In this document: positions 1 through 64,000 of the stretch, one piece after another
Layout of the letters: every line of letters begins with the position of its first letter
Numbering within the stretch: the stretch's first letter is position 1
Origin: Streptomyces sp. WZ-12
Lineage (GTDB): Bacteria; Actinomycetota; Actinomycetes; Streptomycetales; Streptomycetaceae
Direction: 5' to 3'
Length of the DNA stretch: 64,000 nucleotides
Assembly (NCBI RefSeq): GCF_028898845.1
Contig: NZ_CP118574.1
Span: 1,612,001-1,676,000 of the forward strand
Translations under genes and position numbers: made by a program
Notes under the pieces: generated by a model
The model's database searches: none
What the model was told of the DNA's origin: nothing
What the model saw: only the letters and a program-made list of their open reading frames with translations

Positions 1-524
1 TGCTCGCCCACCACCCGGACGGCCTGACGGGCGATCAACTCTCGTTACTGCTGTACGGCGAACGGGAGATGCGCCCGGTGACCCTGCGGGCCGAACTCTG
101 CCGGCTGCGCCAGCTCGTCGGACCGCTCCTGCGCTCCCGGCCGTACCGCCTCACCAGTCCGGTGGAGACCGATCTGGTCACCGTGGAACGGGATCTGACC
201 AACCGCCATCTGGTCGCGGCGCTCGACGCCTACCGCGGTCCGCTCCTGCCCTCCTCGGAGGCGCCCGGCATCCGTCGGCTGCGGACCGCGTTGGAGGACC
301 GGATGCGCCGGGCGCTGCTCACCACCGGCGACCCGGACCAACTGCGTGCCTGGGCGCACACACCGTGGGGCGAGCACGACCTGGAGATCCGGGAGGCCCT
401 GGTGGCCGCCCTCCCCGAGCGCTCCCCGGCGCGCACCGCCTCCCTCGCCGCCGCCGGCCGACTGCGCCTGGAATACGGCCTGACCAGCGAATTCCCCGAT
501 CCCAGGGAGGCCGCCAGGCACTGA
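1..524 (+). CDS. GAF/helix-turn-helix-type regulator, C-terminal part (5' truncated by window edge)
   Basis: Only the last ~173 codons are present; the frame is open from base 3, so the true start lies upstream. The visible part looks like the C-terminal winged-helix region of the GAF-domain regulators that Streptomyces and other actinobacteria carry next to acetaldehyde dehydrogenase genes. It has a helix-rich [13 protein letters not shown] stretch, then [12 protein letters not shown] and a [11 protein letters not shown] strand region. The GAF domain itself is not visible. The downstream aldehyde dehydrogenase on the same strand, 139 nt away, fits this role, so it probably senses aldehyde or alcohol metabolism. 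A TTA leucine codon at 45-47 would make translation depend on the bldA tRNA. The family call rests on C-terminal similarity and context. Confidence 0.75.
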
Positions 525-663
525 AGGGCCGGCGCCGCCCCGCCAGACACCGGGGCCCGCCCGCGCGCAACGTTCGTGCAACCTCCGCCGCCCTAGCCTC
601 CCCTCCACCGCCCGCCGCACGCGCGCGGCGGGGTGCACCGACGATCGATGGGGAGGCCGTCCC

Positions 664-2187
664 GTGGCGCGTTATGCGAACCCCGGTTCCGCCGATGCCG
701 TGATGAGCTACCAGTCCCGCTATGACCACTGGATCGGCGGCGCGTACGTACCGCCCGCCCAGGGCCAGTACTTCGAGAACCCGACGCCGATCAACGGCCG
801 CCCGTTCACCGAGGTCGCCCGCGGCACCGCCGAGGACGTCGAGCGCGCCCTGGACGCCGCGCACGCCGCGGCCCCCGGCTGGGCGCGCACGCCCGCCGCC
901 GAACGCGCCGGCGTCCTCAACAAGATCGCCGACCGGATGGAACACCACCTGGAGGCGCTGGCGGTCGCCGAGAGCTGGGAGAACGGCAAGCCGGTCCGCG
1001 AGACGCTCGCCGCGGACATCCCGCTGGCCATCGACCACTTCCGCTACTTCGCGGGCGCGGTGCGGGCCCAGGAAGGCACCCTCTCGGAGATCGACGGGGA
1101 CACGGTCGCCTACCACTTCCACGAGCCGCTGGGCGTGGTCGGCCAGATCATCCCCTGGAACTTCCCGATCCTGATGGCGACTTGGAAGCTGGCCCCGGCA
1201 CTGGCCGCCGGCAACACGGTGGTCCTCAAGCCCGCCGAACAGACCCCCGCCTCGGTGCACTTCCTGATGAGCCTGATCGCGGACCTGCTGCCGCCCGGCG
1301 TGGTCAACATCGTCAACGGCTTCGGCGTCGAGGCGGGCAAGCCGCTGGCGTCCAGCCCCCGGGTCGCCAAGATCGCCTTCACCGGCGAGACCACCACCGG
1401 CCGCCTGATCATGCAGTACGCCTCCGAGCATCTGCGGCCGGTGACACTGGAGTTGGGCGGCAAGAGCCCCAACATCTTCTTCGACGACGTCTCCAGCGCA
1501 ACCGACGACTTCCACGACAAGGCCCTCGAAGGCTTCACCATGTTCGCCCTCAACCAGGGCGAGGTGTGCACCTGTCCGTCCCGCGCGCTGATCCAGCGCG
1601 GGCACTACGCGGACTTCCTGGCGGCCGGAGTGGCCCGCACCGAGAAGATCGTCCAGGGCCACCCCCTGGACACCGACACCATGATCGGTGCCCAGGCGTC
1701 CAACGACCAACTGGAGAAGATCCTCTCCTACTTCGACATCGGCCAGAAGGAGGGCGCCAAGGTCCTCACCGGCGGCGCCCGGGCCGAACTGGGCGGCGAG
1801 TTGGAGGGCGGCTACTACGTCCGCCCGACCATCTTCGAGGGCCGCAACGACATGCGGATCTTCCAGGAGGAGATCTTCGGCCCGGTCGTCGCGGTCACCC
1901 CGTTCAGCGACTTCGACGACGCGATCACCGTCGCCAACGACACCCTCTACGGCCTCGGCGCCGGCGTCTGGACCCGCGACGGCTCCACCGCCTACCGCGC
2001 CGGCCGCGCCATCCAGGCCGGCCGCGTCTGGACCAACTGCTACCACGCGTATCCCGCGCACGCCGCATTCGGCGGCTACAAACAATCCGGCATCGGCCGC
2101 GAAACCCACAAGATGATGCTGGACCATTACCAGCAGACGAAGAACCTGTTGGTGTCGTACTCACCGAAGAAGATGGGTTTCTTCTAG
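664..2187 (+). CDS. exaC: NAD-dependent acetaldehyde dehydrogenase, ExaC/AldA type
   Basis: A 507-residue class 3-type aldehyde dehydrogenase, full length for the family. It oxidises short aldehydes such as acetaldehyde to the acid with NAD+ in the cytosol. Visible motifs are the cofactor-binding [17 protein letters not shown], the [11 protein letters not shown] box with the general-base glutamate, and [11 protein letters not shown] with the catalytic cysteine. The paired cysteines (CTC) and the C-terminal [17 protein letters not shown] are typical of the ExaC/AldB branch. Start is GTG at 664 behind GGGGAGG; a downstream ATG at 704 (YQSRYDHW region) is possible. A strong terminator follows at 2231-2274. 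The regulator upstream is the normal partner, but the DUF779 gene that usually follows directly lies at 18495. Confidence 0.93.
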
Positions 2188-2230
2188 AGGCCCGTCCCCT
2201 CCTGAAGCATCGATTTCCTCCAGGAGAACG

Positions 2231-2274
2231 AAAAGGGCGCCCGATCGGGAACTATTCCCGGCGGGCGCCCTTTT
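2231..2274 (+). terminator. Rho-independent terminator of the aldehyde dehydrogenase
   Basis: Inverted repeat AAAAGGGCGCCCG / CGGGCGCCCTTTT with an AT-containing loop, ending in four T residues on the plus strand. It is symmetrical enough (A run before, T run after) to stop transcription from either side. It isolates the aldehyde dehydrogenase from the polymer locus that follows. Confidence 0.85.
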
Positions 2275-2426
2275 GCTTTCCGGTGCGTTATTCACTCGCC
2301 ACGCCTCTCCGCATCTTCGCACCCCAGCGTCGCCGAAGAAATGCGCTCGGTAACCGTCAGTGTGCCACTCCAACAGACGCAACCGATGGTGAGGGCCGGG
2401 AGCCTCCGGTAGCGTCCAGACACAGG

Positions 2427-2451
2427 TTGACCCAGGCAGCTAACGTGCCTG
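2427..2451 (+). promoter_or_regulatory. Candidate promoter element with inverted repeat upstream of the polymer locus
   Basis: TTGACC at 2427-2432 resembles a -35 box and runs into a 6-7-6 inverted repeat CAGGCA/TGCCTG (2433-2451). A second short palindrome, CCACCGCCGGTGG, is at 2473-2485. The 2275-2618 leader contains no convincing gene, so the promoter and any operator of the carrier/membrane-protein operon should be here. No clear -10 hexamer at ideal spacing is visible, so this is only a candidate. Confidence 0.35.
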
Positions 2452-2618
2452 AAAACAGCTCGGTCGACACGACCACCGCCGGTGGACACATACTGGTTAG
2501 AGAGCGTGGAACTGCGTTTCCACCGGCACCGCGGCACCTCATGGGCCCGCCCCGACCGTATGTCTGGTGAGTCGGGTTCAGGCGACAAAAGCAGGCATGA
2601 GGCGCTCAAGGAGCTCAC

Positions 2619-5252
2619 ATGGTGAATGAATCTGCCGACGACCGGCCCAACGATTCGACGGAAGCCGCGATATCCCCGCCGCGCGGCGGGGAATCGGAGG
2701 CGGGCCTGGAACGCGCCTTTGCCGAATTGCTGGCCAAGGTGCTGACACGCGCCGAACCGGTTCCGGTCGATGGGCATTTTTTTGCGGATCTCGGGGCTGA
2801 TTCGCTGGTGATGGCGCATTTCTGCGCGAGGGTCAGGAAGCGGGCGGACCTGCCGTCGGTGTCGATGAAGGACATCTACGCGCATCCGACCGTGCGGGGC
2901 CTGGCGACGGCGCTGGCCGATGCCGTGCCCGCGGCCGCCGGGGCACCGGCGGACCGGGCCTCCTCGGTGTCGACCGAGGCGCCGCTACCGGGCAGCACCG
3001 TGCGCTATGTCCTGTGCGGGATCGCGCAGTTGCTCTTCTTCTTCGGGTATTCCTACCTGATCGCGTTCACCTTCACGGGCGGTTATGGGTGGGTTGCCGA
3101 CGGGACCGGGCCGGGCGATATCTATGTGCGGGCGGTCCTCTTCGGGGGTGCCGAATTCTTCGGCCTGTGTGCCTTCCCGATCGTGGTGAAGTGGGTGCTC
3201 GTCGGGCGGTGGACCCCGCGGGAGTTCCCGGTCTGGGGAGTCGGGTATCTGCGGTTCTGGATCGTGAAGGTGTTGGTGCAGGCCAACCCGGTCGTGGTGT
3301 TCGTGGGCAGTCCGATTTACCTGTTCTACCTGCGGGCGCTGGGGGCGAAGGTCGGTAAGCACGTCACGGTGTTGTCGCGACACGTTCCCGTGTGTACGGA
3401 TCTGCTCAGCGTCGGTGCGGGGAGCGTGCTGCGTAAGGATTCGTTCTTCCTTTGTTACCGGGCGTATGCCGGGCGGATTCAGACGGGGAGGGTCACTCTC
3501 GGGCGGAATGTGTTCGTCGGTGAGCGGACCGTTCTGGACATCAATTCCTCAATCGGGGACGGGGGGCAGCTCGGGCACACCTCCACCCTTCAGTCCGGTG
3601 ATGCGGTGCCCGCCGGTCAGCGCTGGCACGGGTCGCCGGGGCAGCCGACCGAGCTGGACTACCTGCGCGTCGCGCCCGCGCGGTGTGGCACCGCGCGCCG
3701 AGCGGCGTTCGGTCTGGCCGACCTCGCGCGGACGCTGCTCGTCGTCCTGCCGCTGTCCGTCTTGGTGTTCGCCGTGCTGTGGAGTCGGGTCCCGGTGCTC
3801 GCAGGAACGGGGTTCCTGGCCGAGCAGCCCCTCACCTCGGCGGCGTTCTACGTCAATGCGCTGTTGCTGTCCGCCGTGCTGTTCGTCGGGTTCGTGGTGG
3901 TGGGGCTGGTCGTGCTGGTCAGCCTGCCGCGCGTGATGCACCGGGTGATCGAGCCCGGGGCGGTGTATCCGCTGTACGGCTTCCGTTACACGGTGCACCG
4001 TTCGGTCGCGCGGATGACCAACCTGAAGTTCTTCATCTGGCTGTTCGGCGACAGTTCCTACATCGTCCACTACCTGCGGAGCCTGGGATACGACCTCTCC
4101 CTGGTGGAACAGACCGGTTCGAACTTCGGCAGCGGCCTGCAACACGAGTCGCCGTTCCTGAGCTTCGTGGGCAGCGGCACGATGGTCGCCGACGGACTGT
4201 CCATCATGAACGCCGAGTTCTCCGGCACGTCCTTCAGCGTCGTGCCCACCACGATCGGCAAGCACAACTTCCTCGGCAACCACATCGCCTATCCGCCCGG
4301 CGGTCGGACCGGCGACAACTGCCTGTTGGCCACCAAGGTGATGGTGCCGCTCGACGGCGAAATCCGGGAGGGCGTGGGGCTGTTGGGCTCGCCGCCCTTT
4401 GAGATCCCGCGGACGGTGGAGCGCGACAGCCGCTTCGACCACCTGCGCAGCGGCGACGAACTGCGCAACCGCCTGGCCGCCAAGAACCGGTACAACCTCC
4501 GCACCATGGGCCTGGCATTGCTCGCCCGGTGGGTGCACTTCTTCGGGCTGGTGCTGTTGGGCCTGGCGACCGTCAACGGCGAGGGCTGGTTCGGAAGCCT
4601 GCTGGACGCCGGATTCCTGGTCGGCGCCGTGGTGCTCACCGCCCTCTACTACGGCGTCATGGAGCGGTTCCTGATGCGGTTCCGTGCCCTGGAGCCGCAG
4701 GTGTGCTCCATCTACGACCCGTACTTCTGGCACCACGAGCGGTTGTGGAAGGTTCCGGACACGCACCTCAACGCCTTCAACGGGACCCCGTTCAAGGCTG
4801 TGCTGTGGCGGCTGTTGGGGGTCCGGATCGGCCGTCGGGTCTTCGACGACGGCTGCTACTTCACCGAGCGGACGCTCACCGCCGTCGGCGACGACTGCAC
4901 CCTGAACGCCAGCAGCAGGATCCAGTGCCACTCGCAGGAGGACGGCACCTTCAAATCCGACCGCAGCACGCTCGGCGCCGGATGCACCCTCGGGGTGGGT
5001 GCGCTGGTGCACTACGGCGTGACGATGGGCGACGGCGCGGTGCTGGCCGCCGACTCCTTCCTGATGAAGGGCGAGGACGTGCCACCACGCGCACTGTGGT
5101 TGGGGAACCCGGCCGCCGATGCCGGCTCCCACCGTCGCCAGCCCCCCGCCACAGACACCGGGGCGGAGTCGACGCCGTTGGCCGACCGCCAGACACCGCC
5201 ACGGCGCTCCGCACACCAGGGCACGACCGTCGCCAGACGCACGTCCGGCTGA
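2619..5252 (+). CDS. Carrier domain fused to Pls-type membrane condensation region (stand-alone, no adenylation domain)
   Basis: 877 residues. Residues ~28-100 form a peptidyl-carrier domain with the phosphopantetheine serine at 62 (ADLGADSLVM). After a linker, the protein matches the C-terminal half of Pls/PosA-type synthetases: six predicted membrane segments in pairs (~128-152/171-196, ~367-388/409-436, ~625-680) separate three soluble hexapeptide-repeat regions. Each soluble region ends in a WHGSPGQP, LLGSPPFEIP or LWLGNPA signature. In Pls these tandem domains form the isopeptide bonds iteratively at the membrane. Here the adenylation domain is missing and is presumably supplied in trans by the next gene, 61 nt downstream. 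AAGGAG precedes the ATG. Likely role: polymerising and exporting an amino-acid homopolymer, probably of diaminopropionate given the SbnA/SbnB genes nearby. The substrate is inference. Confidence 0.85.
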   Translation: MVNESADDRPNDSTEAAISPPRGGESEAGLERAFAELLAKVLTRAEPVPVDGHFFADLGADSLVMAHFCARVRKRADLPSVSMKDIYAHPTVRGLATALADAVPAAAGAPADRASSVSTEAPLPGSTVRYVLCGIAQLLFFFGYSYLIAFTFTGGYGWVADGTGPGDIYVRAVLFGGAEFFGLCAFPIVVKWVLVGRWTPREFPVWGVGYLRFWIVKVLVQANPVVVFVGSPIYLFYLRALGAKVGKHVTVLSRHVPVCTDLLSVGAGSVLRKDSFFLCYRAYAGRIQTGRVTLGRNVFVGERTVLDINSSIGDGGQLGHTSTLQSGDAVPAGQRWHGSPGQPTELDYLRVAPARCGTARRAAFGLADLARTLLVVLPLSVLVFAVLWSRVPVLAGTGFLAEQPLTSAAFYVNALLLSAVLFVGFVVVGLVVLVSLPRVMHRVIEPGAVYPLYGFRYTVHRSVARMTNLKFFIWLFGDSSYIVHYLRSLGYDLSLVEQTGSNFGSGLQHESPFLSFVGSGTMVADGLSIMNAEFSGTSFSVVPTTIGKHNFLGNHIAYPPGGRTGDNCLLATKVMVPLDGEIREGVGLLGSPPFEIPRTVERDSRFDHLRSGDELRNRLAAKNRYNLRTMGLALLARWVHFFGLVLLGLATVNGEGWFGSLLDAGFLVGAVVLTALYYGVMERFLMRFRALEPQVCSIYDPYFWHHERLWKVPDTHLNAFNGTPFKAVLWRLLGVRIGRRVFDDGCYFTERTLTAVGDDCTLNASSRIQCHSQEDGTFKSDRSTLGAGCTLGVGALVHYGVTMGDGAVLAADSFLMKGEDVPPRALWLGNPAADAGSHRRQPPATDTGAESTPLADRQTPPRRSAHQGTTVARRTSG

Positions 5253-5313
5253 GCCCCAGTCACCGTGATCGGTCCATCCAGCACGGTACGAGCCGGCGAA
5301 GGGAGCACCAACG

Positions 5314-8300
5314 ATGAAGAAGCTGACCGACGAGGACCGGGCGTACTGGGAACGAGCCCTGGCCGTCGGGGGGTTCACCGCGGTGCCCCGATGGTCGCGG
5401 CATCCGGTGACCGGACTGGCGACGCATGAGCTGACGCTGCCCGACGAGACCGCCGAGGCCCTGACGCGTCAGGCCGCGGCGCTCGGTGCGACGGCGGAGG
5501 CGGTGCTGTTGGCCGCGCACGCCAAGGTGCTCGCCGCACTCTCCGGTGAGGCGGAGGTGACCACCGGCTACCGGCCCGCCGAGGGTGGGCCGGCGCTGCC
5601 GTGCCGGGTGTCCACCGCCGGACACAGTTGGCGCGGGCTGGTGACGGAGTCCACCCGCGCGACGGAGGGCCTGCTCGCCCACCGCGGCGTCAGGGTGACG
5701 GACCTCAGGAACGAACTGGGCCTGGAACATGACCTGTTCGAGGTCGAGTGGGATCTGTCCGGGGGCGGGGAGGAGCTGGCCGAGAGCACCGTGTTGCGGG
5801 TCGCGCCGGTGCGGTGCGGCGAGCGGATGGTGTTGCGGTTGCGGTATCGGACGGAGGTGTTGGACGCCGAGAGCGTGGCCAGGATCGGTGGTTATCACCT
5901 TGCTGCGTTGGCGCAGTTCGTCGCCGATCCGGAGGCCGCGCCGGTGCAGCACGCCTTGTTGTCTGTGGCTGAGCGGCGGGTGCAGTTGGAGGGGTTGGCG
6001 GGGCCGTTTCGGGTGCTTCCGGATCGTCGGTTCCATGAGTTGTTCGAGGAGCGGGTGCGGGTGGAGCCGGGGGCGGTTGCGGTGGTGTGGGGGGAGGAGT
6101 GGTTGTCGTATGGGGAATTGAATGGGTGGGCGAATCGGTTGGGGCGGGCGTTGGTGGCGCAGGGGTTGGGGCGTGAGGGTGTGGTGGGGGTGGTGGCGGA
6201 GCGGTCGGTGGAGTGGTTGGCGGCGGTGTTGGCGGTGTTCAAGGCTGGTGGTGTCTATCTGCCGATCGAGCCGCGTTTTCCGGCTGAGCGGATGGCGGCG
6301 ATGCTCAGGCGTGCCGGGTGTGGTCTGGTGCTGGTGGAGGCGGGGAGTTCGGGGGCGTTGGATGAGGCGTTGGCCATGGTGTCGGGGGTGCGTCGGCTGT
6401 GTGTGGGTGAGGTGTTGGCTGAGGGCGGTTTCGGTGGTGAGGATTTGGGGGTGGAGGTGGGTGCGGATCAGCTTGCCTATGTGTATTTCACCAGTGGTTC
6501 GACGGGTGAGCCCAAGGGTGCGTTGTGTGAGCATGCGGGGTTTTTGAATCATCTGTTCGCCAAGATTGATGACTTGGGGATGGGTGAGGGCAGTGTGGTG
6601 GCGCAGACGGCGCCGCAGTGTTTTGACATTTCGTTGTGGCAGTTGGTTTCGGCGTTGGTGGTGGGTGGGCGCACGCTGTTGGTGGGGCAGGAGACGGTGT
6701 TGGATGTGGGGCGGTTTGTGGAGGAGTTGGCGCGGGGGCGGGTGTCGGTGGTGCAGGTGGTGCCGTCGTATTTGGAGGCGGTGGTGTCGCATCTGGAGTT
6801 GCATCCGCGGGCGTTGCCGGATTTGCGGTGTGTGTCGGTGACGGGGGAGGCGTTGAAGAGGGAGTTGGTGCAGCGGTGGTTTGCGGTGAATCCGGGGATC
6901 AGGTTGATGAATGCGTATGGGTTGACGGAGACGTCGGATGACACGCATCACGAGGTGATGGTGGCGGTTCCGCGGGGGGAGCGGGTTCCGTTGGGGCGGT
7001 GTGTGAACAACGTGCGGGTGTATGTGGTGGATGAGGATGTGGAGCCGGTGCCGTTGGGTGCGCCGGGTCAGATTGTGTTTTCTGGGGTGTGCGTGGGGCG
7101 GGGGTATGTGAATGATCCGGAGCGGACGCGGGTGGCGTTTCGGGAGGATCCGCATCGGGTGGGTGAGCGGTTGTATGTGGGGGGTGATTTTGGGCGGTGG
7201 TTGCCTGGTGGGAAGTTGGAGTTTTTGGGGCGGCGGGATGCACAGGTGAAGGTCCGGGGGTTCCGGATCGAGATCGGTGAGGTGGAGAACGCGTTGTCGC
7301 GGGTGGTGGGGGTGCGTGATGGTGCGGTGGTGGTGGCCGGTGGGGAGGGGCAGGGCAAGCGGTTGGTGGCCTTCTACAGCGGCCCACAACCACTGGAGGA
7401 CGAGGCGCTCCGAGTGCAGTTGGGGGATTCGCTGCCCTCCTACATGGTGCCCACCACCTTCCAGTGGCTGGAGCGGCTGCCGTTGACCGCGAACGGCAAG
7501 ATCGACGGCAAGGCGCTGACCGCCCTCGCCAACGCTTCGGAGGCACCCGAGGAGGGACAGGACGCTCCGCACACCCCCACCGAGCGGCGACTGGCTCGCG
7601 CGTGGGCGGAGGTCCTCGGGGTGCCGGAGGCCCAGATCGGGCGGCGGGATCACTTCTTCGGCCGGGGCGGCACCTCGCTCTCGGCGTTGAAGTTGGTGAT
7701 CGCGCTCGACCGGGCCGTCTCCCTCAGGGAACTCACCACTCACCCGGTGTTGGCTGACTTGGCCGAGCTGCTCGACGGGCACCGGAAGCAGGGCGAGGAC
7801 GACGAGGGCGAGGACGGCGGCGGGGGTGGGCTGCTACAGACGCTTGTCGAGCCGGTGGGTGAGCCTGTCGGTCATCTGGTCTGCTTCCCCTTCGCGGGTG
7901 GTGGCGCGGTGGCTTTCCAGGCGATGGCTGAGGTGTTGCGGGCCGGTGGGTTCGCGGTGCATGCCGTTGCACTGTCCGGGCATGAACCGGCCGATGACCA
8001 GGCGCCGTTCGCGCCGTTGGAGGAGGTGGTCAGGCAGACCGCCGACGAGATCGCCCGACGTGGCCTGGCCGGGGTGGTGTTGTGGGGGCATGCGGCGGGG
8101 GCGGCGTATGCGTGGGCCACGGCACAGTTGCTCCAGGAAGAACAGGTGCACGTCCAACGGGTCTTCCTCGGGGCCCAGTTGCTCGGCGATGCCGCCGAGC
8201 GGCGCGCCGCCGCGGAGGCACTGCTTGCCCGGAGCGACGCGGAGATCGTCAAGGAACTGACCGCGGACAACGACCCGCTCGCACTGGGCGCACTCGACGC

Positions 8301-8589
8301 CCGGCGTGCCGAGCGGGTCGGTGCCGCCTATCGGCATGACGGTGTGGCCGCGCACCGCTACTTCGCGGATGCCTTGGAGCACCCACCAACCACCAGGCTC
8401 ACCGCGCCAGTCACCCTCGTTCTGGCGGACGACGACCCGTTCACCGTCGAGGGGAGCCACCGGCTGGATGACTGGCGGCTGTTGGCCGACCACGTCGAGT
8501 TGTGCCGGCTTCCCGACGGCGGCCACTACTTCCCCCGCACCCGCCCCGCCGACGCGGCCCGGGCCGTCCTGCGCACCGATACCTCGTGA
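5314..8589 (+). CDS. NRPS: partial condensation - adenylation - carrier - serine-less thioesterase
   Basis: 1091 residues. Residues 1-215 resemble the second half of a condensation domain but start after the place of the HHxxxDG motif, so no catalytic condensation is expected. An adenylation domain follows (~235-735): TSGSTGEPKG at 393-402, FDIS at 437-440, NAYGLTE at 533-539, GRRDAQVKVRGFRIE at 639-653, and NGKID with the A10 lysine at 729. By eye, alignment to GrsA puts aspartates 542-543 in the pocket, which suits a basic substrate. Carrier serine is 788 (GRGGTSLS). After an acidic linker comes a type II-like thioesterase whose nucleophile motif reads GHAAG (925-929), with alanine in place of serine; the Asp (1039-1041) and His1071 remain. 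It probably activates and loads L-diaminopropionate for the membrane partner. Codons between 5950 and 7350 are strikingly rich in TTG, GTG and CGG. Confidence 0.88.
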   Translation: MKKLTDEDRAYWERALAVGGFTAVPRWSRHPVTGLATHELTLPDETAEALTRQAAALGATAEAVLLAAHAKVLAALSGEAEVTTGYRPAEGGPALPCRVSTAGHSWRGLVTESTRATEGLLAHRGVRVTDLRNELGLEHDLFEVEWDLSGGGEELAESTVLRVAPVRCGERMVLRLRYRTEVLDAESVARIGGYHLAALAQFVADPEAAPVQHALLSVAERRVQLEGLAGPFRVLPDRRFHELFEERVRVEPGAVAVVWGEEWLSYGELNGWANRLGRALVAQGLGREGVVGVVAERSVEWLAAVLAVFKAGGVYLPIEPRFPAERMAAMLRRAGCGLVLVEAGSSGALDEALAMVSGVRRLCVGEVLAEGGFGGEDLGVEVGADQLAYVYFTSGSTGEPKGALCEHAGFLNHLFAKIDDLGMGEGSVVAQTAPQCFDISLWQLVSALVVGGRTLLVGQETVLDVGRFVEELARGRVSVVQVVPSYLEAVVSHLELHPRALPDLRCVSVTGEALKRELVQRWFAVNPGIRLMNAYGLTETSDDTHHEVMVAVPRGERVPLGRCVNNVRVYVVDEDVEPVPLGAPGQIVFSGVCVGRGYVNDPERTRVAFREDPHRVGERLYVGGDFGRWLPGGKLEFLGRRDAQVKVRGFRIEIGEVENALSRVVGVRDGAVVVAGGEGQGKRLVAFYSGPQPLEDEALRVQLGDSLPSYMVPTTFQWLERLPLTANGKIDGKALTALANASEAPEEGQDAPHTPTERRLARAWAEVLGVPEAQIGRRDHFFGRGGTSLSALKLVIALDRAVSLRELTTHPVLADLAELLDGHRKQGEDDEGEDGGGGGLLQTLVEPVGEPVGHLVCFPFAGGGAVAFQAMAEVLRAGGFAVHAVALSGHEPADDQAPFAPLEEVVRQTADEIARRGLAGVVLWGHAAGAAYAWATAQLLQEEQVHVQRVFLGAQLLGDAAERRAAAEALLARSDAEIVKELTADNDPLALGALDARRAERVGAAYRHDGVAAHRYFADALEHPPTTRLTAPVTLVLADDDPFTVEGSHRLDDWRLLADHVELCRLPDGGHYFPRTRPADAARAVLRTDTS

Positions 8590-8672
8590 CCCCCGAGAGG
8601 ACCGATACGGCACCACTGCCGCGCAACTCCCCCACCAGGGGTGCAGCGGCCAAGGACAGGAGAGGCACCGAC

Positions 8673-9677
8673 ATGTCACTGCCATCGTCAACGACCCTGC
8701 TCGACGTAGCCGTTCAGCCCGGCAGACCGCCGATCCTCCTCGCCGAGGGCGGCGACGACCCGGCGCGCTGGGCTGGCCAACACCGAGACGCCCTCTACGC
8801 CACTCTCCGCGAGCATGGTGCGTTGTTGGTTCGTGGGTTGGGTTTGGGTGACGCGGCGGTGACTGCGGCCGTGTTCCGGGCGTTGTCCGGTGGTCTGATG
8901 GCGGAGCGGGAGAGTTTCGCGCCCCGGGAGCGTTACGAGCCGGGGGTGTACTCGTCCTCGAAGTGGCCGCAGAACCAGCCGATGTGCATGCACCACGAAC
9001 TCAGCTACACCACCACCTTCCCCGGCCTGATGCTCTTCGCGTGCCACACCGCCCCCCAGGACGGTGGAGCCACCGCGGTGGCCGACGCCGCGGCCGTACT
9101 GCGGGCGTTGCCACGGCGGTTGGTCAAACGCTTCGAGCGCCAAGGATGGCTACTGACCCGCAGCTACAACAACGAGATCGGCGCCTCCACCCTCGAAGCC
9201 TTCGGCACCGAGGACCGCCACACCATCGAAAACTACTGCCACACCAACGCCATCACCTACCAGTGGCAACCCGACGGCACCCTGCACACCCGCCAACGCC
9301 GCAGCGCCCTGCTGACCCACCCCCACACCAAACAACGCTGCTGGTTCAACCAGATCGCCTTCCTCAACCAGTGGACCCTGGCGCCAGAAATCCGCGAATA
9401 CCTCACCGAGACCTACGGCACCGACGGCCTGCCGTTCAACACCGCCTACGGCAACGGCGAGCCCATCGAAGAAGACGTCATCGACCTGCTCAACACCACC
9501 TACACCACCCACACCGCCCGCGAACCCTGGCAAAGCGGCGACCTCCTCCTCGTCGACAACATCCGCACCGCACACAGCAGAGAACCCTTCACCGGAACCC
9601 GCGAGGTCCTCGTCGGCCTGGCCAACCCCACGCCACTGGCCGACTGCTCACCCACCATCGAGGTGACCACCCCATGA
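8673..9677 (+). CDS. SyrP-like Fe(II)/2-oxoglutarate-dependent dioxygenase (TauD/TfdA superfamily)
   Basis: 334 residues, the usual size of TauD/TfdA-type enzymes. The iron ligands are readable as H107-x-E109 in MCMHHELSY and the distal H301 in RTAHSREPF, with R310 (GTREVL) placed to bind 2-oxoglutarate. The HxE variant, the GGATAVADA stretch and the WFNQ motif (224-227) are characteristic of SyrP-type enzymes that beta-hydroxylate amino acids on or for NRPS carriers. CAGGAGAGG precedes ATG 8673. The stop overlaps the next start (ATGA). In this operon it could hydroxylate the diaminopropionate monomer or the polymer, which would make the product more than a plain homopolymer. That substrate is inference. 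Composition changes abruptly inside the gene, from G-rich codons to C-ending codons near 9150. Confidence 0.85.
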   Translation: MSLPSSTTLLDVAVQPGRPPILLAEGGDDPARWAGQHRDALYATLREHGALLVRGLGLGDAAVTAAVFRALSGGLMAERESFAPRERYEPGVYSSSKWPQNQPMCMHHELSYTTTFPGLMLFACHTAPQDGGATAVADAAAVLRALPRRLVKRFERQGWLLTRSYNNEIGASTLEAFGTEDRHTIENYCHTNAITYQWQPDGTLHTRQRRSALLTHPHTKQRCWFNQIAFLNQWTLAPEIREYLTETYGTDGLPFNTAYGNGEPIEEDVIDLLNTTYTTHTAREPWQSGDLLLVDNIRTAHSREPFTGTREVLVGLANPTPLADCSPTIEVTTP

Positions 9678-10737
9678 CCACCCTCCACCCCGCCCACACC
9701 CACCCACCCAACCCCCGCACCATCCCCACCTTCGCCGTCATCTCCGGCGCCCAAGTCCAACACGTCTGACCGGACACGCCCACCGCATCGTCGACCTGAT
9801 CGAAACCACCTACCGCCTCCACGACAACGGCGAAACCACCAACCCCCCCTCCTTCTTCCTCCACCTCCCCGACCGCCCCACCTCCCGCATCATCGCCCTA
9901 CCCGCCTCCCTCGGCGGCACCACCCCCATCGACGGCCTCAAATGGATCTCCAGCTTCCCCACCAACATCGAAGCCGGCATCCCCCGCGCCTCCGCCGTCC
10001 TCATCCTCAACGACCACGACACCGGCTACCCCTTCGCCTGCCTGGAAAGCTCCATCATCAGCGCCACCCGCACCGCAGCCTCCGCCACCCTGGCCGCCGA
10101 CCACCTCACCCGCACCCGCCCCCGACCCCGCACCATCGGCTTCTTCGGCACCGGACTCATCGCCCGCTACATCCACACCTTCCTCACCGAAACCGGCTGG
10201 CACTTCGACCAAATCGGCATCCACGACCTCTCCCCCGACAGCGCCGCCGGCTTCCGCCTCTACGCAGAACAAGCAGGCACCACCCCCTGGGTCACCATCC
10301 ACAACGACCCCGAAGAACTCATCCGCACCAGCGACCTCATCGTCTTCGCCACCATCGCCAACCAACCCCACATCACCAACCCCACGTGGTTCGACCACCA
10401 CCCCCTCATCCTCCACGTCTCCCTACGCGACCTCACACCCGACATCCTGCTCACCGCCGCCAACTTCCTCGACGACATCGACCACTGCCTCACCGCCAAC
10501 ACCTCCCCCCACCTCACCGAACAACGCACCGGCACACGAGACTTCATCAACGGCACACTCAACGACGTCATCAACGCACGCGTAAAAGTCCCCACCGACC
10601 AGACCGTAGTGTTCTCACCCTTCGGACTCGGCGTACTGGACCTCGCCCTCGGCAAGTACGTCTACGACGAAGTAGCCCGCTCCGACGCCCTCCACGTCGT
10701 CGACGACTTCTTCCACGAACTACGCCGCTATGGCTGA
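9674..10737 (+). pseudogene. sbnB: SbnB-like N-(carboxyethyl-amino)glutamate dehydrogenase (ornithine cyclodeaminase family), frameshifted
   Basis: The N-terminus starts at ATG 9674, overlapping the dioxygenase stop. It reads in frame 2 through TFAVISGAQVQHV and meets TGA at 9767-9769. The rest of the family sequence continues in frame 1 from LTGHAHRIVDLIE to VDDFFHELRRYG (stop 10735-10737). That frame has no ATG, GTG or TTG between its preceding stop (9664) and the conserved body. Restoring one C in CACGTCTGACC rejoins the frames exactly. The body shows the NAD-binding GFFGTGLIA, the KWISSFP segment and ~340 residues in all. SbnB oxidatively splits the SbnA product into L-2,3-diaminopropionate and 2-oxoglutarate. 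The disruption could be a sequencing error or a real loss of function. Almost every codon ends in C. Confidence 0.85.
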
Positions 10738-10773
10738 CCGGCCGACATCGCCACGAGTGCGGAAGGAGGCGTC

Positions 10774-11778
10774 ATGACGGTCATCTCCACCCCTGCGGAC
10801 TTCAACGCCGAGGACCTCTACGTCGACCTGCGGTCGATGGTGGGGCACGCCCTGTTCCTCAAGTGCGAGGGATTCAACTTCGCCGGCTCGATCAAGCTCA
10901 AGGCCGCGACCGAAATGGTGGAGGCCGCCGAGGAGAGCGGGACCCTGCGGGCGGGGTCCATCATCATCGAATCGTCCTCCGGCAACTTGGGCGTGGCCCT
11001 GAGCATCATCGCCGCCAGCAAGGGATACGGCTTCGTCTGCGTGACGGACGCGCGCTGCAACCTCTCGGCGCAGCGGTTCATGGAGGCGATGGGCGGCCAG
11101 GTGCACATCATCTCCGAGCCGGCGTCGCACGGCGGTCTGCTCGGTGCGCGCCTGGCGCACGTGCAGCGGTTGTGCGCCTCCGACGAACGGTATGTCTGGC
11201 TCAACCAGTACTCCAACGCGAACAACTGGAAGGCCCACTACCGCACCACCGCGCCGGCCATCGCGCGCCATTTCCCGCGCCTGAACGTGCTGTTCATCGG
11301 GACGGGCACCACCGGCACGCTGATGGGCTGCGCCCGTTACTTCCGGAAGCTGCACCGGCAGGTGAAGATCGTGGCGGTGGACAGCGTCGGCTCGGTGACC
11401 TTCGGCGGCGAGCCGGCCCGCCGGATGATCCCCGGCCTGGGCACCAGCGTCCGCCCCGCGCTGCTGGACGAGTCGTTCGTGGACGACGTGATCCACGTCC
11501 GGGAGGTGGACACCATCCGGACCTGTCACCGCCTGGCCCGGCGCGGGTTCCTCTTCGGGGGCTCGACCGGCACCGTCGTCAGCGGCGCCCAGGAGTGGTT
11601 GGCCAGGCAGTCCGACCCGGACCTCACGGCGGTGGCGATCTCCCCGGACCTCGGTGAGCGCTACCTGGACACCGTCTACCAGGCGAGTTGGGTCCGGGCG
11701 TTGTACGGGGAGGACGTGCTCGATCAGGATCGGCTGGCGGCGCGGCTGAGTCGGGTCGGTGAGTGGCGCGGCGGCTGA
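10774..11778 (+). CDS. sbnA: SbnA-like N-(2-amino-2-carboxyethyl)-L-glutamate synthase (PLP-dependent, cysteine synthase family)
   Basis: 334 residues of the fold-type II cysteine synthase family. The PLP lysine is K41 in FAGSIKLKAA, the substrate loop is ESSSGNLG (66-73), and the phosphate-binding loop is GTGTTGT (176-182). The FNFAGSIK and SPDLGERYLDTVY signatures are those of SbnA/VioB-type enzymes, which condense O-phosphoserine (or a serine derivative) with glutamate. Paired with SbnB this yields L-2,3-diaminopropionate. The start is ATG behind GGAAGGAGG, 36 nt after the sbnB-like stop, so it should be co-transcribed. It is the last gene of the operon; a hairpin follows at 11890-11912. 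Its codon composition is normal for the window, unlike its upstream neighbour. Confidence 0.9.
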   Translation: MTVISTPADFNAEDLYVDLRSMVGHALFLKCEGFNFAGSIKLKAATEMVEAAEESGTLRAGSIIIESSSGNLGVALSIIAASKGYGFVCVTDARCNLSAQRFMEAMGGQVHIISEPASHGGLLGARLAHVQRLCASDERYVWLNQYSNANNWKAHYRTTAPAIARHFPRLNVLFIGTGTTGTLMGCARYFRKLHRQVKIVAVDSVGSVTFGGEPARRMIPGLGTSVRPALLDESFVDDVIHVREVDTIRTCHRLARRGFLFGGSTGTVVSGAQEWLARQSDPDLTAVAISPDLGERYLDTVYQASWVRALYGEDVLDQDRLAARLSRVGEWRGG

Positions 11779-11889
11779 GGTCCCGTCGTGCGGCTCCGGC
11801 CGCCGCCGTACCGCCGCCCCGGTCGGGCAGCGCGTCCTCCTGGCCGGCGGCCCGCCGCCCGGCGGCGCGTTGCCACCGGACACGGCCAC

Positions 11890-11912
11890 CCGACTCCACG
11901 AGGAGGAGTCGG
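11890..11912 (+). terminator. Hairpin downstream of the sbnA-like gene
   Basis: Stem CCGACTCC / GGAGTCGG with a 7-nt loop, in the 182-nt gap between the sbnA-like gene and the convergent small secreted protein gene. There is no T tract, as is common for Streptomyces terminators. A GC-rich self-complementary stretch lies just upstream. Confidence 0.5.
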
Positions 11913-11960
11913 CCGGCGGCTGAACCACCCAGCGGGGCGCCGGAGTTCACCCGCCCGCCG

Positions 11961-12206
11961 TCACGTCAGAGCCCCCACGCGGCCCCAGCCGCTGTCCTTC
12001 GGCGCCGGCGCCCGTCCCGCCGCGCCGACGGCGACGAACCGGCCCCATCCGCTGTCCGCGACGACCACCCGCGAGGCCGAGGCCACCGCCGGTGCCGAGC
12101 CCTCGGGGGCGTGCGCCGCCCCGACGGCTACGGCGCCGAAGATTCCGACGGAGGCGAGAGCAAGGGCGAGGGCGGCCGAAGTGCGGGACGTTGTGGGGGA
12201 CTTCAT
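11961..12206 (-). CDS. Small secreted protein with repeated DSGWGR motif
   Basis: 81 residues starting at ATG 12206 behind AGGAGGAG. The N-terminus (MKSPTTSRTSAAL, then ALALASVGIFGAVAVGAAHA) is a Sec signal peptide, so the mature part is only about 50 residues. That part contains two copies of a short motif, ADSGWGRFVAVGA and KDSGWGRVGALT, one at the very C-terminus. I do not recognise the family. The repeat suggests either a small surface or extracellular structural peptide, or a precursor with processed units. It is convergent with the polymer operon and has no partner gene on its own strand. Confidence 0.65.
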   Translation of the reverse strand: MKSPTTSRTSAALALALASVGIFGAVAVGAAHAPEGSAPAVASASRVVVADSGWGRFVAVGAAGRAPAPKDSGWGRVGALT

Positions 12207-12666
12207 GGTGGTTCGCTCCTCCTGCTGTGGGTGGGACCGGATCCGGAATGTGCGGTGTTGCCCGCTCCTTCCGGTGCTCCAAGACTCCCCCGCGGGCGCC
12301 GGCCGGGCCATGCATCACGGCGCTCACCAAACTGCCATGCAGCAAGGCGAACAGCGTACGAATCGCTTTTACCCGGGCAAACTGGGGTGAATTTCCTCAG
12401 CGTTGATCGTCCCGATATCGCACCGTCGCCGCGATCACCCCCCTCCCGGACGCCATGAGCACCACCGCGATCAGCACGGCGACGGCCACCGCCGCGGCGC
12501 GTCAGCGCCTCGGCGCACCGCCAGGCCGCGGCCGGCACCCGACGCCCCGCGCGTCCGGTGCGCAGCCGGTCGGCGAGCCGGTGCCCGGTGCGGGCCCGCG
12601 ACGCCGGTCTCGCCTCCTGACCCCGGTCCGGCTGCCGCCCCGCCGCTCCGGGGGCACCCTGGAGGT
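12207..12666. other. Intergenic region between the small secreted protein gene and polX
   Basis: This 460-nt stretch must hold the promoters of both divergent neighbours. It has a relatively AT-rich patch near 12350-12415. I see no convincing gene, repeat or RNA element in it. Confidence 0.5.
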
Positions 12667-14397
12667 ATGGTCCGCGCCAATGACGAGGTCGAGGCGTTGC
12701 TCCAGGAGTACGCCGACCTCCTCGCGATCAGCGGCGGCGACGCCTTCAAGGCCCGGGCGTACGAGAAGGCCGCCCGGGCCATCGGGGGGCACCCCGCCGA
12801 CGTCTCGAAGCTGGACGCCAAGGGGCTGCGGGAGATCCCGCACGTCGGGGCGTCGATCGCGGAGAAGGTGGTGGAGTTCCTGCGCTCGGGCCGGGTGGCG
12901 GTGATCGAGGAGACCCGCGCGACGATCCCGGCCGGCGTACGGGAGTTGATCACCATCCCGACGCTCGGCCCGAAGAAGGCCCTGGTCCTCTACGAGGACC
13001 TGGGGATCACCTCCGTCGACCAACTGCTGGACGCCGTCCACGAGGAGCGGTTGCGGGACCTGAAGGGGTTCGGCGAGAAGACCGAGGAGAACATCCTGCA
13101 CGGCATCGCGCTGCTGCAGCAGGCGGGCGGCGGCCGCATCCTGCTCAACGCCGCGATGGACGTCGCCGAGCAGATCACCGGCGAACTGTCCCGGATCGCC
13201 GGCTGCGAGCGCTGCGCCTACGCCGGGTCGCTGCGCCGGATGCGGGAGACCATCGGGGACATCGACATCCTCGTCGCCGCGGAGCGGTCCGCGCCGTTCA
13301 TGGCGGCGCTGGCCGAGCTCCCGTCCACCGCCGAGGTCATCGCGCACGGCGAGAAGAAGACCTCCGTCCGCACCACCAAGGGCCTCCAGGTGGATCTGCG
13401 GGTGCTGCCGCCGGCCTCCTGGGGCGCGGGCCTCCAGTACTTCACCGGCGCCAAGGCACACAACATCCGGACCCGCGCGATCGCGGTGCACAACGGCCTG
13501 AAGCTGTCCGAATACGGGCTGTTCGACAGCGAGAGCGGCGAGTTGGTCGCCTCGGAGACGGAGGAGGAGATCTACGCCCGGCTCGGACTGCCGTGGATCG
13601 CACCGCCGTTGCGGGAGGACCGCGGCGAGGTCGCCGCCGGGCTGCGGGACGAACTGCCCGACCTGGTCACGGAGCAGGACATCCGGGGCGATCTGCACAC
13701 CCACACCGACCTCACCGACGGCCTGTCCTCCCTGGAGGACATGGTCGCCGCGGCCGCCGACCGGGGCTACGCGTACTACGCGGTCACCGACCACGCCCCG
13801 AACCTCTCCATGCAGCGGATGACCGACGAGAAGATGCTCGCCCAACGGGCCGCGGTGCGGGCCCTGGACCGCAAGCACCGCGGCATGCGGCTGCTGCACG
13901 GCACCGAACTCAACATCGACCCGGACGGCGAAGTCGACTGGCCCGACGCGTTCCTGGCGGAATTCGACCTCTGCGTGGCCTCGGTGCATTCGCACTTCAA
14001 CCAGAGCCGACGGGCGCTCACCCGCCGTCTGATCCGCGCCTGCGAGAATCCGTACGTCGCGATCATCGGCCATCCCACCACCCGGCTGATCGGCAAACGC
14101 CCGGGAATCGACGCGGACTTCGACGCGGTATTCGAAGCCTGCGCCCGCACCGGCACCGCCCTGGAAATCAACGCCCATCCCGAGCGGTTGGACCTGTGCG
14201 ATGAGGACATCCTGCGCGCCAAGCGGCACGGCGTGAAATTCGCCGTGAACTCCGACGCGCACGCCACCACGCACCTGCCCTATCTGCGCTATGGAATCGG
14301 CACCGCGCAGCGCGGCTGGCTCACCAAGGACGACATCATCAATGCCTGGCCGCTGACGAAATTGCGCCGCTTCCTGCGCGCGGGCCGCCGACCGTAA
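12667..14397 (+). CDS. polX: DNA polymerase/3'-5' exonuclease PolX
   Basis: 576 residues with the full bacterial PolX layout. A helix-hairpin-helix 8-kDa-like region is at 1-150 (ISGGDAFKARAYEKAARAI, then IPHVGASIAEKV). The nucleotidyl transferase core has GSLRRMRETIGDIDIL with metal aspartates at ~198 and 200 and a third near 243. A C-terminal PHP phosphoesterase domain runs from ~342 (GDLHTHTDLTDG, TELNID, SVHSHF, NSDAH). It fills gaps in base-excision repair and removes 3' blocks. ATG 12667 is very close to GGAGG, so the true initiation may be leaderless or use an upstream GTG. The gene stands alone and is convergent with the TetR gene downstream. Confidence 0.93.
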   Translation: MVRANDEVEALLQEYADLLAISGGDAFKARAYEKAARAIGGHPADVSKLDAKGLREIPHVGASIAEKVVEFLRSGRVAVIEETRATIPAGVRELITIPTLGPKKALVLYEDLGITSVDQLLDAVHEERLRDLKGFGEKTEENILHGIALLQQAGGGRILLNAAMDVAEQITGELSRIAGCERCAYAGSLRRMRETIGDIDILVAAERSAPFMAALAELPSTAEVIAHGEKKTSVRTTKGLQVDLRVLPPASWGAGLQYFTGAKAHNIRTRAIAVHNGLKLSEYGLFDSESGELVASETEEEIYARLGLPWIAPPLREDRGEVAAGLRDELPDLVTEQDIRGDLHTHTDLTDGLSSLEDMVAAAADRGYAYYAVTDHAPNLSMQRMTDEKMLAQRAAVRALDRKHRGMRLLHGTELNIDPDGEVDWPDAFLAEFDLCVASVHSHFNQSRRALTRRLIRACENPYVAIIGHPTTRLIGKRPGIDADFDAVFEACARTGTALEINAHPERLDLCDEDILRAKRHGVKFAVNSDAHATTHLPYLRYGIGTAQRGWLTKDDIINAWPLTKLRRFLRAGRRP

Positions 14398-14459
14398 CGG
14401 CCGCCCCCGGCACAGCCGTCGGGCGCGCGCGGCGCCGGGGCCCGTCCGAGGGGCGAGCC

Positions 14460-15119
14460 CTAGGCGGGCTCGGGCTCCGGTGTCGTGCCGCGGTCCCGCC
14501 GGTGCACCCGGTCCAGCAGCGCGGCCGGGTCCGGCTCGGCCTGGAGGCCGCGCAGCAGCAACAGCCACAGGTCGTCGAGGTGCTCCTCGATGTTCCGCCG
14601 TCCCTCCAGCGCGTCGGAGACGGTGTGCAGCCCGAAGAAGGCGCAGACCACGCCGTGCGCGGTGACCACCGGCTGCATCCCGACGGCCAGTTCGCCGTTG
14701 CGGGCGGCCTCTTCGAGGAGCTGGGTCACCGCCTCGATCCAGCCGAGGAACGGCGTCGGGAGCTGGGTCTCGATGGCCTTGCGCTCCGCCCACAGTCGAG
14801 CCCCGGCCCGCACCACGACGTCGTCCCGGAACGCCCGCGCCACCTCGAAGCTCAGCCCGACGAGTTTCTCCAACGCCGGTACGCCGGGCTGTCGGTAACG
14901 GCTGATCAGTTGCGGCCAGGTGGCGAAGTGCTCCTCGACGATGGCCAGGGCGAGCTTCTCCTTACTGGCGAAGTGGAAATAGATCGCGCCGCTGGTGCGG
15001 CCGGAATGCGCGCTGATATCGCTGATGCTCGTGCCGGCATAACCCCGCTCGTCGAACAGCGTTGCGGCCGCTTCCAGAAGGAACCTGCGCGTCGTCTTCG
15101 CCCGGATCTGCACATGCAC
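14460..15119 (-). CDS. TetR-family regulator, gamma-butyrolactone receptor (ArpA/ScbR) type
   Basis: 219 residues from a GTG at 15119; an in-frame reading continues upstream to 15218 but lacks a convincing start signal. The N-terminal helix-turn-helix (LLEAAATLFDERGYAGTSISDISAHSGRTSGAIYFHFASKEKL) is the classic A-factor receptor pattern. The ligand domain has RLWAERKAIETQLPTPFLGWI, matching the RLxxER and P-W/F segments of butyrolactone receptors. It is divergent from an AfsA-family synthase, 99 nt apart, which is the standard receptor/synthase arrangement. It probably represses that gene, and perhaps the nearby polymer locus, until the butyrolactone accumulates. Confidence 0.88.
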   Translation of the reverse strand: MHVQIRAKTTRRFLLEAAATLFDERGYAGTSISDISAHSGRTSGAIYFHFASKEKLALAIVEEHFATWPQLISRYRQPGVPALEKLVGLSFEVARAFRDDVVVRAGARLWAERKAIETQLPTPFLGWIEAVTQLLEEAARNGELAVGMQPVVTAHGVVCAFFGLHTVSDALEGRRNIEEHLDDLWLLLLRGLQAEPDPAALLDRVHRRDRGTTPEPEPA

Positions 15120-15218
15120 CTCAGATGTCGTTCTCGTGCCACCTGCTGGAAATGTACCGCGCCCCGCCTCCCCCAATTCACGGGTGCGGGTGTTCGAATT
15201 CCGATATTCCCTAGTCAT
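15120..15218. promoter_or_regulatory. Divergent promoter region between butyrolactone receptor and AfsA-type synthase genes
   Basis: A 99-nt gap shared by two divergent genes. It is noticeably AT-richer near the AfsA side (15190-15218, including TTCGAATTC and ATATTCC). Receptor-binding autoregulatory elements normally lie here, but I could not identify a convincing match to the published consensus by eye. Confidence 0.4.
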
Positions 15219-16139
15219 ATGAATACGTCACCTTCCGGCCCGGCCGAAAAGAGCCGACCGCTCAGTTGGTCCCGGACCGTCGAGCGGGAGTTGGTGCACC
15301 GGACCTCGGTGGCCGAGGTCCTCCTCACGGACGTCCGCCCGGCGCCGGCCACGGACACCTTCGACGCGGCGGCGTGCTGGCCGCGGGCCCACACGACCTT
15401 CCCGCGCACCGGGCCACAACGGCACAGCCCACTGGTCCTGGTGGAGACCCTGCGCCAGCTCGGCCTATACGTCCCGCTGCGGTTCTACGGGGTCCCCGCG
15501 ACATGCCACGCGATCATCACCGACCTGCACTTCCGGCTCTCCCCTGCGGCCGAACCGCCGGCCGCCCCCGGCGCGACCGAGATCACCTGCCGCGCCCGCG
15601 CGAGCGGCGTCCGACGGACACCGGACGGGACCGTCACCGGCCTGCGGCTGGACGTCGACTTCGCCGCTGGAGGGGCGCTTTTCGGCCGGGGCGGCGGCGG
15701 GGTCCGGTTCGTGCCCGAGGCGGGCTACGCCGCCCTGCGCGCCCGGGGCGCGACCGGCACTCCGACGCCCGCGCCCCCGCCGCCGGCGCACCGCCCGGGC
15801 GTCGCCGCGTTGACCGTGAACCACCTCCAGGACGCGGTCCTCGCCCTGGACGGCGACGGGCTGTTGGTGGCGCCGGCCGACCCGCTGCACCCGTTCCTCT
15901 TCGACCACCCCACCGACCACGTGCCCGGGATGGTGCTCCTGGAGGCCGCGCGACAGGCGGTCGCGTACCGCACCGGAGGCGCACTGGCGCGCCCGCGCGG
16001 GGGGCGGCTCAGGGCGGTGCGGTTCACCGAACTCGCGCCGCTCGCCCGCGTGCTGTGCACCCGGCACCACTCGACGTGCGTGTTCCGCATCGTCCAGGGC
16101 GGCACACCAACGGCCTACGGCACCCTCAGTTACGCATAG
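15219..16139 (+). CDS. afsA: AfsA/ScbA-family gamma-butyrolactone biosynthesis protein
   Basis: 306 residues with two hot-dog-like AfsA repeats. The first repeat includes ELVHRTSVAEVLLTD and HSPLVLVETLRQLGLYVPLRFYGVP. The second includes DPLHPFLFDHPTDHVPGMVLLEAARQA, the signature of AfsA proteins. The enzyme condenses a beta-ketoacyl-ACP with dihydroxyacetone phosphate, the first step of A-factor-type hormone synthesis. ATG 15219 lacks a strong Shine-Dalgarno sequence, consistent with a leaderless or tightly limited message. The receptor gene is divergent and a HAD phosphatase follows. No reductase of the BprA/ScbC type is in the window. Confidence 0.9.
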   Translation: MNTSPSGPAEKSRPLSWSRTVERELVHRTSVAEVLLTDVRPAPATDTFDAAACWPRAHTTFPRTGPQRHSPLVLVETLRQLGLYVPLRFYGVPATCHAIITDLHFRLSPAAEPPAAPGATEITCRARASGVRRTPDGTVTGLRLDVDFAAGGALFGRGGGGVRFVPEAGYAALRARGATGTPTPAPPPPAHRPGVAALTVNHLQDAVLALDGDGLLVAPADPLHPFLFDHPTDHVPGMVLLEAARQAVAYRTGGALARPRGGRLRAVRFTELAPLARVLCTRHHSTCVFRIVQGGTPTAYGTLSYA

Positions 16140-16197
16140 GGCATAAAATATGGACTTTTATCGATCTATTGACCCCGCCGCGTCGCCGTCCGTAGCG

Positions 16198-16209
16198 TAA
16201 CGATCGTTA
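16198..16209. promoter_or_regulatory. Perfect 12-bp palindrome upstream of the HAD gene
   Basis: TAACGATCGTTA is a perfect palindrome in an AT-rich pocket (16140-16213), in the gap between the AfsA gene and the HAD phosphatase gene. It would suit a TetR-type or other dimeric repressor. It may be a target of the adjacent butyrolactone receptor, but the site does not clearly match the receptor consensus. Confidence 0.4.
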
Positions 16210-16369
16210 TTTTCCGACGCGGAGCGCGCGTTGATCTCCCGTGCGCGGGAGCCGCCCCCCGTCGGGAACCCTCAAGCCCGCTGCCGCGGCCGTGCACCGA
16301 CGCAGTCATGCCTCGAAAGGCCACCCGGTCACATCGCCGCCCTCCGGGCCCAGCGGAACGGAACCTCGG

Positions 16370-17101
16370 ATGACAGCACACCGCATCCTTTCCTGGACCC
16401 CCGCCGCCGTCGTCTTCGACTGTGACGGCACGTTGATGGACACCGAACGCCACTGGGTGGACGCCCGTGACGTGGTGCTGCGCGAATACGGCTACGCCCC
16501 CGCCCCGGGGTTCGCGGAACAGGCCCGGGGCCTGCACTACACCGCGTGCGGCCGGCTGATGGCCGATGCGGTCGGCCGGCCCGACCTGACCGAGGAGTTG
16601 ACGGCCTCGCTGCTCGACCGCTTCCGGCAACTCGTCGCGGCCAACCCGACGACCATGCCCGGCGCCCCCGAACTGGTGCGCTCGGCCGCCCGGTTCGCCC
16701 CGCTGGCGGTGGCCAGCAACTGCCCGCTGGAAGTCGTGGAATCCTGCCTGGACTTCGCCGGGCTGCGCCGGTTCTTCGGCCACATCGTGGTGCCCGACGC
16801 CAGCACCAGACCCAAACCCCACCCGGACGTCTACCTGACCGCGGCCCGGCTCTGCGGGGTCGAACCGGCCAGTGCACTGGCCGTCGAGGACTCGCACTGC
16901 GGCATCCAGGCGGCCGCGGCCGCCGGACTCCGGGTGATCGGCGTCGGCCCCCGCCCGTCCGGGCCGGAGACCACGCTGGCCGACTGGTGGGTCCACTCGC
17001 TCCAGGAACCGGCCGTGCAGGGCTGGGCGGGCGCCCGCATCCCCATCCAGGGCGACGGCCCCAACGGCGCCCAGCACGGCACGCAAAACGGCACGCCCTA
17101 A
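16370..17101 (+). CDS. HAD-superfamily hydrolase (beta-phosphoglucomutase-like subfamily)
   Basis: 243 residues from ATG 16370; an upstream in-frame start at 16241 would add an unlikely basic tail. Motif I is VVFDCDGTLMDTE (Asp17, Asp19), motif II is in AVASNCP, motif III is the lysine in RPKPHPDVYL, and motif IV is AVEDSHCGI. The helical cap between motifs I and II is of the small type. It follows an AfsA gene, and butyrolactone synthesis needs a dephosphorylation step, so it may act on a phosphorylated butenolide or butanolide intermediate. That is inference from position; general sugar-phosphate hydrolysis is equally possible. Confidence 0.85.
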   Translation: MTAHRILSWTPAAVVFDCDGTLMDTERHWVDARDVVLREYGYAPAPGFAEQARGLHYTACGRLMADAVGRPDLTEELTASLLDRFRQLVAANPTTMPGAPELVRSAARFAPLAVASNCPLEVVESCLDFAGLRRFFGHIVVPDASTRPKPHPDVYLTAARLCGVEPASALAVEDSHCGIQAAAAAGLRVIGVGPRPSGPETTLADWWVHSLQEPAVQGWAGARIPIQGDGPNGAQHGTQNGTP

Positions 17102-17320
17102 CCGAGACCCAGCCCCGCGCCGGGCGCCCCGACCGCCCGCCCGCACGGTGCGCCGGGCTCTCGCCTCCCACCCGACCATCCGTCATCTCCCTTCCAGGCA
17201 CGGCCAGTTCGCGTCGGTCGGCGAGCACCGGCGGCGTCTCCGGGCGCGCGGCGCTCCTCGGCCGGCGGGCTCCGGCCGGCGCTCCGCACCGCCGTCCCCC
17301 TGGCCGCGGTGACGGCAGGG

Positions 17321-17340
17321 CCCGCCCGGGCCCGGGCGGG
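17321..17340. terminator. Perfect 20-bp GC palindrome in the gap after the HAD gene
   Basis: CCCGCCCGGGCCCGGGCGGG reads the same on both strands. It lies in the 344-nt gap 17102-17445 between the HAD gene and the kinase gene. It can fold as a loopless cruciform or a hairpin and may end transcription of the HAD gene. The rest of that gap shows no gene or other element I can recognise. Confidence 0.45.
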
Positions 17341-17445
17341 TTAGGGTGGGGACATGCTTTGACGCAGGCCCGCGGCCCGGGCGCCCCCGTCACCTCCTTC
17401 GTTGCCGCACCCGCACGGATCCGGATCCACGAAGGAGAATCCCTG

Positions 17446-18384
17446 ATGACCACGTCGACCCCGATCGACGTCCCCGAGGCGTTCACCGCGTCCTACGGTG
17501 CGCACGGCGCCGCGGAGCGCGCCTGGCTCACCACACTGCCGGCGCTGGGCGCGGAGTTCCTTGACCGCTGGGCGCTGCGTCCGGACGGTCCCGCCCGGTA
17601 CGGCATGGCCTCGCTCGTCCTGCCGGTGCGGCGCCCGGACGGGACGCCGGCCGCGCTCAAGCTCCAGCAGCCGCGCGAGGAGAACGCCGGTGCCGCCGCG
17701 AGCCTGCTGGCCTGGCGCGGCAACGGCATCGTCCGCCTGCTCGACCACGACGAGGCCAGCGCCACCCAGTTGTTGGAACGGCTGGACGCCGGCCGACCGT
17801 TGTCGGCAGTGCCCGACGACATCGAGGCGCTGGGCATCCTGGCCGTGCTGATGGCCCGGTTGGTGGCGGTGCCCGCCCCGGCGGGCCTGCGGCGGCTCGC
17901 GGACGTCGCCGCCGCCATGGTGGAGCAGACGCCGGGGGCCGTCCCGGCGCTCGGCGACCCGGCCGAGCGGCGGCTGGTGCGTCACTGCGCGGCCACCGTC
18001 GCCGAGCTCCTCGACGAGGCCGGCGACCGCCTGCTGCACTGGGACCTGCACTACGACAACGTGCTGGCCGGGCGGCGGGAGCCCTGGTTGGCCATCGACC
18101 CCGAACCGCTCGCCGGCGACCCCGGTTTCGAGCTGCTGCCCGCGCTGCACAACCGGTGGAACGAAGTGGTGGCCACCGGTGACGTGCGGCGGGCGGTGCT
18201 GCGGCGGTTCGACCTGCTGACCGAGGTGGTCGGCGTGGACCGGGAGCGGGCCGTGGGCTGGACGCTCGGCCGGGTCCTGCAGAACGCCCTGTGGGACGTC
18301 GAGGACGGCGAGCACGCCCTCGCACCGGCCCAGATGGCCATCGCCGAGGCGCTGCTCAACCGTCCGGCGCCGCACGGGAGTTGA
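17446..18384 (+). CDS. Aminoglycoside/streptomycin 6-phosphotransferase-family small-molecule kinase
   Basis: 312 residues of the APH(6)/StrB-like fold. An ALKLQQP strand carries the ATP lysine (~72). The catalytic loop is HWDLHYDNVL with Asp200, and AIDPEPLAGDPGFELLP carries the metal-binding aspartate. GAAGGAGAA precedes ATG 17446. Enzymes of this family phosphorylate streptomycin-type aminocyclitols, but many Streptomyces members have unknown hydroxylated substrates. No aminoglycoside gene cluster is visible nearby, so a resistance role should not be assumed. Confidence 0.85.
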   Translation: MTTSTPIDVPEAFTASYGAHGAAERAWLTTLPALGAEFLDRWALRPDGPARYGMASLVLPVRRPDGTPAALKLQQPREENAGAAASLLAWRGNGIVRLLDHDEASATQLLERLDAGRPLSAVPDDIEALGILAVLMARLVAVPAPAGLRRLADVAAAMVEQTPGAVPALGDPAERRLVRHCAATVAELLDEAGDRLLHWDLHYDNVLAGRREPWLAIDPEPLAGDPGFELLPALHNRWNEVVATGDVRRAVLRRFDLLTEVVGVDRERAVGWTLGRVLQNALWDVEDGEHALAPAQMAIAEALLNRPAPHGS

Positions 18385-18494
18385 TCGGCCGCGTTCCGTA
18401 GCACGGCGGGCTTCTGCCATGCTGCCAGGCGGGCACTCCCCCGCCCGGCAGCGGGGAGCGGCCCGCCGTCACCGGCCGAGGAAGGGGCGACACC

Positions 18495-18899
18495 ATGGAC
18501 GACGAGGGCACCGGCCCGCCGCAGGAAGCCGCGCGGATCGCGCTCACCGACGCCGCCGCCGCGCTGCTGCGGTCGCTGCGCGCGCGGCACGGACCGTTGA
18601 TGTTCCATCAGTCCGGCGGCTGCTGCGACGGCAGTGCGCCGATGTGCTATCCGGAGGGAGAGTTCCGCACCGGCGACTCGGACGTGCTGTTGGCGGAGTT
18701 GGCGGTGGCCGACGTGCCCGAACCGGTGGGCTTCTGGATGTCGGCCGACCAGTTCGCCCGCTGGCGACACACCCATCTGACGGTGGACGTCGTCCCGGGG
18801 CGGGGCAGCGGCTTCTCGCTGGAGGCGCCGGACGGCGTGCGCTTCCTGATCCGCTCCCGGCTCTTCACGGACGAGGAGCGGGCGGCGCTCGGCGGATGA
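18495..18899 (+). CDS. DUF779 protein
   Basis: 134 residues. HQSGGCCDGSAPMCYPEGEF is diagnostic of DUF779, with a CC pair and a third cysteine that could bind a metal or undergo redox chemistry. WMSADQFARWRHTHLTVDVVPGRGSGFSLE is the conserved C-terminal part. The biochemical role is unknown. The family is usually encoded immediately downstream of an ExaC-type aldehyde dehydrogenase, for example next to Rv0458 in Mycobacterium tuberculosis. Here that dehydrogenase is 16 kb away at 664-2187, with the polymer and butyrolactone genes in between. The ATG has a weak Shine-Dalgarno sequence (GAAGGGG). Confidence 0.9.
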   Translation: MDDEGTGPPQEAARIALTDAAAALLRSLRARHGPLMFHQSGGCCDGSAPMCYPEGEFRTGDSDVLLAELAVADVPEPVGFWMSADQFARWRHTHLTVDVVPGRGSGFSLEAPDGVRFLIRSRLFTDEERAALGG

Positions 18900-18943
18900 C
18901 CGCGCGCCCAACGGGTGCGCCGACGACAGGAGTCCGAGGCAGC

Positions 18944-18983
18944 GGTGAGGCCCCGCGCACGGGGGAACGCGCGGGGCCTCACC
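18944..18983. terminator. Strong bidirectional hairpin between convergent genes
   Basis: A perfect 15-bp stem (GGTGAGGCCCCGCGC at 18944-18958 and its complement at 18969-18983) closes a 10-nt loop. It sits between the convergent DUF779 gene and the minus-strand YtpQ-like gene and can serve both. Confidence 0.8.
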
Positions 18984-19073
18984 CTCTCAAACGGCCCGCG
19001 GCCGGCCGAGGTTCCCCACCGGGCGAGGATTTCGCGGAAATCCTCGCGGCGCGGTCCCGGACGGTCAGGGCGG

Positions 19074-20021
19074 CTACGGCTCGTCCCGCACCAACCGTTC
19101 CAGCATGTCCTGGAACTCCACGTCGACCACCACCCGCAGCCCGTCGCCGTCCGGCTCGCTGAGCGGCGTCATCCTGCCGCGGCGCCACCAGTAGACGCGG
19201 GGGCTGATCGCGCCCGCCGCGTCCTCGTGACCGGCGGCCGCGAACTGCGCCATGGCCTGGAGCGCCGGGATGACCTGGGCGTCGTGGATGCGGTGGAAGG
19301 CGAGTTGGTGGCGGAAGGGCAGGGCCACCAGGGCGCCGTCCCCGGTGAGTCCGGTGCCCGTCAGCCGCTCGACGAGTTCGTCCAGCACCAGTACCCGGCT
19401 CGCGGTGAAGAAGGAGTCGCCGAGCAGCACCTCGAACGCCGAGCCGTCGCCGCGGCGCACCGTCTCGTGCCCCTCGACCGGCAGGGCGCGCAGGTTGTTC
19501 ATCGCCCGGATCCGCAGCTCGGCCACGTCCCCGAGGTCGGTGAGCGAGTCCTCGCTGAGCATCTGGACCGCCTCGGGCAGGTCGAGGGCGAGCACCTCGC
19601 ACAACCCCGGGGCCGGCTCGCGGCCGTAGCGGAAGGAGTCGGAGGCGGGCAGGGTCTCCTGGGCGACGACCCGGGGGTAGAGGCAGGCCCGGATCTCGTC
19701 GTGGGAGAGGATCTCCAGCGGCTGCGGGCCGTCCATGGTGCGCAGCACCTTGCCGACGTGGTCGCGGATCAGCGCGGGCCAACAGCGTTCGCCGCGGCGG
19801 TCGCGGTGGCAGACGGCGGCCAGATTGCCGAGGCCGAACTGGCGGCCCGCGGAGTCGGTGACCACTCCGGCGTAGGCGGTGACCTCCAGACCGTGCTCGG
19901 CGAACGCCTGTCGGACCTCGGATCTGAACACGCGGCCTTCCCGCTCCGAGAAGAAGCCGAACTCGTCGTCGCGCGCGACGTCGCGGGGGTCCCGTTTCGG
20001 TCCCCGGCGGAACAGACCCAT
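19074..20021 (-). CDS. DUF1444/YtpQ-like cytosolic protein of unknown function
   Basis: 315 residues starting at ATG 20021; the much longer open frame upstream overlaps the LPMO gene and was not used. No signal peptide or membrane segment is visible. The layout resembles Bacillus YtpQ (DUF1444): an N-terminal alpha/beta part, then a conserved NLRALP segment, FFTASRVLVLDELVERL, and a VALPFRHQLAFHRI strand. Function is unknown for this family. The C-terminus ends with a DVEFQDMLERLVRDEP helix. It shares the 18944 terminator with DUF779 and is followed upstream by the LPMO gene in the same direction. Confidence 0.7.
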   Translation of the reverse strand: MGLFRRGPKRDPRDVARDDEFGFFSEREGRVFRSEVRQAFAEHGLEVTAYAGVVTDSAGRQFGLGNLAAVCHRDRRGERCWPALIRDHVGKVLRTMDGPQPLEILSHDEIRACLYPRVVAQETLPASDSFRYGREPAPGLCEVLALDLPEAVQMLSEDSLTDLGDVAELRIRAMNNLRALPVEGHETVRRGDGSAFEVLLGDSFFTASRVLVLDELVERLTGTGLTGDGALVALPFRHQLAFHRIHDAQVIPALQAMAQFAAAGHEDAAGAISPRVYWWRRGRMTPLSEPDGDGLRVVVDVEFQDMLERLVRDEP

Positions 20022-20094
20022 CTCGTCCTCCCGGCTGCGGCCACCCGCATCGGCCCTTGAATGCGCCGATCGTAACGGGTGCGCCTGAGAGTGC

Positions 20095-20130
20095 CGTCGC
20101 CCCGCGGCCGGGGACGGTCGCGGGGCGACG
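20095..20130 (-). terminator. Terminator of the LPMO gene
   Basis: Perfect 12-bp stem CGTCGCCCCGCG / CGCGGGGCGACG with a 12-nt loop, 47 nt beyond the LPMO stop codon on the minus strand and ahead of the next gene. Confidence 0.6.
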
Positions 20131-20176
20131 TTGGGGACGGTGAGCGGAGAAGAGGGAGAGGAGAGCGGTGAGAGGG

Positions 20177-20692
20177 TTAGCCGACGTTGACGTCGATGCA
20201 GGCGTAGAAGGCGTTGGCGGTGTCGGCGATGTTCCAGACCGCGAGGACCTTCTGCTGGCCCTTGAGGCTGCCGAAGTTGACGCTGTGGGTGACCTCGGCC
20301 GGCGGCTGGGCGCCGTGGCCGTCGATCTCGGCGATCTTCTGACCGTTGGCGAAATACTGGAAGTTGGCGGTCGCGTGCCGGGCCGTGAAGCGCCAGGTGA
20401 AGTCCTGGGTGCTCTGGACCGGGGTGACCTTCCACGCCTTGGAGTCGTCGTCCAGGTCGGCGAACTGGCTGTTGCCGCCGCTACAACTCGTCAGCCCCTT
20501 GGGCCCCTCGACGCTCTGCGGTTCCCACTTGATGGGGCCGCAGTCGACGGTGCCGGCGGCGCACTGGGCCTGCCGACTGGGCGGTGAGGAGACGTATCCG
20601 TGGGCACTGGCCGGGCTCACGGACATCGTGAGGACGAGGAGAGGGGCGATGCCGGCGCCGATGGAGGCGGCGAGCTTTCTCTTCTTGTTCAT
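20177..20692 (-). CDS. Secreted lytic polysaccharide monooxygenase, AA10 (chitin-active type)
   Basis: 171 residues including a signal peptide that ends ASA before His, so the mature enzyme begins HGYVSSPPSR with the copper-binding amino-terminal histidine. The second histidine-brace residue is in FTARHATANFQYF, and the axial aromatic is in ANAFYACIDVNV. It is a single-domain enzyme without a carbohydrate-binding module, the common size for Streptomyces chitin-active AA10 proteins that cleave crystalline chitin oxidatively. ATG 20692 was chosen because it directly starts the MNKKRKLAAS signal sequence. A DasR-type site lies about 50 nt upstream, indicating control by N-acetylglucosamine. Confidence 0.95.
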   Translation of the reverse strand: MNKKRKLAASIGAGIAPLLVLTMSVSPASAHGYVSSPPSRQAQCAAGTVDCGPIKWEPQSVEGPKGLTSCSGGNSQFADLDDDSKAWKVTPVQSTQDFTWRFTARHATANFQYFANGQKIAEIDGHGAQPPAEVTHSVNFGSLKGQQKVLAVWNIADTANAFYACIDVNVG

Positions 20693-20741
20693 GTCAACCC
20701 TTTCGCGTAGGGGGGTGGTTGACGCGAGGGTGCGCAGGGGG

Positions 20742-20757
20742 GTTGGTCTAGACTTAA
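20742..20757. promoter_or_regulatory. DasR-responsive element-like site (dre) upstream of the LPMO gene
   Basis: GTTGGTCTAGACTTAA matches the DasR consensus ACTGGTCTAGACCAGT over its core TGGTCTAGAC. DasR is the GntR repressor of chitin and N-acetylglucosamine genes in Streptomyces, and the same motif is the known direct repeat of chitinase promoters. It lies 50 nt before the LPMO start and 42 nt downstream of the LacI gene's stop codon. Confidence 0.75.
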
Positions 20758-20798
20758 CGCCGTGACCGCGTACGGTCAAGAGGTCCGACACGAGCCGT

Positions 20799-21818
20799 TC
20801 AGGGCCCGCTCGGCGCGCTGGACGCGCGGACCACCAGTTCCGGTGCGAGACGGACGGTGCGGACCGGGCGACGGGGACCGGGAACCGCGGTCCCCACGGG
20901 GCGGTCGAGGAGCAACCGGGCGGCCTCCGCGGCCAGTTCGGGCAGCGGTTGGCGGACGGTGGTCAGCGCCGGATCGGCGAGGCCGGCCAGCGGGATGTCG
21001 TCGAAGCCGGTGACCGCGACCTCGCCGGGGACGTCGGCGCCGAGTTGGCGCAGCCGCTGCAGGGCGCCGGCCGCGATCAGGTCGTTGGCGCAGACCACCG
21101 CGTCCGGGCGGGCGGGCCAGAGCCGGTCGACGGCGGCCCGGCCCCACGCCACGGAGAAGTCGCCGAGCAGCGCGCGCTCCGGGGCGGTCGGGTCGAGGGC
21201 GGCCGCGCTCGTGACGTAGGCCGCGCGCCGTTCGGCCGCCGCGGAGGCGGTCCCGGCGGCGCCGATGAAGCAGGGACGGCGGCGGCCGGTGGCGGCCAAG
21301 TGGGCCAGAACGAGCGCCATTCCGGCCGCGTTGTCGACGGCGACCGAGTCCGCGACGCCGGGGCCGCAGTCGCGGTCCAGCAGCACCAGCGGCACCCGCG
21401 CCGCGGCGGCCGCCACCGCCTCCCGGCTGCGCCGCTCGTCGACCGGGACCACCAGCAGGGCGTCGACCCGGCGGTCCGACAGCGCGGCGATCCGGGCCGC
21501 CTCGGTCTCCGGGTCGTCGTCGCAGTCGGCGAGCAGCACGGCCCGCCCCTCGGCGTGCAACGCGCGGTCCAACTCCCGTACGAGGGACGGGAAGAAGGGG
21601 TTGGCGATCTGCGGGAGGACCAGGCCGACGGTGCAGGTCACGCGGCTGCGCAGCGCCCGGGCGACCTCGTTGGGGCGGTATCCCAGGCGGTCGGCGGCCT
21701 GCCGCACGGCGCGGGCGGTCTCGGCACCGACCGGGCGGGTGCCGGCCAGGACGCGGGAGACGGTGGCGATGGAGCAGCCCGCCGCCCGCGCGACGTCCCG
21801 CAAGGTCACTTCGGCCAC
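20799..21818 (-). CDS. LacI-family transcriptional regulator
   Basis: 339 residues from a GTG at 21818; the reading frame extends to 21908 but those codons are not family sequence. The N-terminal DNA-binding domain is VTLRDVARAAGCSIATVSRVLAG followed by the hinge helix PNEVARALRSR. The periplasmic-binding-protein fold follows (VGLVLPQIANPFFPSLVREL, VTGFDDIPLAGLADPALTTVRQPL). It is divergent from the nucleoside hydrolase/MFS operon, so it most likely represses that operon and responds to a nucleoside or ribose. A LacI-type operator candidate is at 22012-22025. Confidence 0.9.
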   Translation of the reverse strand: MAEVTLRDVARAAGCSIATVSRVLAGTRPVGAETARAVRQAADRLGYRPNEVARALRSRVTCTVGLVLPQIANPFFPSLVRELDRALHAEGRAVLLADCDDDPETEAARIAALSDRRVDALLVVPVDERRSREAVAAAAARVPLVLLDRDCGPGVADSVAVDNAAGMALVLAHLAATGRRRPCFIGAAGTASAAAERRAAYVTSAAALDPTAPERALLGDFSVAWGRAAVDRLWPARPDAVVCANDLIAAGALQRLRQLGADVPGEVAVTGFDDIPLAGLADPALTTVRQPLPELAAEAARLLLDRPVGTAVPGPRRPVRTVRLAPELVVRASSAPSGP

Positions 21819-22011
21819 GGCGGCGCGCCCTTCCGCTACGGGACCCCGGCCGCGGGCGCCGTCGTCCTCGACGTCGGCGGCAATCGTTATCACCGCCGGT
21901 GCACACACGTATCAGTTGGGTACCGCCTCCTACCAGCGGGGATGCGGGTCGCCTGTCTCACACTTCCTTGATGTTTCATTGACATCTCCGCGGGCCATGA
22001 GCGAAATTTCC

Positions 22012-22025
22012 GGAGAACGTTTTCC
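22012..22025. promoter_or_regulatory. LacI-type operator candidate
   Basis: GGAGAACGTTTTCC is a 14-bp palindrome with one mismatched pair and the central CG typical of LacI/PurR-family operators. It lies 82 nt before the nucleoside hydrolase start, within the 289-nt region (21819-22107) divergent from the LacI gene. Confidence 0.5.
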
Positions 22026-22107
22026 CGAGGTTGCTGCCTGCCGCGGCGTGCCCCAGAGATCGAGTTCACCCCGCTTCACCGTTCCGCAGAGCAAAGGGGC
22101 TCTCCCG

Positions 22108-23055
22108 TTGGCCAGAAAGATCATCCTCGACTGCGACCCGGGGCATGACGACGCGATCGCCATGCTCCTCGCGCACGGCAACCCCGACGTCGAACTGGTC
22201 GCCGTGACGACCGTGGTCGGGAACCAGACGCTGGAGAAGGTGACCCGCAACGCGCTGTCGGTGGCGACGATCGCCGGCATCACCGGCGTGCCGTTCGCCG
22301 CGGGCAACCCGCGCCCCCTGGTCCGGTCGGTCGAGATCGCCCCCGAGATCCACGGCGAGACCGGGCTCGACGGGCCCGAACTCCCCGAGCCGGCCTTCGA
22401 GGTGGACCCCCGGCACGCGGTCGACCTGATCATCGACACCGTGATGTCCCACGAGCCGGGCGAGATCACCATCGTCCCGACGGCCGGGCTGACCAACATC
22501 GCCATGGCGGTGCGCAAGGAACCCCGGATCGCCGAGCGGGTGCGCGAGGTCGTCCTGATGGGCGGCGGTTACCACGAGGGCAACTGGAGCGCGGTCGCCG
22601 AGTTCAACATCATCATCGACCCCGAGGCCGCGCACATCGTCTTCAACGAGAAGTGGCCGGTCACCATGGTCGGCCTGGACCTCACGCACCAGGCGCTGGC
22701 CACCCCGGAGGTCGAGGCGAAGATCGCCGCGCTCGGTACGAAGCCGTCCCGGTTCGTGTTGGAGCTGCTGGACTTCTTCCGCGAGGCGTACCGCGAGAAC
22801 CAGGGCTTCGAGTTCCCGCCGGTGCACGACCCGTGCGCGGTGGCGTACGTCATCGACCCGGGCGTGATGACCGTCCGCAAGGCGCCGGTCGACATCGAGC
22901 TGCGCGGCGCGCTGACCCTGGGCATGACCGTGACCGACTTCCGTGCGCCGGCGCCGGCCGACTGTCACACCCAGGTCGCGGTCAAGCTGGACCACGAGCG
23001 GTTCTGGAACCTCGTCGTGGACGCCCTGGAGCGGATCGGCGAAGGCCGCGCATGA
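22108..23055 (+). CDS. Inosine/uridine-preferring nucleoside hydrolase
   Basis: 315 residues. The N-terminal ILDCDPGHDDAIAMLLA is the calcium-binding signature of IUNH enzymes. VPTAGLTNIAMAV, MGGGYHEGNWSAVAEFNI and the distal HDPCAVAYV complete the site. It splits ribonucleosides into base and ribose. The start is a TTG at 22108 behind AAAGGGG; no ATG or GTG fits the conserved N-terminus, so translation may be modest. The stop overlaps the MFS start (ATGA), giving an uptake-and-cleavage operon under the divergent LacI regulator. Confidence 0.92.
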   Translation: MARKIILDCDPGHDDAIAMLLAHGNPDVELVAVTTVVGNQTLEKVTRNALSVATIAGITGVPFAAGNPRPLVRSVEIAPEIHGETGLDGPELPEPAFEVDPRHAVDLIIDTVMSHEPGEITIVPTAGLTNIAMAVRKEPRIAERVREVVLMGGGYHEGNWSAVAEFNIIIDPEAAHIVFNEKWPVTMVGLDLTHQALATPEVEAKIAALGTKPSRFVLELLDFFREAYRENQGFEFPPVHDPCAVAYVIDPGVMTVRKAPVDIELRGALTLGMTVTDFRAPAPADCHTQVAVKLDHERFWNLVVDALERIGEGRA

Positions 23056-24488
23056 ACATCTCCACCGCACCGCGCACCACCGGGGTTTCGGGCGGGTCCG
23101 GCGTCCGCGTGGGCGTGCTGGTCACCGCGCTGCTGGCGGCCTGCTTCGCCTTCCAGCTCAACGCCAGCATGCTCAGCCCCGCGCTGAAGAGCATCGAGGA
23201 CTCGCTCGGTGCCAGCTCCGCCGAGATCGGCATGACCCAGACCGCGTTCTTCACCTCCGCGGCGCTGTTCTCGCTGTTCCTGCCGCGGCTGGGCGACGTC
23301 CTCGGCCGGCGCCGGGTGCTGGCCGGGATGCTCGGCCTGATGGCCGTGGGGTGTGTGGTCGCCGCGCTGGCGACCAGCGTCCCGATGCTGTTCGCCGGGC
23401 GGATCATCCAGGGCGTGAGCGGGCCGGTGGTCCCGCTGTGCCTGATCATGCTGCGGGTCGAGGTCCACGAGCCGAAGAAGTACGGCACCCTGCTCGGCGT
23501 GATCACCGCGGTCAACGGCGGTATCGCCGGCGTCGATTCGCTGGCCGGCGGCTACCTCGCCGACCACTACGGCTTCGCGTCGGTCTTCTGGGCGATGGCG
23601 GTCGTCGCGGCCGTGGCCACCGCCCTGGTGGCCACCCTGACCCCGGAGTCCAAGGCCGCGGCCGCGTCCAAGATGGACTGGCCGGGCGTGACGCTGCTGG
23701 TCGTCTCGGTCGGCGCGCTGCTGATCGCGCTGAACGAGGCGGGCAAACTCGCCGCCGCCAACTGGGCGTTGATCGCCGTGCTGGTCGTGGTGGCCGCCGC
23801 CGCGTTCGCGCTGTTCTGGCGGACCGAGGACCGCAGCGGACATCCGCTGGTCGCCACCCGGCACCTCAGGCAGCGGGCCACCTGGTCGCTGCTGCTGACC
23901 ACGGTGCTGACCATGACCGGCGTGTTCGCGGTGATGAACGGGCTGATCCCGGCCTTCGCCCAGGACGCCCAGGCGGGCCTGGGGATGTCGGCCGAGCAGT
24001 CCGCCTGGTGGACGCTGTCGCCGTATGCGCTCGCCGGGTTGGCGATGGGCCCGGTGGCCGGCCGGCTGGCCGCGACCTTCGGCTACGGCAAGATCCTGCG
24101 GCTGGGGCTCGTGGGTGCCGTGGCGTCGGTGGTGCTGATGCTGCTGACCATGCACGGCCACTCGCACGTGCTGCTGCTGGTGACCTCACTGCTGGTGGGC
24201 GTCACCTACGCCGGCGTCGCCAACATCGTCCTCAACGGGCTCGGCATCGTCCTCTCCCCCGGCGAGAACCCCGGCTTCCTGCCCGGCCTGAACGCGGGCG
24301 CCTTCAACCTCGGCGCGGGGCTCAGCTTCGCGGCGCTGTACGCGGTGAAGACCGCGCTGGCGCCCGCCGATCCGACCTCGCCCGGCGGCTACACCGCGGG
24401 CATGATCGCCGGCGTCGTGATCCTGGCGCTCGCCATCGGCACGTCGTTCCTGATCCCCAAGCCGGTGGCGGCCGAGGCCCAGGACTAG
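23052..24488 (+). CDS. MFS transporter, probable nucleoside uptake
   Basis: 478 residues with 12-14 predicted membrane helices. RLGDVLGRRRVLAG in the 2-3 loop is the major facilitator signature, and the QNASMLSPAL/RIIQGVSGPVVPL region resembles the drug-H+ antiporter (DHA2-like) branch. It starts at ATG 23052 inside the end of the nucleoside hydrolase gene, so the two are translationally coupled. Context suggests transport of nucleosides or their bases; sequence alone does not fix direction or substrate. A terminator-like hairpin follows at 24514. Confidence 0.85.
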   Translation: MNISTAPRTTGVSGGSGVRVGVLVTALLAACFAFQLNASMLSPALKSIEDSLGASSAEIGMTQTAFFTSAALFSLFLPRLGDVLGRRRVLAGMLGLMAVGCVVAALATSVPMLFAGRIIQGVSGPVVPLCLIMLRVEVHEPKKYGTLLGVITAVNGGIAGVDSLAGGYLADHYGFASVFWAMAVVAAVATALVATLTPESKAAAASKMDWPGVTLLVVSVGALLIALNEAGKLAAANWALIAVLVVVAAAAFALFWRTEDRSGHPLVATRHLRQRATWSLLLTTVLTMTGVFAVMNGLIPAFAQDAQAGLGMSAEQSAWWTLSPYALAGLAMGPVAGRLAATFGYGKILRLGLVGAVASVVLMLLTMHGHSHVLLLVTSLLVGVTYAGVANIVLNGLGIVLSPGENPGFLPGLNAGAFNLGAGLSFAALYAVKTALAPADPTSPGGYTAGMIAGVVILALAIGTSFLIPKPVAAEAQD

Positions 24489-24513
24489 GGCCAGGACCCC
24501 GCGGGTCGCGCAT

Positions 24514-24556
24514 CGACCGCCCGTCGTTCCCGGATGCCCGGGGCGGCGGGCGGTCG
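24514..24556 (+). terminator. Hairpin after the nucleoside hydrolase/MFS operon
   Basis: CGACCGCCCG (24514-24523) pairs perfectly with CGGGCGGTCG (24547-24556) across a 23-nt GC-rich loop, 26 nt after the MFS stop. Confidence 0.5.
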
Positions 24557-24659
24557 CGCGTTCCGGCCCGTGCCGCCGTCCGCGTCCGTACCGCGCCGCC
24601 GCCGTGTTGTCAGCCCGGAGGGAAAAGGGAGACTGGAACCGAAGGCAACGGAGGCAGCG

Positions 24660-25076
24660 ATGGTCATGGAACACGGTATGGACAAGACCGGTCCCGCCCG
24701 GGACGACATGATGAAGAAGCAGCTTCGGAGCCAGATGACGGCGGACCGCTCGCTGCGCGCGGACGAGAACCGCGAGCTGGAGCCGCCCGGCGAGGACCAG
24801 CCGATGGCGGCGCCGTCGCCGGAGAGCGTCTACCGCGGCGGCACCCCGCACGGGATGTCCGAGCGCGATGTCGGCCTGCGCTCCGAGCTCGCGCAGTACC
24901 TCGGCCGCAGCGTCTACCCGGCGGAGCGCCAGGACATCATCCGCACCCTGCGCAGCAACCACGCCCCCGACCGCCTGGTCACGATGGCCGAGCAGCTCCC
25001 CACCCACCACCGGTACGGCAATGTGCAGGGCATCGCCGAGTCCCTGGGACTGGGCACCGAGGACCGGCGCTCCTGA
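24660..25076 (+). CDS. DUF2795 protein
   Basis: 138 residues from ATG 24660 behind GGAGGCAGCG. The N-terminal ~70 residues are charged and low in complexity (MDKTGPARDDMMKKQLRS). The C-terminal part (SELAQYLGRSVYPAERQDIIRTLRSNHAPDRLV) is DUF2795, a short helical domain common in actinobacteria. Function is unknown. It is cytosolic with no membrane segment, and lies in the same direction as the following DUF5709-like gene, 91 nt away. Confidence 0.8.
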   Translation: MVMEHGMDKTGPARDDMMKKQLRSQMTADRSLRADENRELEPPGEDQPMAAPSPESVYRGGTPHGMSERDVGLRSELAQYLGRSVYPAERQDIIRTLRSNHAPDRLVTMAEQLPTHHRYGNVQGIAESLGLGTEDRRS

Positions 25077-25167
25077 GGACGGGGGACACCGGCAGGCGGA
25101 CAATTGCCGTAGCGGGCACCCCACACAGCACCCCACGCGGAGGCGGAGAGAGAACAGGAGGGCGGCG

Positions 25168-25650
25168 ATGTCCGACGACGCCATGGGCGACGAGGTCTAC
25201 CAGCCGCCCAGATCCGATCCACAGGACAACCCCAACGACCTCGACATGGAGGACGCCCTGGACGAGCCGGGGCTCGACGAGGCGCTGGACACCGGATACT
25301 CGCCGCCGGAGCGCCCGTTCGTGGTGAACCACGAGGGCTGCACCGCGCAGGAGCAGCACGACCGTGAGTCCCTGGCCCACCGGCTCGCCCTGGAGCTTCC
25401 GGACGTCTGCGCGCCGGACGGCGACGGGATCGGGGACCTGCCGGGCGGCGCCGGCGAGCCCTACGACGACCAGGTCGGCGAGGAGCGGGCCGGGCGGATC
25501 GTCTCGTCCGACGACGGCTTCTGGCGCGGCGGCGGGAGCAACGACATCGTCGCCCGGGACGTCGGCATCGACGGGGGCGCGGCGTCCGCCGAGGAGGCCG
25601 CGGTACACATCGCCCACGATGTCGGCGGGACGTTCGACGGCGAGATCTGA
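25168..25650 (+). CDS. DUF5709-like acidic protein
   Basis: 160 residues, highly acidic. It has the pattern of DUF5709 proteins: an N-terminal NDLDMEDALDEPGLDEALDTGYSPPERP motif, a central ESLAHRLALELPDV helix, and a C-terminal RDVGIDGGAASAEEAAVHI stretch. ATG 25168 follows an AGGAGG. No catalytic residues are evident; the function is unknown. A clear terminator follows, so it ends a small transcription unit with the DUF2795 gene. Confidence 0.75.
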   Translation: MSDDAMGDEVYQPPRSDPQDNPNDLDMEDALDEPGLDEALDTGYSPPERPFVVNHEGCTAQEQHDRESLAHRLALELPDVCAPDGDGIGDLPGGAGEPYDDQVGEERAGRIVSSDDGFWRGGGSNDIVARDVGIDGGAASAEEAAVHIAHDVGGTFDGEI

Positions 25651-25731
25651 CGGAGCCGCCACGGGACGGCCAGCGGGGACAACCAGCGGGGACAACGCTC
25701 ACGAGTTGCCGGTTCGGCAACGGTCTTTGCC

Positions 25732-25755
25732 GCCTCGGCCCGATTGGGCCGAGGC
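25732..25755 (+). terminator. Rho-independent-type hairpin
   Basis: Perfect 10-bp stem GCCTCGGCCC / GGGCCGAGGC closed by a GATT tetraloop, then TTCGTC. It separates the DUF5709-like gene from the methyltransferase gene. Confidence 0.75.
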
Positions 25756-25787
25756 TTCGTCGTGACCGGATGAAGAGGAGCACATCC

Positions 25788-26432
25788 ATGACGCACGACA
25801 GCGGCACGACCGTCCCCGACGAGGAGTTCTGGGACGCGCGGTACGCCGAGAGCGACCGCATCTGGAGCGGCAACCCCAATGTCGTCCTGGTCCGGGAGGT
25901 CGCCGACCGGGCCCCGGGGACGGCGCTGGACCTGGGGTGCGGCGAGGGCGCGGACGCGATCTGGCTGGCCGGACAGGGCTGGCGGGTCACCGCGGTCGAC
26001 GTGTCGGGGGTGGCGCTGGAGCGGGCCGCCCGGCATGCCGCGGCGGCCGGGGTCGCCGACCGCGTCGACTGGCAGCGGCGCGACCTGGCCGCCTCGTTCC
26101 CCGAGGGCGGCTTCGACCTGGTGTCGGCGCAGTTCCTGCACCACCCCGGCGAGATCTTCCGCGCGCAGATCCTGCGGGCCGCCGCGGCGGCGGTGGCGCC
26201 CGGTGGAACGCTGCTGGTCGTCGGGCACGCCGGGCCGCCCCCGTGGGAGCAGGACCCCGAGCACACCGCGGAGGAGTTCCCGACGCCCGACGAGGTGCTG
26301 GCGGCCCTCGCGCTGTCCGCGGACGCGTGGGAGGTGCAGCTCAGCGAGGAGTTCGTGCGGGAGCAGACCGGTCCGGACGGGCGGCCGGTCGAGCGGACGG
26401 ACGCGGCGCTGAAGGTGCGGCGCCGGAGTTGA
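25788..26432 (+). CDS. Class I SAM-dependent methyltransferase
   Basis: 214 residues. ALDLGCGEGADAIWLA is motif I for S-adenosylmethionine binding, AVDVSGVALERAA is motif II, and FDLVSAQFLHHP covers the acidic and aromatic loop. The start at ATG 25788 is preceded by AAGAGGAG at good spacing; ATG 25770 would have none. The FWDARYAESDRIWSGNPN N-terminus is typical of the small TehB/thiopurine-like group, so a small, possibly toxic, acceptor is likely. The acceptor cannot be deduced. It is convergent with the M1 peptidase gene across a strong hairpin. Confidence 0.85.
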   Translation: MTHDSGTTVPDEEFWDARYAESDRIWSGNPNVVLVREVADRAPGTALDLGCGEGADAIWLAGQGWRVTAVDVSGVALERAARHAAAAGVADRVDWQRRDLAASFPEGGFDLVSAQFLHHPGEIFRAQILRAAAAAVAPGGTLLVVGHAGPPPWEQDPEHTAEEFPTPDEVLAALALSADAWEVQLSEEFVREQTGPDGRPVERTDAALKVRRRS

Positions 26433-26442
26433 GGCCGCCCTG

Positions 26443-26475
26443 CCGGTGGCGGACGGGGGTGCCGTCCGCCACCGG
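26443..26475. terminator. Bidirectional hairpin between convergent genes
   Basis: A perfect 14-bp stem (CCGGTGGCGGACGG and its complement) with a 5-nt loop lies between the methyltransferase stop and the M1 peptidase stop and can serve both strands, including the pls operon. Confidence 0.8.
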
Positions 26476-26487
26476 GGGCGGGCCCGC

Positions 26488-27891
26488 TCAGGCCGCCAGC
26501 GTGGGCAGCGGCTTCTCGTAGAGCCAGAGGTGCAGCAGGGGGCGGGCCCGGCCGCCGGCGGTGCGTTCGGCGTGCGCGAGGAACGCCGCGGTGCCGGCGC
26601 TCGCGCCGCGGTGGGCGCCGTGCCAGCCGCGGAGCACCTCGAAGAACCGCTGGTCGCCGACGGCCCGGCGGAGCGCGTGCAGGGCGCAGGCGCCCCGGAC
26701 GTAGATCCGGTCGTCGAAGATCCGGCGCTGGCCGGGGTCGGCGATCCGCAGGTCCTGGGGGCGGCCGCGCAGCGCGCGCCATTCGTGGTGGGCGATCTCG
26801 TCGGCCGAGTCCTCGCCGATGTGCTCGGACCACAGCCACTCCGCGTAGGTGGCGAAGCCCTCGTTGAGCCAGATGTCGCGCCAGTCCCGCAGGCTGACGC
26901 TGTTGCCGAACCACTGGTGGGCGATCTCGTGCGCCACCAGGGTCTCCGAGCCGCGCCGACCGTCGATGTGGTTGCTGCCGAACACCGACCGGGTCTGGTT
27001 CTCGACCGGCGCGGCGAGTTCGGCGTCGACCACCACCGCGCCGTACGCCTCGAACGGGTAGCGGCCGAAGAGCGCGCTGAACGCCCGGAGCATCTCCGGC
27101 TGGCGGGCCAGGTCGTGGGCCGCCTCCTCCGCCATCCACGTGGGATAGGAGTTGTGCAGGGCGATCGACGGGTGGTCCGCGCCGGGCCGGACGGTGTCGC
27201 TGTCGTGCCGGAAGCGGCCCGTGTAGAGCGCCGCGAGGTACGGGGCCATGGGGCCGGGGTGGTGGTAGGTCCACCACTCGTGCCGTCCGCTGCGCCGGCG
27301 TTCGAGCAGGGTGCCGTTGGCGAGCGCGTGCTGGCCGGGCGGGACGCCGATCCGGAAGGTGAAGGCGGCCTTGTCGTCGGGGCGGTCGTTGCACGGGAAC
27401 CACGACGGGGCGCCCAGTGGCTGGGAGGCGACCATCGTCCCGTTGTGCGGGTCGCCGGTGCGGTCCCAGCCGATCGGGCCGAACGGGGAGCGCACCGGCT
27501 TGGGCCGGCCGCGGTAGCCGACGTCCACGGTGAAGTGGGTGCCGGTGGACAGCGAGCGCGGGGTTTCCAGGTACACCTTCCCGTTCTGCTGGCGGCTGCG
27601 GACCCGGGTCCCGTCGATCCGGGCGCTGTGCACGGAGAGCCGGGACAGGTCCAACTCCACCCGGTCCAGGGGCTGGTTGGCCACCGCCTCGATGCGGGCC
27701 CGCCCGTCCAGACCGCCGTCGGCGGGGCGGTAGGCCAGGTGCAGGTCGTAGGAGACGGTGTCGTGGGCGTAGGTGCCGTGGCGCGGGAAGTACCGGTCGG
27801 CGAACGGTCCGCCGGGGCCGTCCGCGACCGTCGCGGCGAGGGGCAGCAGGGCGGCGCCTCGGATGAGGGCGCGCCGACTGCATCGGGTCAC
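26488..27891 (-). CDS. Exported M1-family zinc aminopeptidase, coupled to pls
   Basis: 467 residues. The N-terminus TRCSRRALIRGAALLPLAATVADG looks like a signal sequence with a twin-arginine-like SRRALIRG. The zinc site is HEIAH (321-325) with E344 in WLNEG. The exopeptidase motif, normally GAMEN, reads APVENQ (294-299). It starts at GTG 27891, whose last two bases lie inside the pls TGA (GTGA overlap), so it is translationally coupled to pls. Producers of epsilon-poly-lysine are known to carry degrading aminopeptidases that protect the cell or trim the polymer; this gene is well placed for that, but its activity on the polymer is inference. It is about half the length of full M1 enzymes such as PepN, as in other short secreted actinobacterial members. 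Confidence 0.88.
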   Translation of the reverse strand: MTRCSRRALIRGAALLPLAATVADGPGGPFADRYFPRHGTYAHDTVSYDLHLAYRPADGGLDGRARIEAVANQPLDRVELDLSRLSVHSARIDGTRVRSRQQNGKVYLETPRSLSTGTHFTVDVGYRGRPKPVRSPFGPIGWDRTGDPHNGTMVASQPLGAPSWFPCNDRPDDKAAFTFRIGVPPGQHALANGTLLERRRSGRHEWWTYHHPGPMAPYLAALYTGRFRHDSDTVRPGADHPSIALHNSYPTWMAEEAAHDLARQPEMLRAFSALFGRYPFEAYGAVVVDAELAAPVENQTRSVFGSNHIDGRRGSETLVAHEIAHQWFGNSVSLRDWRDIWLNEGFATYAEWLWSEHIGEDSADEIAHHEWRALRGRPQDLRIADPGQRRIFDDRIYVRGACALHALRRAVGDQRFFEVLRGWHGAHRGASAGTAAFLAHAERTAGGRARPLLHLWLYEKPLPTLAA

Positions 27892-30800
27892 GCGGCCGCA
27901 CCCCCCTTCGCGCGGGCCGCGGCGGGACGGGTCGGGCGTTCGCCGGCGATCGGGTTGCCGGCCCAGCGGGTGTGGGCGGGGACGCTCTCCCCGCGCATGA
28001 CCAGCGAGGACGGTGCGATCGAGGCGCGGGCGCCGACCTCGGTGCCGGGGAGCACGATGCCGTGCGGGCCCAGCGAGGCGCCCTCGGCGAGGCGGACGGT
28101 GTCCAGCCGCATGATCCGGTCGTGGAAGAGGTGGGTCTGCAGGACGCAGCCGCGGTTGACGCTGGCGCCGTCGGCGACGGTGATCAGGTCGGTCTCCGGC
28201 AGCCAGTAGGTCTCCAGCCAGACCCCGCGGCCGATCTTGGCGCCGAGGGTGCGCAGCCACCAGTTGAGGACCGGGGTGCCGGTGAACGCGCCGGCCATCG
28301 ACGGCACGGCGAGCGACTCGACGAAGGTGTCGTAGAGCTCGTTGCGCCAGACGAACGAGGACCACAGCGGGTGCTCGCTCACCGTGAACCGGCCGACCAG
28401 CAGCCACTTCGCCGCGGTGGTGATGAGCAGCGCGACGAGGCCCGAGAGCAGCAGCAGCGGGGCGCCGATCAGCGCGGCGAGGCCGAGGCCGCCGTTGGTG
28501 AAGGCGTCCTGTTCGGTGAGGAACACGCCCTCGGCGAGCACCACTGCGCACATCAGCGGCAGCACCCGGCACAGTTCGACGGCGGCCCGGGCCAGCACCA
28601 GCTTGCGCGGCGGCGCGAAGGTGCGCGCCGGGTCGGCCTGGGTCGCCACCCGGGGCAGCGGCATCGCGGGCCGGCCGAGCCAGGAGGAGCCCGGTTCGCC
28701 CTGTGCGGGGGCGTTGGAGAGCACGCCGATCAGGCTGTGGTCGGCGACGTCGTGGCCGGGGTCGACGATGCCGGAGTTGCCGACGAAGGCCCGGCGGCCG
28801 ATCCGGACGGGGCCCAACCGCAGCCAGCCGCCGCGGAGTTCGAAGGGGGCGACCAGGGTGTCGTCGGCGAGGAAGGCGCCGTCCTCGACGTGCAGCAGGG
28901 AGGGCAGCGGCAGCACGGTGGAGATCTCGGCGTGCTTGCCGACCTTGGCGCCGAGCAACCGCAGCCAGTACGGGGTGCCGAGGCTGGCGTAGAGCGGGAA
29001 GAGGCTGCCGCGGGCGCCGTCGAGGAGGCGGGTGATCAGCCAGGCGCGCCAGGCGACGCCGCCGCTGGCCGGGTGCAGCCCCGGGGTGAGACCGCGGCTG
29101 AGGAGCCGGACCGTCGCGGCGGTCACCAGGATCGAGCAGAGGGTGGTGACGATCGCGAAGACGGGGGCGGCGACGAGCAGGCGGACCGCCACGGTGGGGA
29201 GCGTGCCGCTGTTGCGGACCAGGAAGTACGCGCCGACCAGCGCGGGGGCGGCGGTCAGCAGGGCGAGCAGCGGCATGCCGAGGAGCGTGAGCCCGTAGGC
29301 GGCGGTCCAGCGGCGGGAGCGCCGGTAGCGGGGCGCGGGCCAGGCGGTGCCGGCGATCCGCTCGGCGGCGCCGGCCGGGCGGGCCGGGGAGCCGGTCCAC
29401 CGGTCGCCGTCGGGGATCTCACCGCTCAGGCAGCCGCCGGCGGCGAGTTCGGCGTCCCGGCCGACGACCGCGCCGGGCATCAGCATGCTGCGATGGGCGA
29501 CCCGGGCACCGGCGCCGATGCGGACCGCGCCGATGTGCAGGGTGTCGCCGTCCAGCCACCAGCCGGAGATGTCCGCCTCGGGCTCGACGCTGCACCCGTC
29601 GCCGAGTTCGGCGAGGCCGGTGACCGGCGGCATGGTGTGCAGGGCCACGTTGCGCCCGGTGGTGCACCCCAGGGCGCGGGCGTAGAGCCGGGCCCAGGGG
29701 GTGCCGAGCAGGGAGGGGACGCCGAAGGCGGCGACGGTGCGTTCGGCGGTCCACAGTCGCAGGTGGGTGGCGCCGCCGCGCGGGTAGGCGCCGGGCTTGA
29801 TGGAGCCGGCCAGCGCCCGGGCGGCCGCCGCGCCGATCCCGCAGCGCATGGGGGCGCTGAAGAGCACCACCCAGCCCACGATCACCAGCCACCAGGCGGT
29901 GTGCGGGGCCCACGCCTGCGGCGCGAGCAGCCCGAGCACGTTGTCGGCGAGCGCCAGGCCGACCAGTCCGCGCAGCCCGGCGACGCCGTACAGGGCGGTC
30001 TGGACGAGGAGTTGGACGGCGGCGGCGCGGCGCGGGACCGGGCGGACCGGGCGCGCCTCGTCGACCGGGCCGCCGAGCGAGTCGAGGTGCTCGGCCATGT
30101 CGCGGAGCACCGGGTGGCGGTAGAGGTCGGCGACGGAGACGCCGGGGTGGTGGGCCCGGAGCTGGGACGCCATCCGGGCGGCGACCAGGCTGGTGCCGCC
30201 GAGGGAGACGAAGTCGTTGTCCAACCCGGGCCGGACGCCGAGGAGTTCCTCCCAGACGCCGGCGAGGCGGGCGGCGGTGCCGTGCAGGGCCGGGGCCGCG
30301 CCTCCGGGGTCGTTGTCGGCCGGGGTGGACGGCAACGGCCAGGGCAGCGCCTTGCGGTCGACCTTGCCGGAGGTACGGGTGGGCAGGCTCTCGACCTCGG
30401 CCAGGACGGGCACCAGTTGTGCCGGCAGTCTCTCCTTGAGCAGCGCGCGGGCCTTGTCCTGCTGGAAGCTGGAGCCGTCGCCGGTGCGCTGCTCGGGGAT
30501 GACGTAGCCGACCAGGACCTGGGTGCCGGCCGGGGTGGTCTGGACGGCCGCGGCGGCACCGCGGACGCCGGGCAGGGCGCCCAACGCGGCGTCGATCTCG
30601 CCCAGTTCGATCCGGCGGCCGCCGAGCTTGATCTGGTCGTCGGCGCGGCCGACGAAGAGCAGGCCCTCGGGTTCGGCGCGCACCAGGTCGCCGGTGCGGT
30701 AGGCGCGGCCGGTCTGCAGGACGTCGTCGGGGACGTACCGTTCGGCGTCCTTGACGGGGTCGAGGTAGCGGGCGTTGCCGACGCCGCCGATGATCAGCTC

Positions 30801-31847
30801 GCCCTCCTCGCCGTAGGACACCGGCCGGCCCTCGCGGTCGACGACGGCGAGCTGCCAGCCTTCCAACGGCAGGCCGATGCGGACCGGTTGGCCCGGCTGG
30901 AGGCGGGCGGCGCAGGCGACGACGGTGGCCTCGGTGGGGCCGTAGGTGTTCCACATCTCGCGGCCGGGGCCGGCGAAGCGGTCGACGAGCCCGGCGGGGC
31001 AGGACTCGCCGCCCACGATCAGCAGGCGGACCCGGTGCATCGACTCGTCCGGCCAGAGCGCGGCGAGGGTGGGGACGGTGGAGACCACGGTGATGCCGCG
31101 CTCGACCAGCCACGGGCCGAGCTCGTGGCCGGCCCGGACCAGCGAGCGGGGGGCGGGGACCAGGCAGGCACCGTTCCGCCAGGCCAGCCACATCTCCTCG
31201 CAGGAGGCGTCGAAGGCGACGGACAGCCCGGCCAGCACCCGGTCGCCGGGGCCCAGCGGCCGGTCCTGGCAGAAGAGGCCGGCCTCGGCGTCGACGAACG
31301 CGGCGGCCGAACGGTGGCTGACGGCAACGCCCTTGGGCGCGCCGGTCGAACCCGAAGTGAAGATGATCCAGGCGTCGTCCTCGGGGGCCGGGGGCCGCTG
31401 CGCCCCGGTGGGCCGGGCCAGTCCGAGCGGCGGGGCGTCCGGGCCGAGGACGGCGCAGACGGCGGCCTCCCGGAAGACGGTGGCGGCCCGCTCGTCGGGG
31501 TCATCGGCGTCGACCGGTACGTATGCGGCGCCGCTGCGCAGGACGGCGAGGATCGAGAGGTACAGCTCGGCGGTTCCGGACGGCACGCGCACGCCGACCC
31601 GGTCACCGGGGCCGATCCCTTGCTGCCGGAGCTGTCGCGCGCGTCGTTCGATCTCGCTACACAGGTCGTGGTAGGTGATCGCCTCGGCGCCGGTGTCCAG
31701 GGCGAGCGCCTGGGGGTGTGCGGCGGCGGTGGCGTCGAGCACGTCGAGCAGAGTCCGCGGGGCGGGGGTGCCGGCGGTGCGGTATACCGCCCGCGGAGCC
31801 GCGGGCTCTGACGGCTCGAAGGACGATTCGAGAAGGGGCGACGACAT
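27888..31847 (-). CDS. pls: Epsilon-poly-L-lysine synthetase
   Basis: 1319 residues from ATG 31847 (AAAGG upstream), exactly the reported length of S. albulus Pls; 15 extra upstream codons are not used. The adenylation domain is ~30-505: FTSGSTGAPKG 163-173, TYGPTE 301-306, YRTGDL 383-388, GRADDQIKLGGRRIE 400-414, and TSGKVDRKA with Lys495. The carrier serine is 553 (LGGTSLVA). From ~610 six membrane helices alternate with three soluble hexapeptide-type domains ending WTGSPARP, WLGRPAMP and WAGNPIAG. There is no classical condensation or thioesterase domain. The tandem C-terminal domains join free lysine to the growing chain through the epsilon amine. The M1 peptidase follows by a GTGA overlap. 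A distinct protein of the same type is at 2619-5252. Confidence 0.95.
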   Translation of the reverse strand: MSSPLLESSFEPSEPAAPRAVYRTAGTPAPRTLLDVLDATAAAHPQALALDTGAEAITYHDLCSEIERRARQLRQQGIGPGDRVGVRVPSGTAELYLSILAVLRSGAAYVPVDADDPDERAATVFREAAVCAVLGPDAPPLGLARPTGAQRPPAPEDDAWIIFTSGSTGAPKGVAVSHRSAAAFVDAEAGLFCQDRPLGPGDRVLAGLSVAFDASCEEMWLAWRNGACLVPAPRSLVRAGHELGPWLVERGITVVSTVPTLAALWPDESMHRVRLLIVGGESCPAGLVDRFAGPGREMWNTYGPTEATVVACAARLQPGQPVRIGLPLEGWQLAVVDREGRPVSYGEEGELIIGGVGNARYLDPVKDAERYVPDDVLQTGRAYRTGDLVRAEPEGLLFVGRADDQIKLGGRRIELGEIDAALGALPGVRGAAAAVQTTPAGTQVLVGYVIPEQRTGDGSSFQQDKARALLKERLPAQLVPVLAEVESLPTRTSGKVDRKALPWPLPSTPADNDPGGAAPALHGTAARLAGVWEELLGVRPGLDNDFVSLGGTSLVAARMASQLRAHHPGVSVADLYRHPVLRDMAEHLDSLGGPVDEARPVRPVPRRAAAVQLLVQTALYGVAGLRGLVGLALADNVLGLLAPQAWAPHTAWWLVIVGWVVLFSAPMRCGIGAAAARALAGSIKPGAYPRGGATHLRLWTAERTVAAFGVPSLLGTPWARLYARALGCTTGRNVALHTMPPVTGLAELGDGCSVEPEADISGWWLDGDTLHIGAVRIGAGARVAHRSMLMPGAVVGRDAELAAGGCLSGEIPDGDRWTGSPARPAGAAERIAGTAWPAPRYRRSRRWTAAYGLTLLGMPLLALLTAAPALVGAYFLVRNSGTLPTVAVRLLVAAPVFAIVTTLCSILVTAATVRLLSRGLTPGLHPASGGVAWRAWLITRLLDGARGSLFPLYASLGTPYWLRLLGAKVGKHAEISTVLPLPSLLHVEDGAFLADDTLVAPFELRGGWLRLGPVRIGRRAFVGNSGIVDPGHDVADHSLIGVLSNAPAQGEPGSSWLGRPAMPLPRVATQADPARTFAPPRKLVLARAAVELCRVLPLMCAVVLAEGVFLTEQDAFTNGGLGLAALIGAPLLLLSGLVALLITTAAKWLLVGRFTVSEHPLWSSFVWRNELYDTFVESLAVPSMAGAFTGTPVLNWWLRTLGAKIGRGVWLETYWLPETDLITVADGASVNRGCVLQTHLFHDRIMRLDTVRLAEGASLGPHGIVLPGTEVGARASIAPSSLVMRGESVPAHTRWAGNPIAGERPTRPAAARAKGGAAA

Positions 31848-32293
31848 CGATATGCCTTTGTTCGGTGCCGGTGGGTGGAGACCCTCGGACATTCGCCCCT
31901 ACAGATGCCGCTGACCAGGCACGGGTTCGCCGGTCGCGCACCCCAATCCAGTATTCGAACACGTTGTGAAAGCCCCGGCGGGCCACTTGGGCAGGCCGCA
32001 CGGGCAAACCGACCGCGGAGCCCAACCATGACGTGGGAAAGAATTGACTCCGGGCGGAGATTGTTTTCGGGATCTTCAACGCCGTGAGACAAAACCGCAG
32101 GTCAGAGACGCATCATCGATTGGTCACGGCCCGCGCGGTCAAGGCTTCGCCAAGTATTTGCATCTTCACGCACATGTTCATCGTCTTCTCACGGCGGTCT
32201 CATCACCCCGTCATGACGTCGCCATACCCTCGCAACGCGACCTTCACACACCGGGCCGCAGCCTTTTCGCCGCCAACGACGCCTGACGGCACG
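31848..32293 (-). promoter_or_regulatory. pls: pls promoter region
   Basis: 446 nt without a gene between pls and the membrane-protein gene, clearly AT-richer than the surroundings. On the minus strand a TTGACC hexamer around 32134-32139 could be a -35 box, but no consensus -10 follows at 17 nt. A plus-strand TTGACT at about 32044 has the opposite orientation. The size and low GC suggest a long 5' leader or several promoters. I cannot define an operator. Confidence 0.45.
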
Positions 32294-33088
32294 TCACTTG
32301 AGGATGTTCACCGCGCGGGCCACCACGAGCACGACGGTCAGCAGCGAGACCGCCGACTGCAACAGCATCAGCAGCTTCGCCCAACGGGTCAGCGGCATCA
32401 CGTCGGTCGGGCTGAACGCGGTGGCGTTGGTGAAGGACAGGTACAGGTAGTCGGCGAACTGCGGCTCCCAGTGCTCCGGGGCCAGCGCCGGCGTCGCCAT
32501 CTGCGGGAAGAGGAAGTCGGGGTAGCGGCGCACCGCATGGACCCGGGCGACCGGTCCGCCGCGGTCCCACTCCCAGTACCAGAGCGCGAAGGCGAGGACG
32601 TTGGTGACCCAGATGGCGCCGCCGGTGGCCAGCAGCGCCGCGGCGTCCTCGCCCTCCGTGCCGCGCACCAGGCCGATCACCAGGTGCACCGCGGACCAGC
32701 CGTTCGCCGCGCTGATCAACGCGATCAACGCCAGCCCCGCCCACCGGTAGAGCCGGGAGGCCCGCTCGATGCGGACCGGGTCGGCCGCCACCAGGACGAG
32801 CAGCAGCACCGTCTCCAGCCCCGGCAGCAGCCACCCCGGATGGATCGCCAGCCGCGCCGGCAGCCGCCACTGGAGCACCACCGCCACCAGCACCGCCAGC
32901 GTCGACGGCCAGCGGGGTTCGCCGCGGGTGACCCGTCGCCAGGCCGGCCGCAGCCGCCGCCCGGCCTCGTCCCACCCCGCCACCGCCGGCGCCAACAGCG
33001 CCTCGATGAGGTCCAGTCGCTCGGCCGGGGTGCCGCGGTCGCCCGCCTCGTCGGGCCGGGGGTGCTCGGACATGCGGATCATGCTCAC
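32294..33088 (-). CDS. Polytopic membrane protein, DUF1345/ion-channel-like
   Basis: 264 residues with four to five predicted helices. The C-terminal part (YLYLSFTNATAFSPTDVMPLT, then AKLLMLLQSAVSLLTVVLVVARAVNIL) resembles a two-helix pore unit with a re-entrant TNATAFSPTD loop, as in DUF1345 or ion-channel-like proteins. Three start codons (GTG 33088, ATG 33082, ATG 33073) are possible and none has a strong Shine-Dalgarno sequence. It lies between pls and the Mg2+ transport genes, transcribed toward pls. A role in potassium or membrane potential balance during polycation export is conceivable but unsupported. Confidence 0.65.
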   Translation of the reverse strand: MSMIRMSEHPRPDEAGDRGTPAERLDLIEALLAPAVAGWDEAGRRLRPAWRRVTRGEPRWPSTLAVLVAVVLQWRLPARLAIHPGWLLPGLETVLLLVLVAADPVRIERASRLYRWAGLALIALISAANGWSAVHLVIGLVRGTEGEDAAALLATGGAIWVTNVLAFALWYWEWDRGGPVARVHAVRRYPDFLFPQMATPALAPEHWEPQFADYLYLSFTNATAFSPTDVMPLTRWAKLLMLLQSAVSLLTVVLVVARAVNILK

Positions 33089-33229
33089 CCGGGAGCCGGG
33101 CGGTGTCCAGCGGCTCGGCCGGGGCGGCGGGATCCAAAGGTGGCCGCTTGGTTAAGAGTCGGTCAAAAACTTGCACTTCCGCGCAAGTACCTCCGCCGGC
33201 AGGTCTAAGCTCCTAGAGGTTTTGACAGC

Positions 33230-33396
33230 GGTCACCTCGTTCGGTGAGGCGTCGTCACGGACACAGGCCACTGATCCCACCCGTCGAGAGACGCTCCGGA
33301 TCAGGACAGGTCTCCCCGGCCCAAGGGGTGACCCCAGGTGGCTGCCCCGCACGGGGCTACGCCGTGACGTGCCAAAGCTCTGACGAGTGGGGGTGA
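33230..33396 (+). promoter_or_regulatory. M-box (ykoK leader) Mg2+ riboswitch
   Basis: The conserved M-box blocks occur in order: CTCGTTCGGTGAGGC (33236-33250), ACAGGCCACTG (33263-33273), GTCGAGAGACGC (33283-33294), GGCTGCCCC/GGGGCTACGCCGTG (33340-33366) and GTGCCAAAGCTCTGACGAG (33369-33387). CTCGT and ACGAG close the outer helix. The M-box binds several Mg2+ ions and shuts off downstream expression when Mg2+ is abundant. It lies ~300 nt upstream of an Nramp-type transporter and MgtC-like gene, which fits Mg2+ control. Confidence 0.92.
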
Positions 33397-33416
33397 ACCA
33401 GTCGACGGCGACTGGT
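33397..33416 (+). terminator. Hairpin directly after the M-box (expression platform candidate)
   Basis: ACCAGTCG and CGACTGGT form a perfect 8-bp stem around an ACGG tetraloop, starting right where the M-box ends. No U tract follows, so it may act as a pause or anti-anti-terminator element, or serve with Rho rather than as a simple intrinsic terminator. Confidence 0.5.
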
Positions 33417-33478
33417 CCGCTCCTTACCGGATCGACGACGGCGCACCCAGGCGCCCCGACCGGAAGGAGGCGAGAGAC

Positions 33479-33550
33479 ATGGAATGCAGTAGTCCGGGCC
33501 ATCAACGGCCCCTGCTCCGCCTGCCCTCGCATTCTTCCGGCACGCGGTAA
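33479..33550 (+). CDS. Short leader-peptide ORF between M-box and transporter gene
   Basis: A 23-codon ORF (MECSSPGHQRPLLRLPSHSS, then GTR and stop) begins at ATG 33479 behind GGAAGGAGGCGAGAG, a stronger Shine-Dalgarno than most genes in this window. It has three prolines and four arginines. It ends ~145 nt before the transporter start. Leader peptides in Mg2+ transporter 5' regions (for example mgtL of Salmonella) couple ribosome stalling to transcription; an equivalent job here is inference. No homologue is known to me, and conservation is untested. Confidence 0.5.
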   Translation: MECSSPGHQRPLLRLPSHSSGTR

Positions 33551-33695
33551 CCACCTTCCCTGCGCGGCATCCCGCCGCATCACGCCCCGTACGGCCCGCC
33601 GCCGGCACGGGAGGTCGTGCTGCGCGCCCGCGCAGGGAGGATGGCTGCAGCGTGCCCCCAACTCCGCCCCTTCAAGGGGCACTTGGGAGGTAGCC

Positions 33696-35363
33696 ATGAC
33701 CGAGACCACCATCCGCCCCACGGCCCCCGCCGCGCCCCCGACGGCGCCGCCCACCGCCGTCCTCGACGACGCGCACATCGGCGACATCCGCGGCGCGCTC
33801 GGCACCATCCGGCACGACGACACCGCCCCGCGCCGGGGCCTGTCCGCCAAGCTCAAGACCCTGTTGGCGATCGTCGGCCCGGGCCTGATCGTGATGGTCG
33901 GCGACAACGACGCCGGCGCCTTCGCCACCTACGGCCAGGCCGGCCAGAACTACGGCACGCATCTGCTGTGGACCCTGCTCCTGTTGGTGCCGGTGCTCTA
34001 CGTCAACCAGGAGATGGTGCTCCGGCTCGGCGCCGTCACCGGGGTCGGGCACGCCCGGCTCATCCTGGAGCGGTTCGGGAAGTTCTGGGGCGCGTTCTCG
34101 GTCATCGACCTCTTCCTGCTCAACGCCCTCACCCTGGTCACGGAGTTCATCGGCATCACGCTGGCCGCCGGCTACCTGGGCCTGCCGAAGGTCGGCGCGG
34201 TGGTGCTGGCCGCCGCCGTGATCATCGCCTCCGCCTTCACCGGATCGTTCCGGCGGTTCGAGCGGATCGCCATCGGACTGTGCGCGGCCTCGCTGCTGCT
34301 CGTCCCGCTCTACTTCATGGTCCACCCGTCCACCGGTCAGATGGCCCACGACTTCGTCGTCCCCCATCTCCCCGGCGGCGCCGGCCAGTTGTCCACCGTG
34401 ATGCTGCTGATCATCGGCATCGTCGGCACCACCGTCGCCCCCTGGCAGCTCTTCTTCCAGCAGTCCTACGTCATCGACAAGCGCATCACGCCGCGCTTCA
34501 TGTCGTACGAGAAGGCCGACCTGTGGATCGGCATCGCCATCGTGGTGATCGGCGGCGCCGCCCTGATGGGGTGCACGGCCGCCGCCTTCGCCGGCACCCA
34601 CGGCGTCGGCGCGTTCACCGACACCGCCGGCATCGCGCACGGCCTGGCCGCGCACGCCGGCAAACTGGCCGGGGTCCTCTTCGCCATCGCCCTGCTCGAC
34701 GCCTCGATCATCGGCGCCTTCGCCGTCTCCCTGTCCACCGCCTACGCCATCGGCGATGTCTTCGGCATCAAGCACTCCCTGCACCGCGGCATCGGCGGCG
34801 CCAAGGGCTTCTACGCCGTCTACGCCGGGCTGGTCGCCGCGGCCGCCGCGATCGTGCTGATCCCCGGCTCCCCGCTCGGCCTGCTCACCGAGGGCGTGCA
34901 GACGCTGGCCGGGGTGCTGCTGCCGTCCGCGTCGGTCTTCCTGCTCCTGCTGTGCAACGACCGCACGGTGCTCGGCCCGTGGGTCAACGGCCGCCGCACC
35001 AACGCCTTCACGGCCGCCGTCGTCGGCGTCCTGGTCACCCTCTCGGTCATCCTCACCGCCGCCGTGCTCTTCCCGGACATCGGCGCCTCCGCCATCCTCG
35101 GCATCATGGCCGGCTGCGGCGCGGCCGGGGTGCTGGCGCTGGGGTACGCGGAGCTGCGGCGCCGCCGCAAGGGCTGGGCGCGCGGCGGCCGGCCGGTGGA
35201 CCGCACCGGCCGCGACGACTGGCGGATGCCGCCGCTGGAGACCCTGCCCAAGCCGGTCCTCTCGACCGGCCACAAGGTCGGCCTGACCGCCCTGCGGACC
35301 TATCTGCTGGTCGCGATGGTCCTGGTCATCATCAAGGTCGTCGAAGTGGCCCTCGGCCACTGA
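33696..35363 (+). CDS. Nramp-family divalent cation transporter, Mg2+-type (NRMT-like)
   Basis: 555 residues, about 11 membrane helices. The first-helix metal motif, DPGN in Mn/Fe Nramps, reads D72-A-G-A75 (VGDNDAGAFATY). The sixth-helix Met-Pro-His reads A248-P-W250 (VGTTVAPWQLFFQQS). Loss of the metal-binding methionine is the hallmark of Nramp-related magnesium transporters, which prefer hydrated Mg2+. ATG 33696 follows GGGAGG; alternatives upstream would enter the leader. The M-box in the 5' region and the MgtC-like gene 60 nt downstream both indicate magnesium. The ~45-residue N-terminal extension (TAPAAPPTAPPTA) is low complexity and probably cytosolic. Confidence 0.88.
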   Translation: MTETTIRPTAPAAPPTAPPTAVLDDAHIGDIRGALGTIRHDDTAPRRGLSAKLKTLLAIVGPGLIVMVGDNDAGAFATYGQAGQNYGTHLLWTLLLLVPVLYVNQEMVLRLGAVTGVGHARLILERFGKFWGAFSVIDLFLLNALTLVTEFIGITLAAGYLGLPKVGAVVLAAAVIIASAFTGSFRRFERIAIGLCAASLLLVPLYFMVHPSTGQMAHDFVVPHLPGGAGQLSTVMLLIIGIVGTTVAPWQLFFQQSYVIDKRITPRFMSYEKADLWIGIAIVVIGGAALMGCTAAAFAGTHGVGAFTDTAGIAHGLAAHAGKLAGVLFAIALLDASIIGAFAVSLSTAYAIGDVFGIKHSLHRGIGGAKGFYAVYAGLVAAAAAIVLIPGSPLGLLTEGVQTLAGVLLPSASVFLLLLCNDRTVLGPWVNGRRTNAFTAAVVGVLVTLSVILTAAVLFPDIGASAILGIMAGCGAAGVLALGYAELRRRRKGWARGGRPVDRTGRDDWRMPPLETLPKPVLSTGHKVGLTALRTYLLVAMVLVIIKVVEVALGH

Positions 35364-35423
35364 CCGTTCGGCCGCCGTCACCCCTGCCCGCCACACCCCA
35401 CCAGCCCCAAAGGAGGCGCTGCC

Positions 35424-36158
35424 ATGCACTCCCTGTCCCTCGTCGACTTCGTGATCCGGCTCGCCACCGGCGTGGCCTGCGGAGCGCTCATCGGTGTCGA
35501 GCGCCAGTGGCGGGCCCGCATGGCGGGGCTGCGCACCAACGCGCTGGTCGCCGCCGGCGCCACCCTCTTCGTCCTCTACAGCACCGCCGTCGGCGACTCC
35601 GGCAGCCCGACCAGGGTCGCCTCGTACGTCGTCTCCGGCATCGGCTTCCTCGGCGGCGGCGTGATCCTCCGCGACGGCGCGGGGGTCCGCGGGCTGAACA
35701 CCGCCGCCACCCTGTGGTGCTCCGCCGCGGTCGGCGTGCTGGCCGCCTCGGGACGGCTCGAACTCGCCGCCATCGGCACCCTCGCCGTCCTCGGCGTCCA
35801 CCTCGTCCTGCGCCCGGCCGGCCGGCTGCTGGACCGGGCGCCGGCCTCCGGGTCCGACCCCGACGAGGCGGTGCACGCCACCGTGCACGTGGTCTGCGAG
35901 CGCAAGGCCGAGACGCACATCCGCGCCCTGCTGCTCCAGGCGCTCAGCGCCTCCGGCCTGACCCCCATCAGCCTGCGGGCCAGCCGTGACGCCGAGGACA
36001 CCACCGGCATCCGCGCCACCGCCGCCGTCTCCGGCGACCTCGCCCAGGCCCTGGAACAGGTCATCGCCCGCCTCTCCCTGGAGCCGGACGTCCGCGACCT
36101 GCACTGGCACCTCGACGACCCCGAGGTCGCCGCCCCCGCCCCACGCGCCCTGGCCTGA
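35424..36158 (+). CDS. mgtC: MgtC/SapB-family membrane protein
   Basis: 244 residues. The N-terminal half has four to five helices with the MgtC signature (GALIGVERQWRARMAGLRTNALVAAGA, then GIGFLGGGVILRDGAGVRGLNTAATLW). A C-terminal ACT-like cytosolic domain of ~85 residues follows. MgtC proteins modulate ATP synthase and growth under low Mg2+; the SapB branch is less defined. AAAGGAGG precedes ATG 35424, 60 nt after the transporter, so both should be under the M-box. A hairpin ends the unit. Confidence 0.9.
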   Translation: MHSLSLVDFVIRLATGVACGALIGVERQWRARMAGLRTNALVAAGATLFVLYSTAVGDSGSPTRVASYVVSGIGFLGGGVILRDGAGVRGLNTAATLWCSAAVGVLAASGRLELAAIGTLAVLGVHLVLRPAGRLLDRAPASGSDPDEAVHATVHVVCERKAETHIRALLLQALSASGLTPISLRASRDAEDTTGIRATAAVSGDLAQALEQVIARLSLEPDVRDLHWHLDDPEVAAPAPRALA

Positions 36159-36176
36159 CCCGCCGCACCACCACAA

Positions 36177-36238
36177 AGGGCCGGAACGCCCGCCGCGCAA
36201 CTGCCAACCACGCAGTGCACAACGGCCGTTCCGGCCCT
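36177..36238 (+). terminator. Terminator of the Mg2+ transport operon
   Basis: AGGGCCGGAACG (36177-36188) pairs perfectly with CGTTCCGGCCCT (36227-36238) across a 38-nt loop, 19 nt after the MgtC stop. Confidence 0.65.
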
Positions 36239-36339
36239 CAACGCTTCCCGATTCGGACGATCCCCCGCGTCGCCCGAATCAGGCAGCTCAGCCGGCTCCC
36301 CCGACCCTACGGGCGGGGGTTCCGACCTGTGCTGAGTAT

Positions 36340-36356
36340 ACTGGCTCTCAGCCAGT
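36340..36356. promoter_or_regulatory. Palindromic operator upstream of the TetR gene
   Basis: ACTGGCTCTCAGCCAGT is a 7-3-7 perfect inverted repeat 19 nt before the TetR start, in an AT-rich segment that includes GAGTATACT. The position over the likely promoter suggests autorepression by the TetR protein. Confidence 0.6.
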
Positions 36357-36374
36357 CAACGCAGGAGTTACAGC

Positions 36375-37022
36375 ATGTCCCCCCGCAGCGCATCGGTCAA
36401 TGAAGAATTGCGACGGCGCTCCCGCGAGCGTCTGTTGCAGGCGACGGTCGAGCTGGTAGGGGAGCGCGGTTACGACGCGACCACGCTTGGCGACATCGCG
36501 CAGCGCGCGGGGGCGGCCCGCGGTCTGATCTCGTACTACTTCCCCGGCAAGCACCAGTTGCTGCAGTCGGCCGTGCACCGGCTGATGCACCGCACCCTCC
36601 AGGCCGCGCTGGAGCGCGCACCGCGGCCGACCGGGCCGGCGGCCGGACGGGAGCTGCTGGCCCGGGCCGTCGACGCGATCCTGGGGCTGGCACACGACGA
36701 ACCGCTGCTGATGCGGACGCACATGGCCGGAATCCTGACCGCCTCGGGCTTCATCCAGTGCCCCGAGCAGCAGCGGCTGGCCCAGTTGCTGCGCGAGACG
36801 GTGGTGGCATACGGGTCGGCGGATCCGGACACCGACTACCCGATGCTGCGGGCGTTGTTGATGGGTTCGGTGGTGCCGATGCTGCTCCCGGGGGCGCCGA
36901 TGCCGCGGGTCCGGCTGCGCGCCGAGCTGTTCCAACGGTACGGACTGGACTGGGAGATGGGCGTACCACCGGGCGAACGGCCCCCCGAGGGGTCGACGAC
37001 GCGCGGGCACCCCGGCGCGTAG
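36375..37022 (+). CDS. TetR-family regulator
   Basis: 215 residues. Helix-turn-helix: LLQATVELVGERGYDATTLGDIAQRAGAARGLISYYFPGKHQLLQSAV. The C-terminal domain has a cysteine-containing loop (FIQCPEQQ) and the PMLRALLMGSVVPMLLPG helix, without a recognisable ligand signature. The ATG has AGGAG 9 nt upstream. An inverted repeat overlapping the promoter suggests autoregulation. No obvious target gene adjoins it: MgtC is upstream behind a terminator and DUF6214 is convergent. Confidence 0.85.
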   Translation: MSPRSASVNEELRRRSRERLLQATVELVGERGYDATTLGDIAQRAGAARGLISYYFPGKHQLLQSAVHRLMHRTLQAALERAPRPTGPAAGRELLARAVDAILGLAHDEPLLMRTHMAGILTASGFIQCPEQQRLAQLLRETVVAYGSADPDTDYPMLRALLMGSVVPMLLPGAPMPRVRLRAELFQRYGLDWEMGVPPGERPPEGSTTRGHPGA

Positions 37023-37122
37023 CACGGGGCGATCCGGGCGGATTGGGGCCGGTTCGCGGCGAGGCGACGCGGTGGCGCGAGGGCGCGAACGGCCGGTAAT
37101 CCAGGGCCCGTTGCCGCCGCAC

Positions 37123-37932
37123 CTAGCGCTTGTTGTGGCGCGGTGTCAGCAGTCCGGCGTCGCGGGCGCCGGCGATCAGCCGTAGCGCTCGACGGCGGTT
37201 CCGACCGGTGGCGTTCATGACGGCGAGGACGGGGTCCTGGCCTTCCTGTTGGGCCGCGCGGTAGGCGGCCGCCGCGATCTTGCGCCGTTCGCCGGCGCGC
37301 GAGCGCACGAGGACGGTGGAGCGGGCCGCGACGTCCGGTTCCCGGTCCGGGGTGGCGTCCGCTTCTGACCTACCGTCGGCGGCAGTTGCCGGCCCGGACG
37401 GCTCGTCGGCGGCCGCCTCGACCGTCGCGCCGCTCGCCGCCCCGCCTGGCGCCCCGTCCGCCGTGCCGGCCCGCGGTTCCGTGCCCGCGCCCGTACCGCA
37501 GAGGGCACCCTCGCCGTGGACGACCTCGCCCGCCGGTGGCGGATGCGGGTCGGCCTCCCGGGGACGGGCGGGGCCGTCGCCGCCTTCCGGCGCGGCGGGG
37601 GCCTCGGAGGCGGGCGCGGACTTCGGTGGGCGGCCGGTGGCGGCGCGGCACGCGTCGTCGAGCGGGCCCTCGATCCAGTGGGCGAGGGCGGCCAGGGCGT
37701 CCAGTGTCAGGGGCGGGTCGGCGCGGACGTCCTCGACGGTGAGGTGGTCGCCGGTGGCGGTCACCAGGACGTCGATCCGGGCGCCGTGGGGGAAGGTCAG
37801 GCGAGCGCTGAACCAGGGGCCGAGTTCGGACGCGGCCGAACCGTGCGCCTGAAGCTCCCAGTCGGGCCACTCCGATGCCCCGCCTTGCGCTTTATATCGG
37901 TGGTTATCGGTATAAAACTCACTTTCCGACAC
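37123..37932 (-). CDS. DUF6214 protein
   Basis: 269 residues from a GTG at 37932 (a TTG at 37938 is the alternative). The N-terminal domain (WPDWELQAHGSAASELGPWFSARLTFPHGARIDVL ... VEDVRADPPLTLDALAALAHWIEGPLDDAC) and the C-terminal domain (AAYRAAQQEGQDPVLAVMNATGRNRRRALRLIAGARDAGLLTPRH) are those of DUF6214, a Streptomyces-specific family of unknown function. A ~110-residue acidic, proline/alanine-rich linker separates them and is longer than usual. The first ~15 codons are AT-rich and contain a 12-nt-spaced repeat of TATCGGT on the plus strand, which may be regulatory if translation starts further in. Confidence 0.75.
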   Translation of the reverse strand: MSESEFYTDNHRYKAQGGASEWPDWELQAHGSAASELGPWFSARLTFPHGARIDVLVTATGDHLTVEDVRADPPLTLDALAALAHWIEGPLDDACRAATGRPPKSAPASEAPAAPEGGDGPARPREADPHPPPAGEVVHGEGALCGTGAGTEPRAGTADGAPGGAASGATVEAAADEPSGPATAADGRSEADATPDREPDVAARSTVLVRSRAGERRKIAAAAYRAAQQEGQDPVLAVMNATGRNRRRALRLIAGARDAGLLTPRHNKR

Positions 37933-38071
37933 AAACAAAAACCTAGCCCCCAGCTCACCCGGCCAAGGGGCGCGGCACGCTCATCCGACCGGGAGCAACC
38001 CCGATAGCGCAGCTCTCCCGCCGCACGCTCCCGGGTGCGATCCTGGGGGTACTCCGCGGAAGGGGCCACCC

Positions 38072-39445
38072 GTGCTTCGTGTCGCTGTGATCGGTTCCGG
38101 ACCGAGCGGTGTCTACACCGCCCAGACCCTGGTCGGACAGGAGGCCGTCCCGGACCTCGACGTCTACGTCCTGGACCGGCTGCCGTGCCCGTACGGACTG
38201 GTGCGGTACGGCGTGGCGCCCGACCACGAGAAGATCAAGTCGCTGCAGAACAACCTGCGGACGGTGTTGGAGCACCCCCGGGTGCACTTCCTGGGCAATG
38301 TCGAGGTGGGCGGGGGCGGGGTGGGGCTCGCGCAGTTGCGGGAGATGTTCCATGCGGTGGTGTTCTGCGTGGGCGCCGCCACGGACCGACATCTGAACGT
38401 CCCCGGGGAGGAGTTGCCCGGCAGCCATCCGGCCACCGACTTCGTCGCCTGGTACAGCGCGCACCCGGATGCGGCGGCCGACGGCTTCCGCCTGACGGCG
38501 CGTTCGGCGGTGGTGATCGGGGTGGGGAACGTCGCGGTGGACGTGGCGCGGATGTTGTCCCGGGGCGCCGCCGAGCTGGCCGCGACCGACATGCCGCAGG
38601 AGGCGCTCGGGGCGTTGGCCGACAGTTCGGTCGAGGACGTGTGGATGGTGGGGCGACGGGGGCCGTCGCAGGCCAAGTTCACCACCAAGGAGTTGCGGGA
38701 GCTGGGGGCGTTGCCGGGTACCCAAGTGGTGGTACGGCCCGAGGAGTTGGCGCTGGATCCGGGGTACCGGGAGCCCGGTGCGCTGCCGGCCCCGGCGCGG
38801 CGCAACGTGGAGGTGCTGCGCGACTGGGCCGAGCGGCCGGTGGAGCGGGCGGCGGGGACGGGGCGGGCGCGCCGGATCCATCTGCGGTTCTTCCTGCGGC
38901 CGGTGGAGATCCTCGGCGACCCGGCGACCGGGGTGCGGGCGGTGCGGTTCGAGCGGACCGCGCCCGACGCGCGGGGCGGGGTCACGGGGACCGGTGAACA
39001 CGAGGAGATCGCGGGGCAGTTGGTGCTGCGGTCGGTCGGCTACCGGGGGCTGCCGCAGCCGGGGCTGCCGTTCGACGAGGCGACCGGGACGGTGCCGCAC
39101 GCGGGCGGGCGGGTCCTGAGGGACGGCGCGCCGTATCCGGGCGTCTACGTGGCGGGGTGGATCAAGCGCGGCCCCACGGGGGTGATCGGCACCAACCGGC
39201 CGTGCGCCAAGGAGACCGCGACCTCGCTGCTGGCGGACGCGGCGGCGCTGGCGCGGCGGCCGGTGGCGACGGATCCGGTGGCGGCGCTGGAGCGGGCCGG
39301 GGCGCGGCCGGTGCCCTGGCGCGGCTGGTTGGCCATCGAGGCGGCGGAGGCCGAGCGGGGGCGCGGGCTGGGGCGCGGCACGGTCAAGCTGGCCGACTGG
39401 GACGGGCTGTTGCGAGCGGCGCGGTCGACGATGGTGGGGCGCTGA
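38072..39445 (+). CDS. fprA: Ferredoxin/adrenodoxin-type NADP+ reductase (FprA-like)
   Basis: 457 residues, full length for the adrenodoxin reductase family. FAD-binding GSGPSGVYTA (8-17), the LPCPYGLVRYGVAPDHEKIK substrate loop, and NADP-binding GVGNVAVDVARML are visible. VAGWIKRGPTGVIGTNR closes the FAD site. It passes electrons from NADPH to ferredoxins serving cytochromes P450 or iron-sulfur pathways. It starts at GTG 38072 behind GAAGGGG. There is no P450 or ferredoxin gene nearby, so it is a general supplier. Confidence 0.92.
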   Translation: MLRVAVIGSGPSGVYTAQTLVGQEAVPDLDVYVLDRLPCPYGLVRYGVAPDHEKIKSLQNNLRTVLEHPRVHFLGNVEVGGGGVGLAQLREMFHAVVFCVGAATDRHLNVPGEELPGSHPATDFVAWYSAHPDAAADGFRLTARSAVVIGVGNVAVDVARMLSRGAAELAATDMPQEALGALADSSVEDVWMVGRRGPSQAKFTTKELRELGALPGTQVVVRPEELALDPGYREPGALPAPARRNVEVLRDWAERPVERAAGTGRARRIHLRFFLRPVEILGDPATGVRAVRFERTAPDARGGVTGTGEHEEIAGQLVLRSVGYRGLPQPGLPFDEATGTVPHAGGRVLRDGAPYPGVYVAGWIKRGPTGVIGTNRPCAKETATSLLADAAALARRPVATDPVAALERAGARPVPWRGWLAIEAAEAERGRGLGRGTVKLADWDGLLRAARSTMVGR

Positions 39446-39467
39446 GTCGGGGCGGACGCCGGCTCGT

Positions 39468-39857
39468 TCAGTGCGCTTCGCTTCCGTGCGCTTCGCCGAG
39501 GCGACGGTCCTGGAGGCCGGCGGCGCGCAGGACGCCGTCGATCAGACCGGGGAACAGCGCGTCGAGGTCGTCCCGGCGCAGGCCGTTCATCTTGGCGGTG
39601 CCGCGGTAGACCTGCTGGATCACGCCGTGCTCGCGGAGCACCCGGTAGTGGTGCGTACAGGTCGACTTGCTGACCGGGAGCTCGATGTCCGCGCAGTTCA
39701 ACTCGTCGTCGGCGGCGGCCAGCACGCAGACGATGCGCAGCCGCATGGGGTCGGCGAGCGCGTGCAGCACCTGGGCGAGCCGGATGTCCTCGCGGGACGG
39801 ATGGGGCAGCGACCGGGCGCCCGAGGCGGCCCCGGCAGCGGGTGTTTCGGGCGACAT
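39468..39857 (-). CDS. ArsR-family winged-helix repressor
   Basis: 129 residues. The DNA-binding domain is LAQVLHALADPMRLRIVCVLAAADDELNCADIELPVSKSTCTHHYRVLREHGVI. Two cysteines (ELNCAD and STCTHH) lie in or near the recognition helix and could sense thiol-reactive compounds. It is divergent from an old yellow enzyme-type reductase, and a strong inverted repeat overlaps that gene's promoter. It therefore most likely represses the reductase until an electrophile or quinone inactivates it. That mechanism is inference from the arrangement and the cysteines. Confidence 0.88.
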   Translation of the reverse strand: MSPETPAAGAASGARSLPHPSREDIRLAQVLHALADPMRLRIVCVLAAADDELNCADIELPVSKSTCTHHYRVLREHGVIQQVYRGTAKMNGLRRDDLDALFPGLIDGVLRAAGLQDRRLGEAHGSEAH

Positions 39858-39952
39858 GACCGCTCCTGACCTGCGGATCCAGTGGGCTGTGGCGCGCCCG
39901 CCCGCGGTGTTCCCCGGTGGCGGCGGCCTTTACCACGCCATTGTACGAGGGC

Positions 39953-39992
39953 CGTCGTAGTTTGACATCTGCCGTACTACGACGCCTATCGT
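39953..39992 (+). promoter_or_regulatory. Promoter with overlapping operator for the old yellow enzyme gene
   Basis: CGTCGTAGT (39953-39961) and ACTACGACG (39976-39984) form a perfect 9-bp inverted repeat with 14-nt spacing. A consensus -35 TTGACA (39962-39967) sits between the arms and TATCGT (39987-39992) is a possible -10. A repressor on the repeat would cover the promoter. Confidence 0.7.
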
Positions 39993-40054
39993 ATGAGCGG
40001 GGTCCCGTCGGGCCCCCGCCCCGCCGTTCCGTCGTCCAGGTACAGGAGCCTGCC

Positions 40055-41158
40055 GTGAGCGCACTCTTCGAGCCCCTCAACCTCCGCGCGCTGACCATCC
40101 CGAACCGCCTCTGGATGGCGCCGATGTGCCAGTACTCGGCGGCCCCCGAAGGACCGGAGCAGGGCGCCCCCGGTGACTGGCACTTCCAGCACCTGGTGGC
40201 CCGGGCGGCGGGCGGCACCGGCCTGATCCTGACGGAGGCGACCGCGGTCAGCCCCGAGGGCCGGATCAGCCCCTACGACCTCGGGCTGTGGAACGACACC
40301 CAGACCGCCGCGTTCCGCCGGATCACCGACGCGATCAAGGCCCAGAACAGCGTCCCGGGCATCCAGATCGCGCACGCCGGCCGCAAGGCGTCCACCGAGC
40401 GGCCCTGGGTGGACCGCGGCGCCCCGATCCGGCCCGGCGAGGGGTACGGGTGGCAGCCGGTCGCCCCGAGCCCGCTGGCGTTCGACGACGGCCACACCGC
40501 CCCCGCCGAGCTGTCCACGGAGCAGCTCGCCACGATCGTCGAGGAGTTCGCGGCGACCACCCGCCGGGCGCTGGACGCCGGCTTCCAGGTCGTCGAGATC
40601 CACGGCGCCCACGGCTACCTGGTCAACGAGTTCCTCTCCCCGTTCACCAACCGCCGCACCGACGCCTACGGCGGCTCTTACGAGAACCGCACCCGGCTGG
40701 CGCTGGAGATCGTGGACGCCGTGCGGGCGGCCTGGCCCGACGAACTCCCGCTGCTCTTCCGGATCTCGGCGACCGACTGGCTCAGCGAGGACGACGGCGA
40801 CGACCGCGAGGGCTGGACCGCCGACGACACCGTGCGGTTCGCCCGCGACCTCAAGGAGCACGGCGTCGACCTGCTGGACACCTCCTCGGGCGGCAACGCC
40901 CCGGACGCGCGGATCGCGGTGGGGCCCGGCTACCAGGTGCCGTTCGCGGAGCGGGTCAAGAAGGAGGCCGGGCTCGCGGTGGGCGCCGTCGGCCTGATCA
41001 CCGAGGCCCAGCAGGCCGAGAAGATCGTCACGGACGGCCAGGCCGACGCGGTGCTGCTCGGCCGCGAGCTGCTGCGCTCGCCCAGCTTCGCCCAGCACGC
41101 CGCCCGCGAGCTCGGCGCCGCCGTGCACGTACCGCCGCAGTACCACCGGGCCGTCTGA
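40055..41158 (+). CDS. NADH:flavin oxidoreductase, old yellow enzyme family (YqjM-like)
   Basis: 367 residues from GTG 40055 behind CAGGAG. WMAPMCQYSA carries the YqjM-type cysteine (~25) that tunes the flavin. EIHGAHGYLVNEFLSPFTNRRTDAYGGS has the substrate-binding histidine pair, and DAVLLGRELLRSP is the C-terminal phosphate-binding end. It reduces activated C=C bonds such as enones, quinones or maleimides with NAD(P)H through FMN. It is controlled by the divergent ArsR gene. Confidence 0.93.
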   Translation: MSALFEPLNLRALTIPNRLWMAPMCQYSAAPEGPEQGAPGDWHFQHLVARAAGGTGLILTEATAVSPEGRISPYDLGLWNDTQTAAFRRITDAIKAQNSVPGIQIAHAGRKASTERPWVDRGAPIRPGEGYGWQPVAPSPLAFDDGHTAPAELSTEQLATIVEEFAATTRRALDAGFQVVEIHGAHGYLVNEFLSPFTNRRTDAYGGSYENRTRLALEIVDAVRAAWPDELPLLFRISATDWLSEDDGDDREGWTADDTVRFARDLKEHGVDLLDTSSGGNAPDARIAVGPGYQVPFAERVKKEAGLAVGAVGLITEAQQAEKIVTDGQADAVLLGRELLRSPSFAQHAARELGAAVHVPPQYHRAV

Positions 41159-41249
41159 CCTGCGCCGACACCGTTCGGGACCGCCGTTGTCAGTGGTCGG
41201 GTGCACACTGACGGCATCTGAGACAACGGCGTCCCGGAGGTGTTCCGGC

Positions 41250-42335
41250 ATGACAGACGTACTCCTCGCGGTGGGCACCCGCAAAGGGTTGTTCATCGGC
41301 CGCCGACGGCGCGGCACATGGCAACTGAGCGGAGCGCACTTCCCCGCGCAGGCGGTGTACTCCCTCGCGATCGACACCCGCGGTGCCCGGACCCGGCTGC
41401 TGGCCGGGGCCGACAGCGCACACTGGGGCCCGTCGGTCTTCCACTCCGACGACCTGGGCGAGACCTGGCACGAGCCCACCCGTCCACCCGTCAAGTACCC
41501 GAAGGACACCGGGACTTCACTGGAGCGGGTGTGGCAACTGCACCCCGCGGGCCCGGCGGCGCCCGAGGTGGTCTATGCCGGCACCGAGCCCGGCGGCCTG
41601 TTCCGCTCCGAGGACCGCGGCGAGACCTTCGAGCTGGTCCGCGCGCTGTGGGAGCACCCCAGCCGGGGGAAGTGGGTGCCGGGCGGCGGCGGATTGGCCG
41701 TGCACACCGTGGTCACCGATCCGCGGGACGCCGCCACGGTGACGGTCGCGGTCTCCGCCGCCGGGGTGTTCCGCACCCGTGACGGCGGCGCCAGTTGGGC
41801 CCCGTCCAACAAGGGCGTCAAGGCGGTCTTCCTGCCCGACCAGCACCCCGAGTTCGGCCAGTGCGTCCACAAGATCGCGCAGGACCCGGTCGACCGCGAC
41901 CGGCTCTACCTCCAAAACCACTGGGGCGTCTACCGCTCGGACGACTCCGGGACGAGTTGGACGGACATCGGCGGCGGCCTGCCCTCGGACTTCGGCTTCG
42001 CGGTGGCGGCGCACCCCCGAAGAGGCGAGGTCGCCTACCTCTTCCCGATCACCGCCGACATCGACCGGGTGCCGGCCGAGCACCGCTGCCGGGTCTTCCG
42101 CACCTCCGACGCCGGCGCGAGCTGGGAGCCGCTGTCCGCCGGGCTGCCCGAGGAGGACCACTACGGCACGGTGCTGCGGGACGCCCTCTCCGTTGACGAC
42201 GCCGACCCCGCAGGGGTGTATTTCGGCAACCGCAACGGCCAGGTCTACGCCAGCTCCGACGACGGCGACAGCTGGCAGCAGCTCGCCCGCCACCTGCCGG
42301 ATGTGCTCTGCGTACGGGCGGCGGCGGTGGCATGA
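41250..42335 (+). CDS. Sialidase/BNR-like beta-propeller protein (VPS10/YCF48 type)
   Basis: 361 residues from ATG 41250. Repeated S/T-x-D-x-G-x-T/S-W boxes (HSDDLGETW, RSEDRGETF, RTRDGGASW, RSDDSGTSW, RTSDAGASW, ASSDDGDSW) mark a six- to seven-bladed propeller with Asp-box turns. There is no signal peptide or catalytic sialidase arginine triad, so it is probably a cytosolic non-enzymatic propeller, often annotated exo-alpha-sialidase. It precedes ung by 55 nt. Function unknown. Confidence 0.8.
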   Translation: MTDVLLAVGTRKGLFIGRRRRGTWQLSGAHFPAQAVYSLAIDTRGARTRLLAGADSAHWGPSVFHSDDLGETWHEPTRPPVKYPKDTGTSLERVWQLHPAGPAAPEVVYAGTEPGGLFRSEDRGETFELVRALWEHPSRGKWVPGGGGLAVHTVVTDPRDAATVTVAVSAAGVFRTRDGGASWAPSNKGVKAVFLPDQHPEFGQCVHKIAQDPVDRDRLYLQNHWGVYRSDDSGTSWTDIGGGLPSDFGFAVAAHPRRGEVAYLFPITADIDRVPAEHRCRVFRTSDAGASWEPLSAGLPEEDHYGTVLRDALSVDDADPAGVYFGNRNGQVYASSDDGDSWQQLARHLPDVLCVRAAAVA

Positions 42336-42390
42336 GGCGCGGGTGGCCGGGAATTGAGGGGAGGCCGGCGTCGGCCAGTAGGGTGATCCC

Positions 42391-43068
42391 GTGGCTGCAC
42401 GACCTCTCCAAGACATCGTCGAACCAGGCTGGGCCAAGGCACTTGAGCCGGTCGCCGGACAGATCGCCGCGATGGGCGACTTCCTGCGGGCGGAGATCGC
42501 CGCCGGCCGGACCTACCTCCCGGCCGGCAACAACGTCCTGCGGGCCTTCCAACAACCCTTCGATGAGGTGCGGGTGCTCATCGTCGGTCAGGACCCCTAC
42601 CCCACGCCGGGGCACGCGGTCGGGCTGAGCTTCTCCGTGGCGCCGGACGTCCGCCCGTTGCCCGGAAGCCTGGAGAACATCTTCCGCGAGATGCACTCCG
42701 ACCTCGGGCTGCCCCGACCGTCCAACGGCGACCTCACCCCGTGGACCCAGCAGGGCGTACTGCTGCTGAACAGAGCGCTGACCACCGCGCCCCGCAAACC
42801 CGCGGCCCACCGCGGCAAGGGCTGGGAGCAGGTCACCGAGCAGGCCATTCGCGCCCTGGTGGCGCGCGGCGGCCCGCTGGTGGCGGTGCTGTGGGGGCGC
42901 GATGCGCGCAACCTGCGGCCGCTGCTGGGCGATCTGCCCTCCGTCGAGTCCGCGCACCCCTCCCCCATGTCCGCCGACCGCGGCTTCTTCGGGTCGCGGC
43001 CGTTCAGCCGGGTCAACGACCTCCTCGTCCGGCAGGGCGCCCAGCCGGTGGACTGGCGACTGCCCTGA
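42391..43068 (+). CDS. ung: Uracil-DNA glycosylase, family 1
   Basis: 225 residues. [17 protein letters not shown] holds the water-activating Asp68, LLLNRALT the uracil-binding Asn, and [21 protein letters not shown] the catalytic His189 and the DNA-intercalation loop. It removes uracil from DNA to start base-excision repair. The start is GTG 42391; the Shine-Dalgarno sequence is weak (AGTAGGGTGA). Confidence 0.95.
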
Positions 43069-43108
43069 GCCGGACCGCCGTCCGGAGGCGGGAGATAGTG
43101 TTCCCGGC

Positions 43109-44104
43109 ATGACGCAGACGAACATCCCTGCGGGTTGGTACGCCGACCCGCAGGGCAGTCCCCACCAACTCCGCTGGTGGGACGGCTCCCAGTGGACCGC
43201 GCACACCCACCCCGGCCAACAGGCGCACCACCAGGAGCAGGCCGGGCAGCCGGGTCAGGCGCAGCCGGCGCAACAGCCGCAGCAGGTGCCCCAGCCGGGC
43301 CCGCAGGCGCAGATGCCCCAGCAGTACCCGCCGCAGCAGCAACCCGCCCCGGCCCAGGCCCCGTACGGCCAGCAGCCCGGCGGTGCCCCCTACGGCCAGC
43401 CCGGCCCGTACGGCGCGGACGCGCTCCATCAGGCGCGGCAGCAGGCCGGCATCCAGCACCAGGTACAGCAGCAGGCCGGGGTGGCACCGGCCGGGACGGG
43501 CGGCGGCGGTCTGTTCACCGAACCGGTGCTGGTGGTCAACCAGAAGGCCAAGCTCATCGAGGTGAGCAACGAGTACGCGGTCTACGACCAGCACGGCAAC
43601 ACCCTCGGCTCGGTCGTGGAGATCGGCCAGAGCACCGCGAAGAAGATGCTCCGGGTGGTCTCCAGCCTGGACCAGTACATGACCCACCGGCTGGAGATCC
43701 GGGACGCCTACGGGCAGCCGCAGTTGACGCTGACCCGGCCCGCGAAGCTCATCAAGTCCAAGGTGCTGGTGGCCCGTCCGGACGGCCAGCCGGTCGGCGA
43801 GATCGTCCAGCAGAACGCCATCGGGAAGATCAACTTCGCGATGCTGGTCAACGGCCAGCAGGTCGGCGCCATCAAGGCGGAGAACTGGCGGGCCTGGAAC
43901 TTCGCCATCGTCGACCACACCGACACCGAGGTCGCCCGGATCACCAAGACCTGGGAGGGCCTGGCCAAGACGATGTTCACCACCGCGGACAACTACGTGC
44001 TGCAGATCCACCGGCAGCTACCCGACCCGCTGTTGAGCCTGGTGGTGGCCACCGCGCTGACCGTCGACACCGCCCTCAAGCAGGACGCCCGTGGACTCGG
44101 CTGA
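43109..44104 (+). CDS. DUF2510 plus LURP-one/scramblase-like protein
   Basis: 331 residues. The first ~35 residues are DUF2510 (IPAGWYADPQGSPHQLRWWDGSQWT), followed by ~120 residues rich in Gln, Pro and Gly. The C-terminal ~200 residues are a LURP-one/phospholipid scramblase-like barrel (LVVNQKAKLIEVSNEYAVYDQHGNTLGSVVE ... WNFAIVDHTDTEVARITK), ending in a hydrophobic helix. Actinobacterial members are membrane-associated and of unknown function. The kinase gene begins 14 nt inside its 3' end, so the two are coupled. Confidence 0.85.
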   Translation: MTQTNIPAGWYADPQGSPHQLRWWDGSQWTAHTHPGQQAHHQEQAGQPGQAQPAQQPQQVPQPGPQAQMPQQYPPQQQPAPAQAPYGQQPGGAPYGQPGPYGADALHQARQQAGIQHQVQQQAGVAPAGTGGGGLFTEPVLVVNQKAKLIEVSNEYAVYDQHGNTLGSVVEIGQSTAKKMLRVVSSLDQYMTHRLEIRDAYGQPQLTLTRPAKLIKSKVLVARPDGQPVGEIVQQNAIGKINFAMLVNGQQVGAIKAENWRAWNFAIVDHTDTEVARITKTWEGLAKTMFTTADNYVLQIHRQLPDPLLSLVVATALTVDTALKQDARGLG

Positions 44105-45131
44105 GTCCGCGGACGCGGCGGACGGAACGTTCGTCCTCGGGGTGGACTCGGGCGGCTCGGGGCTGCGGATCGCGGTGGCCCGCGCCGGCGCCGACGGGGC
44201 CCGGCCGGCGGCGACGATCACCTCCCGCGAGCCGGTCCGCACCGGCCCGGCCGGCATCGACGCCGACCACCTGTTGGACCAACTCCTGCCGGCCGGCGAG
44301 AAGTTGGCGCGCGAGGTGGGCGCGGACCGGTTCGGCGCGGCGTGCGTCGGCGCCGCCGGGATGGGCATCCTCGGCGACGCGCTGCGCGCCCGGCTGCCCG
44401 ACGCCCTCAACGCCGCCTTCGGGGTCCGTCGCCTCGCGCTCGCCGCGGACGCGGTGACCGCCTATGTCGGGGCGCTCGGCCAGCGGCCCGGTGCGGTGGT
44501 CGCCGCGGGCACCGGCCTGGTCGCCCTGGGCACCGACCTGACGCCGGCCGGCGGTTGGCGCCGGGCCGACGGCTGGGGCCATCTGCTGGGCGACTGCGGC
44601 GGCGGCGCCTGGATCGGGCGGGCCGGGCTGGAGGCCGCGCTGCGCGCGCACGACGGGCGGCCCGGCGGATCGCCGGCGCTGCTGGCCCGCGCGCGGGCCG
44701 AGTTCGGGCCGGTCACCGGAGTGCCCGGCGCGCTCTACCCACGCCCCGACCGACCCGCCGTACTGGCCTCGTTCGCCCCCGAGGTCGCGCGCTGCGCCGC
44801 CGGGGACGCGGTCGCCGCCGGCATCCTGGCCGACGCCGCGCGCCACATCGCCGACTCCGCCGCCGCGGTCTGCCCGCCCGGCCCGGACGCCACCGTCGCG
44901 CTCACCGGCGGGCTGCTGCACCTGGGCGCCCCGCTGCTGTCCCCGCTCCGTGAGGCGCTCGCCGAACGGCTGCCCGGGGCCCGCCTCGAACCGGCCGCCG
45001 GCAGCCCGCTGGACGGGGCGCTGGCGCTCGCCGCGGCGCTCGCCGCGGACCGCCTGGCGCTGCCCGTCGATGGGAAGTTGTTGCAGATCACAGGGCATGT
45101 GACGGGTCCGTCGCCACGACGCGCGGGATAA
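44091..45131 (+). CDS. N-acetylglucosamine kinase-type BadF/BadG-family ATPase
   Basis: 346 residues of the ASKHA fold. GVDSGGSGLRIAV is phosphate-1, ALAADAVTAYVGA is the connect region, AAGTGLVALG is phosphate-2, WGHLLGDCGGGAWIG is the substrate loop, and ALTGGLL is the adenosine motif. Relatives phosphorylate N-acetylglucosamine or glucosamine. It starts at GTG 44091 inside the LURP-one gene. Substrate is by family analogy only. Confidence 0.85.
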   Translation: MDSAESADAADGTFVLGVDSGGSGLRIAVARAGADGARPAATITSREPVRTGPAGIDADHLLDQLLPAGEKLAREVGADRFGAACVGAAGMGILGDALRARLPDALNAAFGVRRLALAADAVTAYVGALGQRPGAVVAAGTGLVALGTDLTPAGGWRRADGWGHLLGDCGGGAWIGRAGLEAALRAHDGRPGGSPALLARARAEFGPVTGVPGALYPRPDRPAVLASFAPEVARCAAGDAVAAGILADAARHIADSAAAVCPPGPDATVALTGGLLHLGAPLLSPLREALAERLPGARLEPAAGSPLDGALALAAALAADRLALPVDGKLLQITGHVTGPSPRRAG

Positions 45132-45203
45132 AACGGGACGGATACCTCGCGACGGAACCCTCCCTCCGCGGCCGGGCATGCCGAGGCGTTAGCATGCGGC
45201 GCC

Positions 45204-46160
45204 ATGAGTTCCCCCACTGGGCCCGCACCTGGCTCGCCCCGTATCGACATCGACTCCCCGAGCCCGGGAGGCGCACCCGGCCTGCCCGTACGAACGCCGC
45301 GCAACCGGCCCTCCGGCCGCCACCGCAAGCCGGAGCCGCTCGCCGCACCCGCGGGCGCACCCGCCCTGGTGCTCGCCGTGCCCGGCACCCCCTCCACCGC
45401 CGCGCGCGGCCTGGCGGAGGAGGTCTCCAGCATCGCCCGCTCCGAACTGCCCGGCCTCGACGCGCGGATCGGCTACGTCGACGGTGGGGACGACGTGTTC
45501 CCGTCCCTGGAGGCGGTGTTGGCGCGGGTCGCCGCCGAGCAGCAGGCGCGGGCGGCCGAGACCGGGCAGTCCGACCCCGGCCCCGCCGCGGTCGTCGTCC
45601 CGCTGCTCGCCGGCCCGGACAGCGCGCTGCTGCGCCGGATACGCCAGGCCATCATGAACAGCGCGTCCGGGGCCGAACTGACCGACGTCCTGGGCCCGCA
45701 CCCGCTGCTGGCCGAGGCGCTGCACGTCCGGCTGTCCGAGGCGGGGTTGGCCCGCGCGGACCGGGCCCGGCTGTTCACCGTCGCGACCGCCGCGGACGGC
45801 ATCATCCTCGCCACCGTCGGCGGCGAGGAGGCGGTGCAGGCCGCCGGCATCACCGGCATGCTGCTCTCCGCCCGGCTGGCCGTGCCGGTACTGGCCGCCG
45901 GTCTGGACGAGGAGGGCGCCATCGCCCGCACCGCCGACCAGTTGCGCACGGCCGGCGCCCGGCAGTTGGCGCTGGCCCCGTACCTGATCGGCCCCGAACT
46001 CGCCGACGGCCTTCTGGGGGCGGCCGCGGCGGAGGCGGGCTGCGCCTCCGCCGAGGCGCTCGGCGCGTACGGCGCGGTGGGCCGGCTGGTGCTGTCGAAC
46101 TACGCGGCGGCGATGGGGATCACGCTGCCGGGCCAGGGCCTGGGGGCGGCCGCCCGGTAG
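45204..46160 (+). CDS. CbiX/sirohydrochlorin chelatase-like protein with degenerate active site
   Basis: 318 residues with two CbiX-type repeats. The first strand, normally VAHGSR with the metal histidine, reads LAVPGTPST, and the second half ATAADGIIL also lacks it, so chelation is doubtful. PHPLLAEALHVRLSEAG and VVVPLLAGPDSALLRRIRQAI follow the family pattern. The ~55 N-terminal residues are basic and proline-rich and probably disordered. It follows the sugar kinase by 72 nt. Confidence 0.75.
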   Translation: MSSPTGPAPGSPRIDIDSPSPGGAPGLPVRTPRNRPSGRHRKPEPLAAPAGAPALVLAVPGTPSTAARGLAEEVSSIARSELPGLDARIGYVDGGDDVFPSLEAVLARVAAEQQARAAETGQSDPGPAAVVVPLLAGPDSALLRRIRQAIMNSASGAELTDVLGPHPLLAEALHVRLSEAGLARADRARLFTVATAADGIILATVGGEEAVQAAGITGMLLSARLAVPVLAAGLDEEGAIARTADQLRTAGARQLALAPYLIGPELADGLLGAAAAEAGCASAEALGAYGAVGRLVLSNYAAAMGITLPGQGLGAAAR

Positions 46161-46344
46161 CCCCGCCACACCCGTTCACCGAGGGCCGTCCCGCGCCGAG
46201 CGCGCCGGGGCGGCCCTCCGCGTTGCGCCCGACTCCCCCGCCGCCGGCCGCTGTTCTCCCGCGCGGCCGACGGGTCCGACCCGTGCGCGTCGTCTACCGT
46301 CGTGTGCCCCGTCCGACCACGCCCCGCTCAGCAGGAGGAACGCC

Positions 46345-46698
46345 GTGTCCGACACCGCCGCGCCCGAGGACGTCGTCCGGGCCTGTTTCGCCGCCTACTC
46401 GGCCCAGGACCGGCCTGCCATGGAGCGGCTGCTCGCCGAGGAGTTCGTCTTCACCAGCCCGCAGGACGACCACCTCGACCGGGCCGCGTTCCTGGACGTC
46501 TGCTTCCCGACCGCGCACCGCTTCCGCTCCCAAGAGCTCCTCGACGCGGTCCCGTTCGACGACGACCAGGTCTTCGTCCGCTACTCCTACGAGCTGACGA
46601 CCGGCGCACGCCACCGCAACGTCGAGGTGATGACGGTGCGCGACGGCCGACTGGTCGAGACCCAGGTGTACTTCGGCGGGCGCTTCCCCCAGGGGTGA
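46345..46698 (+). CDS. SnoaL/NTF2-like protein
   Basis: 117 residues, one NTF2 cone: EDVVRACFAAYSAQDRPAMERLLAEEFVFTSPQDDHLDRAAF, then ARHRNVEVMTVRDGRLVETQVYFGG. GTG 46345 follows CAGGAGGAA. Small-ligand binding or isomerase activity cannot be assigned. It is convergent with the lactonase gene. Confidence 0.85.
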   Translation: MSDTAAPEDVVRACFAAYSAQDRPAMERLLAEEFVFTSPQDDHLDRAAFLDVCFPTAHRFRSQELLDAVPFDDDQVFVRYSYELTTGARHRNVEVMTVRDGRLVETQVYFGGRFPQG

Positions 46699-46711
46699 GC
46701 GGCCGGCCGGG

Positions 46712-47827
46712 TCAGGCGAAGACCACGCAGGAGGCGGCCGGCGCCGGTACCGAGCCGGCCCGCTCGGGTACGCCGGTCCGCGGGTCGAGGGCGAACCAGG
46801 TGACGTCGCCGGAGCGTTCGTTGGCCGCGTAGAGGTGCCGCCCGTCGGGGTGCAGCGCGAGGTCGCGGGGCCAGTGGCCGCCGCACGGCACGGTGGTGAC
46901 CAGGGTCGCGGTGCCGGCCCGGGCGTCCAGGGAGAGCACCGCGATGCTGTCGTGGCCCCGGTTGGCCGCCCAGCCGAAGCGGCCGTCCCGGGAGAGGACC
47001 AGGGCGGACGGGTACGTCGGGTCGGCGGCAGCGGCGGCGCCCTCGGGGAGCAGCGGGGTCTCCCCCAGGGGCGTCAGCCGACCCTGGGCGGCGTCCCAAC
47101 GGCAGAGCGTCACGGTGGGGTCGAGTTCGTTGATGACACAGGCGAGTTGGCCGTCCGGGTGGAAGGCGAGGTGTCGGGGCCCGCTGCCGGGGCGCAGCCG
47201 GGTCTCGTCCCGTACGGAGAGCGCCCCGCTGGCCGGGTCGAGGGCGCAGATCCGGACCGAGTCGGTGCCCAGGTCGACGCTGAGCAGCCAACGGCCGCTG
47301 GGGTCGGGGCGCACGGCGTGGGCGTGCGGGCCCTCTTGGCGGTCGGCCCGCGGGCCGCTGCCCCGGTGGGCGAGGACCCGCGGGGGGCCACCGAGGGTGC
47401 CGTCGGCGTGCACGGGGAGCGTACTGACGTCGCCGGAGCTGTAGTTGGCGGTGAGCAGGTGGCCGGTGGTGAGGGTGAGGTGGGTGGGGTCGGCGCCGCC
47501 GATGGGGACTGCGGGGGCGAGCAGTTCGGGGCCCCCGGGGGTGAGGCGGAAGGCGGCGGCCGCGCCGTCCGGGGTCTCGCTGACGGCGTAGAGGTGCCGG
47601 CCGTCGGGGGCGGCGGCCAGGTACGAGGGGTTGGGGACGGCGTCGGTGGAGTGCAGTGGGGTCAGCGCACCGGTGGCCGGGTCGACGGCCGCGGTGGTGA
47701 TGCCGGGGCCGCCGGCCGTGGTGAAGGAGCCGAGGTAGGCGCGGAGTTGGCCCTCGCGCGCCGGTCGGCCGGAGGTCCGCCGTGCCGCTTCCGTCGTCGA
47801 GTCCGCCGCCGGTTCCGTCGTCGCCAC
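46712..47827 (-). CDS. Lactonase-family beta-propeller (6-phosphogluconolactonase-like, PF10282)
   Basis: 371 residues from GTG 47827. The propeller repeats (YLAAAPDGRHLYAVSE, ANYSSGDVSTLPV, HAVRPDPSGRWLLSVDLGTDSVRI, HLAFHPDGQLACVINELDPTV, FGWAANRGHDSIAVL, DLALHPDGRHLYAANERSGDV) match the YbhE/Pgl family, including its conserved HP.G and RGHDS motifs. It may hydrolyse 6-phosphogluconolactone, but many members have other roles. The first ~30 residues are not part of the fold. No signal peptide is seen. Confidence 0.85.
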   Translation of the reverse strand: MATTEPAADSTTEAARRTSGRPAREGQLRAYLGSFTTAGGPGITTAAVDPATGALTPLHSTDAVPNPSYLAAAPDGRHLYAVSETPDGAAAAFRLTPGGPELLAPAVPIGGADPTHLTLTTGHLLTANYSSGDVSTLPVHADGTLGGPPRVLAHRGSGPRADRQEGPHAHAVRPDPSGRWLLSVDLGTDSVRICALDPASGALSVRDETRLRPGSGPRHLAFHPDGQLACVINELDPTVTLCRWDAAQGRLTPLGETPLLPEGAAAAADPTYPSALVLSRDGRFGWAANRGHDSIAVLSLDARAGTATLVTTVPCGGHWPRDLALHPDGRHLYAANERSGDVTWFALDPRTGVPERAGSVPAPAASCVVFA

Positions 47828-48009
47828 TGGTCGCCGCCCTTCGTCCGCTGCCTGCCCGTCGGGGCCGTCCGGCCGTGGTGGCGGGCGGCCGCGGTGGGGG
47901 CCGGCCGGCCCGTCGCGGTCCTCGCCGTCCGGACGGTGTCCCGTTGTCCCGGCGACGCTAACAGGGCGGGCGGGAACCGGGGTTGGCCGGGAGGTGCAGA
48001 TGGCTTCCG

Positions 48010-49539
48010 TCAGGCCCCCGCCGGGAGCCGGTCGGTCCGCCCGCCGGGGGCCGGTCGGCCCAGGGGGACGGCGAGCGCGAGCAGGGCCTGTTCCAGGGCG
48101 TGGAGGTGGGCGAGGACGGGGCCGCCGTCGCCGGTGTGCGGCACCGCTGCCGCCGCGGTCCGCTCGCGGCGGCCGTCGAGCGGGGCGTCGGTGAGCGCCT
48201 CGACGGCGGACTCCACGCGCCAGCAGGCCGCGGCCAGCCGGTCGTCGTGCGACGCCTCCGGGTCGGCGGCGATGGACGCCAGCCCGCGCACCTCGCGCGC
48301 GCAGTCGTCGAGCAGCGCGAGCACCTGCCGGGCCCGCCGCTTGCGCGCCCGCAGCGGGTTGAGCGGGTGCACGAGCGGGACGAGGGAGAGTCGGACCCGG
48401 TCGAGGATCGCCTCCAACTCGGCGACCCGCGGCGCCGGATCGGCCTGCGGGTCGGTCGTGAGCCGGGCGGCGGCCGCCGCGGTGCAGGCGTGCACGCAGC
48501 GCAGGGCCCGCTCGACCCGCTCGTCGGTGATGGCGTGCGTGGTCACCGGCAGCACCAGGAGCACCGCCAGCACCGCGCCCAGGGCGCCGATGACCGTCTC
48601 GCCGACCCGCAGCGCGAGCAGCGCCGGATCGAGCACGCCGAGCAGCCCGTACAGCATGCTCGCCAGCACGGTCACGGCGAGCATCATCCAGGTGTAGGAG
48701 ACGGCGGCGGTGTAGAAGATCCCGAAGACGCTGAGGGCGACGACCACGGCGGCCGCGACCGGCTGGTCGTGCAGCGGCATGGCGACGGCGAAGCCCACGA
48801 CGACGCCGAGCGCGGTGCCCAGGAGCCGCCGGAAGCCACGGATCAGCGTCTCGCCGCGCGAGGTGGTGTTGACGAAGACCCACCAGGTGGCGCCCACCGC
48901 CCAGTACCACCGCTGGTCGGACAGCAGGTGCCCGGCGGCGAGCGCGGCGGCGGCGCCCGCGGTGGCCTGGACGGCCTGCCGGGTGGTGATCCGCGCGAGG
49001 CCCGTCCCGCCGGCCGGGACGGGCGCCGCGGCGGGCGCCGGCGACCGCCGCTCGTAGCACCACGCGCCGAACCGCACCAGCGACGACGCCGTGAGCGCGA
49101 GCGACATGGCGGCGTACAGCTCGGGGAGTTGGCCGGGCACGGTGTGCAGGAACTGCGCCGCGAAGAAGGTCATGAAGGCGAAGACGCCGAGCGAGTGCCC
49201 CCGCGGGCCCCAGCGCCGGGCGTACACCCCGGCCCCGACGACGGCGAGGAACGCCAGGTCGCGGACGAGCGGCAGGTCGTGCAGCACGGCGGCGAGCGCG
49301 AGCACCGGGAGGCCGACGACCGGCAGCAGCGCCGTCGTCACGGCCTGCCCGCGCACCGTCGGGTCGGCGACGGTGAACAGGGCGAGCATCGCGGCCAGCC
49401 CACCGGTGACGGAGGCCACCAGCGAGAGCCCGGCCGCCCCGCACAGCGCCACGGCGAGCCCGATCCCGACCACGGCCCGGGTCGCGAACCGCAGCCGCGT
49501 GCGCCCCGGGTCCGGTGCCACGAACGCCCTCTTCAGCAA
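48010..49539 (-). CDS. FUSC-family membrane protein (aromatic-acid-exporter-like)
   Basis: 509 residues with two sets of six helices. The second membrane set (ATWWVFVNTTSRGETLIRGFRRLLGTALGVVVGF) is the FUSC core seen in AaeB/YccS-type proteins, and a ~170-residue helical cytosolic tail follows. The start is a TTG at 49539 behind GGGGGAA; a GTG at 49521 is also possible. FUSC proteins are proposed to export aromatic acids or other stressors; the substrate is unknown here. Confidence 0.85.
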   Translation of the reverse strand: MLKRAFVAPDPGRTRLRFATRAVVGIGLAVALCGAAGLSLVASVTGGLAAMLALFTVADPTVRGQAVTTALLPVVGLPVLALAAVLHDLPLVRDLAFLAVVGAGVYARRWGPRGHSLGVFAFMTFFAAQFLHTVPGQLPELYAAMSLALTASSLVRFGAWCYERRSPAPAAAPVPAGGTGLARITTRQAVQATAGAAAALAAGHLLSDQRWYWAVGATWWVFVNTTSRGETLIRGFRRLLGTALGVVVGFAVAMPLHDQPVAAAVVVALSVFGIFYTAAVSYTWMMLAVTVLASMLYGLLGVLDPALLALRVGETVIGALGAVLAVLLVLPVTTHAITDERVERALRCVHACTAAAAARLTTDPQADPAPRVAELEAILDRVRLSLVPLVHPLNPLRARKRRARQVLALLDDCAREVRGLASIAADPEASHDDRLAAACWRVESAVEALTDAPLDGRRERTAAAAVPHTGDGGPVLAHLHALEQALLALAVPLGRPAPGGRTDRLPAGA

Positions 49540-49784
49540 GTTCCCCCGCCCTTTCGGTGGACCGGCGCACCGCGGCAGGCCCGCCGGTGCACCACGACAT
49601 GAGAAAGGCGCCGCGGGATCCGCAGCGCCATCGACGTGTCCATCTCAGCATCAGGGTGGCCGTTTGTTCAACAGTGGATGATTTCATTGGGCCAATGGCC
49701 CATTCGGAAGCGGATCGCGGCAGCCGGGAGCGGGCCATCGGACCACCCGGCGGGGCGTTCGCCGGGCCGGGGGCGGGGAGCGGC

Positions 49785-50186
49785 TCAGTCGGGCAGGGCC
49801 GCGGTGAGGTCCACCTCCACGAGCTGGCCCGGAAAGCCCAGTTGCGCCACCCCCAGCAGCGTGCTGGCGGTGGTGAAGGCGGGGCCGAGGGCCGAGTCGT
49901 TGAGCCGGCGCCAGGCGGCGCTCAGTTCGGCGGTCTGCTCGCTCCGCACGTAGATCACCGAGCGCACGACGTGCTGCGGTCCGGCGCCCACCTCCGCCAG
50001 GGCGACCAGCGCGTTCGCCACGACCTGGTCGATCTGCGCCGCCAGTCCCGGGCCGACGACGGTGCCGTCACGGTCGAGCGGGCACTGCCCCGCCAGGTAG
50101 GCGGTGCGGCCGGCCTCCACCACGGTGATGTGGGAGTAGCCGGGTGTCGGGTGTAGCTGCTGGGGATTGATCCGGGTGATCGTCAT
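49785..50186 (-). CDS. RidA/YjgF-family protein
   Basis: 133 residues. GQCPLDRDGTVVGPGLAAQIDQVVANALVALAEVGAGPQHVVRSVIYV and LGVAQLGFPGQLVEVDLTAAL are typical of the family. RidA enzymes remove reactive enamine/imine intermediates, but the active-site arginine region (normally CVRVE) reads IYVRSEQ, so it belongs to a divergent subgroup with uncertain activity. Confidence 0.88.
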   Translation of the reverse strand: MTITRINPQQLHPTPGYSHITVVEAGRTAYLAGQCPLDRDGTVVGPGLAAQIDQVVANALVALAEVGAGPQHVVRSVIYVRSEQTAELSAAWRRLNDSALGPAFTTASTLLGVAQLGFPGQLVEVDLTAALPD

Positions 50187-50338
50187 GCCGGGAGTGTGCC
50201 GGACCGGCCGCGCGCGTGCGGCGCCTTCCGGTCAACCGGCGCCGCGGGCCGGTGCGTTCGGGCACCGGGCGGGGCGCCGGAGTTGGTCTCGGAAGTGGCC
50301 CCCGCGTTCCTCGGGGACGAGGGGCTCCGGGGCTCGCC

Positions 50339-50866
50339 TCACATCGGCGCGGAGAGCAGCCGCACCGGGCCGGGCGGCCAGGCGGCCCCGTCGCGCAGCG
50401 GGGTCCACATGGTGCGCAGCGGCATCACGACCGGGCCGGTGGGCTGCTCGACCCGGACCTCGTCCCGGACCTCCCGCCAGCCCAGGCGCGCGTACAGGGT
50501 CACCAGCGGCGGGCGGCAGAACAGCAGGGCGTGCGGCGGGCCCATGGTGCGGGCGTGGTCGAGCGCGGCGGCCACCACCCGGCGGGCCAGGCCCCGGCCG
50601 CGCACGTCGGGCGCCACGGCCACCCCGCCGACGCCGATCACCGAGGTCTCCGCCCCACCGAGCACGAGGGGGAGGCGGCGCAGTCCGGCGTGTGCCACCA
50701 GGCGGTCGCCGAGCCGGATGCCGAAGTGCTCCTCCTTGGGCAGCCAGGTCAGGCCCGCGCTGTCGACTCCGAAGGGGTCGGGGCCGTCGCCGAGGAGCGC
50801 GGTCACGTCGTCGCGGGTGTAGGAGTCGAGCCGGCAGGGGGTCAGGTCGCTGTGGTTCTCCGTCAT
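50339..50866 (-). CDS. GNAT-family N-acetyltransferase
   Basis: 175 residues from ATG 50866. GVGGVAVAPDVRGRGLARRVVAAALDHAR is motif A with the acetyl-CoA loop R/Q-x-x-G-x-G/A, and LFCRPPLVTLYARLGWREV is motif B. It resembles aminoglycoside 2'-acetyltransferase-like GNATs, but the substrate is not identifiable. The ORF extends upstream without a better start. Confidence 0.88.
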   Translation of the reverse strand: MTENHSDLTPCRLDSYTRDDVTALLGDGPDPFGVDSAGLTWLPKEEHFGIRLGDRLVAHAGLRRLPLVLGGAETSVIGVGGVAVAPDVRGRGLARRVVAAALDHARTMGPPHALLFCRPPLVTLYARLGWREVRDEVRVEQPTGPVVMPLRTMWTPLRDGAAWPPGPVRLLSAPM

Positions 50867-51025
50867 CCCCGCATCCTGATCCACCTCGGCGGGCCGCGAC
50901 CAGTCCGGTCGGGCGCGGTTCGGCGCACGACTCCTTGACGGGCAACTGCCCACCACTTACCGTCACTTCAGCTCTTGGCGCCTTGAGAGAACCTTTACCC
51001 CTCGATGGATGAAAAAGGTGAAGGC

Positions 51026-53341
51026 ATGGGTGGGCTGCGACGACGTTCCCTACTGGCCGCCGCGGGCGGAACCGCGGCGGCCACCGGTCTGGCGAACGCC
51101 GGGGCGGCCCAGGCGCAGACGCCTCCCCGGGCCGCGCAGGCGGGGGCCTCACCCGCCGCGAAGACCGCCCCGCGCCGGCCCGGGCCGTACGACCGCAAGG
51201 TCGATGACCTGCTGGCGCGTATGACTGTCGAAGAGAAGCTGGGACAGTTGCAGCAGCTTCCCTGGGCGTCCGACACCGGGCCCGGCGGGCCGGGGACCAG
51301 GACCGTCGAAGAGGCCGCCCGCAGGGGGCGGTTGGGCTCGGTGCTGAACATCTTCGGCGCGCGTGCCTGCAACGCGCTCCAGCGGATCGCCGTCGAGGAG
51401 TCGCGGCTGGGCATCCCGCTGCTGTACGGGCTCGATGTGATCCACGGCTTCTGGACCACGTTCCCCATCCCGCTGGCCCAGGCGGCCAGTTTCGATCCGC
51501 GGGTGGCGGCGCGGGACGCGGAGGTGTCCGCCGCGGAGGCCCGTTCCAACGGGGTGCACTGGACCTTCGCCCCGATGATGGACGTGACGCACGAGCCGCG
51601 CTGGGGCCGGATCGCCGAGGGCAACGGCGAGGACCCGTACCTGACATCGGCGTTCGCCGCCGCCAAGGTGCGCGGCTACCAAGGCGACCGGCTCCTGGCC
51701 GGAGACCGGATCGCGGCCTGCGCCAAGCACTTCGTGGCGTACGGGGGCGCCGAGGGCGGGCGCGACTACAACACCGTGGACGTGTCGGAGTCCCGGCTGC
51801 GGAACCTCTATCTGCCGCCGTTCAAGGCCGCGTTGGACGCGGGGGCGGCGACCGTGATGGCGTCGTTCAACCTCATCGGCGGGGTCCCGGCGCACGCCAA
51901 CGGGCACACCCTCACCGACGTTCTCAAGCGGGAGTGGGGCTTCGACGGGATGGTGGTGAGCGACTGGAACGGCGTGCAGGAGCTGCTCCCGCACGGGGTC
52001 GCGGAGGACGGCGCGGATGCCGCGCGGCTCGCGCTGAACGCCGGCGTCGACATGGAGATGACCAGCACCACCCTGGTCACCCACGGCAAGCGGCTCCTCC
52101 GGGAGGGCCGGATCGAGGCCCGCCGACTGGACGACGCGGTCGCCCGGGTGCTGCGGTTGAAGTACGCGCTGGGGCTGTTCGCGCACCCGTACGTCGACGA
52201 GGCGAAGGCGATCGGCGCGCCGTCCGCCGCGGCGCGGGCGGCGGCCCGGGCGGCGGCGGGCCGGTCGATGGTGCTGCTCAAGAACGACCGGGGGGTGCTG
52301 CCGCTGCGCGGCTCGGTCCGGTCGCTCGCGGTGGTGGGCCCGTTCGGCGACTCCACCGACCTGTTGGGGACGTGGGTGCTGCCGGCGGCGGCCGAGAAGT
52401 TCCCGGCCGGGACGGTGCTGGACGCCGTGCGCGGGGCGGTGCCGGGCGGCACGGTCCGGCACGCCCGCGGCGTCGATCCGCAGGGCGACGAGGTGCGCGG
52501 CATCCCGGAGGCGGTCGCGGCGGCCGCCGCCTGTGAGGTCACGGTCGTGGTGGTGGGCGAACCGGCGGCGCTCAGCGGGGAGGCGTCCGCGCGCAGCGAC
52601 ATCGGGCTGCCGGGGGTGCAACAGCGGCTGGTCGAGGCGATCGCCGGGACCGGCCGGCCGTTCGTGGTGGTGCTGGTCGGCGGGCGGCCGCTGACCGTCG
52701 GCGGCTGGGTGGACCGCGCCCCGGCCGTGGTGCTGGCCTGGCACCCCGGCATCGAGGGCGGCAACGCCCTCGCCGATGTGCTGTTCGGCAAGGTGAATCC
52801 GGGTGGCAAGCTGCCGGTCTCGCTCCCGCGCTCGGTCGGCCAACTCCCCATCCACTACAACCACGAGAACACCGGCCGCCCCTACGACCCCAACGACAAG
52901 TTCACGTCGAAGTACCTCGACCTCCCGGACGGACCCCTCTTCCCGTTCGGGTACGGCCTGAGCTACACCACGTTCCGCACCGGCACGCCCCGGCTCGGCA
53001 CCTCACGGATCGCGGCCGACGCGCTGCGCGCGGGCGACGGGGTCGAGGTCACCGCGGCCGTCACCAACACCGGCTCCCGGGCCGGCGACGAGGTCGTCCA
53101 GCTCTACGTCCACGACCGGGCCGCCAGCATCGCCCAACCGGTGCGCCGGCTCAGGGGCTTCCACCGCGTGACGCTCGCGCCGGGCGCGAGCCGGACGGTG
53201 CGGTTCCGGCTGGCGGCCGAGGACCTGGGGTTCTGGAGCAACGCCCCGCACGGCGAGTTCCGGTTGGAGCCCGGCGCCATCGACGTCTACGTGGGCGGCA
53301 GTTCGGCCGCCGAGGGCAAGGCCACACTGACGGTGACCTGA
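51026..53341 (+). CDS. bglX: Secreted glycoside hydrolase family 3 beta-glucosidase
   Basis: 771 residues from ATG 51026; AAAGGTGAAGG lies just upstream, whereas ATG 51005 has no such signal. A twin-arginine signal peptide (RRRSLLAAAGGTAAATG) exports it folded. The GH3 N-domain covers ~65-390, with substrate arginine/lysine-histidine in ACAKHFVAYGG and the nucleophile aspartate in DGMVVSDWNGV. The C-domain (MVLLKNDRGVLPL, AWHPGIEGGNALADVLFG) and a fibronectin III-like end (YVHDRAASIAQPVRRLRGF) follow. It should release glucose from beta-glucosides or xylo-oligosaccharides outside the cell. Confidence 0.93.
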   Translation: MGGLRRRSLLAAAGGTAAATGLANAGAAQAQTPPRAAQAGASPAAKTAPRRPGPYDRKVDDLLARMTVEEKLGQLQQLPWASDTGPGGPGTRTVEEAARRGRLGSVLNIFGARACNALQRIAVEESRLGIPLLYGLDVIHGFWTTFPIPLAQAASFDPRVAARDAEVSAAEARSNGVHWTFAPMMDVTHEPRWGRIAEGNGEDPYLTSAFAAAKVRGYQGDRLLAGDRIAACAKHFVAYGGAEGGRDYNTVDVSESRLRNLYLPPFKAALDAGAATVMASFNLIGGVPAHANGHTLTDVLKREWGFDGMVVSDWNGVQELLPHGVAEDGADAARLALNAGVDMEMTSTTLVTHGKRLLREGRIEARRLDDAVARVLRLKYALGLFAHPYVDEAKAIGAPSAAARAAARAAAGRSMVLLKNDRGVLPLRGSVRSLAVVGPFGDSTDLLGTWVLPAAAEKFPAGTVLDAVRGAVPGGTVRHARGVDPQGDEVRGIPEAVAAAAACEVTVVVVGEPAALSGEASARSDIGLPGVQQRLVEAIAGTGRPFVVVLVGGRPLTVGGWVDRAPAVVLAWHPGIEGGNALADVLFGKVNPGGKLPVSLPRSVGQLPIHYNHENTGRPYDPNDKFTSKYLDLPDGPLFPFGYGLSYTTFRTGTPRLGTSRIAADALRAGDGVEVTAAVTNTGSRAGDEVVQLYVHDRAASIAQPVRRLRGFHRVTLAPGASRTVRFRLAAEDLGFWSNAPHGEFRLEPGAIDVYVGGSSAAEGKATLTVT

Positions 53342-53365
53342 CCGGAGCCGGGCACACCGGGGCGC

Positions 53366-53893
53366 TCAGGCGAACTGGGCGACGTACTCGTCGAAGGGCG
53401 GGATGCCCACCTCGGTGCGCCGCCGGTCCATCTCCTCCGGGGCCTCGCACGGCCACGGGACCGGCGCGCCGTCCCGGACGCCGGCGATCTGGGTGCCGTA
53501 GCGCTGCTCGCGGCCCTCGTTGACCCGGGTGCGGTCGTGCAGGAAGGCCAGGTCCCGCGGGGCCGCGAGGCCGTCGGCGACGGCGCGTTCCAGCAGCCGT
53601 AGCGCGCGGCGCTGGACGTCCAGTTGACGGTCGGCGTGCTGGGCGACCAACCAGGCGGCGCGGGCGGCGTCCGGGCCGAAGCGGTCCGCGGTGGGCCAGC
53701 CGTGGGTGTCCAGGATCTCGGTGAGGCGGTCGGCGTGCCGGGCGGTGAGCCGGCGCCAGGCCAACTGGTCGGCGAAGTCCGGGCCGTTGGCGCGGGCCGT
53801 GGCCGCGTGGTCCGCGGCGGCCATCGCGACCAGTTCGGAAGCCACCGCGGTCAGGTCGTCGTCGGTGTGGGGCGCGGGTGCGTCGTGCGTCAT
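53366..53893 (-). CDS. DUF6624 protein
   Basis: 175 residues from ATG 53893. WRRLTARHADRLTEILDTHGWPTADRFGPDAARAAWLVAQHADRQLDVQRRALRLLERAVADGLA and LHDRTRVNEGREQRYGTQ are the DUF6624 signature. It is a cytosolic protein of unknown function, convergent with the beta-glucosidase gene. Confidence 0.85.
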   Translation of the reverse strand: MTHDAPAPHTDDDLTAVASELVAMAAADHAATARANGPDFADQLAWRRLTARHADRLTEILDTHGWPTADRFGPDAARAAWLVAQHADRQLDVQRRALRLLERAVADGLAAPRDLAFLHDRTRVNEGREQRYGTQIAGVRDGAPVPWPCEAPEEMDRRRTEVGIPPFDEYVAQFA

Positions 53894-54076
53894 CAGTGCT
53901 CCAGAGGTCGGTGGGCCCCGCATCGGGTCGGGCGCCTCCAACCTAAAGCGGCCAATCGGCACGGAAGATCGTCCTTGGGTACGGTGACGGGAGGGGCCGC
54001 GCGGCCGGATAATGGATCTACCCCGCGCGCCCCGACCGTCGTTTCGACACGTCGACCTCAAGGAGGCCGTGGGCCG

Positions 54077-54559
54077 ATGGCCGTGGACGCGCTGGACGCG
54101 AAGATCCTGAAGCTGCTGTTGGAGCAGCCGCGGACGAGCGTGCGGGAGTACGCCCGGGTGCTGGGGGTCGCCCGCGGGACGGTGCAGGCGCGCCTGGACC
54201 GCCTGGAGCGGGACGGGGTCATCACCGCCTACAGCCCGCGGCTCTCCCCCGCCGCGCTGGACCACCCGGTGCTGGCCTTCGTGCACATCGAGGTGACGCA
54301 GGGGCACCTGGAGGAGGTCGCCGCCGCGCTGGCCGAAGTGCCGCAGATCATCGAGGCGTTCTCGACGACCGGCGGCGGCGATCTGCTGACGCGGGTGGTG
54401 GCCCGGGACGCGGCACACCTGGAGGACGTGATCCAGCGGTTGATCAAGCTCCCGGGCGTGGTCCGCACGCGGACGGAGGTGGCGCTGCGCGAGCGGGTGC
54501 CGCACCGGATGCTGCCGCTGGTCGAGTCCGTGGGCGGCTCGGCCGCGCAGGCGGGCTGA
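54077..54559 (+). CDS. Lrp/AsnC-family regulator
   Basis: 160 residues. LDAKILKLLLEQPRTSVREYARVLGVARGTVQARLDRLERDGVI is the helix-turn-helix, and VLAFVHIEVTQGHLEEVAAALAEVPQIIEAFSTTGGGDLLTRVVARDAAHLEDVI is the RAM ligand domain. AAGGAGG precedes ATG 54077. The HAD gene starts 3 nt after its stop, so the two form an operon. The ligand is probably an amino acid. Confidence 0.92.
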   Translation: MAVDALDAKILKLLLEQPRTSVREYARVLGVARGTVQARLDRLERDGVITAYSPRLSPAALDHPVLAFVHIEVTQGHLEEVAAALAEVPQIIEAFSTTGGGDLLTRVVARDAAHLEDVIQRLIKLPGVVRTRTEVALRERVPHRMLPLVESVGGSAAQAG

Positions 54560-54562
54560 GCG

Positions 54563-55267
54563 GTGGCGGACGACACGGCGGGCGGGCCCGCACCGGTCAT
54601 CTTCGACCTCGACGGGACGCTGGTGGACAGCGAGCCCAACTACTTCGAGGCCGGGCGGCGGGTGTTGGCCGGGTACGGCGTCACGGACTTCACCTGGGAG
54701 CACCATCTGCGCTTCATCGGGATCGGCACCCGCGAGACGCTGACGGTACTGGCGCGGGAGTACCGCATCGACGCCCCGGTGGAGGAGCTGTTGGCCGGGA
54801 AGAACCGCGCCTATCTGGAGCTGGCCCGGGCCGGTACGGAAGTGTTTCCGCAGATGCGGGAGCTGGTGGTGCGGCTGGCCGGGGGCGGGCATCCGATGGC
54901 GGTGGCGTCCGGCTCGTCGCGGGCCGCGATCGAGGCGGTGCTGGCCGGGACGGGGCTGGACGCGCTGTTGACCACGGTGGTGTCGGCGGAGGAGGTGCCG
55001 CACGGCAAGCCCGCGCCCGATGTGTTCTTGGAGGCCGCGCGCCGGCTGGGGGTCGAGCCCGCGGCGTGCGTGGTGGTGGAGGACGCCGCGCCCGGGGTGT
55101 TGGCGGCGCGGCGGGCCGGGATGCGGTGCATCGCGGTGCCCTACGTGTCCGGGAGCGTCGGCGATCCCGCGTTCGCCGGCGCGGGATTGATGTTCCCCGG
55201 CGGGCAGCGGGAGTTCACCGCACGGGCGGCGTACGCGTGGATCGACGGGTCGGACCGCTCGGTGTGA
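54563..55267 (+). CDS. HAD-superfamily phosphatase (beta-phosphoglucomutase-like)
   Basis: 234 residues from GTG 54563. VIFDLDGTLVDSEPNYFEAG is motif I, AVASGSSRAAI is motif II, GKPAPDVFLEAARRLGVEP is motif III and VVEDAAPGVLAARRAGM is motif IV. The cap is of the helical C1 type. It should act on a small sugar or sugar-alcohol phosphate. It is co-transcribed with the Lrp gene and ends at a strong hairpin. Confidence 0.9.
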   Translation: MADDTAGGPAPVIFDLDGTLVDSEPNYFEAGRRVLAGYGVTDFTWEHHLRFIGIGTRETLTVLAREYRIDAPVEELLAGKNRAYLELARAGTEVFPQMRELVVRLAGGGHPMAVASGSSRAAIEAVLAGTGLDALLTTVVSAEEVPHGKPAPDVFLEAARRLGVEPAACVVVEDAAPGVLAARRAGMRCIAVPYVSGSVGDPAFAGAGLMFPGGQREFTARAAYAWIDGSDRSV

Positions 55268-55275
55268 CCGGTGTG

Positions 55276-55311
55276 CCCGGGGCCGGTCGGCGCGCGCCGG
55301 CCGGCCCCGGG
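55276..55311. terminator. Strong GC hairpin between convergent genes
   Basis: The arms CCCGGGGCCGG and CCGGCCCCGGG extend into an inner CGGC/GCCG stem with one mismatch and a GCGC loop. It lies between the HAD stop and the stop of the convergent sugar-binding lipoprotein gene. Confidence 0.75.
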
Positions 55312-55316
55312 GTGGC

Positions 55317-56438
55317 TCAGCCGACGCCGGCGGAGGCGCACTGCGCGGCCAGGGCGGGGGTGCAGAGCAGGTCGCTGCGCACCACGCCGTCCCGGACGAC
55401 GGTGTCCTTGAGGTTGCCCTTGGTGACCACGGTGGCCTTGAACAGCTTCGCCGGAATGCCGGACTTGCTGTGGTTCGCGGCGGTGGTGGAGGTGAGGGTG
55501 GAGATGCTCTGGCCCCGCAGCAGCCGGAAGGCCAGTTCCGCGGCGGTCTCCGCCTCCGGCCGCACTTCCTTGTAAACAGTGAACGCCTGAGTGCCGTCCA
55601 ACAACCTCTGCAGCGCGGGAAGTTCGGCGTCCTGTCCACCCAGCGGAACATTCTTCACGCCGGCCGACTTCAGCGCCTCGGCGATACCGCCGGCCATGCC
55701 GTCATTCGCCGAGTAGACCGCATCGAAGCCGCGCGGGCCACGGGAGTTGATGACATCGGCCATCTCCTTCTTCGCGGTCGCCTCGGACCATTCGGGTACG
55801 TCCTTCTCGTAGACGATTTTGTGCACCTTGCCGTCGAGGGCGGCGTGCGCGCCCTTCTTGAAGGCCGGGGCGTTGGGGTCGTCCGGGGAGCCGTTGAACA
55901 TGACGACATCGGCGCTCGCCGCGCGCGGCCCGAGCGCGGCGAGAATCGCCTCGCCCTGGAGCCGGCCGATCTTGTCGTTGTCATAGGAGACATACGCCGC
56001 CACGTTGCCCTCGGCGAGCCGGTCGTAGGCGATGACCTGCACGCCCTGACGTGCGGCGGAGTCCACCCACGCCTTGGCGGCCTGGGCGTCGACCGGGTCC
56101 AGGATGATGACCTTGACGCCCTTCTTCACCAGGGCGTCGAACTGGGAGCGTTGGGCATCGACGCTCGACTCGGCGTTTCCGTAGTCCACCGTGCAGGGGA
56201 GGCAGAGCGCCGCGATGCGCCGGGAAATGATGCGGTGATCGAATTTCTCGTAGCGCGTGGATTTGTTCTCGGGAAGGAGGAGGCCGATGTGGTCCTTCCC
56301 CTGGGACGGTTCCTGATGATCGTTTCCGCAGGCCGCCAGCGGCGCGGCGAGGGAAAGCGTCAACACGCTGACGAGGACGCCGCGACGCATTGTTGCATTC
56401 GTCACATTCACTGCGCCCATTGTCTTCTTCGGCCTCAT
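55317..56438 (-). CDS. Sugar-binding lipoprotein of ABC type (XylF/RbsB-like), orphan
   Basis: 373 residues from ATG 56438 behind GGAGGTAC; more upstream codons are open but lack a ribosome site. The lipobox is LAAPLAACGND, so it is anchored outside the membrane. The ligand fold (HIGLLLPENKSTRYEKFD, ILDPVDAQAAKAWVDSAARQGVQVIAYDRL, VMFNGSPDDPNA, AVYSANDGMAGGIAEAL) is that of xylose/ribose-type periplasmic binding proteins. No ATPase or permease gene is adjacent, so it works with distant partners or as a sensor. Its N-terminal region and promoter are less GC-rich than the neighbours. Confidence 0.88.
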   Translation of the reverse strand: MRPKKTMGAVNVTNATMRRGVLVSVLTLSLAAPLAACGNDHQEPSQGKDHIGLLLPENKSTRYEKFDHRIISRRIAALCLPCTVDYGNAESSVDAQRSQFDALVKKGVKVIILDPVDAQAAKAWVDSAARQGVQVIAYDRLAEGNVAAYVSYDNDKIGRLQGEAILAALGPRAASADVVMFNGSPDDPNAPAFKKGAHAALDGKVHKIVYEKDVPEWSEATAKKEMADVINSRGPRGFDAVYSANDGMAGGIAEALKSAGVKNVPLGGQDAELPALQRLLDGTQAFTVYKEVRPEAETAAELAFRLLRGQSISTLTSTTAANHSKSGIPAKLFKATVVTKGNLKDTVVRDGVVRSDLLCTPALAAQCASAGVG

Positions 56439-56628
56439 GAAAAGTACCTCCACAGGGGCCGCCCTGACTCGGCCCATGAATGGCTGAGTGAACGTCACCG
56501 AAGGCCCAATCGTCAAGAAACGAAGTAATAACGGTGCCGAACACGGTCATGCATTGAGACACCGAAGGCGAAGCGCCCGTCCGTCGCCCCGGGTGATCTC
56601 CGCCGGGCCACTGGGCATGGTCAGCGGT

Positions 56629-57516
56629 ATGACTTCGCCACGGAAACGGACCCCCGTCTCCACCGAGGGACACATGGGCCGCGCGGACGACCACCCCGGA
56701 CGCTGCGACCGGGAATACCGACGACGCCGGGACGCCCTGGCGGCCCGCGCCGACAACCACGCGGTGGGGGCGCCCTATCCGGGCGTGGAGTACACCGAGG
56801 ACGAGCACCGGACCTGGCGCGCCGTCCACGACGCGCTGCTCCCGAAGCACCGGGCGCACGCCTGCCGACCGGTGTTGGACACCCTCGCGGACACCGAGAT
56901 CCCCGCCGACGGGGTCCCGCAACACGCGGACATCACGCCCGGGTTGACGGCACGCACCGGGTTCGCGCTCACGCTGGCCGGCGGGGTGGTGCCCAACGAA
57001 CGGTTCCTGGGGTCCATGGAGCACGGCTACTTCCATGCGGTGCAGTTCGTCCGCCACCCGGCCGTGCCGCTCTACACCCCCGAACCGGACGTGCTGCACG
57101 ACGTGTTCGGGCACGGCATCCATCTGTCGTCACCGCGCATCGCCGAGCTGTACCGGATGTTCGGCCGCGCCGCGAACCGGGTCCGGACCGACGAGGCACT
57201 GGACATTCTGAGCCGGGTGTATTGGTACACCCTGGAATTCGGATTGGTCAGCGAATCCGGCGCGCCCAAGGCTTTCGGCGCGGCACTGCTCTCGTCGTAC
57301 GGGGAGATCGGGGCGCACGACGGGCGAGAAGTGCGCGAACTGGACGCATGCGCCACAGCCGGTACGCAGTACCGCATTTCCAGCTATCAGCCGGTTTTAT
57401 TCGCGGCACGTTCCTTCTCCCACCTTGAGGACACAATCGGCACGTTCTGCACGGAATTCGACGACGACACCGGGCGGCGACTGGGATTGCCGGCACTGCG
57501 CCGCAATCGTGACTAG
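56629..57516 (+). CDS. phhA: Phenylalanine 4-monooxygenase (aromatic amino acid hydroxylase)
   Basis: 295 residues from ATG 56629; ATG 56674 behind GAGGGACAC is an alternative, while the upstream extension to 56488 is unlikely. The iron ligands are H157 and H162 in PDVLHDVFGHGIH and E203 in VYWYTLEFGL, the standard 2-His-1-Glu set. It uses tetrahydropterin to turn phenylalanine into tyrosine. No pterin carbinolamine dehydratase gene adjoins it. An in-frame TTA codon (57397-57399) makes it a bldA-dependent gene, so it is probably expressed late in development. The catalytic domain lacks the N-terminal regulatory domain of eukaryotic enzymes. Confidence 0.9.
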   Translation: MTSPRKRTPVSTEGHMGRADDHPGRCDREYRRRRDALAARADNHAVGAPYPGVEYTEDEHRTWRAVHDALLPKHRAHACRPVLDTLADTEIPADGVPQHADITPGLTARTGFALTLAGGVVPNERFLGSMEHGYFHAVQFVRHPAVPLYTPEPDVLHDVFGHGIHLSSPRIAELYRMFGRAANRVRTDEALDILSRVYWYTLEFGLVSESGAPKAFGAALLSSYGEIGAHDGREVRELDACATAGTQYRISSYQPVLFAARSFSHLEDTIGTFCTEFDDDTGRRLGLPALRRNRD

Positions 57517-57536
57517 GGAACGTTGTCGTTCGCTTC

Positions 57537-57704
57537 CACTGGGCCACTGGAGCACTGGGCCACTGGGGCTTCGGCCCTTGGGCTCTTCGGTCGCTCGGCT
57601 GCTCGGCCCTTCGGTCCGCCGCTCGTTCACCGATGGCCGTTGGTCATCGGCCGTTGGTCGCTGGTCATTGGCCGTTGGTCATCGGCCGTTGGTCGCTGAT
57701 ACCG
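57537..57704. repeat. Degenerate tandem-repeat block in an intergenic region
   Basis: Two repeat types lie in the 341-nt gap 57517-57857. CACTGGGCCACTGG occurs at 57537 and 57553 (16-nt period). GGCCGTTGGTC occurs at 57635, 57649, 57670 and 57684, giving a 35-nt unit repeated twice with 29 leading bases identical. Between them are several CTTCGG/CTCGGC variants. No gene is supported here. Confidence 0.75.
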
Positions 57705-57857
57705 CCATAGGCCCCGCGTTCGGACGCTATGCCCACACGTCCAATGAGCGGCGGTTAGCGGGGTGTTAGCGGAGCGTCAGCCGGGCAATAGCAGCCCCGA
57801 CCAGAGTGGCTGACGTACCAACGAAACGACGGCACCGACCACCCCGGGGGACCCGCA

Positions 57858-58586
57858 ATGAACTCCAACACCACCGTCCGCACCGCTCGTCGCCGCACCC
57901 TGCGCATCGCCGCCGCGGCCCTGACCGCGGCGGCCGCCCTCACCCTCACCGCCTGCTCCGGCTCGGACGCCGGCAGCACGAAGCCCGCAGCCCACGCGAG
58001 CACCGGCACCACCGCCCCGGAGTCCAGCGGCACGGGCCCCGCCGCCGGAGCGCAGGGCGCCGACGCCCCGGCGACCCCCGACGCCCAGGCTGACACCAAG
58101 GTCGACACCAAGGCGGGCGCTGTGGGCAAGCGGTCGGGCGGCTCGCACGGCGCCACGGCCAGGGCGGCCTCGCCGGTCCGCACCCAGCCGCTGGCGGACG
58201 GCAGCAGCAAGGCCGAGATCTACAAGATCGGTGCCCAGCAATACCGCGCCAAGATCGTCAGCCGCGGTTCGGTCCTGGCCACGCTGGAGACGAAGGGCAG
58301 CGACACCGGGCTCGACGCCAACGACATGTTCGTCGTGCTCACGTTGGACGGTCAGGTCCACTCCTGGATGGGCGGCGGCCACCAGGGACCGGGCACCTTC
58401 AAGGTGGCGGGCGACTGGACCGTCAAGGTCACGAAGGTCGGCGAACTGCACTACCGCGCCGACATCATCGGCCACGAGGGCTCGGTGGACGGCACGCTGG
58501 AAACGAAGGGGCACGACGACGGGGCCGTCGCCAACGGCATCTACATGGTGCTCAGCAGCGGCGGAGTGCTCAGCGCCCACGCGTGA
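57858..58586 (+). CDS. Secreted lipoprotein with duplicated C-terminal domain
   Basis: 242 residues. The signal peptide ends in a lipobox (ALTLTAC, then SGSD), followed by a ~70-residue Ala/Thr/Ser-rich linker. The folded part has two homologous ~45-residue repeats: one around YRAKIVSRGSVLATLETKG, the other around YRADIIGHEGSVDGTLETKG, each followed by a (F/Y)xVLxxxG strand. I do not recognise the family. It could be a small beta-rich cell-surface binding protein. It is monocistronic; the start is ATG with a GGGGGACC upstream. Confidence 0.8.
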   Translation: MNSNTTVRTARRRTLRIAAAALTAAAALTLTACSGSDAGSTKPAAHASTGTTAPESSGTGPAAGAQGADAPATPDAQADTKVDTKAGAVGKRSGGSHGATARAASPVRTQPLADGSSKAEIYKIGAQQYRAKIVSRGSVLATLETKGSDTGLDANDMFVVLTLDGQVHSWMGGGHQGPGTFKVAGDWTVKVTKVGELHYRADIIGHEGSVDGTLETKGHDDGAVANGIYMVLSSGGVLSAHA

Positions 58587-59112
58587 ACACCCGCGCGGCT
58601 ACGGCGGGGAAGCCCCCGTCGGGTGGCTCTTCGGGGGAGGCGGGGAGGAACGGGTGGGCCGAGCGACGGGCCGGGACGAGGGCCGTCGCGTGGCGATCCG
58701 GGGCGGGCGCCGGCGGGCGACGATGACGGTACAGGGCGGGTATCCAGACCCTGCGATCCGGAACTGGGGCGCCCGAGCGACGCGTTGGGCCGGGCGTCCC
58801 GATCGGCACTGCGGGGCTGGGACCCTCGGACGGCGTGCCGGAGCGGGCCTCCTCGGCTGACGCTTCGGTGCGGAAGACCGGGCGCTGGAAGGAGCCGATG
58901 CCGGCCAACAACAGGCGTGCGAACGGGGGTTGGCGCGAGGGAAAGGTAAGAGGCCGGAGAAGGGGAGGGGGCGGGGACGGAGCCGTGCACGACTTCCCCA
59001 CACACGCCTCGTCCACACAACCCGACCCGGCCGAGGTCCGCGCCCCGTTGAGCCCCCTCGCCCGCTAACCAGCCACGCACGGCGACCCGTTGAGCCTCCG
59101 CAGTCCCGCCCC
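58587..59112. other. Intergenic region without recognisable gene
   Basis: 526 nt between the lipoprotein gene and the PP2C gene (convergent). Open frames exist on both strands, but their products are low-complexity, arginine/proline-rich and lack ribosome sites. I see nothing else definite. Confidence 0.5.
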
Positions 59113-59865
59113 TCACCCCCCGACCCCGATCAACGCCACCGTGATGTTGTCCGGCGCGCCCGCCTCGATGGCCGCCTTCCACAGCTCGAAGACGGCCCGC
59201 CCGCCGTCGTGTTCGTGCAGCACCGCGGCGATCTCCTCCTCCAGGACCGGGTCGGTGAGCCCGTCCGTACACACCACGTAGCGCCGGCCCGGGACCAGCG
59301 GCACGGTGCGGACGTGCGGAGTGACCGCGACGAAACGGCTGGCGCCCCCGACCGCCTGGGTCACCAGCGACGTGGTCCGCTGCCCCGCCGGCAGCGGCGG
59401 GCTGTCGTCCACGCTCACCTGCCGCAGCCCGTCCTCCCCGGCCTCCAGGACCCGGCTGTCGCCCACGTTGAAGATCAACAACGCCTCCGGCAACACGACG
59501 GTGCCGGCCACCGTGGTCCCCATCCCGGTCAGCGCCGGGTCCCGTTCGGCCGCCGCATACACCGCGCGGTTGCACCTGATCACCGCCGCCCGCACCGCCT
59601 CCTCGCCGTCCAACGTCGGTCCCAGCGCCGCCAGATGCGCCACCGTCAGCGCGCTGGCGACCTCACCGCCCGGCTGCCCGCCGATGCCGTCGGCGACCGC
59701 CACGACCACCGGGCTGCCCAGCGGGAACATCAGCGTCTGGGGGTTCTCGGTCACCGTGCCGCACAGCGTCCACGGCCCCGCGACCAGGCTGTCCTCGTTG
59801 TGCTCCCGGATCAGTCCGGGGTGGCTGAGCGCCGTCACCGTGATGTACTGCGCCGCAGTGTCCAT
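59113..59865 (-). CDS. PP2C-family serine/threonine protein phosphatase
   Basis: 250 residues. REHNEDS, VAVADGIGGQPGGEVAS, GMGTTVAG, FNVGDSRV, CTDGLTD and PDNITVALI are the ordered PP2C motifs, with the metal aspartates present. It resembles the stand-alone PstP-type phosphatases without a membrane segment. It is on the same strand as the site-2 protease gene, which lies upstream (78 nt gap). Its substrates are phosphoproteins that cannot be named. Confidence 0.9.
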   Translation of the reverse strand: MDTAAQYITVTALSHPGLIREHNEDSLVAGPWTLCGTVTENPQTLMFPLGSPVVVAVADGIGGQPGGEVASALTVAHLAALGPTLDGEEAVRAAVIRCNRAVYAAAERDPALTGMGTTVAGTVVLPEALLIFNVGDSRVLEAGEDGLRQVSVDDSPPLPAGQRTTSLVTQAVGGASRFVAVTPHVRTVPLVPGRRYVVCTDGLTDPVLEEEIAAVLHEHDGGRAVFELWKAAIEAGAPDNITVALIGVGG

Positions 59866-59942
59866 GCCGTCGCTCCCTCGCCGGTCGCTCGCGGTGTGCC
59901 CCGCCGGTTGCGCTCCGTCCCGCCGTGCTCCGGGCAACGGTC

Positions 59943-61085
59943 TCACCCGGTCCCGGCCCCGGTCCGGCCGTCGCGCAGCGTGTGTCGCCGCATCAGCCGG
60001 GACACGTCCTTCGCCGTGATGATCCCCACCAGATGCCCGGCGTCCACGACCAGGATCCGCATCCCGGTCCGCAGCGTCACCCGGTCCATCGCCTCGCTCA
60101 GCAGATCGTCCGGCGCGGCCACCGCGCACTGGGACACCGGTATGGCCACGTCCCGAACCCGCAGCTCCGCCCGCTGGGCGGCGGGTATCGACGCCAGCCT
60201 GCGGACCTGCACCAGGCCGCTCGGCCGCCCCTCGAAGTCCAGCAACGGGACGACGGAGTGCCCGGTCGTCACGGCCACCTCGTCGATGAACCGCTGCACC
60301 GTCAGCCAGTCCGCCCCGGTCACCACGGGAGCGGACATGGCATCGGCCGCCCGCACCCCGCGCAACGCCGTCTGCATCGCCGCCCGCCGCCGCTCGGACC
60401 CGGCGACGACCATGATGAACAGCCCGATCAAGGCCAGCCACAACCCGCTCGGCAACCCGCGCAACAGCGCGAACCAGCCGGCCGCCACCAGCAGTACGCC
60501 CATCACCTGGCCGCCCCGGGACGCCGCGATGTCCGCACGGTCCCGGTCCCCGGTGCGCCACCACAGCAGTGCCTGCACCACCCGCCCCCCATCGAGCGGG
60601 ACGGCCGGCAGCAGATTGAACACGCCCAGGAGCACATTGGCCCAGCCCAGCCACACCAGCACGACCGCCGGCACCGCCCACAGGGACAGCACATGCAGCC
60701 CGAAGCCGGCGCCCAGCGCGATTCCCCCGATGAGCAGGCTGGTGAGCGGTCCGCTGATGGCGACCGCGAAGGCCGCGGCGGCGGTCTGCGGCCGCCCCAT
60801 GCGCGTCATCCCGCCCAGCGCCCACAGGGTCACGTCCTCGACGGATATCTGCTTCCGGCGCGCGATCGCGGCATGCGCCGTCTCGTGCAGCAGCAGACTG
60901 CCGGTGAGCAACGCGGCCCCGACGACGCCGGCCAGGGCATAGACGACAGCGGAACGTCCCGGGGCGATCACCGGCAGCGTCTGCCGCCCGAGGCCGTACG
61001 CGAACAGCATCACCAGCAGCGGCACGCTCCAGTGCATCCGCAGCGGCACCCCGACCACACGTCCGATCTGGACCGAGCCGTTCAT
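59943..61085 (-). CDS. M50 site-2 protease-type membrane metalloprotease with CBS domains
   Basis: 380 residues. HETAH (~67-71) and NLLPAVPLDGGRV are the zinc-binding motifs of the short rhomboid-like S2P class with six helices. Two C-terminal CBS domains (RAADAMSAPVV..., VRDVAIPVSQCAV...) could sense adenosyl nucleotides. Such proteins cleave membrane-bound regulators. No anti-sigma factor gene adjoins it. The start is ATG with a GGGAGAC upstream. Confidence 0.9.
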   Translation of the reverse strand: MNGSVQIGRVVGVPLRMHWSVPLLVMLFAYGLGRQTLPVIAPGRSAVVYALAGVVGAALLTGSLLLHETAHAAIARRKQISVEDVTLWALGGMTRMGRPQTAAAAFAVAISGPLTSLLIGGIALGAGFGLHVLSLWAVPAVVLVWLGWANVLLGVFNLLPAVPLDGGRVVQALLWWRTGDRDRADIAASRGGQVMGVLLVAAGWFALLRGLPSGLWLALIGLFIMVVAGSERRRAAMQTALRGVRAADAMSAPVVTGADWLTVQRFIDEVAVTTGHSVVPLLDFEGRPSGLVQVRRLASIPAAQRAELRVRDVAIPVSQCAVAAPDDLLSEAMDRVTLRTGMRILVVDAGHLVGIITAKDVSRLMRRHTLRDGRTGAGTG

Positions 61086-61318
61086 TGCCGTCTCCCGCCG
61101 GCCCGGGCACTGGTTCCTCCGGGCGGGGCCTCACGCCCCGCGCTCCGCGGACCACCCGGCGCGGCACTCACCACAATTGTCACTCGCCGCCCCACCACCG
61201 GCGGAGTTCTTCCCCACCGGCCCGACTCCCGGCGCCGAACTAATCTGGAGGTGCGGTCGCTCGTGCGGCGACCGTCGTCGCGGAATGCGCACCGCCCCGG
61301 GCACGGGAGGCGAGGACC

Positions 61319-61606
61319 ATGGGACGCAGCCACCACTTCCACCTCGACCACAGCGGCCACTCGATCACCGTGAACGTCGGCCCCGGCCGCGACGGCGAGA
61401 TAGAACTCCTGGTCAACGGCAAGGTCGTCGCCTACCAGCGGGAACACGGCACCGGCCTGAACCTCCTGACCGGCGAACTCCCCGACGAGCCCGTCCGGAT
61501 CTTCCGGGTCCGTATCCGCGAGCCCCGGCTCGTCCCCACCGCACCCCGCTGCACCCTCGAACTCGACGGGGTGGAACACCCCATGCCAGAACGCCATCTC
61601 GTCTGA
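61319..61606 (+). CDS. Small hypothetical protein
   Basis: 95 residues from ATG behind GGGAGGCGAGG. The N-terminus MGRSHHFHLDHSGHSITV is histidine-rich and could bind metal. The rest is a predicted beta-rich fold (GEIELLVNGKVVAYQREHGTGL, RIFRVRIREPR). I do not recognise the family. It is monocistronic. Confidence 0.6.
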   Translation: MGRSHHFHLDHSGHSITVNVGPGRDGEIELLVNGKVVAYQREHGTGLNLLTGELPDEPVRIFRVRIREPRLVPTAPRCTLELDGVEHPMPERHLV

Positions 61607-61896
61607 CCCCACGTCGAAACCCGGATCGAAACCCACGTCCAAGCCCCCTCTACAACGGTCTACAGCGACGCCGTCGGCCTCTACTGCCACACCCCTCTGA
61701 GCACGCCTGCCCGCCCCTACCGAGCGCGGACCCTCCGAGCACGTCTCCACGGCCACGTTCCGACCACACGCCGCCCCGCCGAGACCACGCAGGGTCGCTG
61801 CCCGGCTCCTCGTTCCGCTACTGACGGTGAACACGCGGTCGCGCGGCCGACGTTGACCGCTTTTGTTCCCCCTCACCCTCCTCTCTCACTCCGCGC

Positions 61897-62337
61897 TCAC
61901 TTGGCCTTGCCCTCCGCTTCCACCAGCTCCTTGAACTGCTGAAGATCGCTGCGTACGCCCCGCTCGATCGCGACGGCCTGCGCGAACCCCTGGGGCCCGC
62001 CGAAGCTCTCCTTGATCGTGCCCGGGTCGTACTCGAACCGGGCCTGGAGCCGGGTGTGCCCCCGGTCGATGGGCAGCAGCGAGAACGTCCCCGCCAGATC
62101 GGGGCCGCTCGTGGTCTGCCACGTCATCACGTTCTCCATCTCCCGGTCGACGATCTCGACCTCGAACTCCTGCGCCCGGCCGCCCGCGTCGACGTCCAGG
62201 TGCGCCCGTCGCTCACCCTCCGGCCTGGCCTGCCGGACGCCGTTCAGGAACCGTGGATAGCTCTCCGCGCGATGCAGGCAATCCCAGGCCGTTTCGAGCG
62301 GAACACCGATGTCGATGTGTTCTTCGAGAGTGCTCAT
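61897..62337 (-). CDS. SRPBCC (START-like, polyketide-cyclase-type) protein
   Basis: 146 residues from ATG 62337 behind GAGGTG. It has the SRPBCC barrel pattern with an early HIDIGVPLETAWDCLHRAESYPRFLNGV, the VMTWQTTSGPD turn, and a long C-terminal helix (RGVRSDLQQFKELVEAEGK). It probably binds a hydrophobic ligand or acts as an aromatase/cyclase-like protein, but no polyketide gene is near. Confidence 0.85.
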   Translation of the reverse strand: MSTLEEHIDIGVPLETAWDCLHRAESYPRFLNGVRQARPEGERRAHLDVDAGGRAQEFEVEIVDREMENVMTWQTTSGPDLAGTFSLLPIDRGHTRLQARFEYDPGTIKESFGGPQGFAQAVAIERGVRSDLQQFKELVEAEGKAK

Positions 62338-62439
62338 CGGACACCTCACAGCTTGCTTCGCACCCCCCTTGATACGTTTCCAGGTTCCTCCGCCCAGCGG
62401 CCGGAAGCGACCCGAGTCCGAACCCGCCCTGTGCCCCCA

Positions 62440-62530
62440 GCTCTCCTAGCTCTCTCCCCTCTCCTTCCCCCGCCCCCACCCCCTCCCTCTCCCACTCCCG
62501 TCTGTCCTGCTCCCCCTCTCCTCATTTCCC
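62440..62530. repeat. Polypyrimidine tract
   Basis: Roughly 90 nt that are almost all C and T on the plus strand (purine-rich on the minus strand), within the 278-nt gap between SRPBCC and the SpoIIE-type phosphatase gene. No gene is supported. It could affect transcription or form triplex structures. Confidence 0.6.
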
Positions 62531-62615
62531 GGCCTTGTTCCCTGGGGACGGGCGCGTCGTCTCATCGATGCCCGGCGGCCTCCGCCGATGCGCCGACGTC
62601 CGACGGTGCCGGGGA

Positions 62616-63866
62616 CTACTCCGGCCCCTCGACGCGCGGTGCGATCGCGAGGATCGCCACGTCGTCGTGGAGGATGCGCGTGTGACGGGGCAGATCGGCG
62701 TTGAGGAAGTCGATGACATCGGCCGGCCCCGGGGACGGCCGGCCGCCGAACCGCTGGATGAGGCGATCCAGCAGCGGATAGAACACCCCGGTGTGGTCCC
62801 GGGCCTCGATCAGCCCGTCGGTGCAGAGCAGCAGCACATCGCCGTGGGCGAAGCGGTGCGTGTACGACACCGGTGGCTCCGCGGACAACCCACCCAGTCC
62901 CAGCGGCAGGGCGGGCGGCCCGGTGAGAGCGGTCACCTCCCCTCCCGAGATCAACACCGGTTCGATGTGCCCGTGGTTGATGATCGTCACTTGCTGGGCC
63001 AGGGCGTCGTACTCGATCAGGGCCGCGGTCACGAAGAGTTCGTCGTCGGGGATTTCCGCAGCCTCGTGGGCCAACCGCCGCTCCATCCGGGCGGCCACCG
63101 CGAGCAGGTCCCCGGGGTCGTAGACCGCCTCGCGGAAGCTGCCGAGGATGTCGGCGACCGTACGAACCGCCTGGAGCCCCTTGCCGCGGACGTCGCCGAT
63201 GATGGCGCGCTCGCCGGCCTGAGTGGCACGGATGTCGTAGAGGTCCCCGCCCACCATGGTGCCGATCTCTCCGGACCGGTAGAGACCCGCCGCCAGCACC
63301 TTGCCGACCCGTTGCGGAACCGGCCGCAGCAGGGTCCGCATCAGCGCCTCGGCCACCGAGTTGACGCGTACCAGGTGCCGTTGCTGCCGCCGCCGGTACC
63401 CGGCCAGCGCCACGCCCATGATCCCCACGATGAGGGTGGAGATATACGTCGCTACATAGTGATTCCCCCACAGTTGATGGATGTTGTGACCCGTGCAGCA
63501 CGGGGTGCCCGCGAGCACGCCCTCCAGGGCGACGGCGAAGACGGTGACCACGGCGACGCCTACCGGGCCGTGGGTGAAGGCCGCGAGCACCGGCACGGCG
63601 ATCAGCAGGGAGCTGACCGCCCACTGCGTGGGCGTCACGAACTCCAGTAGCAGCACGATCAGGACGTAGAGGGCGGGAAGCCATCGCATCCAGGCGGGGA
63701 CCGTCGGCGCCTCGAAGCCGTTGCTGTCCACCAGTCCGGAGAGCCGCTGGGTCGGCCGGCCGCGGCCCGACTGACTCACGACGGCGGCTCCCGCCGCGCC
63801 GCGGGGACCGGACTCGTCAACGCCGTCACCCTCGTCTTCCGCGCCACCGCTCAACGACCCATTCAC
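62616..63866 (-). CDS. SpoIIE/RsbU-type PP2C phosphatase with membrane domain
   Basis: 416 residues. Residues ~58-155 contain four to five helices (PALYVLIVLLLEF, VPVLAAFTH, TYISTLIVGIMGVALAG). The C-terminal ~240 residues are a SpoIIE domain (GTMVGGDLYDIR, IIGDVRGKGLQAV, INHGHIEPVLI, LLLCTDGLIEARD). It should dephosphorylate an anti-anti-sigma factor to release a sigma factor. No such partner is next to it. The last coding gene of the window. Confidence 0.9.
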   Translation of the reverse strand: MNGSLSGGAEDEGDGVDESGPRGAAGAAVVSQSGRGRPTQRLSGLVDSNGFEAPTVPAWMRWLPALYVLIVLLLEFVTPTQWAVSSLLIAVPVLAAFTHGPVGVAVVTVFAVALEGVLAGTPCCTGHNIHQLWGNHYVATYISTLIVGIMGVALAGYRRRQQRHLVRVNSVAEALMRTLLRPVPQRVGKVLAAGLYRSGEIGTMVGGDLYDIRATQAGERAIIGDVRGKGLQAVRTVADILGSFREAVYDPGDLLAVAARMERRLAHEAAEIPDDELFVTAALIEYDALAQQVTIINHGHIEPVLISGGEVTALTGPPALPLGLGGLSAEPPVSYTHRFAHGDVLLLCTDGLIEARDHTGVFYPLLDRLIQRFGGRPSPGPADVIDFLNADLPRHTRILHDDVAILAIAPRVEGPE

Positions 63867-64000
63867 GCGACCTGTTCAACAGGGTCTCCCGCCATGGACT
63901 CCTGTTTCGACCGTGCTCAAGGTCCACAGCCTGACGCTCCCGAACAGCCAACCCGACGATTACGCCATCGGCGGCATGTCACCTCTCCTCGGCCGCCGTA
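63867..64000. other. Window end, no gene assigned
   Basis: 134 nt upstream of the SpoIIE-type gene, moderately AT-rich. It likely contains that gene's promoter. No open reading frame of convincing length is visible. Confidence 0.4.

Follow-up and report, generated by a model that had tools for sequence, protein, structure and literature searches.

A two-protein, probably trans-loaded relative of the Pls-type synthetases encoded with diaminopropionate genes in Streptomyces sp. WZ-12

Introduction

Enzymes of the Pls type produce antimicrobial polycations, polylysine among them. In the portions of the literature consulted, the Pls-type synthetases described so far carry adenylation (A) and polymerisation on one chain. 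The poly-L-diaminopropionate (PDAP) synthetase of S. albulus PD-1 is encoded by one ORF of 4338 bp, and the L-2,3-diaminopropionate (L-Dap) genes of that strain were reported not to be near the synthetase gene (PMC4668381). The published similarity network of the family was restricted to lengths of 1100-1800, according to the available part of the source (PMC10522769). Precedents for loading in trans are SyrB1/SyrC/SyrE and the stand-alone A-T modules of ramoplanin, where the module needs an N-terminal extension for its trans action; in syringomycin, the oxidative enzyme SyrB2 works on the first carrier (PMC8949500, consulted in part).

The window analysed here, meaning the whole stretch of 64,000 nt, comes from the soil organism Streptomyces sp. 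WZ-12 (NZ_CP118574.1, assembly GCF_028898845.1, forward strand, 1,612,001-1,676,000). It harbours a five-gene operon, all on the + strand, headed by P0001 and P0002 and encoding a T-Pls protein, a C*-A-T(-TE) protein (CAT), a TauD dioxygenase, SbnB and SbnA. The preliminary description of this DNA had placed a carrier and membrane condensation in P0001 and adenylation plus a carrier in P0002, and Pfam and NCBIfam profiles found both halves at those positions; it did not mention TauD, the half-condensation domain, the thioesterase (TE) or the defects of the window copy. The operon probably encodes a two-protein member of the Pls kind that is loaded in trans and works by the whole scheme of steps set out below.

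The A-less membrane protein P0001

P0001 (877 aa; 2619..5252) was assigned as an A-less T-Pls, a carrier joined to a Pls/PosA membrane condensation tail, by Pfam and NCBIfam profiles, AlphaFold2 and hydropathy. Its PP-binding domain (residues 34-99, 35.9 bits; 2718..2915) includes the phosphopantetheine Ser62 (2802-2804, motif LGADSL). The terminal domain NRPS_term_dom (TIGR02353; 3015..5114) was matched over its full length (residues 133-832, profile positions 2-695 of 695) with 765.2 bits against a cut-off of 423.1, and the profile test that had been proposed for P0001 therefore agreed with a Pls/PosA relative. No adenylation domain was found in P0001 by the Pfam and NCBIfam search, so that the adenylation-carrier-tail order of Pls-type homopolymer synthetases is not present on this chain. 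The motif LGA[DN]SL was common to P0001 and eight single-chain sister proteins.

The tail is predicted to consist of three repeats of a transmembrane hairpin, helices and a left-handed beta-helix. The AlphaFold2 model (mean pLDDT 68, pTM 0.70, third beta-helix mostly below 50) predicted six long helices arranged as three hairpins and three beta-helix regions, and the mean Kyte-Doolittle value was at least 1.85 for all six helices; the six membrane helices and three beta-helices of the TIGR02353 family are thus predicted for P0001 by model and hydropathy. Foldseek returned 26 matches at E ≤0.001, each over a small part of the model only, among them CysE, gamma carbonic anhydrases and maltose/galactoside acetyltransferases. 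Conservation of E707, GTP722-724, E750 and H771 reached at least 90% in each of the three tail groups, and these residues constitute a candidate catalytic region.

The predicted membrane-embedded, hexapeptide acyltransferase-like fold would also suit a tail that, instead of polymerising, hands one or a few Dap units to some other acceptor, for example a lipid or a constituent of the cell wall, or forms a small ring, and the A-less relative P0059 carries peptidoglycan-binding domains at its C-terminus. However, the tested members make homopolymers, as far as the available parts of PMC10522769 and PMC4668381 describe them, and 39 tail positions are common at 90% or more to A-less, Lys-type and DFE-type tails (counts made without L066, cut by its contig, and L113, which falls in the clade of L088); we regard such a tail as very improbable.

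The loading protein P0002

Profile matches defined P0002 (1091 aa; 5314..8589) as a C*-A-T-TE loading module. Residues 10-226 (5341..5991) corresponded to columns 203-463 of 470 in an alignment of nine condensation domains taken from loci fetched in this analysis (hhalign 97.7%, E 1.6e-12), i.e. to the C-terminal lobe only; HHxxxDG was absent from the first 260 residues, and PF00668 scored 27.6 bits on this half domain, under its cut-off of 30.6. The adenylation domain (6043..7500) comprised AMP-binding (residues 244-598) and C-terminal (656-729) Pfam matches, and was followed by a PP-binding domain (759-820; 7588..7773) including Ser788 (7675-7677). Each half has its own conserved carrier, as had been claimed: all 70 aligned members of the family, eight of them single-chain, kept Ser62, and 58 of 59 partners kept Ser788, the alignment showing a gap at this site in the one other, which a contig end cuts short.

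At the C-terminus, the thioesterase-like domain (residues 854-1076 in Pfam; 7873..8541) had alanine, not serine, at the nucleophile position (Ala927 within GHAAG; 8092-8094). Among the 59 partners this position was serine in 35 and alanine in two, and the domain was absent or cut off in the other 22, at least one of which (L040) lacks it because the protein is cut by a contig end. The thioesterase is probably not needed, given these 22 partners. A SyrC-like, thioesterase-based transfer as the general mechanism was dropped for the same partners. The nucleophile of SyrC-type aminoacyl shuttles is a cysteine; L122, a cassette without T-Pls, had a cysteine at the thioesterase nucleophile position. 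No separate SyrC-like alpha/beta-hydrolase shuttle gene was present among the five conserved operon genes.

Substrate of the adenylation domain

The adenylation code DIWQSTADDK was identical in 56 of 59 partners. Codes were read by motif alignment, in which the last positions of the single-chain groups are perhaps out of register, with site numbers that we take to be those of the GrsA literature. The pocket segment of P0002 had as its top PDB match 9n1u, titled as the Dap-bound A3 of sulfazecin synthetase (102.8 bits vs. 71.5 for the next; 35% identity, the highest among the best 50 listed). For the whole domain, linear gramicidin synthase A was the top match (451.8 bits over two stretches), and 9n1u, with 275.3 bits over 399 residues, was not. 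Code and closest solved pocket point to Dap or 2,4-diaminobutyrate (Dab), and the conserved code together with the 9n1u match makes L-Dap the likely substrate, as the preliminary description had supposed for the monomer. The strings DIWQSTADD and DIWELTADD gave no match in the open-access literature.

Two carriers per adenylation domain, and the two or three tandem carriers in the four long A-less relatives examined, could also present two Dap units, giving a branched, comb-like poly[beta-(Dap-Dap)] in which one unit of each pair belongs to the backbone and the other branches off it. The available parts of PMC10522769 and PMC9606270 cite work (original report: Takehara 2021) in which a Streptomyces that produces polylysine yielded a comb-like Dap polymer, and a Lys-type Pls occurs together with the two-carrier system in this genome. 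Against this, a plain Dap comb gives TauD no role, and the consulted part of PMC10522769 ascribes the polymer to a protein with adenylation, carrier and terminal domains; a comb product of the operon is quite improbable.

The downstream genes and a second copy of the operon

The third gene (8673..9677) encoded a TauD/TfdA Fe(II)/2-oxoglutarate dioxygenase of 334 aa (PF02668, 144.9 bits). Its His107-His108-Glu109 was conserved (Glu109 in 58 of 58 and His107 in at least 97% of aligned relatives), as was a distal histidine in 57 of 58, with one gap; these residues are predicted to bind the metal from the alignment to clavaminate synthase. The protein search returned generic names and one "SyrP-like" among the best 120 listed. 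SbnA (10774..11778; 334 aa) matched the 2,3-diaminopropionate biosynthesis protein profile TIGR03945 with 392.7 bits (cut-off 350), which bore out its identity, and lies next to an SbnB-like gene of the ornithine cyclodeaminase family (9674..10737), as expected for Dap biosynthesis. The pair named in the preliminary description was therefore present, with SbnA intact and SbnB frameshifted: the first SbnB frame ends at a stop at 9767-9769 and the remainder reads in another frame, the family being assigned through the paralogue in L085 (PF02423).

L085 is a paralogous five-gene operon in the same genome (67-79% identity) without the frameshift or the alanine nucleophile, its SbnB being open over 334 aa. 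The window copy looks damaged, on sequence grounds, by the frameshifted SbnB and the alanine at the thioesterase nucleophile, the latter found in just two of 37 partners with a thioesterase aligned there. With an undamaged paralogue at hand, the window operon could be a decaying duplicate that produces nothing alone. We consider this unlikely, though a serious contender: T-Pls, TauD and SbnA, as well as the A domain and the two carriers, have open frames and keep their motifs, the paralogue could supply SbnB, the frameshift might stem from a sequencing error, and the thioesterase is frequently missing in other loci.

Distribution of the operon

Sixty-nine loci were initially retrieved with patterns from P0001 and are therefore biased to close relatives; two (L083, L084) were dropped, having no family member by ORF calls, which were made with a home-made codon score and give approximate start positions. 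All five genes lay within six genes on the same strand in 50 of the 52 A-less loci with at least 7.5 kb downstream, so the arrangement is not due to chance, although loci sharing the operon by descent make such counts overstate independence. In a less biased survey of 101 Streptomyces genomes, 30 contained A-less tails (35 loci), yet the published family network kept longer proteins only, its length range leaving out chains of about 850 aa such as P0001 (PMC10522769, available part); TauD lay within 8 kb downstream on the same strand in at least 30 of the 35. CAT, TauD, SbnB and SbnA were not found beside the eight single-chain relatives (L066 had no flank and L069 little downstream).

Other arrangements were also seen: T-Pls without any partner gene nearby (L053, L127, L128), T-Pls with SbnA only (L087), and T-Pls with CAT and a divergent SbnA, TauD and SbnB not being nearby (L129). 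In Pseudogulbenkiania (L056), the order was SbnA-SbnB-TPls-CAT-TauD, and behind these came genes for a phosphoglycerate-dehydrogenase-like protein and for a phosphopantetheinyl transferase, so that the operon there carries serine-pathway supply, Dap supply and carrier activation. CAT modules with TauD and mostly SbnA/B also occurred in other clusters: eight contexts (L119-L126) were chosen by eye among the TauD matches listed at 47-59% identity, and CAT was present in six, all but L123 and L125.

The Dap supply genes, code and pocket match would also suit the making of an ordinary, linear beta-poly-Dap, in which the separate A module would do no more than regulate supply and TauD would act elsewhere or trim the product, and L129 retains T-Pls, CAT and SbnA without TauD. 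TauD, however, is within the operon in 51 of the 52 loci with enough flank and accompanies CAT in other clusters, and we judge such a pathway improbable.

No description of the two-protein system was found in the open-access literature, judged mostly by titles and the starts of abstracts, nor did any such title or abstract start on Dap with TauD, SbnA, cinnamoyl or hydroxylation fit the operon.

Origin of the loading module

In the tail tree the A-less tails formed one group adjoining single-chain relatives; its input had labelled as "split" L066, a cut contig, and L113, which falls with L088. Among the 38 rows of the A-domain tree (22 of the 59 CAT, eight DFE-type and four Lys-type single-chain, and four others, the rest omitted by choice or by a length filter), the CAT A domains were separate from the single-chain Pls ones, with thin sampling, just two long-branched ordinary NRPS A domains standing between the groups. 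This separation speaks more for recruitment of a module than for the cutting of a chain, and the two trees suggest that a single-chain ancestor had its A domain replaced by a separate NRPS module. Simple gene fission was accordingly rejected, within the limits of that sampling, and the label "split Pls" used previously does not fit, since the partner A domain did not group with single-chain Pls A domains, few outgroups being included.

Proposed pathway and its implications

In the two-protein, trans-loaded scheme favoured here, SbnA and SbnB would make L-Dap, which the A domain of P0002 would activate and load onto its own carrier at Ser788. Oxidation of carrier-bound amino acids occurs in other NRPS pathways, and TauD probably oxidises Dap on the Ser788 arm; what ties TauD to the system is genetic linkage only. 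The aminoacyl group would then move to Ser62 of P0001, or the A domain may load Ser62 directly; the half-condensation domain may act as a docking element in the transfer. The relay between two phosphopantetheine arms suggested earlier is plausible, both carrier serines being conserved. The membrane tail would use the side-chain amines to join Dap units, giving a short isopeptide of cationic character that is released without the thioesterase. Every step from Dap activation, through oxidation on the carrier, hand-over and polymerisation, to the product is put forward as a proposal. Several observations stand against it: a hydroxyl on an amine-bearing carbon of Dap would be unstable unless the amine is acylated, leaving the chemistry of TauD on Dap unexplained; the Dap-specific enzyme in the literature consists of one chain, and the protein resembling it in this genome (L088) has a different code; five A-less loci (L053, L127, L128, L129 and L087) lack the full partner set; over the whole A domain 9n1u is not the top PDB match; and the window copy has the frameshifted SbnB and the alanine nucleophile.

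More tentatively, and with less than even chances, the T-Pls proteins may form a widespread class of membrane polymerases which a portable cassette for Dap (C*-A-T, TauD, SbnB, SbnA) loads in trans. Of the two carriers, the first would be an oxidation station and the second would feed the tail, and the product, a novel oxidised Dap isopeptide, would be made by about 30% of the Streptomyces genomes sampled and by certain beta- and gammaproteobacteria. A separate, interchangeable loading module allows direct tests of substrate uptake by the tail and of polymerisation of tailored blocks, and the sharing of the cassette with ordinary NRPS clusters points to an easy way of obtaining new cationic polymers.

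Comparison with known systems

P0001 shares with Pls (epsilon-poly-L-lysine synthetase) a TIGR02353 match over cut-off, a carrier directly ahead of the tail, conserved residues and, as predicted here, six helices in three pairs and three beta-helix domains, but its A domain is supplied by the partner protein, which has a carrier of its own, a half-condensation domain and often a thioesterase, and with a Dap-type code vs. DAESIGTVV, presumably Lys type, in the window's own Pls. In dapdiamide biosynthesis (DdaA-DdaD), Dap supply genes accompany an NRPS on which a Dap derivative is bound as the substrate of an Fe/2-oxoglutarate enzyme; the conserved operon, in contrast, has no acyl ligases, and a Pls-type tail would join the product.

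The PDAP synthetase of PD-1 has the same tail family, the L-Dap monomer (published for PD-1, predicted here) and L-Dap from SbnA/SbnB-type enzymes, but is a single A-PCP-tail ORF of about 4.3 kb, whereas two ORFs (877 and 1091 aa) are found here. The likeness to that assembly line drawn in the preliminary description thus fails on architecture, and also on the distance of the L-Dap genes (PMC4668381). The same genome encodes a separate single-chain protein near the PD-1 size (L088; open frame of 1438 aa, slightly below what 4338 bp would allow) with the code DFEYVGTVT and in a different tail clade. Identity of the two-protein system with the PD-1 enzyme was rejected on the architecture, with the clade and code of L088, a possible orthologue of that enzyme, also considered.

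PosA (delta-poly-L-ornithine synthetase) has the same tail family and modelled three-fold beta-helix architecture, but is a single chain (PMC10522769, available part). As in SyrB1-SyrB2-SyrC-SyrE and the ramoplanin/enduracidin A-T modules, a separate A-T protein here would load an A-less partner with its own carrier (PMC8949500, consulted in part); the partner here, however, is a membrane Pls-type tail, and there a C-T-TE module.

Domain composition of the two proteins

Both open reading frames of the putative synthetase were present at the positions proposed from the sequence (2619-5252 and 5314-8589 of the window, forward strand). P0001, encoded by the first, is an 877-amino-acid protein. 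Its carrier domain spans residues 34-99, with Ser62, and its Pls/PosA terminal domain (TIGR02353, residues 133-832) is complete, scoring 765 bits in the profile search against a curated cut-off of 423. P0001 therefore belongs to this family by the curated model, and the proposed kinship to Pls/PosA was confirmed. No adenylation domain was found in P0001 by domain profile searches (hence “A-less”), and the protein is not a Pls-type synthetase if these are defined as single chains. The partner P0002 (1091 amino acids) combines adenylation, carrier (759-820, Ser788) and thioesterase-like domains; its N-terminus matches only the C-terminal lobe of condensation domains (C*), the catalytic HHxxxDG being missing.

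In the AlphaFold2 model of P0001 (35 sequences; mean pLDDT 68, pTM 0.70), the carrier precedes a unit that occurs three times and consists of a helical hairpin, short helices and a left-handed beta-helix; the third beta-helix was poorly predicted. All six long helices passed the hydropathy threshold. Foldseek matches were hexapeptide-type proteins (serine, maltose and galactoside acetyltransferases, and gamma carbonic anhydrases), each spanning only a small part of the model. Thirty-nine tail positions were common, at 90% or more, to A-less (63), single-chain DFE-code (8) and Lys-code (22) tails; these included E707, GTP722-724, E750 and H771, which, judging from this conservation, are active-site candidates.

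Conservation of the operon

Genes for a TauD dioxygenase (8673-9677), an SbnB-type protein (9674-10737) and SbnA follow P0002 on the same strand. The scan of named genomes gave 69 loci, 67 of them with a family member in our own ORF calls. Partners encoded within six genes, in the same orientation, were counted at the 52 A-less loci whose downstream flank was 7.5 kb or longer: the C*-A-T protein, TauD and SbnB were each present at 51, SbnA at 50, and all five genes at 50. Seven more A-less loci end at contig ends, and show this gene content as far as the flank reaches. The TauD and SbnB genes share 4 bases in many loci, the window included. None of the four partners was found beside the 8 single-chain loci (L066 without flank, L069 with 1.4 kb downstream).

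Thirty of 101 sampled Streptomyces genomes contained 35 A-less tails, 30 of them with TauD at most 8 kb downstream; none was found downstream of the two single-chain relatives in this sample. The five misses were a locus cut by a contig end with TauD partly visible (L130), a tail protein and partner with a divergent SbnA and no TauD (L129), two orphan tail proteins (L127, L128), and a reduced third copy in the WZ-12 genome with SbnA as its sole partner (L087). The Pseudogulbenkiania operon adds a phosphoglycerate-dehydrogenase-like gene (338 bits, under the model's cut-off) and a phosphopantetheinyl transferase, the latter also present in the Blastococcus operon, so the operon can provide both its precursor and the activation of its carriers. 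None of the conserved operon genes suggests that a further amino acid is used.

Origin of the two-protein arrangement

A 95-row tree of the tails (quick method, no bootstrap, midpoint root) placed the 63 A-less tails in one starred group (SH-aLRT 95), nested in a larger clade with single-chain proteins of DFE-type code; Lys-type Pls and L088, a single-chain protein of WZ-12, fell on the other side. A-less carriers retained the LGA[DN]SL motif of their single-chain sisters, and the partner adenylation domains formed their own clade (99/100, thin outgroup), apart from single-chain ones. The preliminary description of a split Pls holds in that the parts lie on two proteins; the cutting of one chain in two is disfavoured by the separate adenylation clade and by the half-condensation and thioesterase domains of the partner. 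Together with the carrier motif, these features suggest that the ancestral adenylation domain was lost and its job assumed by a recruited NRPS module.

A putative portable loading cassette

Eight stretches of 20 kb, hand-picked from TauD relatives, gave no match to the A-less tail protein; six held a P0002-type partner, with SbnB and SbnA attached in five (L119-L121, L124, L126). Because the partner also occurs in such stretches, the cassette seems to serve several condensing machineries, the membrane tail being one. In the sixth (L122), a PLP enzyme, an argininosuccinate-lyase-like protein and an ATP-grasp ligase replace SbnB/SbnA, possibly as an alternative 2,3-diaminopropionate (Dap) pathway, and the thioesterase nucleophile position is Cys; this variant (1359-10359) also has a GHMP kinase, and TauD on the opposite strand. 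L124 adjoins genes resembling, by eye, ketosynthases and a ketoreductase, and a phosphoglycerate dehydrogenase. The L119 cassette (654-13442) is part of an NRPS cluster that also encodes a 1211-aa A-KR-T protein and, directly after SbnA, a second TauD protein; L120 and L121 look similar by eye, the domain scan covering L119.

Tandem carriers, two or three, were seen in the four long A-less tails examined (P0035, P0059, P0106, P0112), which fits loading from outside. P0059 (Pseudonocardia nigra, the species to which L051 also belongs) has three, and C-terminal peptidoglycan-binding domains.

Substrate of the adenylation domain

The ten-letter code, read via motif alignment of 59 partners, was DIWQSTADDK in 56 and in all six cassettes without the tail protein, DIWQATVDDK in two Pseudogulbenkiania partners and DIWQVTADDK in one gammaproteobacterial MAG. 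Among PDB sequences, the pocket segment best matched 9n1u (102.8 bits), titled as the 2,3-diaminopropanoic acid-bound A3 domain of sulfazecin synthetase; PvdL came second (71.5 bits), its aligned segment, from a Dab-using module, reading D-I-W-E-L-T-A-D-D. By structural comparison, 9n1u had the highest identity (35%) among the 50 matches listed. With the whole domain, other NRPS domains outscored 9n1u, linear gramicidin synthase A being top. Dap codes have 80% in common with Dab codes, according to the accessible part of a published comparison (PMC12283262). Given the code and pocket match, and because SbnA/SbnB sit in the operon, L-Dap is the most likely substrate of P0002.

Copies and neighbours in the WZ-12 genome

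The window SbnB-type gene is frameshifted, its first frame stopping at 9767-9769; open copies occur in L085 and other species. The thioesterase nucleophile is Ala, a residue present in 2 of the 37 partners with a thioesterase aligned there. L085, near C1:8.56 Mb, is a five-gene copy free of both defects (67-79% identity). The window operon could be in partial decay or could depend on the SbnB of this paralogue.

At 26488-31847 (reverse strand), approximately 15 kb from SbnA, lie a single-chain Pls (code DAESIGTVV) and, directly downstream, an M1-family peptidase; the pair resembles an epsilon-polylysine synthetase with the enzyme that degrades its product. On the downstream side of SbnA, at a distance of approximately 3 kb (14460-16139), a TetR-type regulator adjoins an AfsA-domain protein, a pairing that resembles a gamma-butyrolactone receptor with its signal synthase. 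Elsewhere, L088 (C1:3698000-3712000) encodes another single-chain A-T-Pls (code DFEYVGTVT) of a size near the published poly-Dap synthetase. L089 (C1:4185000-4204000) holds a fourth SbnA above cut-off, preceded by an HpaB-type monooxygenase and followed by an SbnB-like gene (by eye), and an adenylation-domain gene elsewhere in the stretch; it is perhaps another Dap-using cluster.

Proposed mechanism and comparison with known systems

In-trans loading of P0001 by P0002 is our best model. Dap would be activated by P0002 and held on Ser788, where TauD probably oxidises it, then transferred to Ser62 of P0001 and condensed by the membrane tail. Release is assumed to be done by the tail, because 22 of 59 partners lack a thioesterase or are truncated before it by a contig end, and the poly-Dap (PDAP) synthetase is described, in the accessible text, as lacking a traditional one (PMC4668381).

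The suggested likeness to the poly-Dap system of strain PD-1 did not hold for the architecture: that synthetase is reported, in the portion available, as a single ORF with the L-Dap genes elsewhere (PMC4668381), whereas here two ORFs share an operon with SbnA/SbnB. A comb-like Dap polymer, mentioned in the accessible parts of two research papers (PMC10522769, PMC9606270), could be the product of a two-carrier system. The network of the PosA paper, as far as its available text goes, comprised chains of 1100-1800 residues only (PMC10522769), and would therefore omit the 877-residue form. In the accessible part of PMC8949500, SyrB1/SyrB2/SyrC/SyrE and the stand-alone module of ramoplanin offer parallels for in-trans loading; the latter acts in trans only with its N-terminal extension, and the half-condensation domain of P0002 is a candidate for such a docking part.
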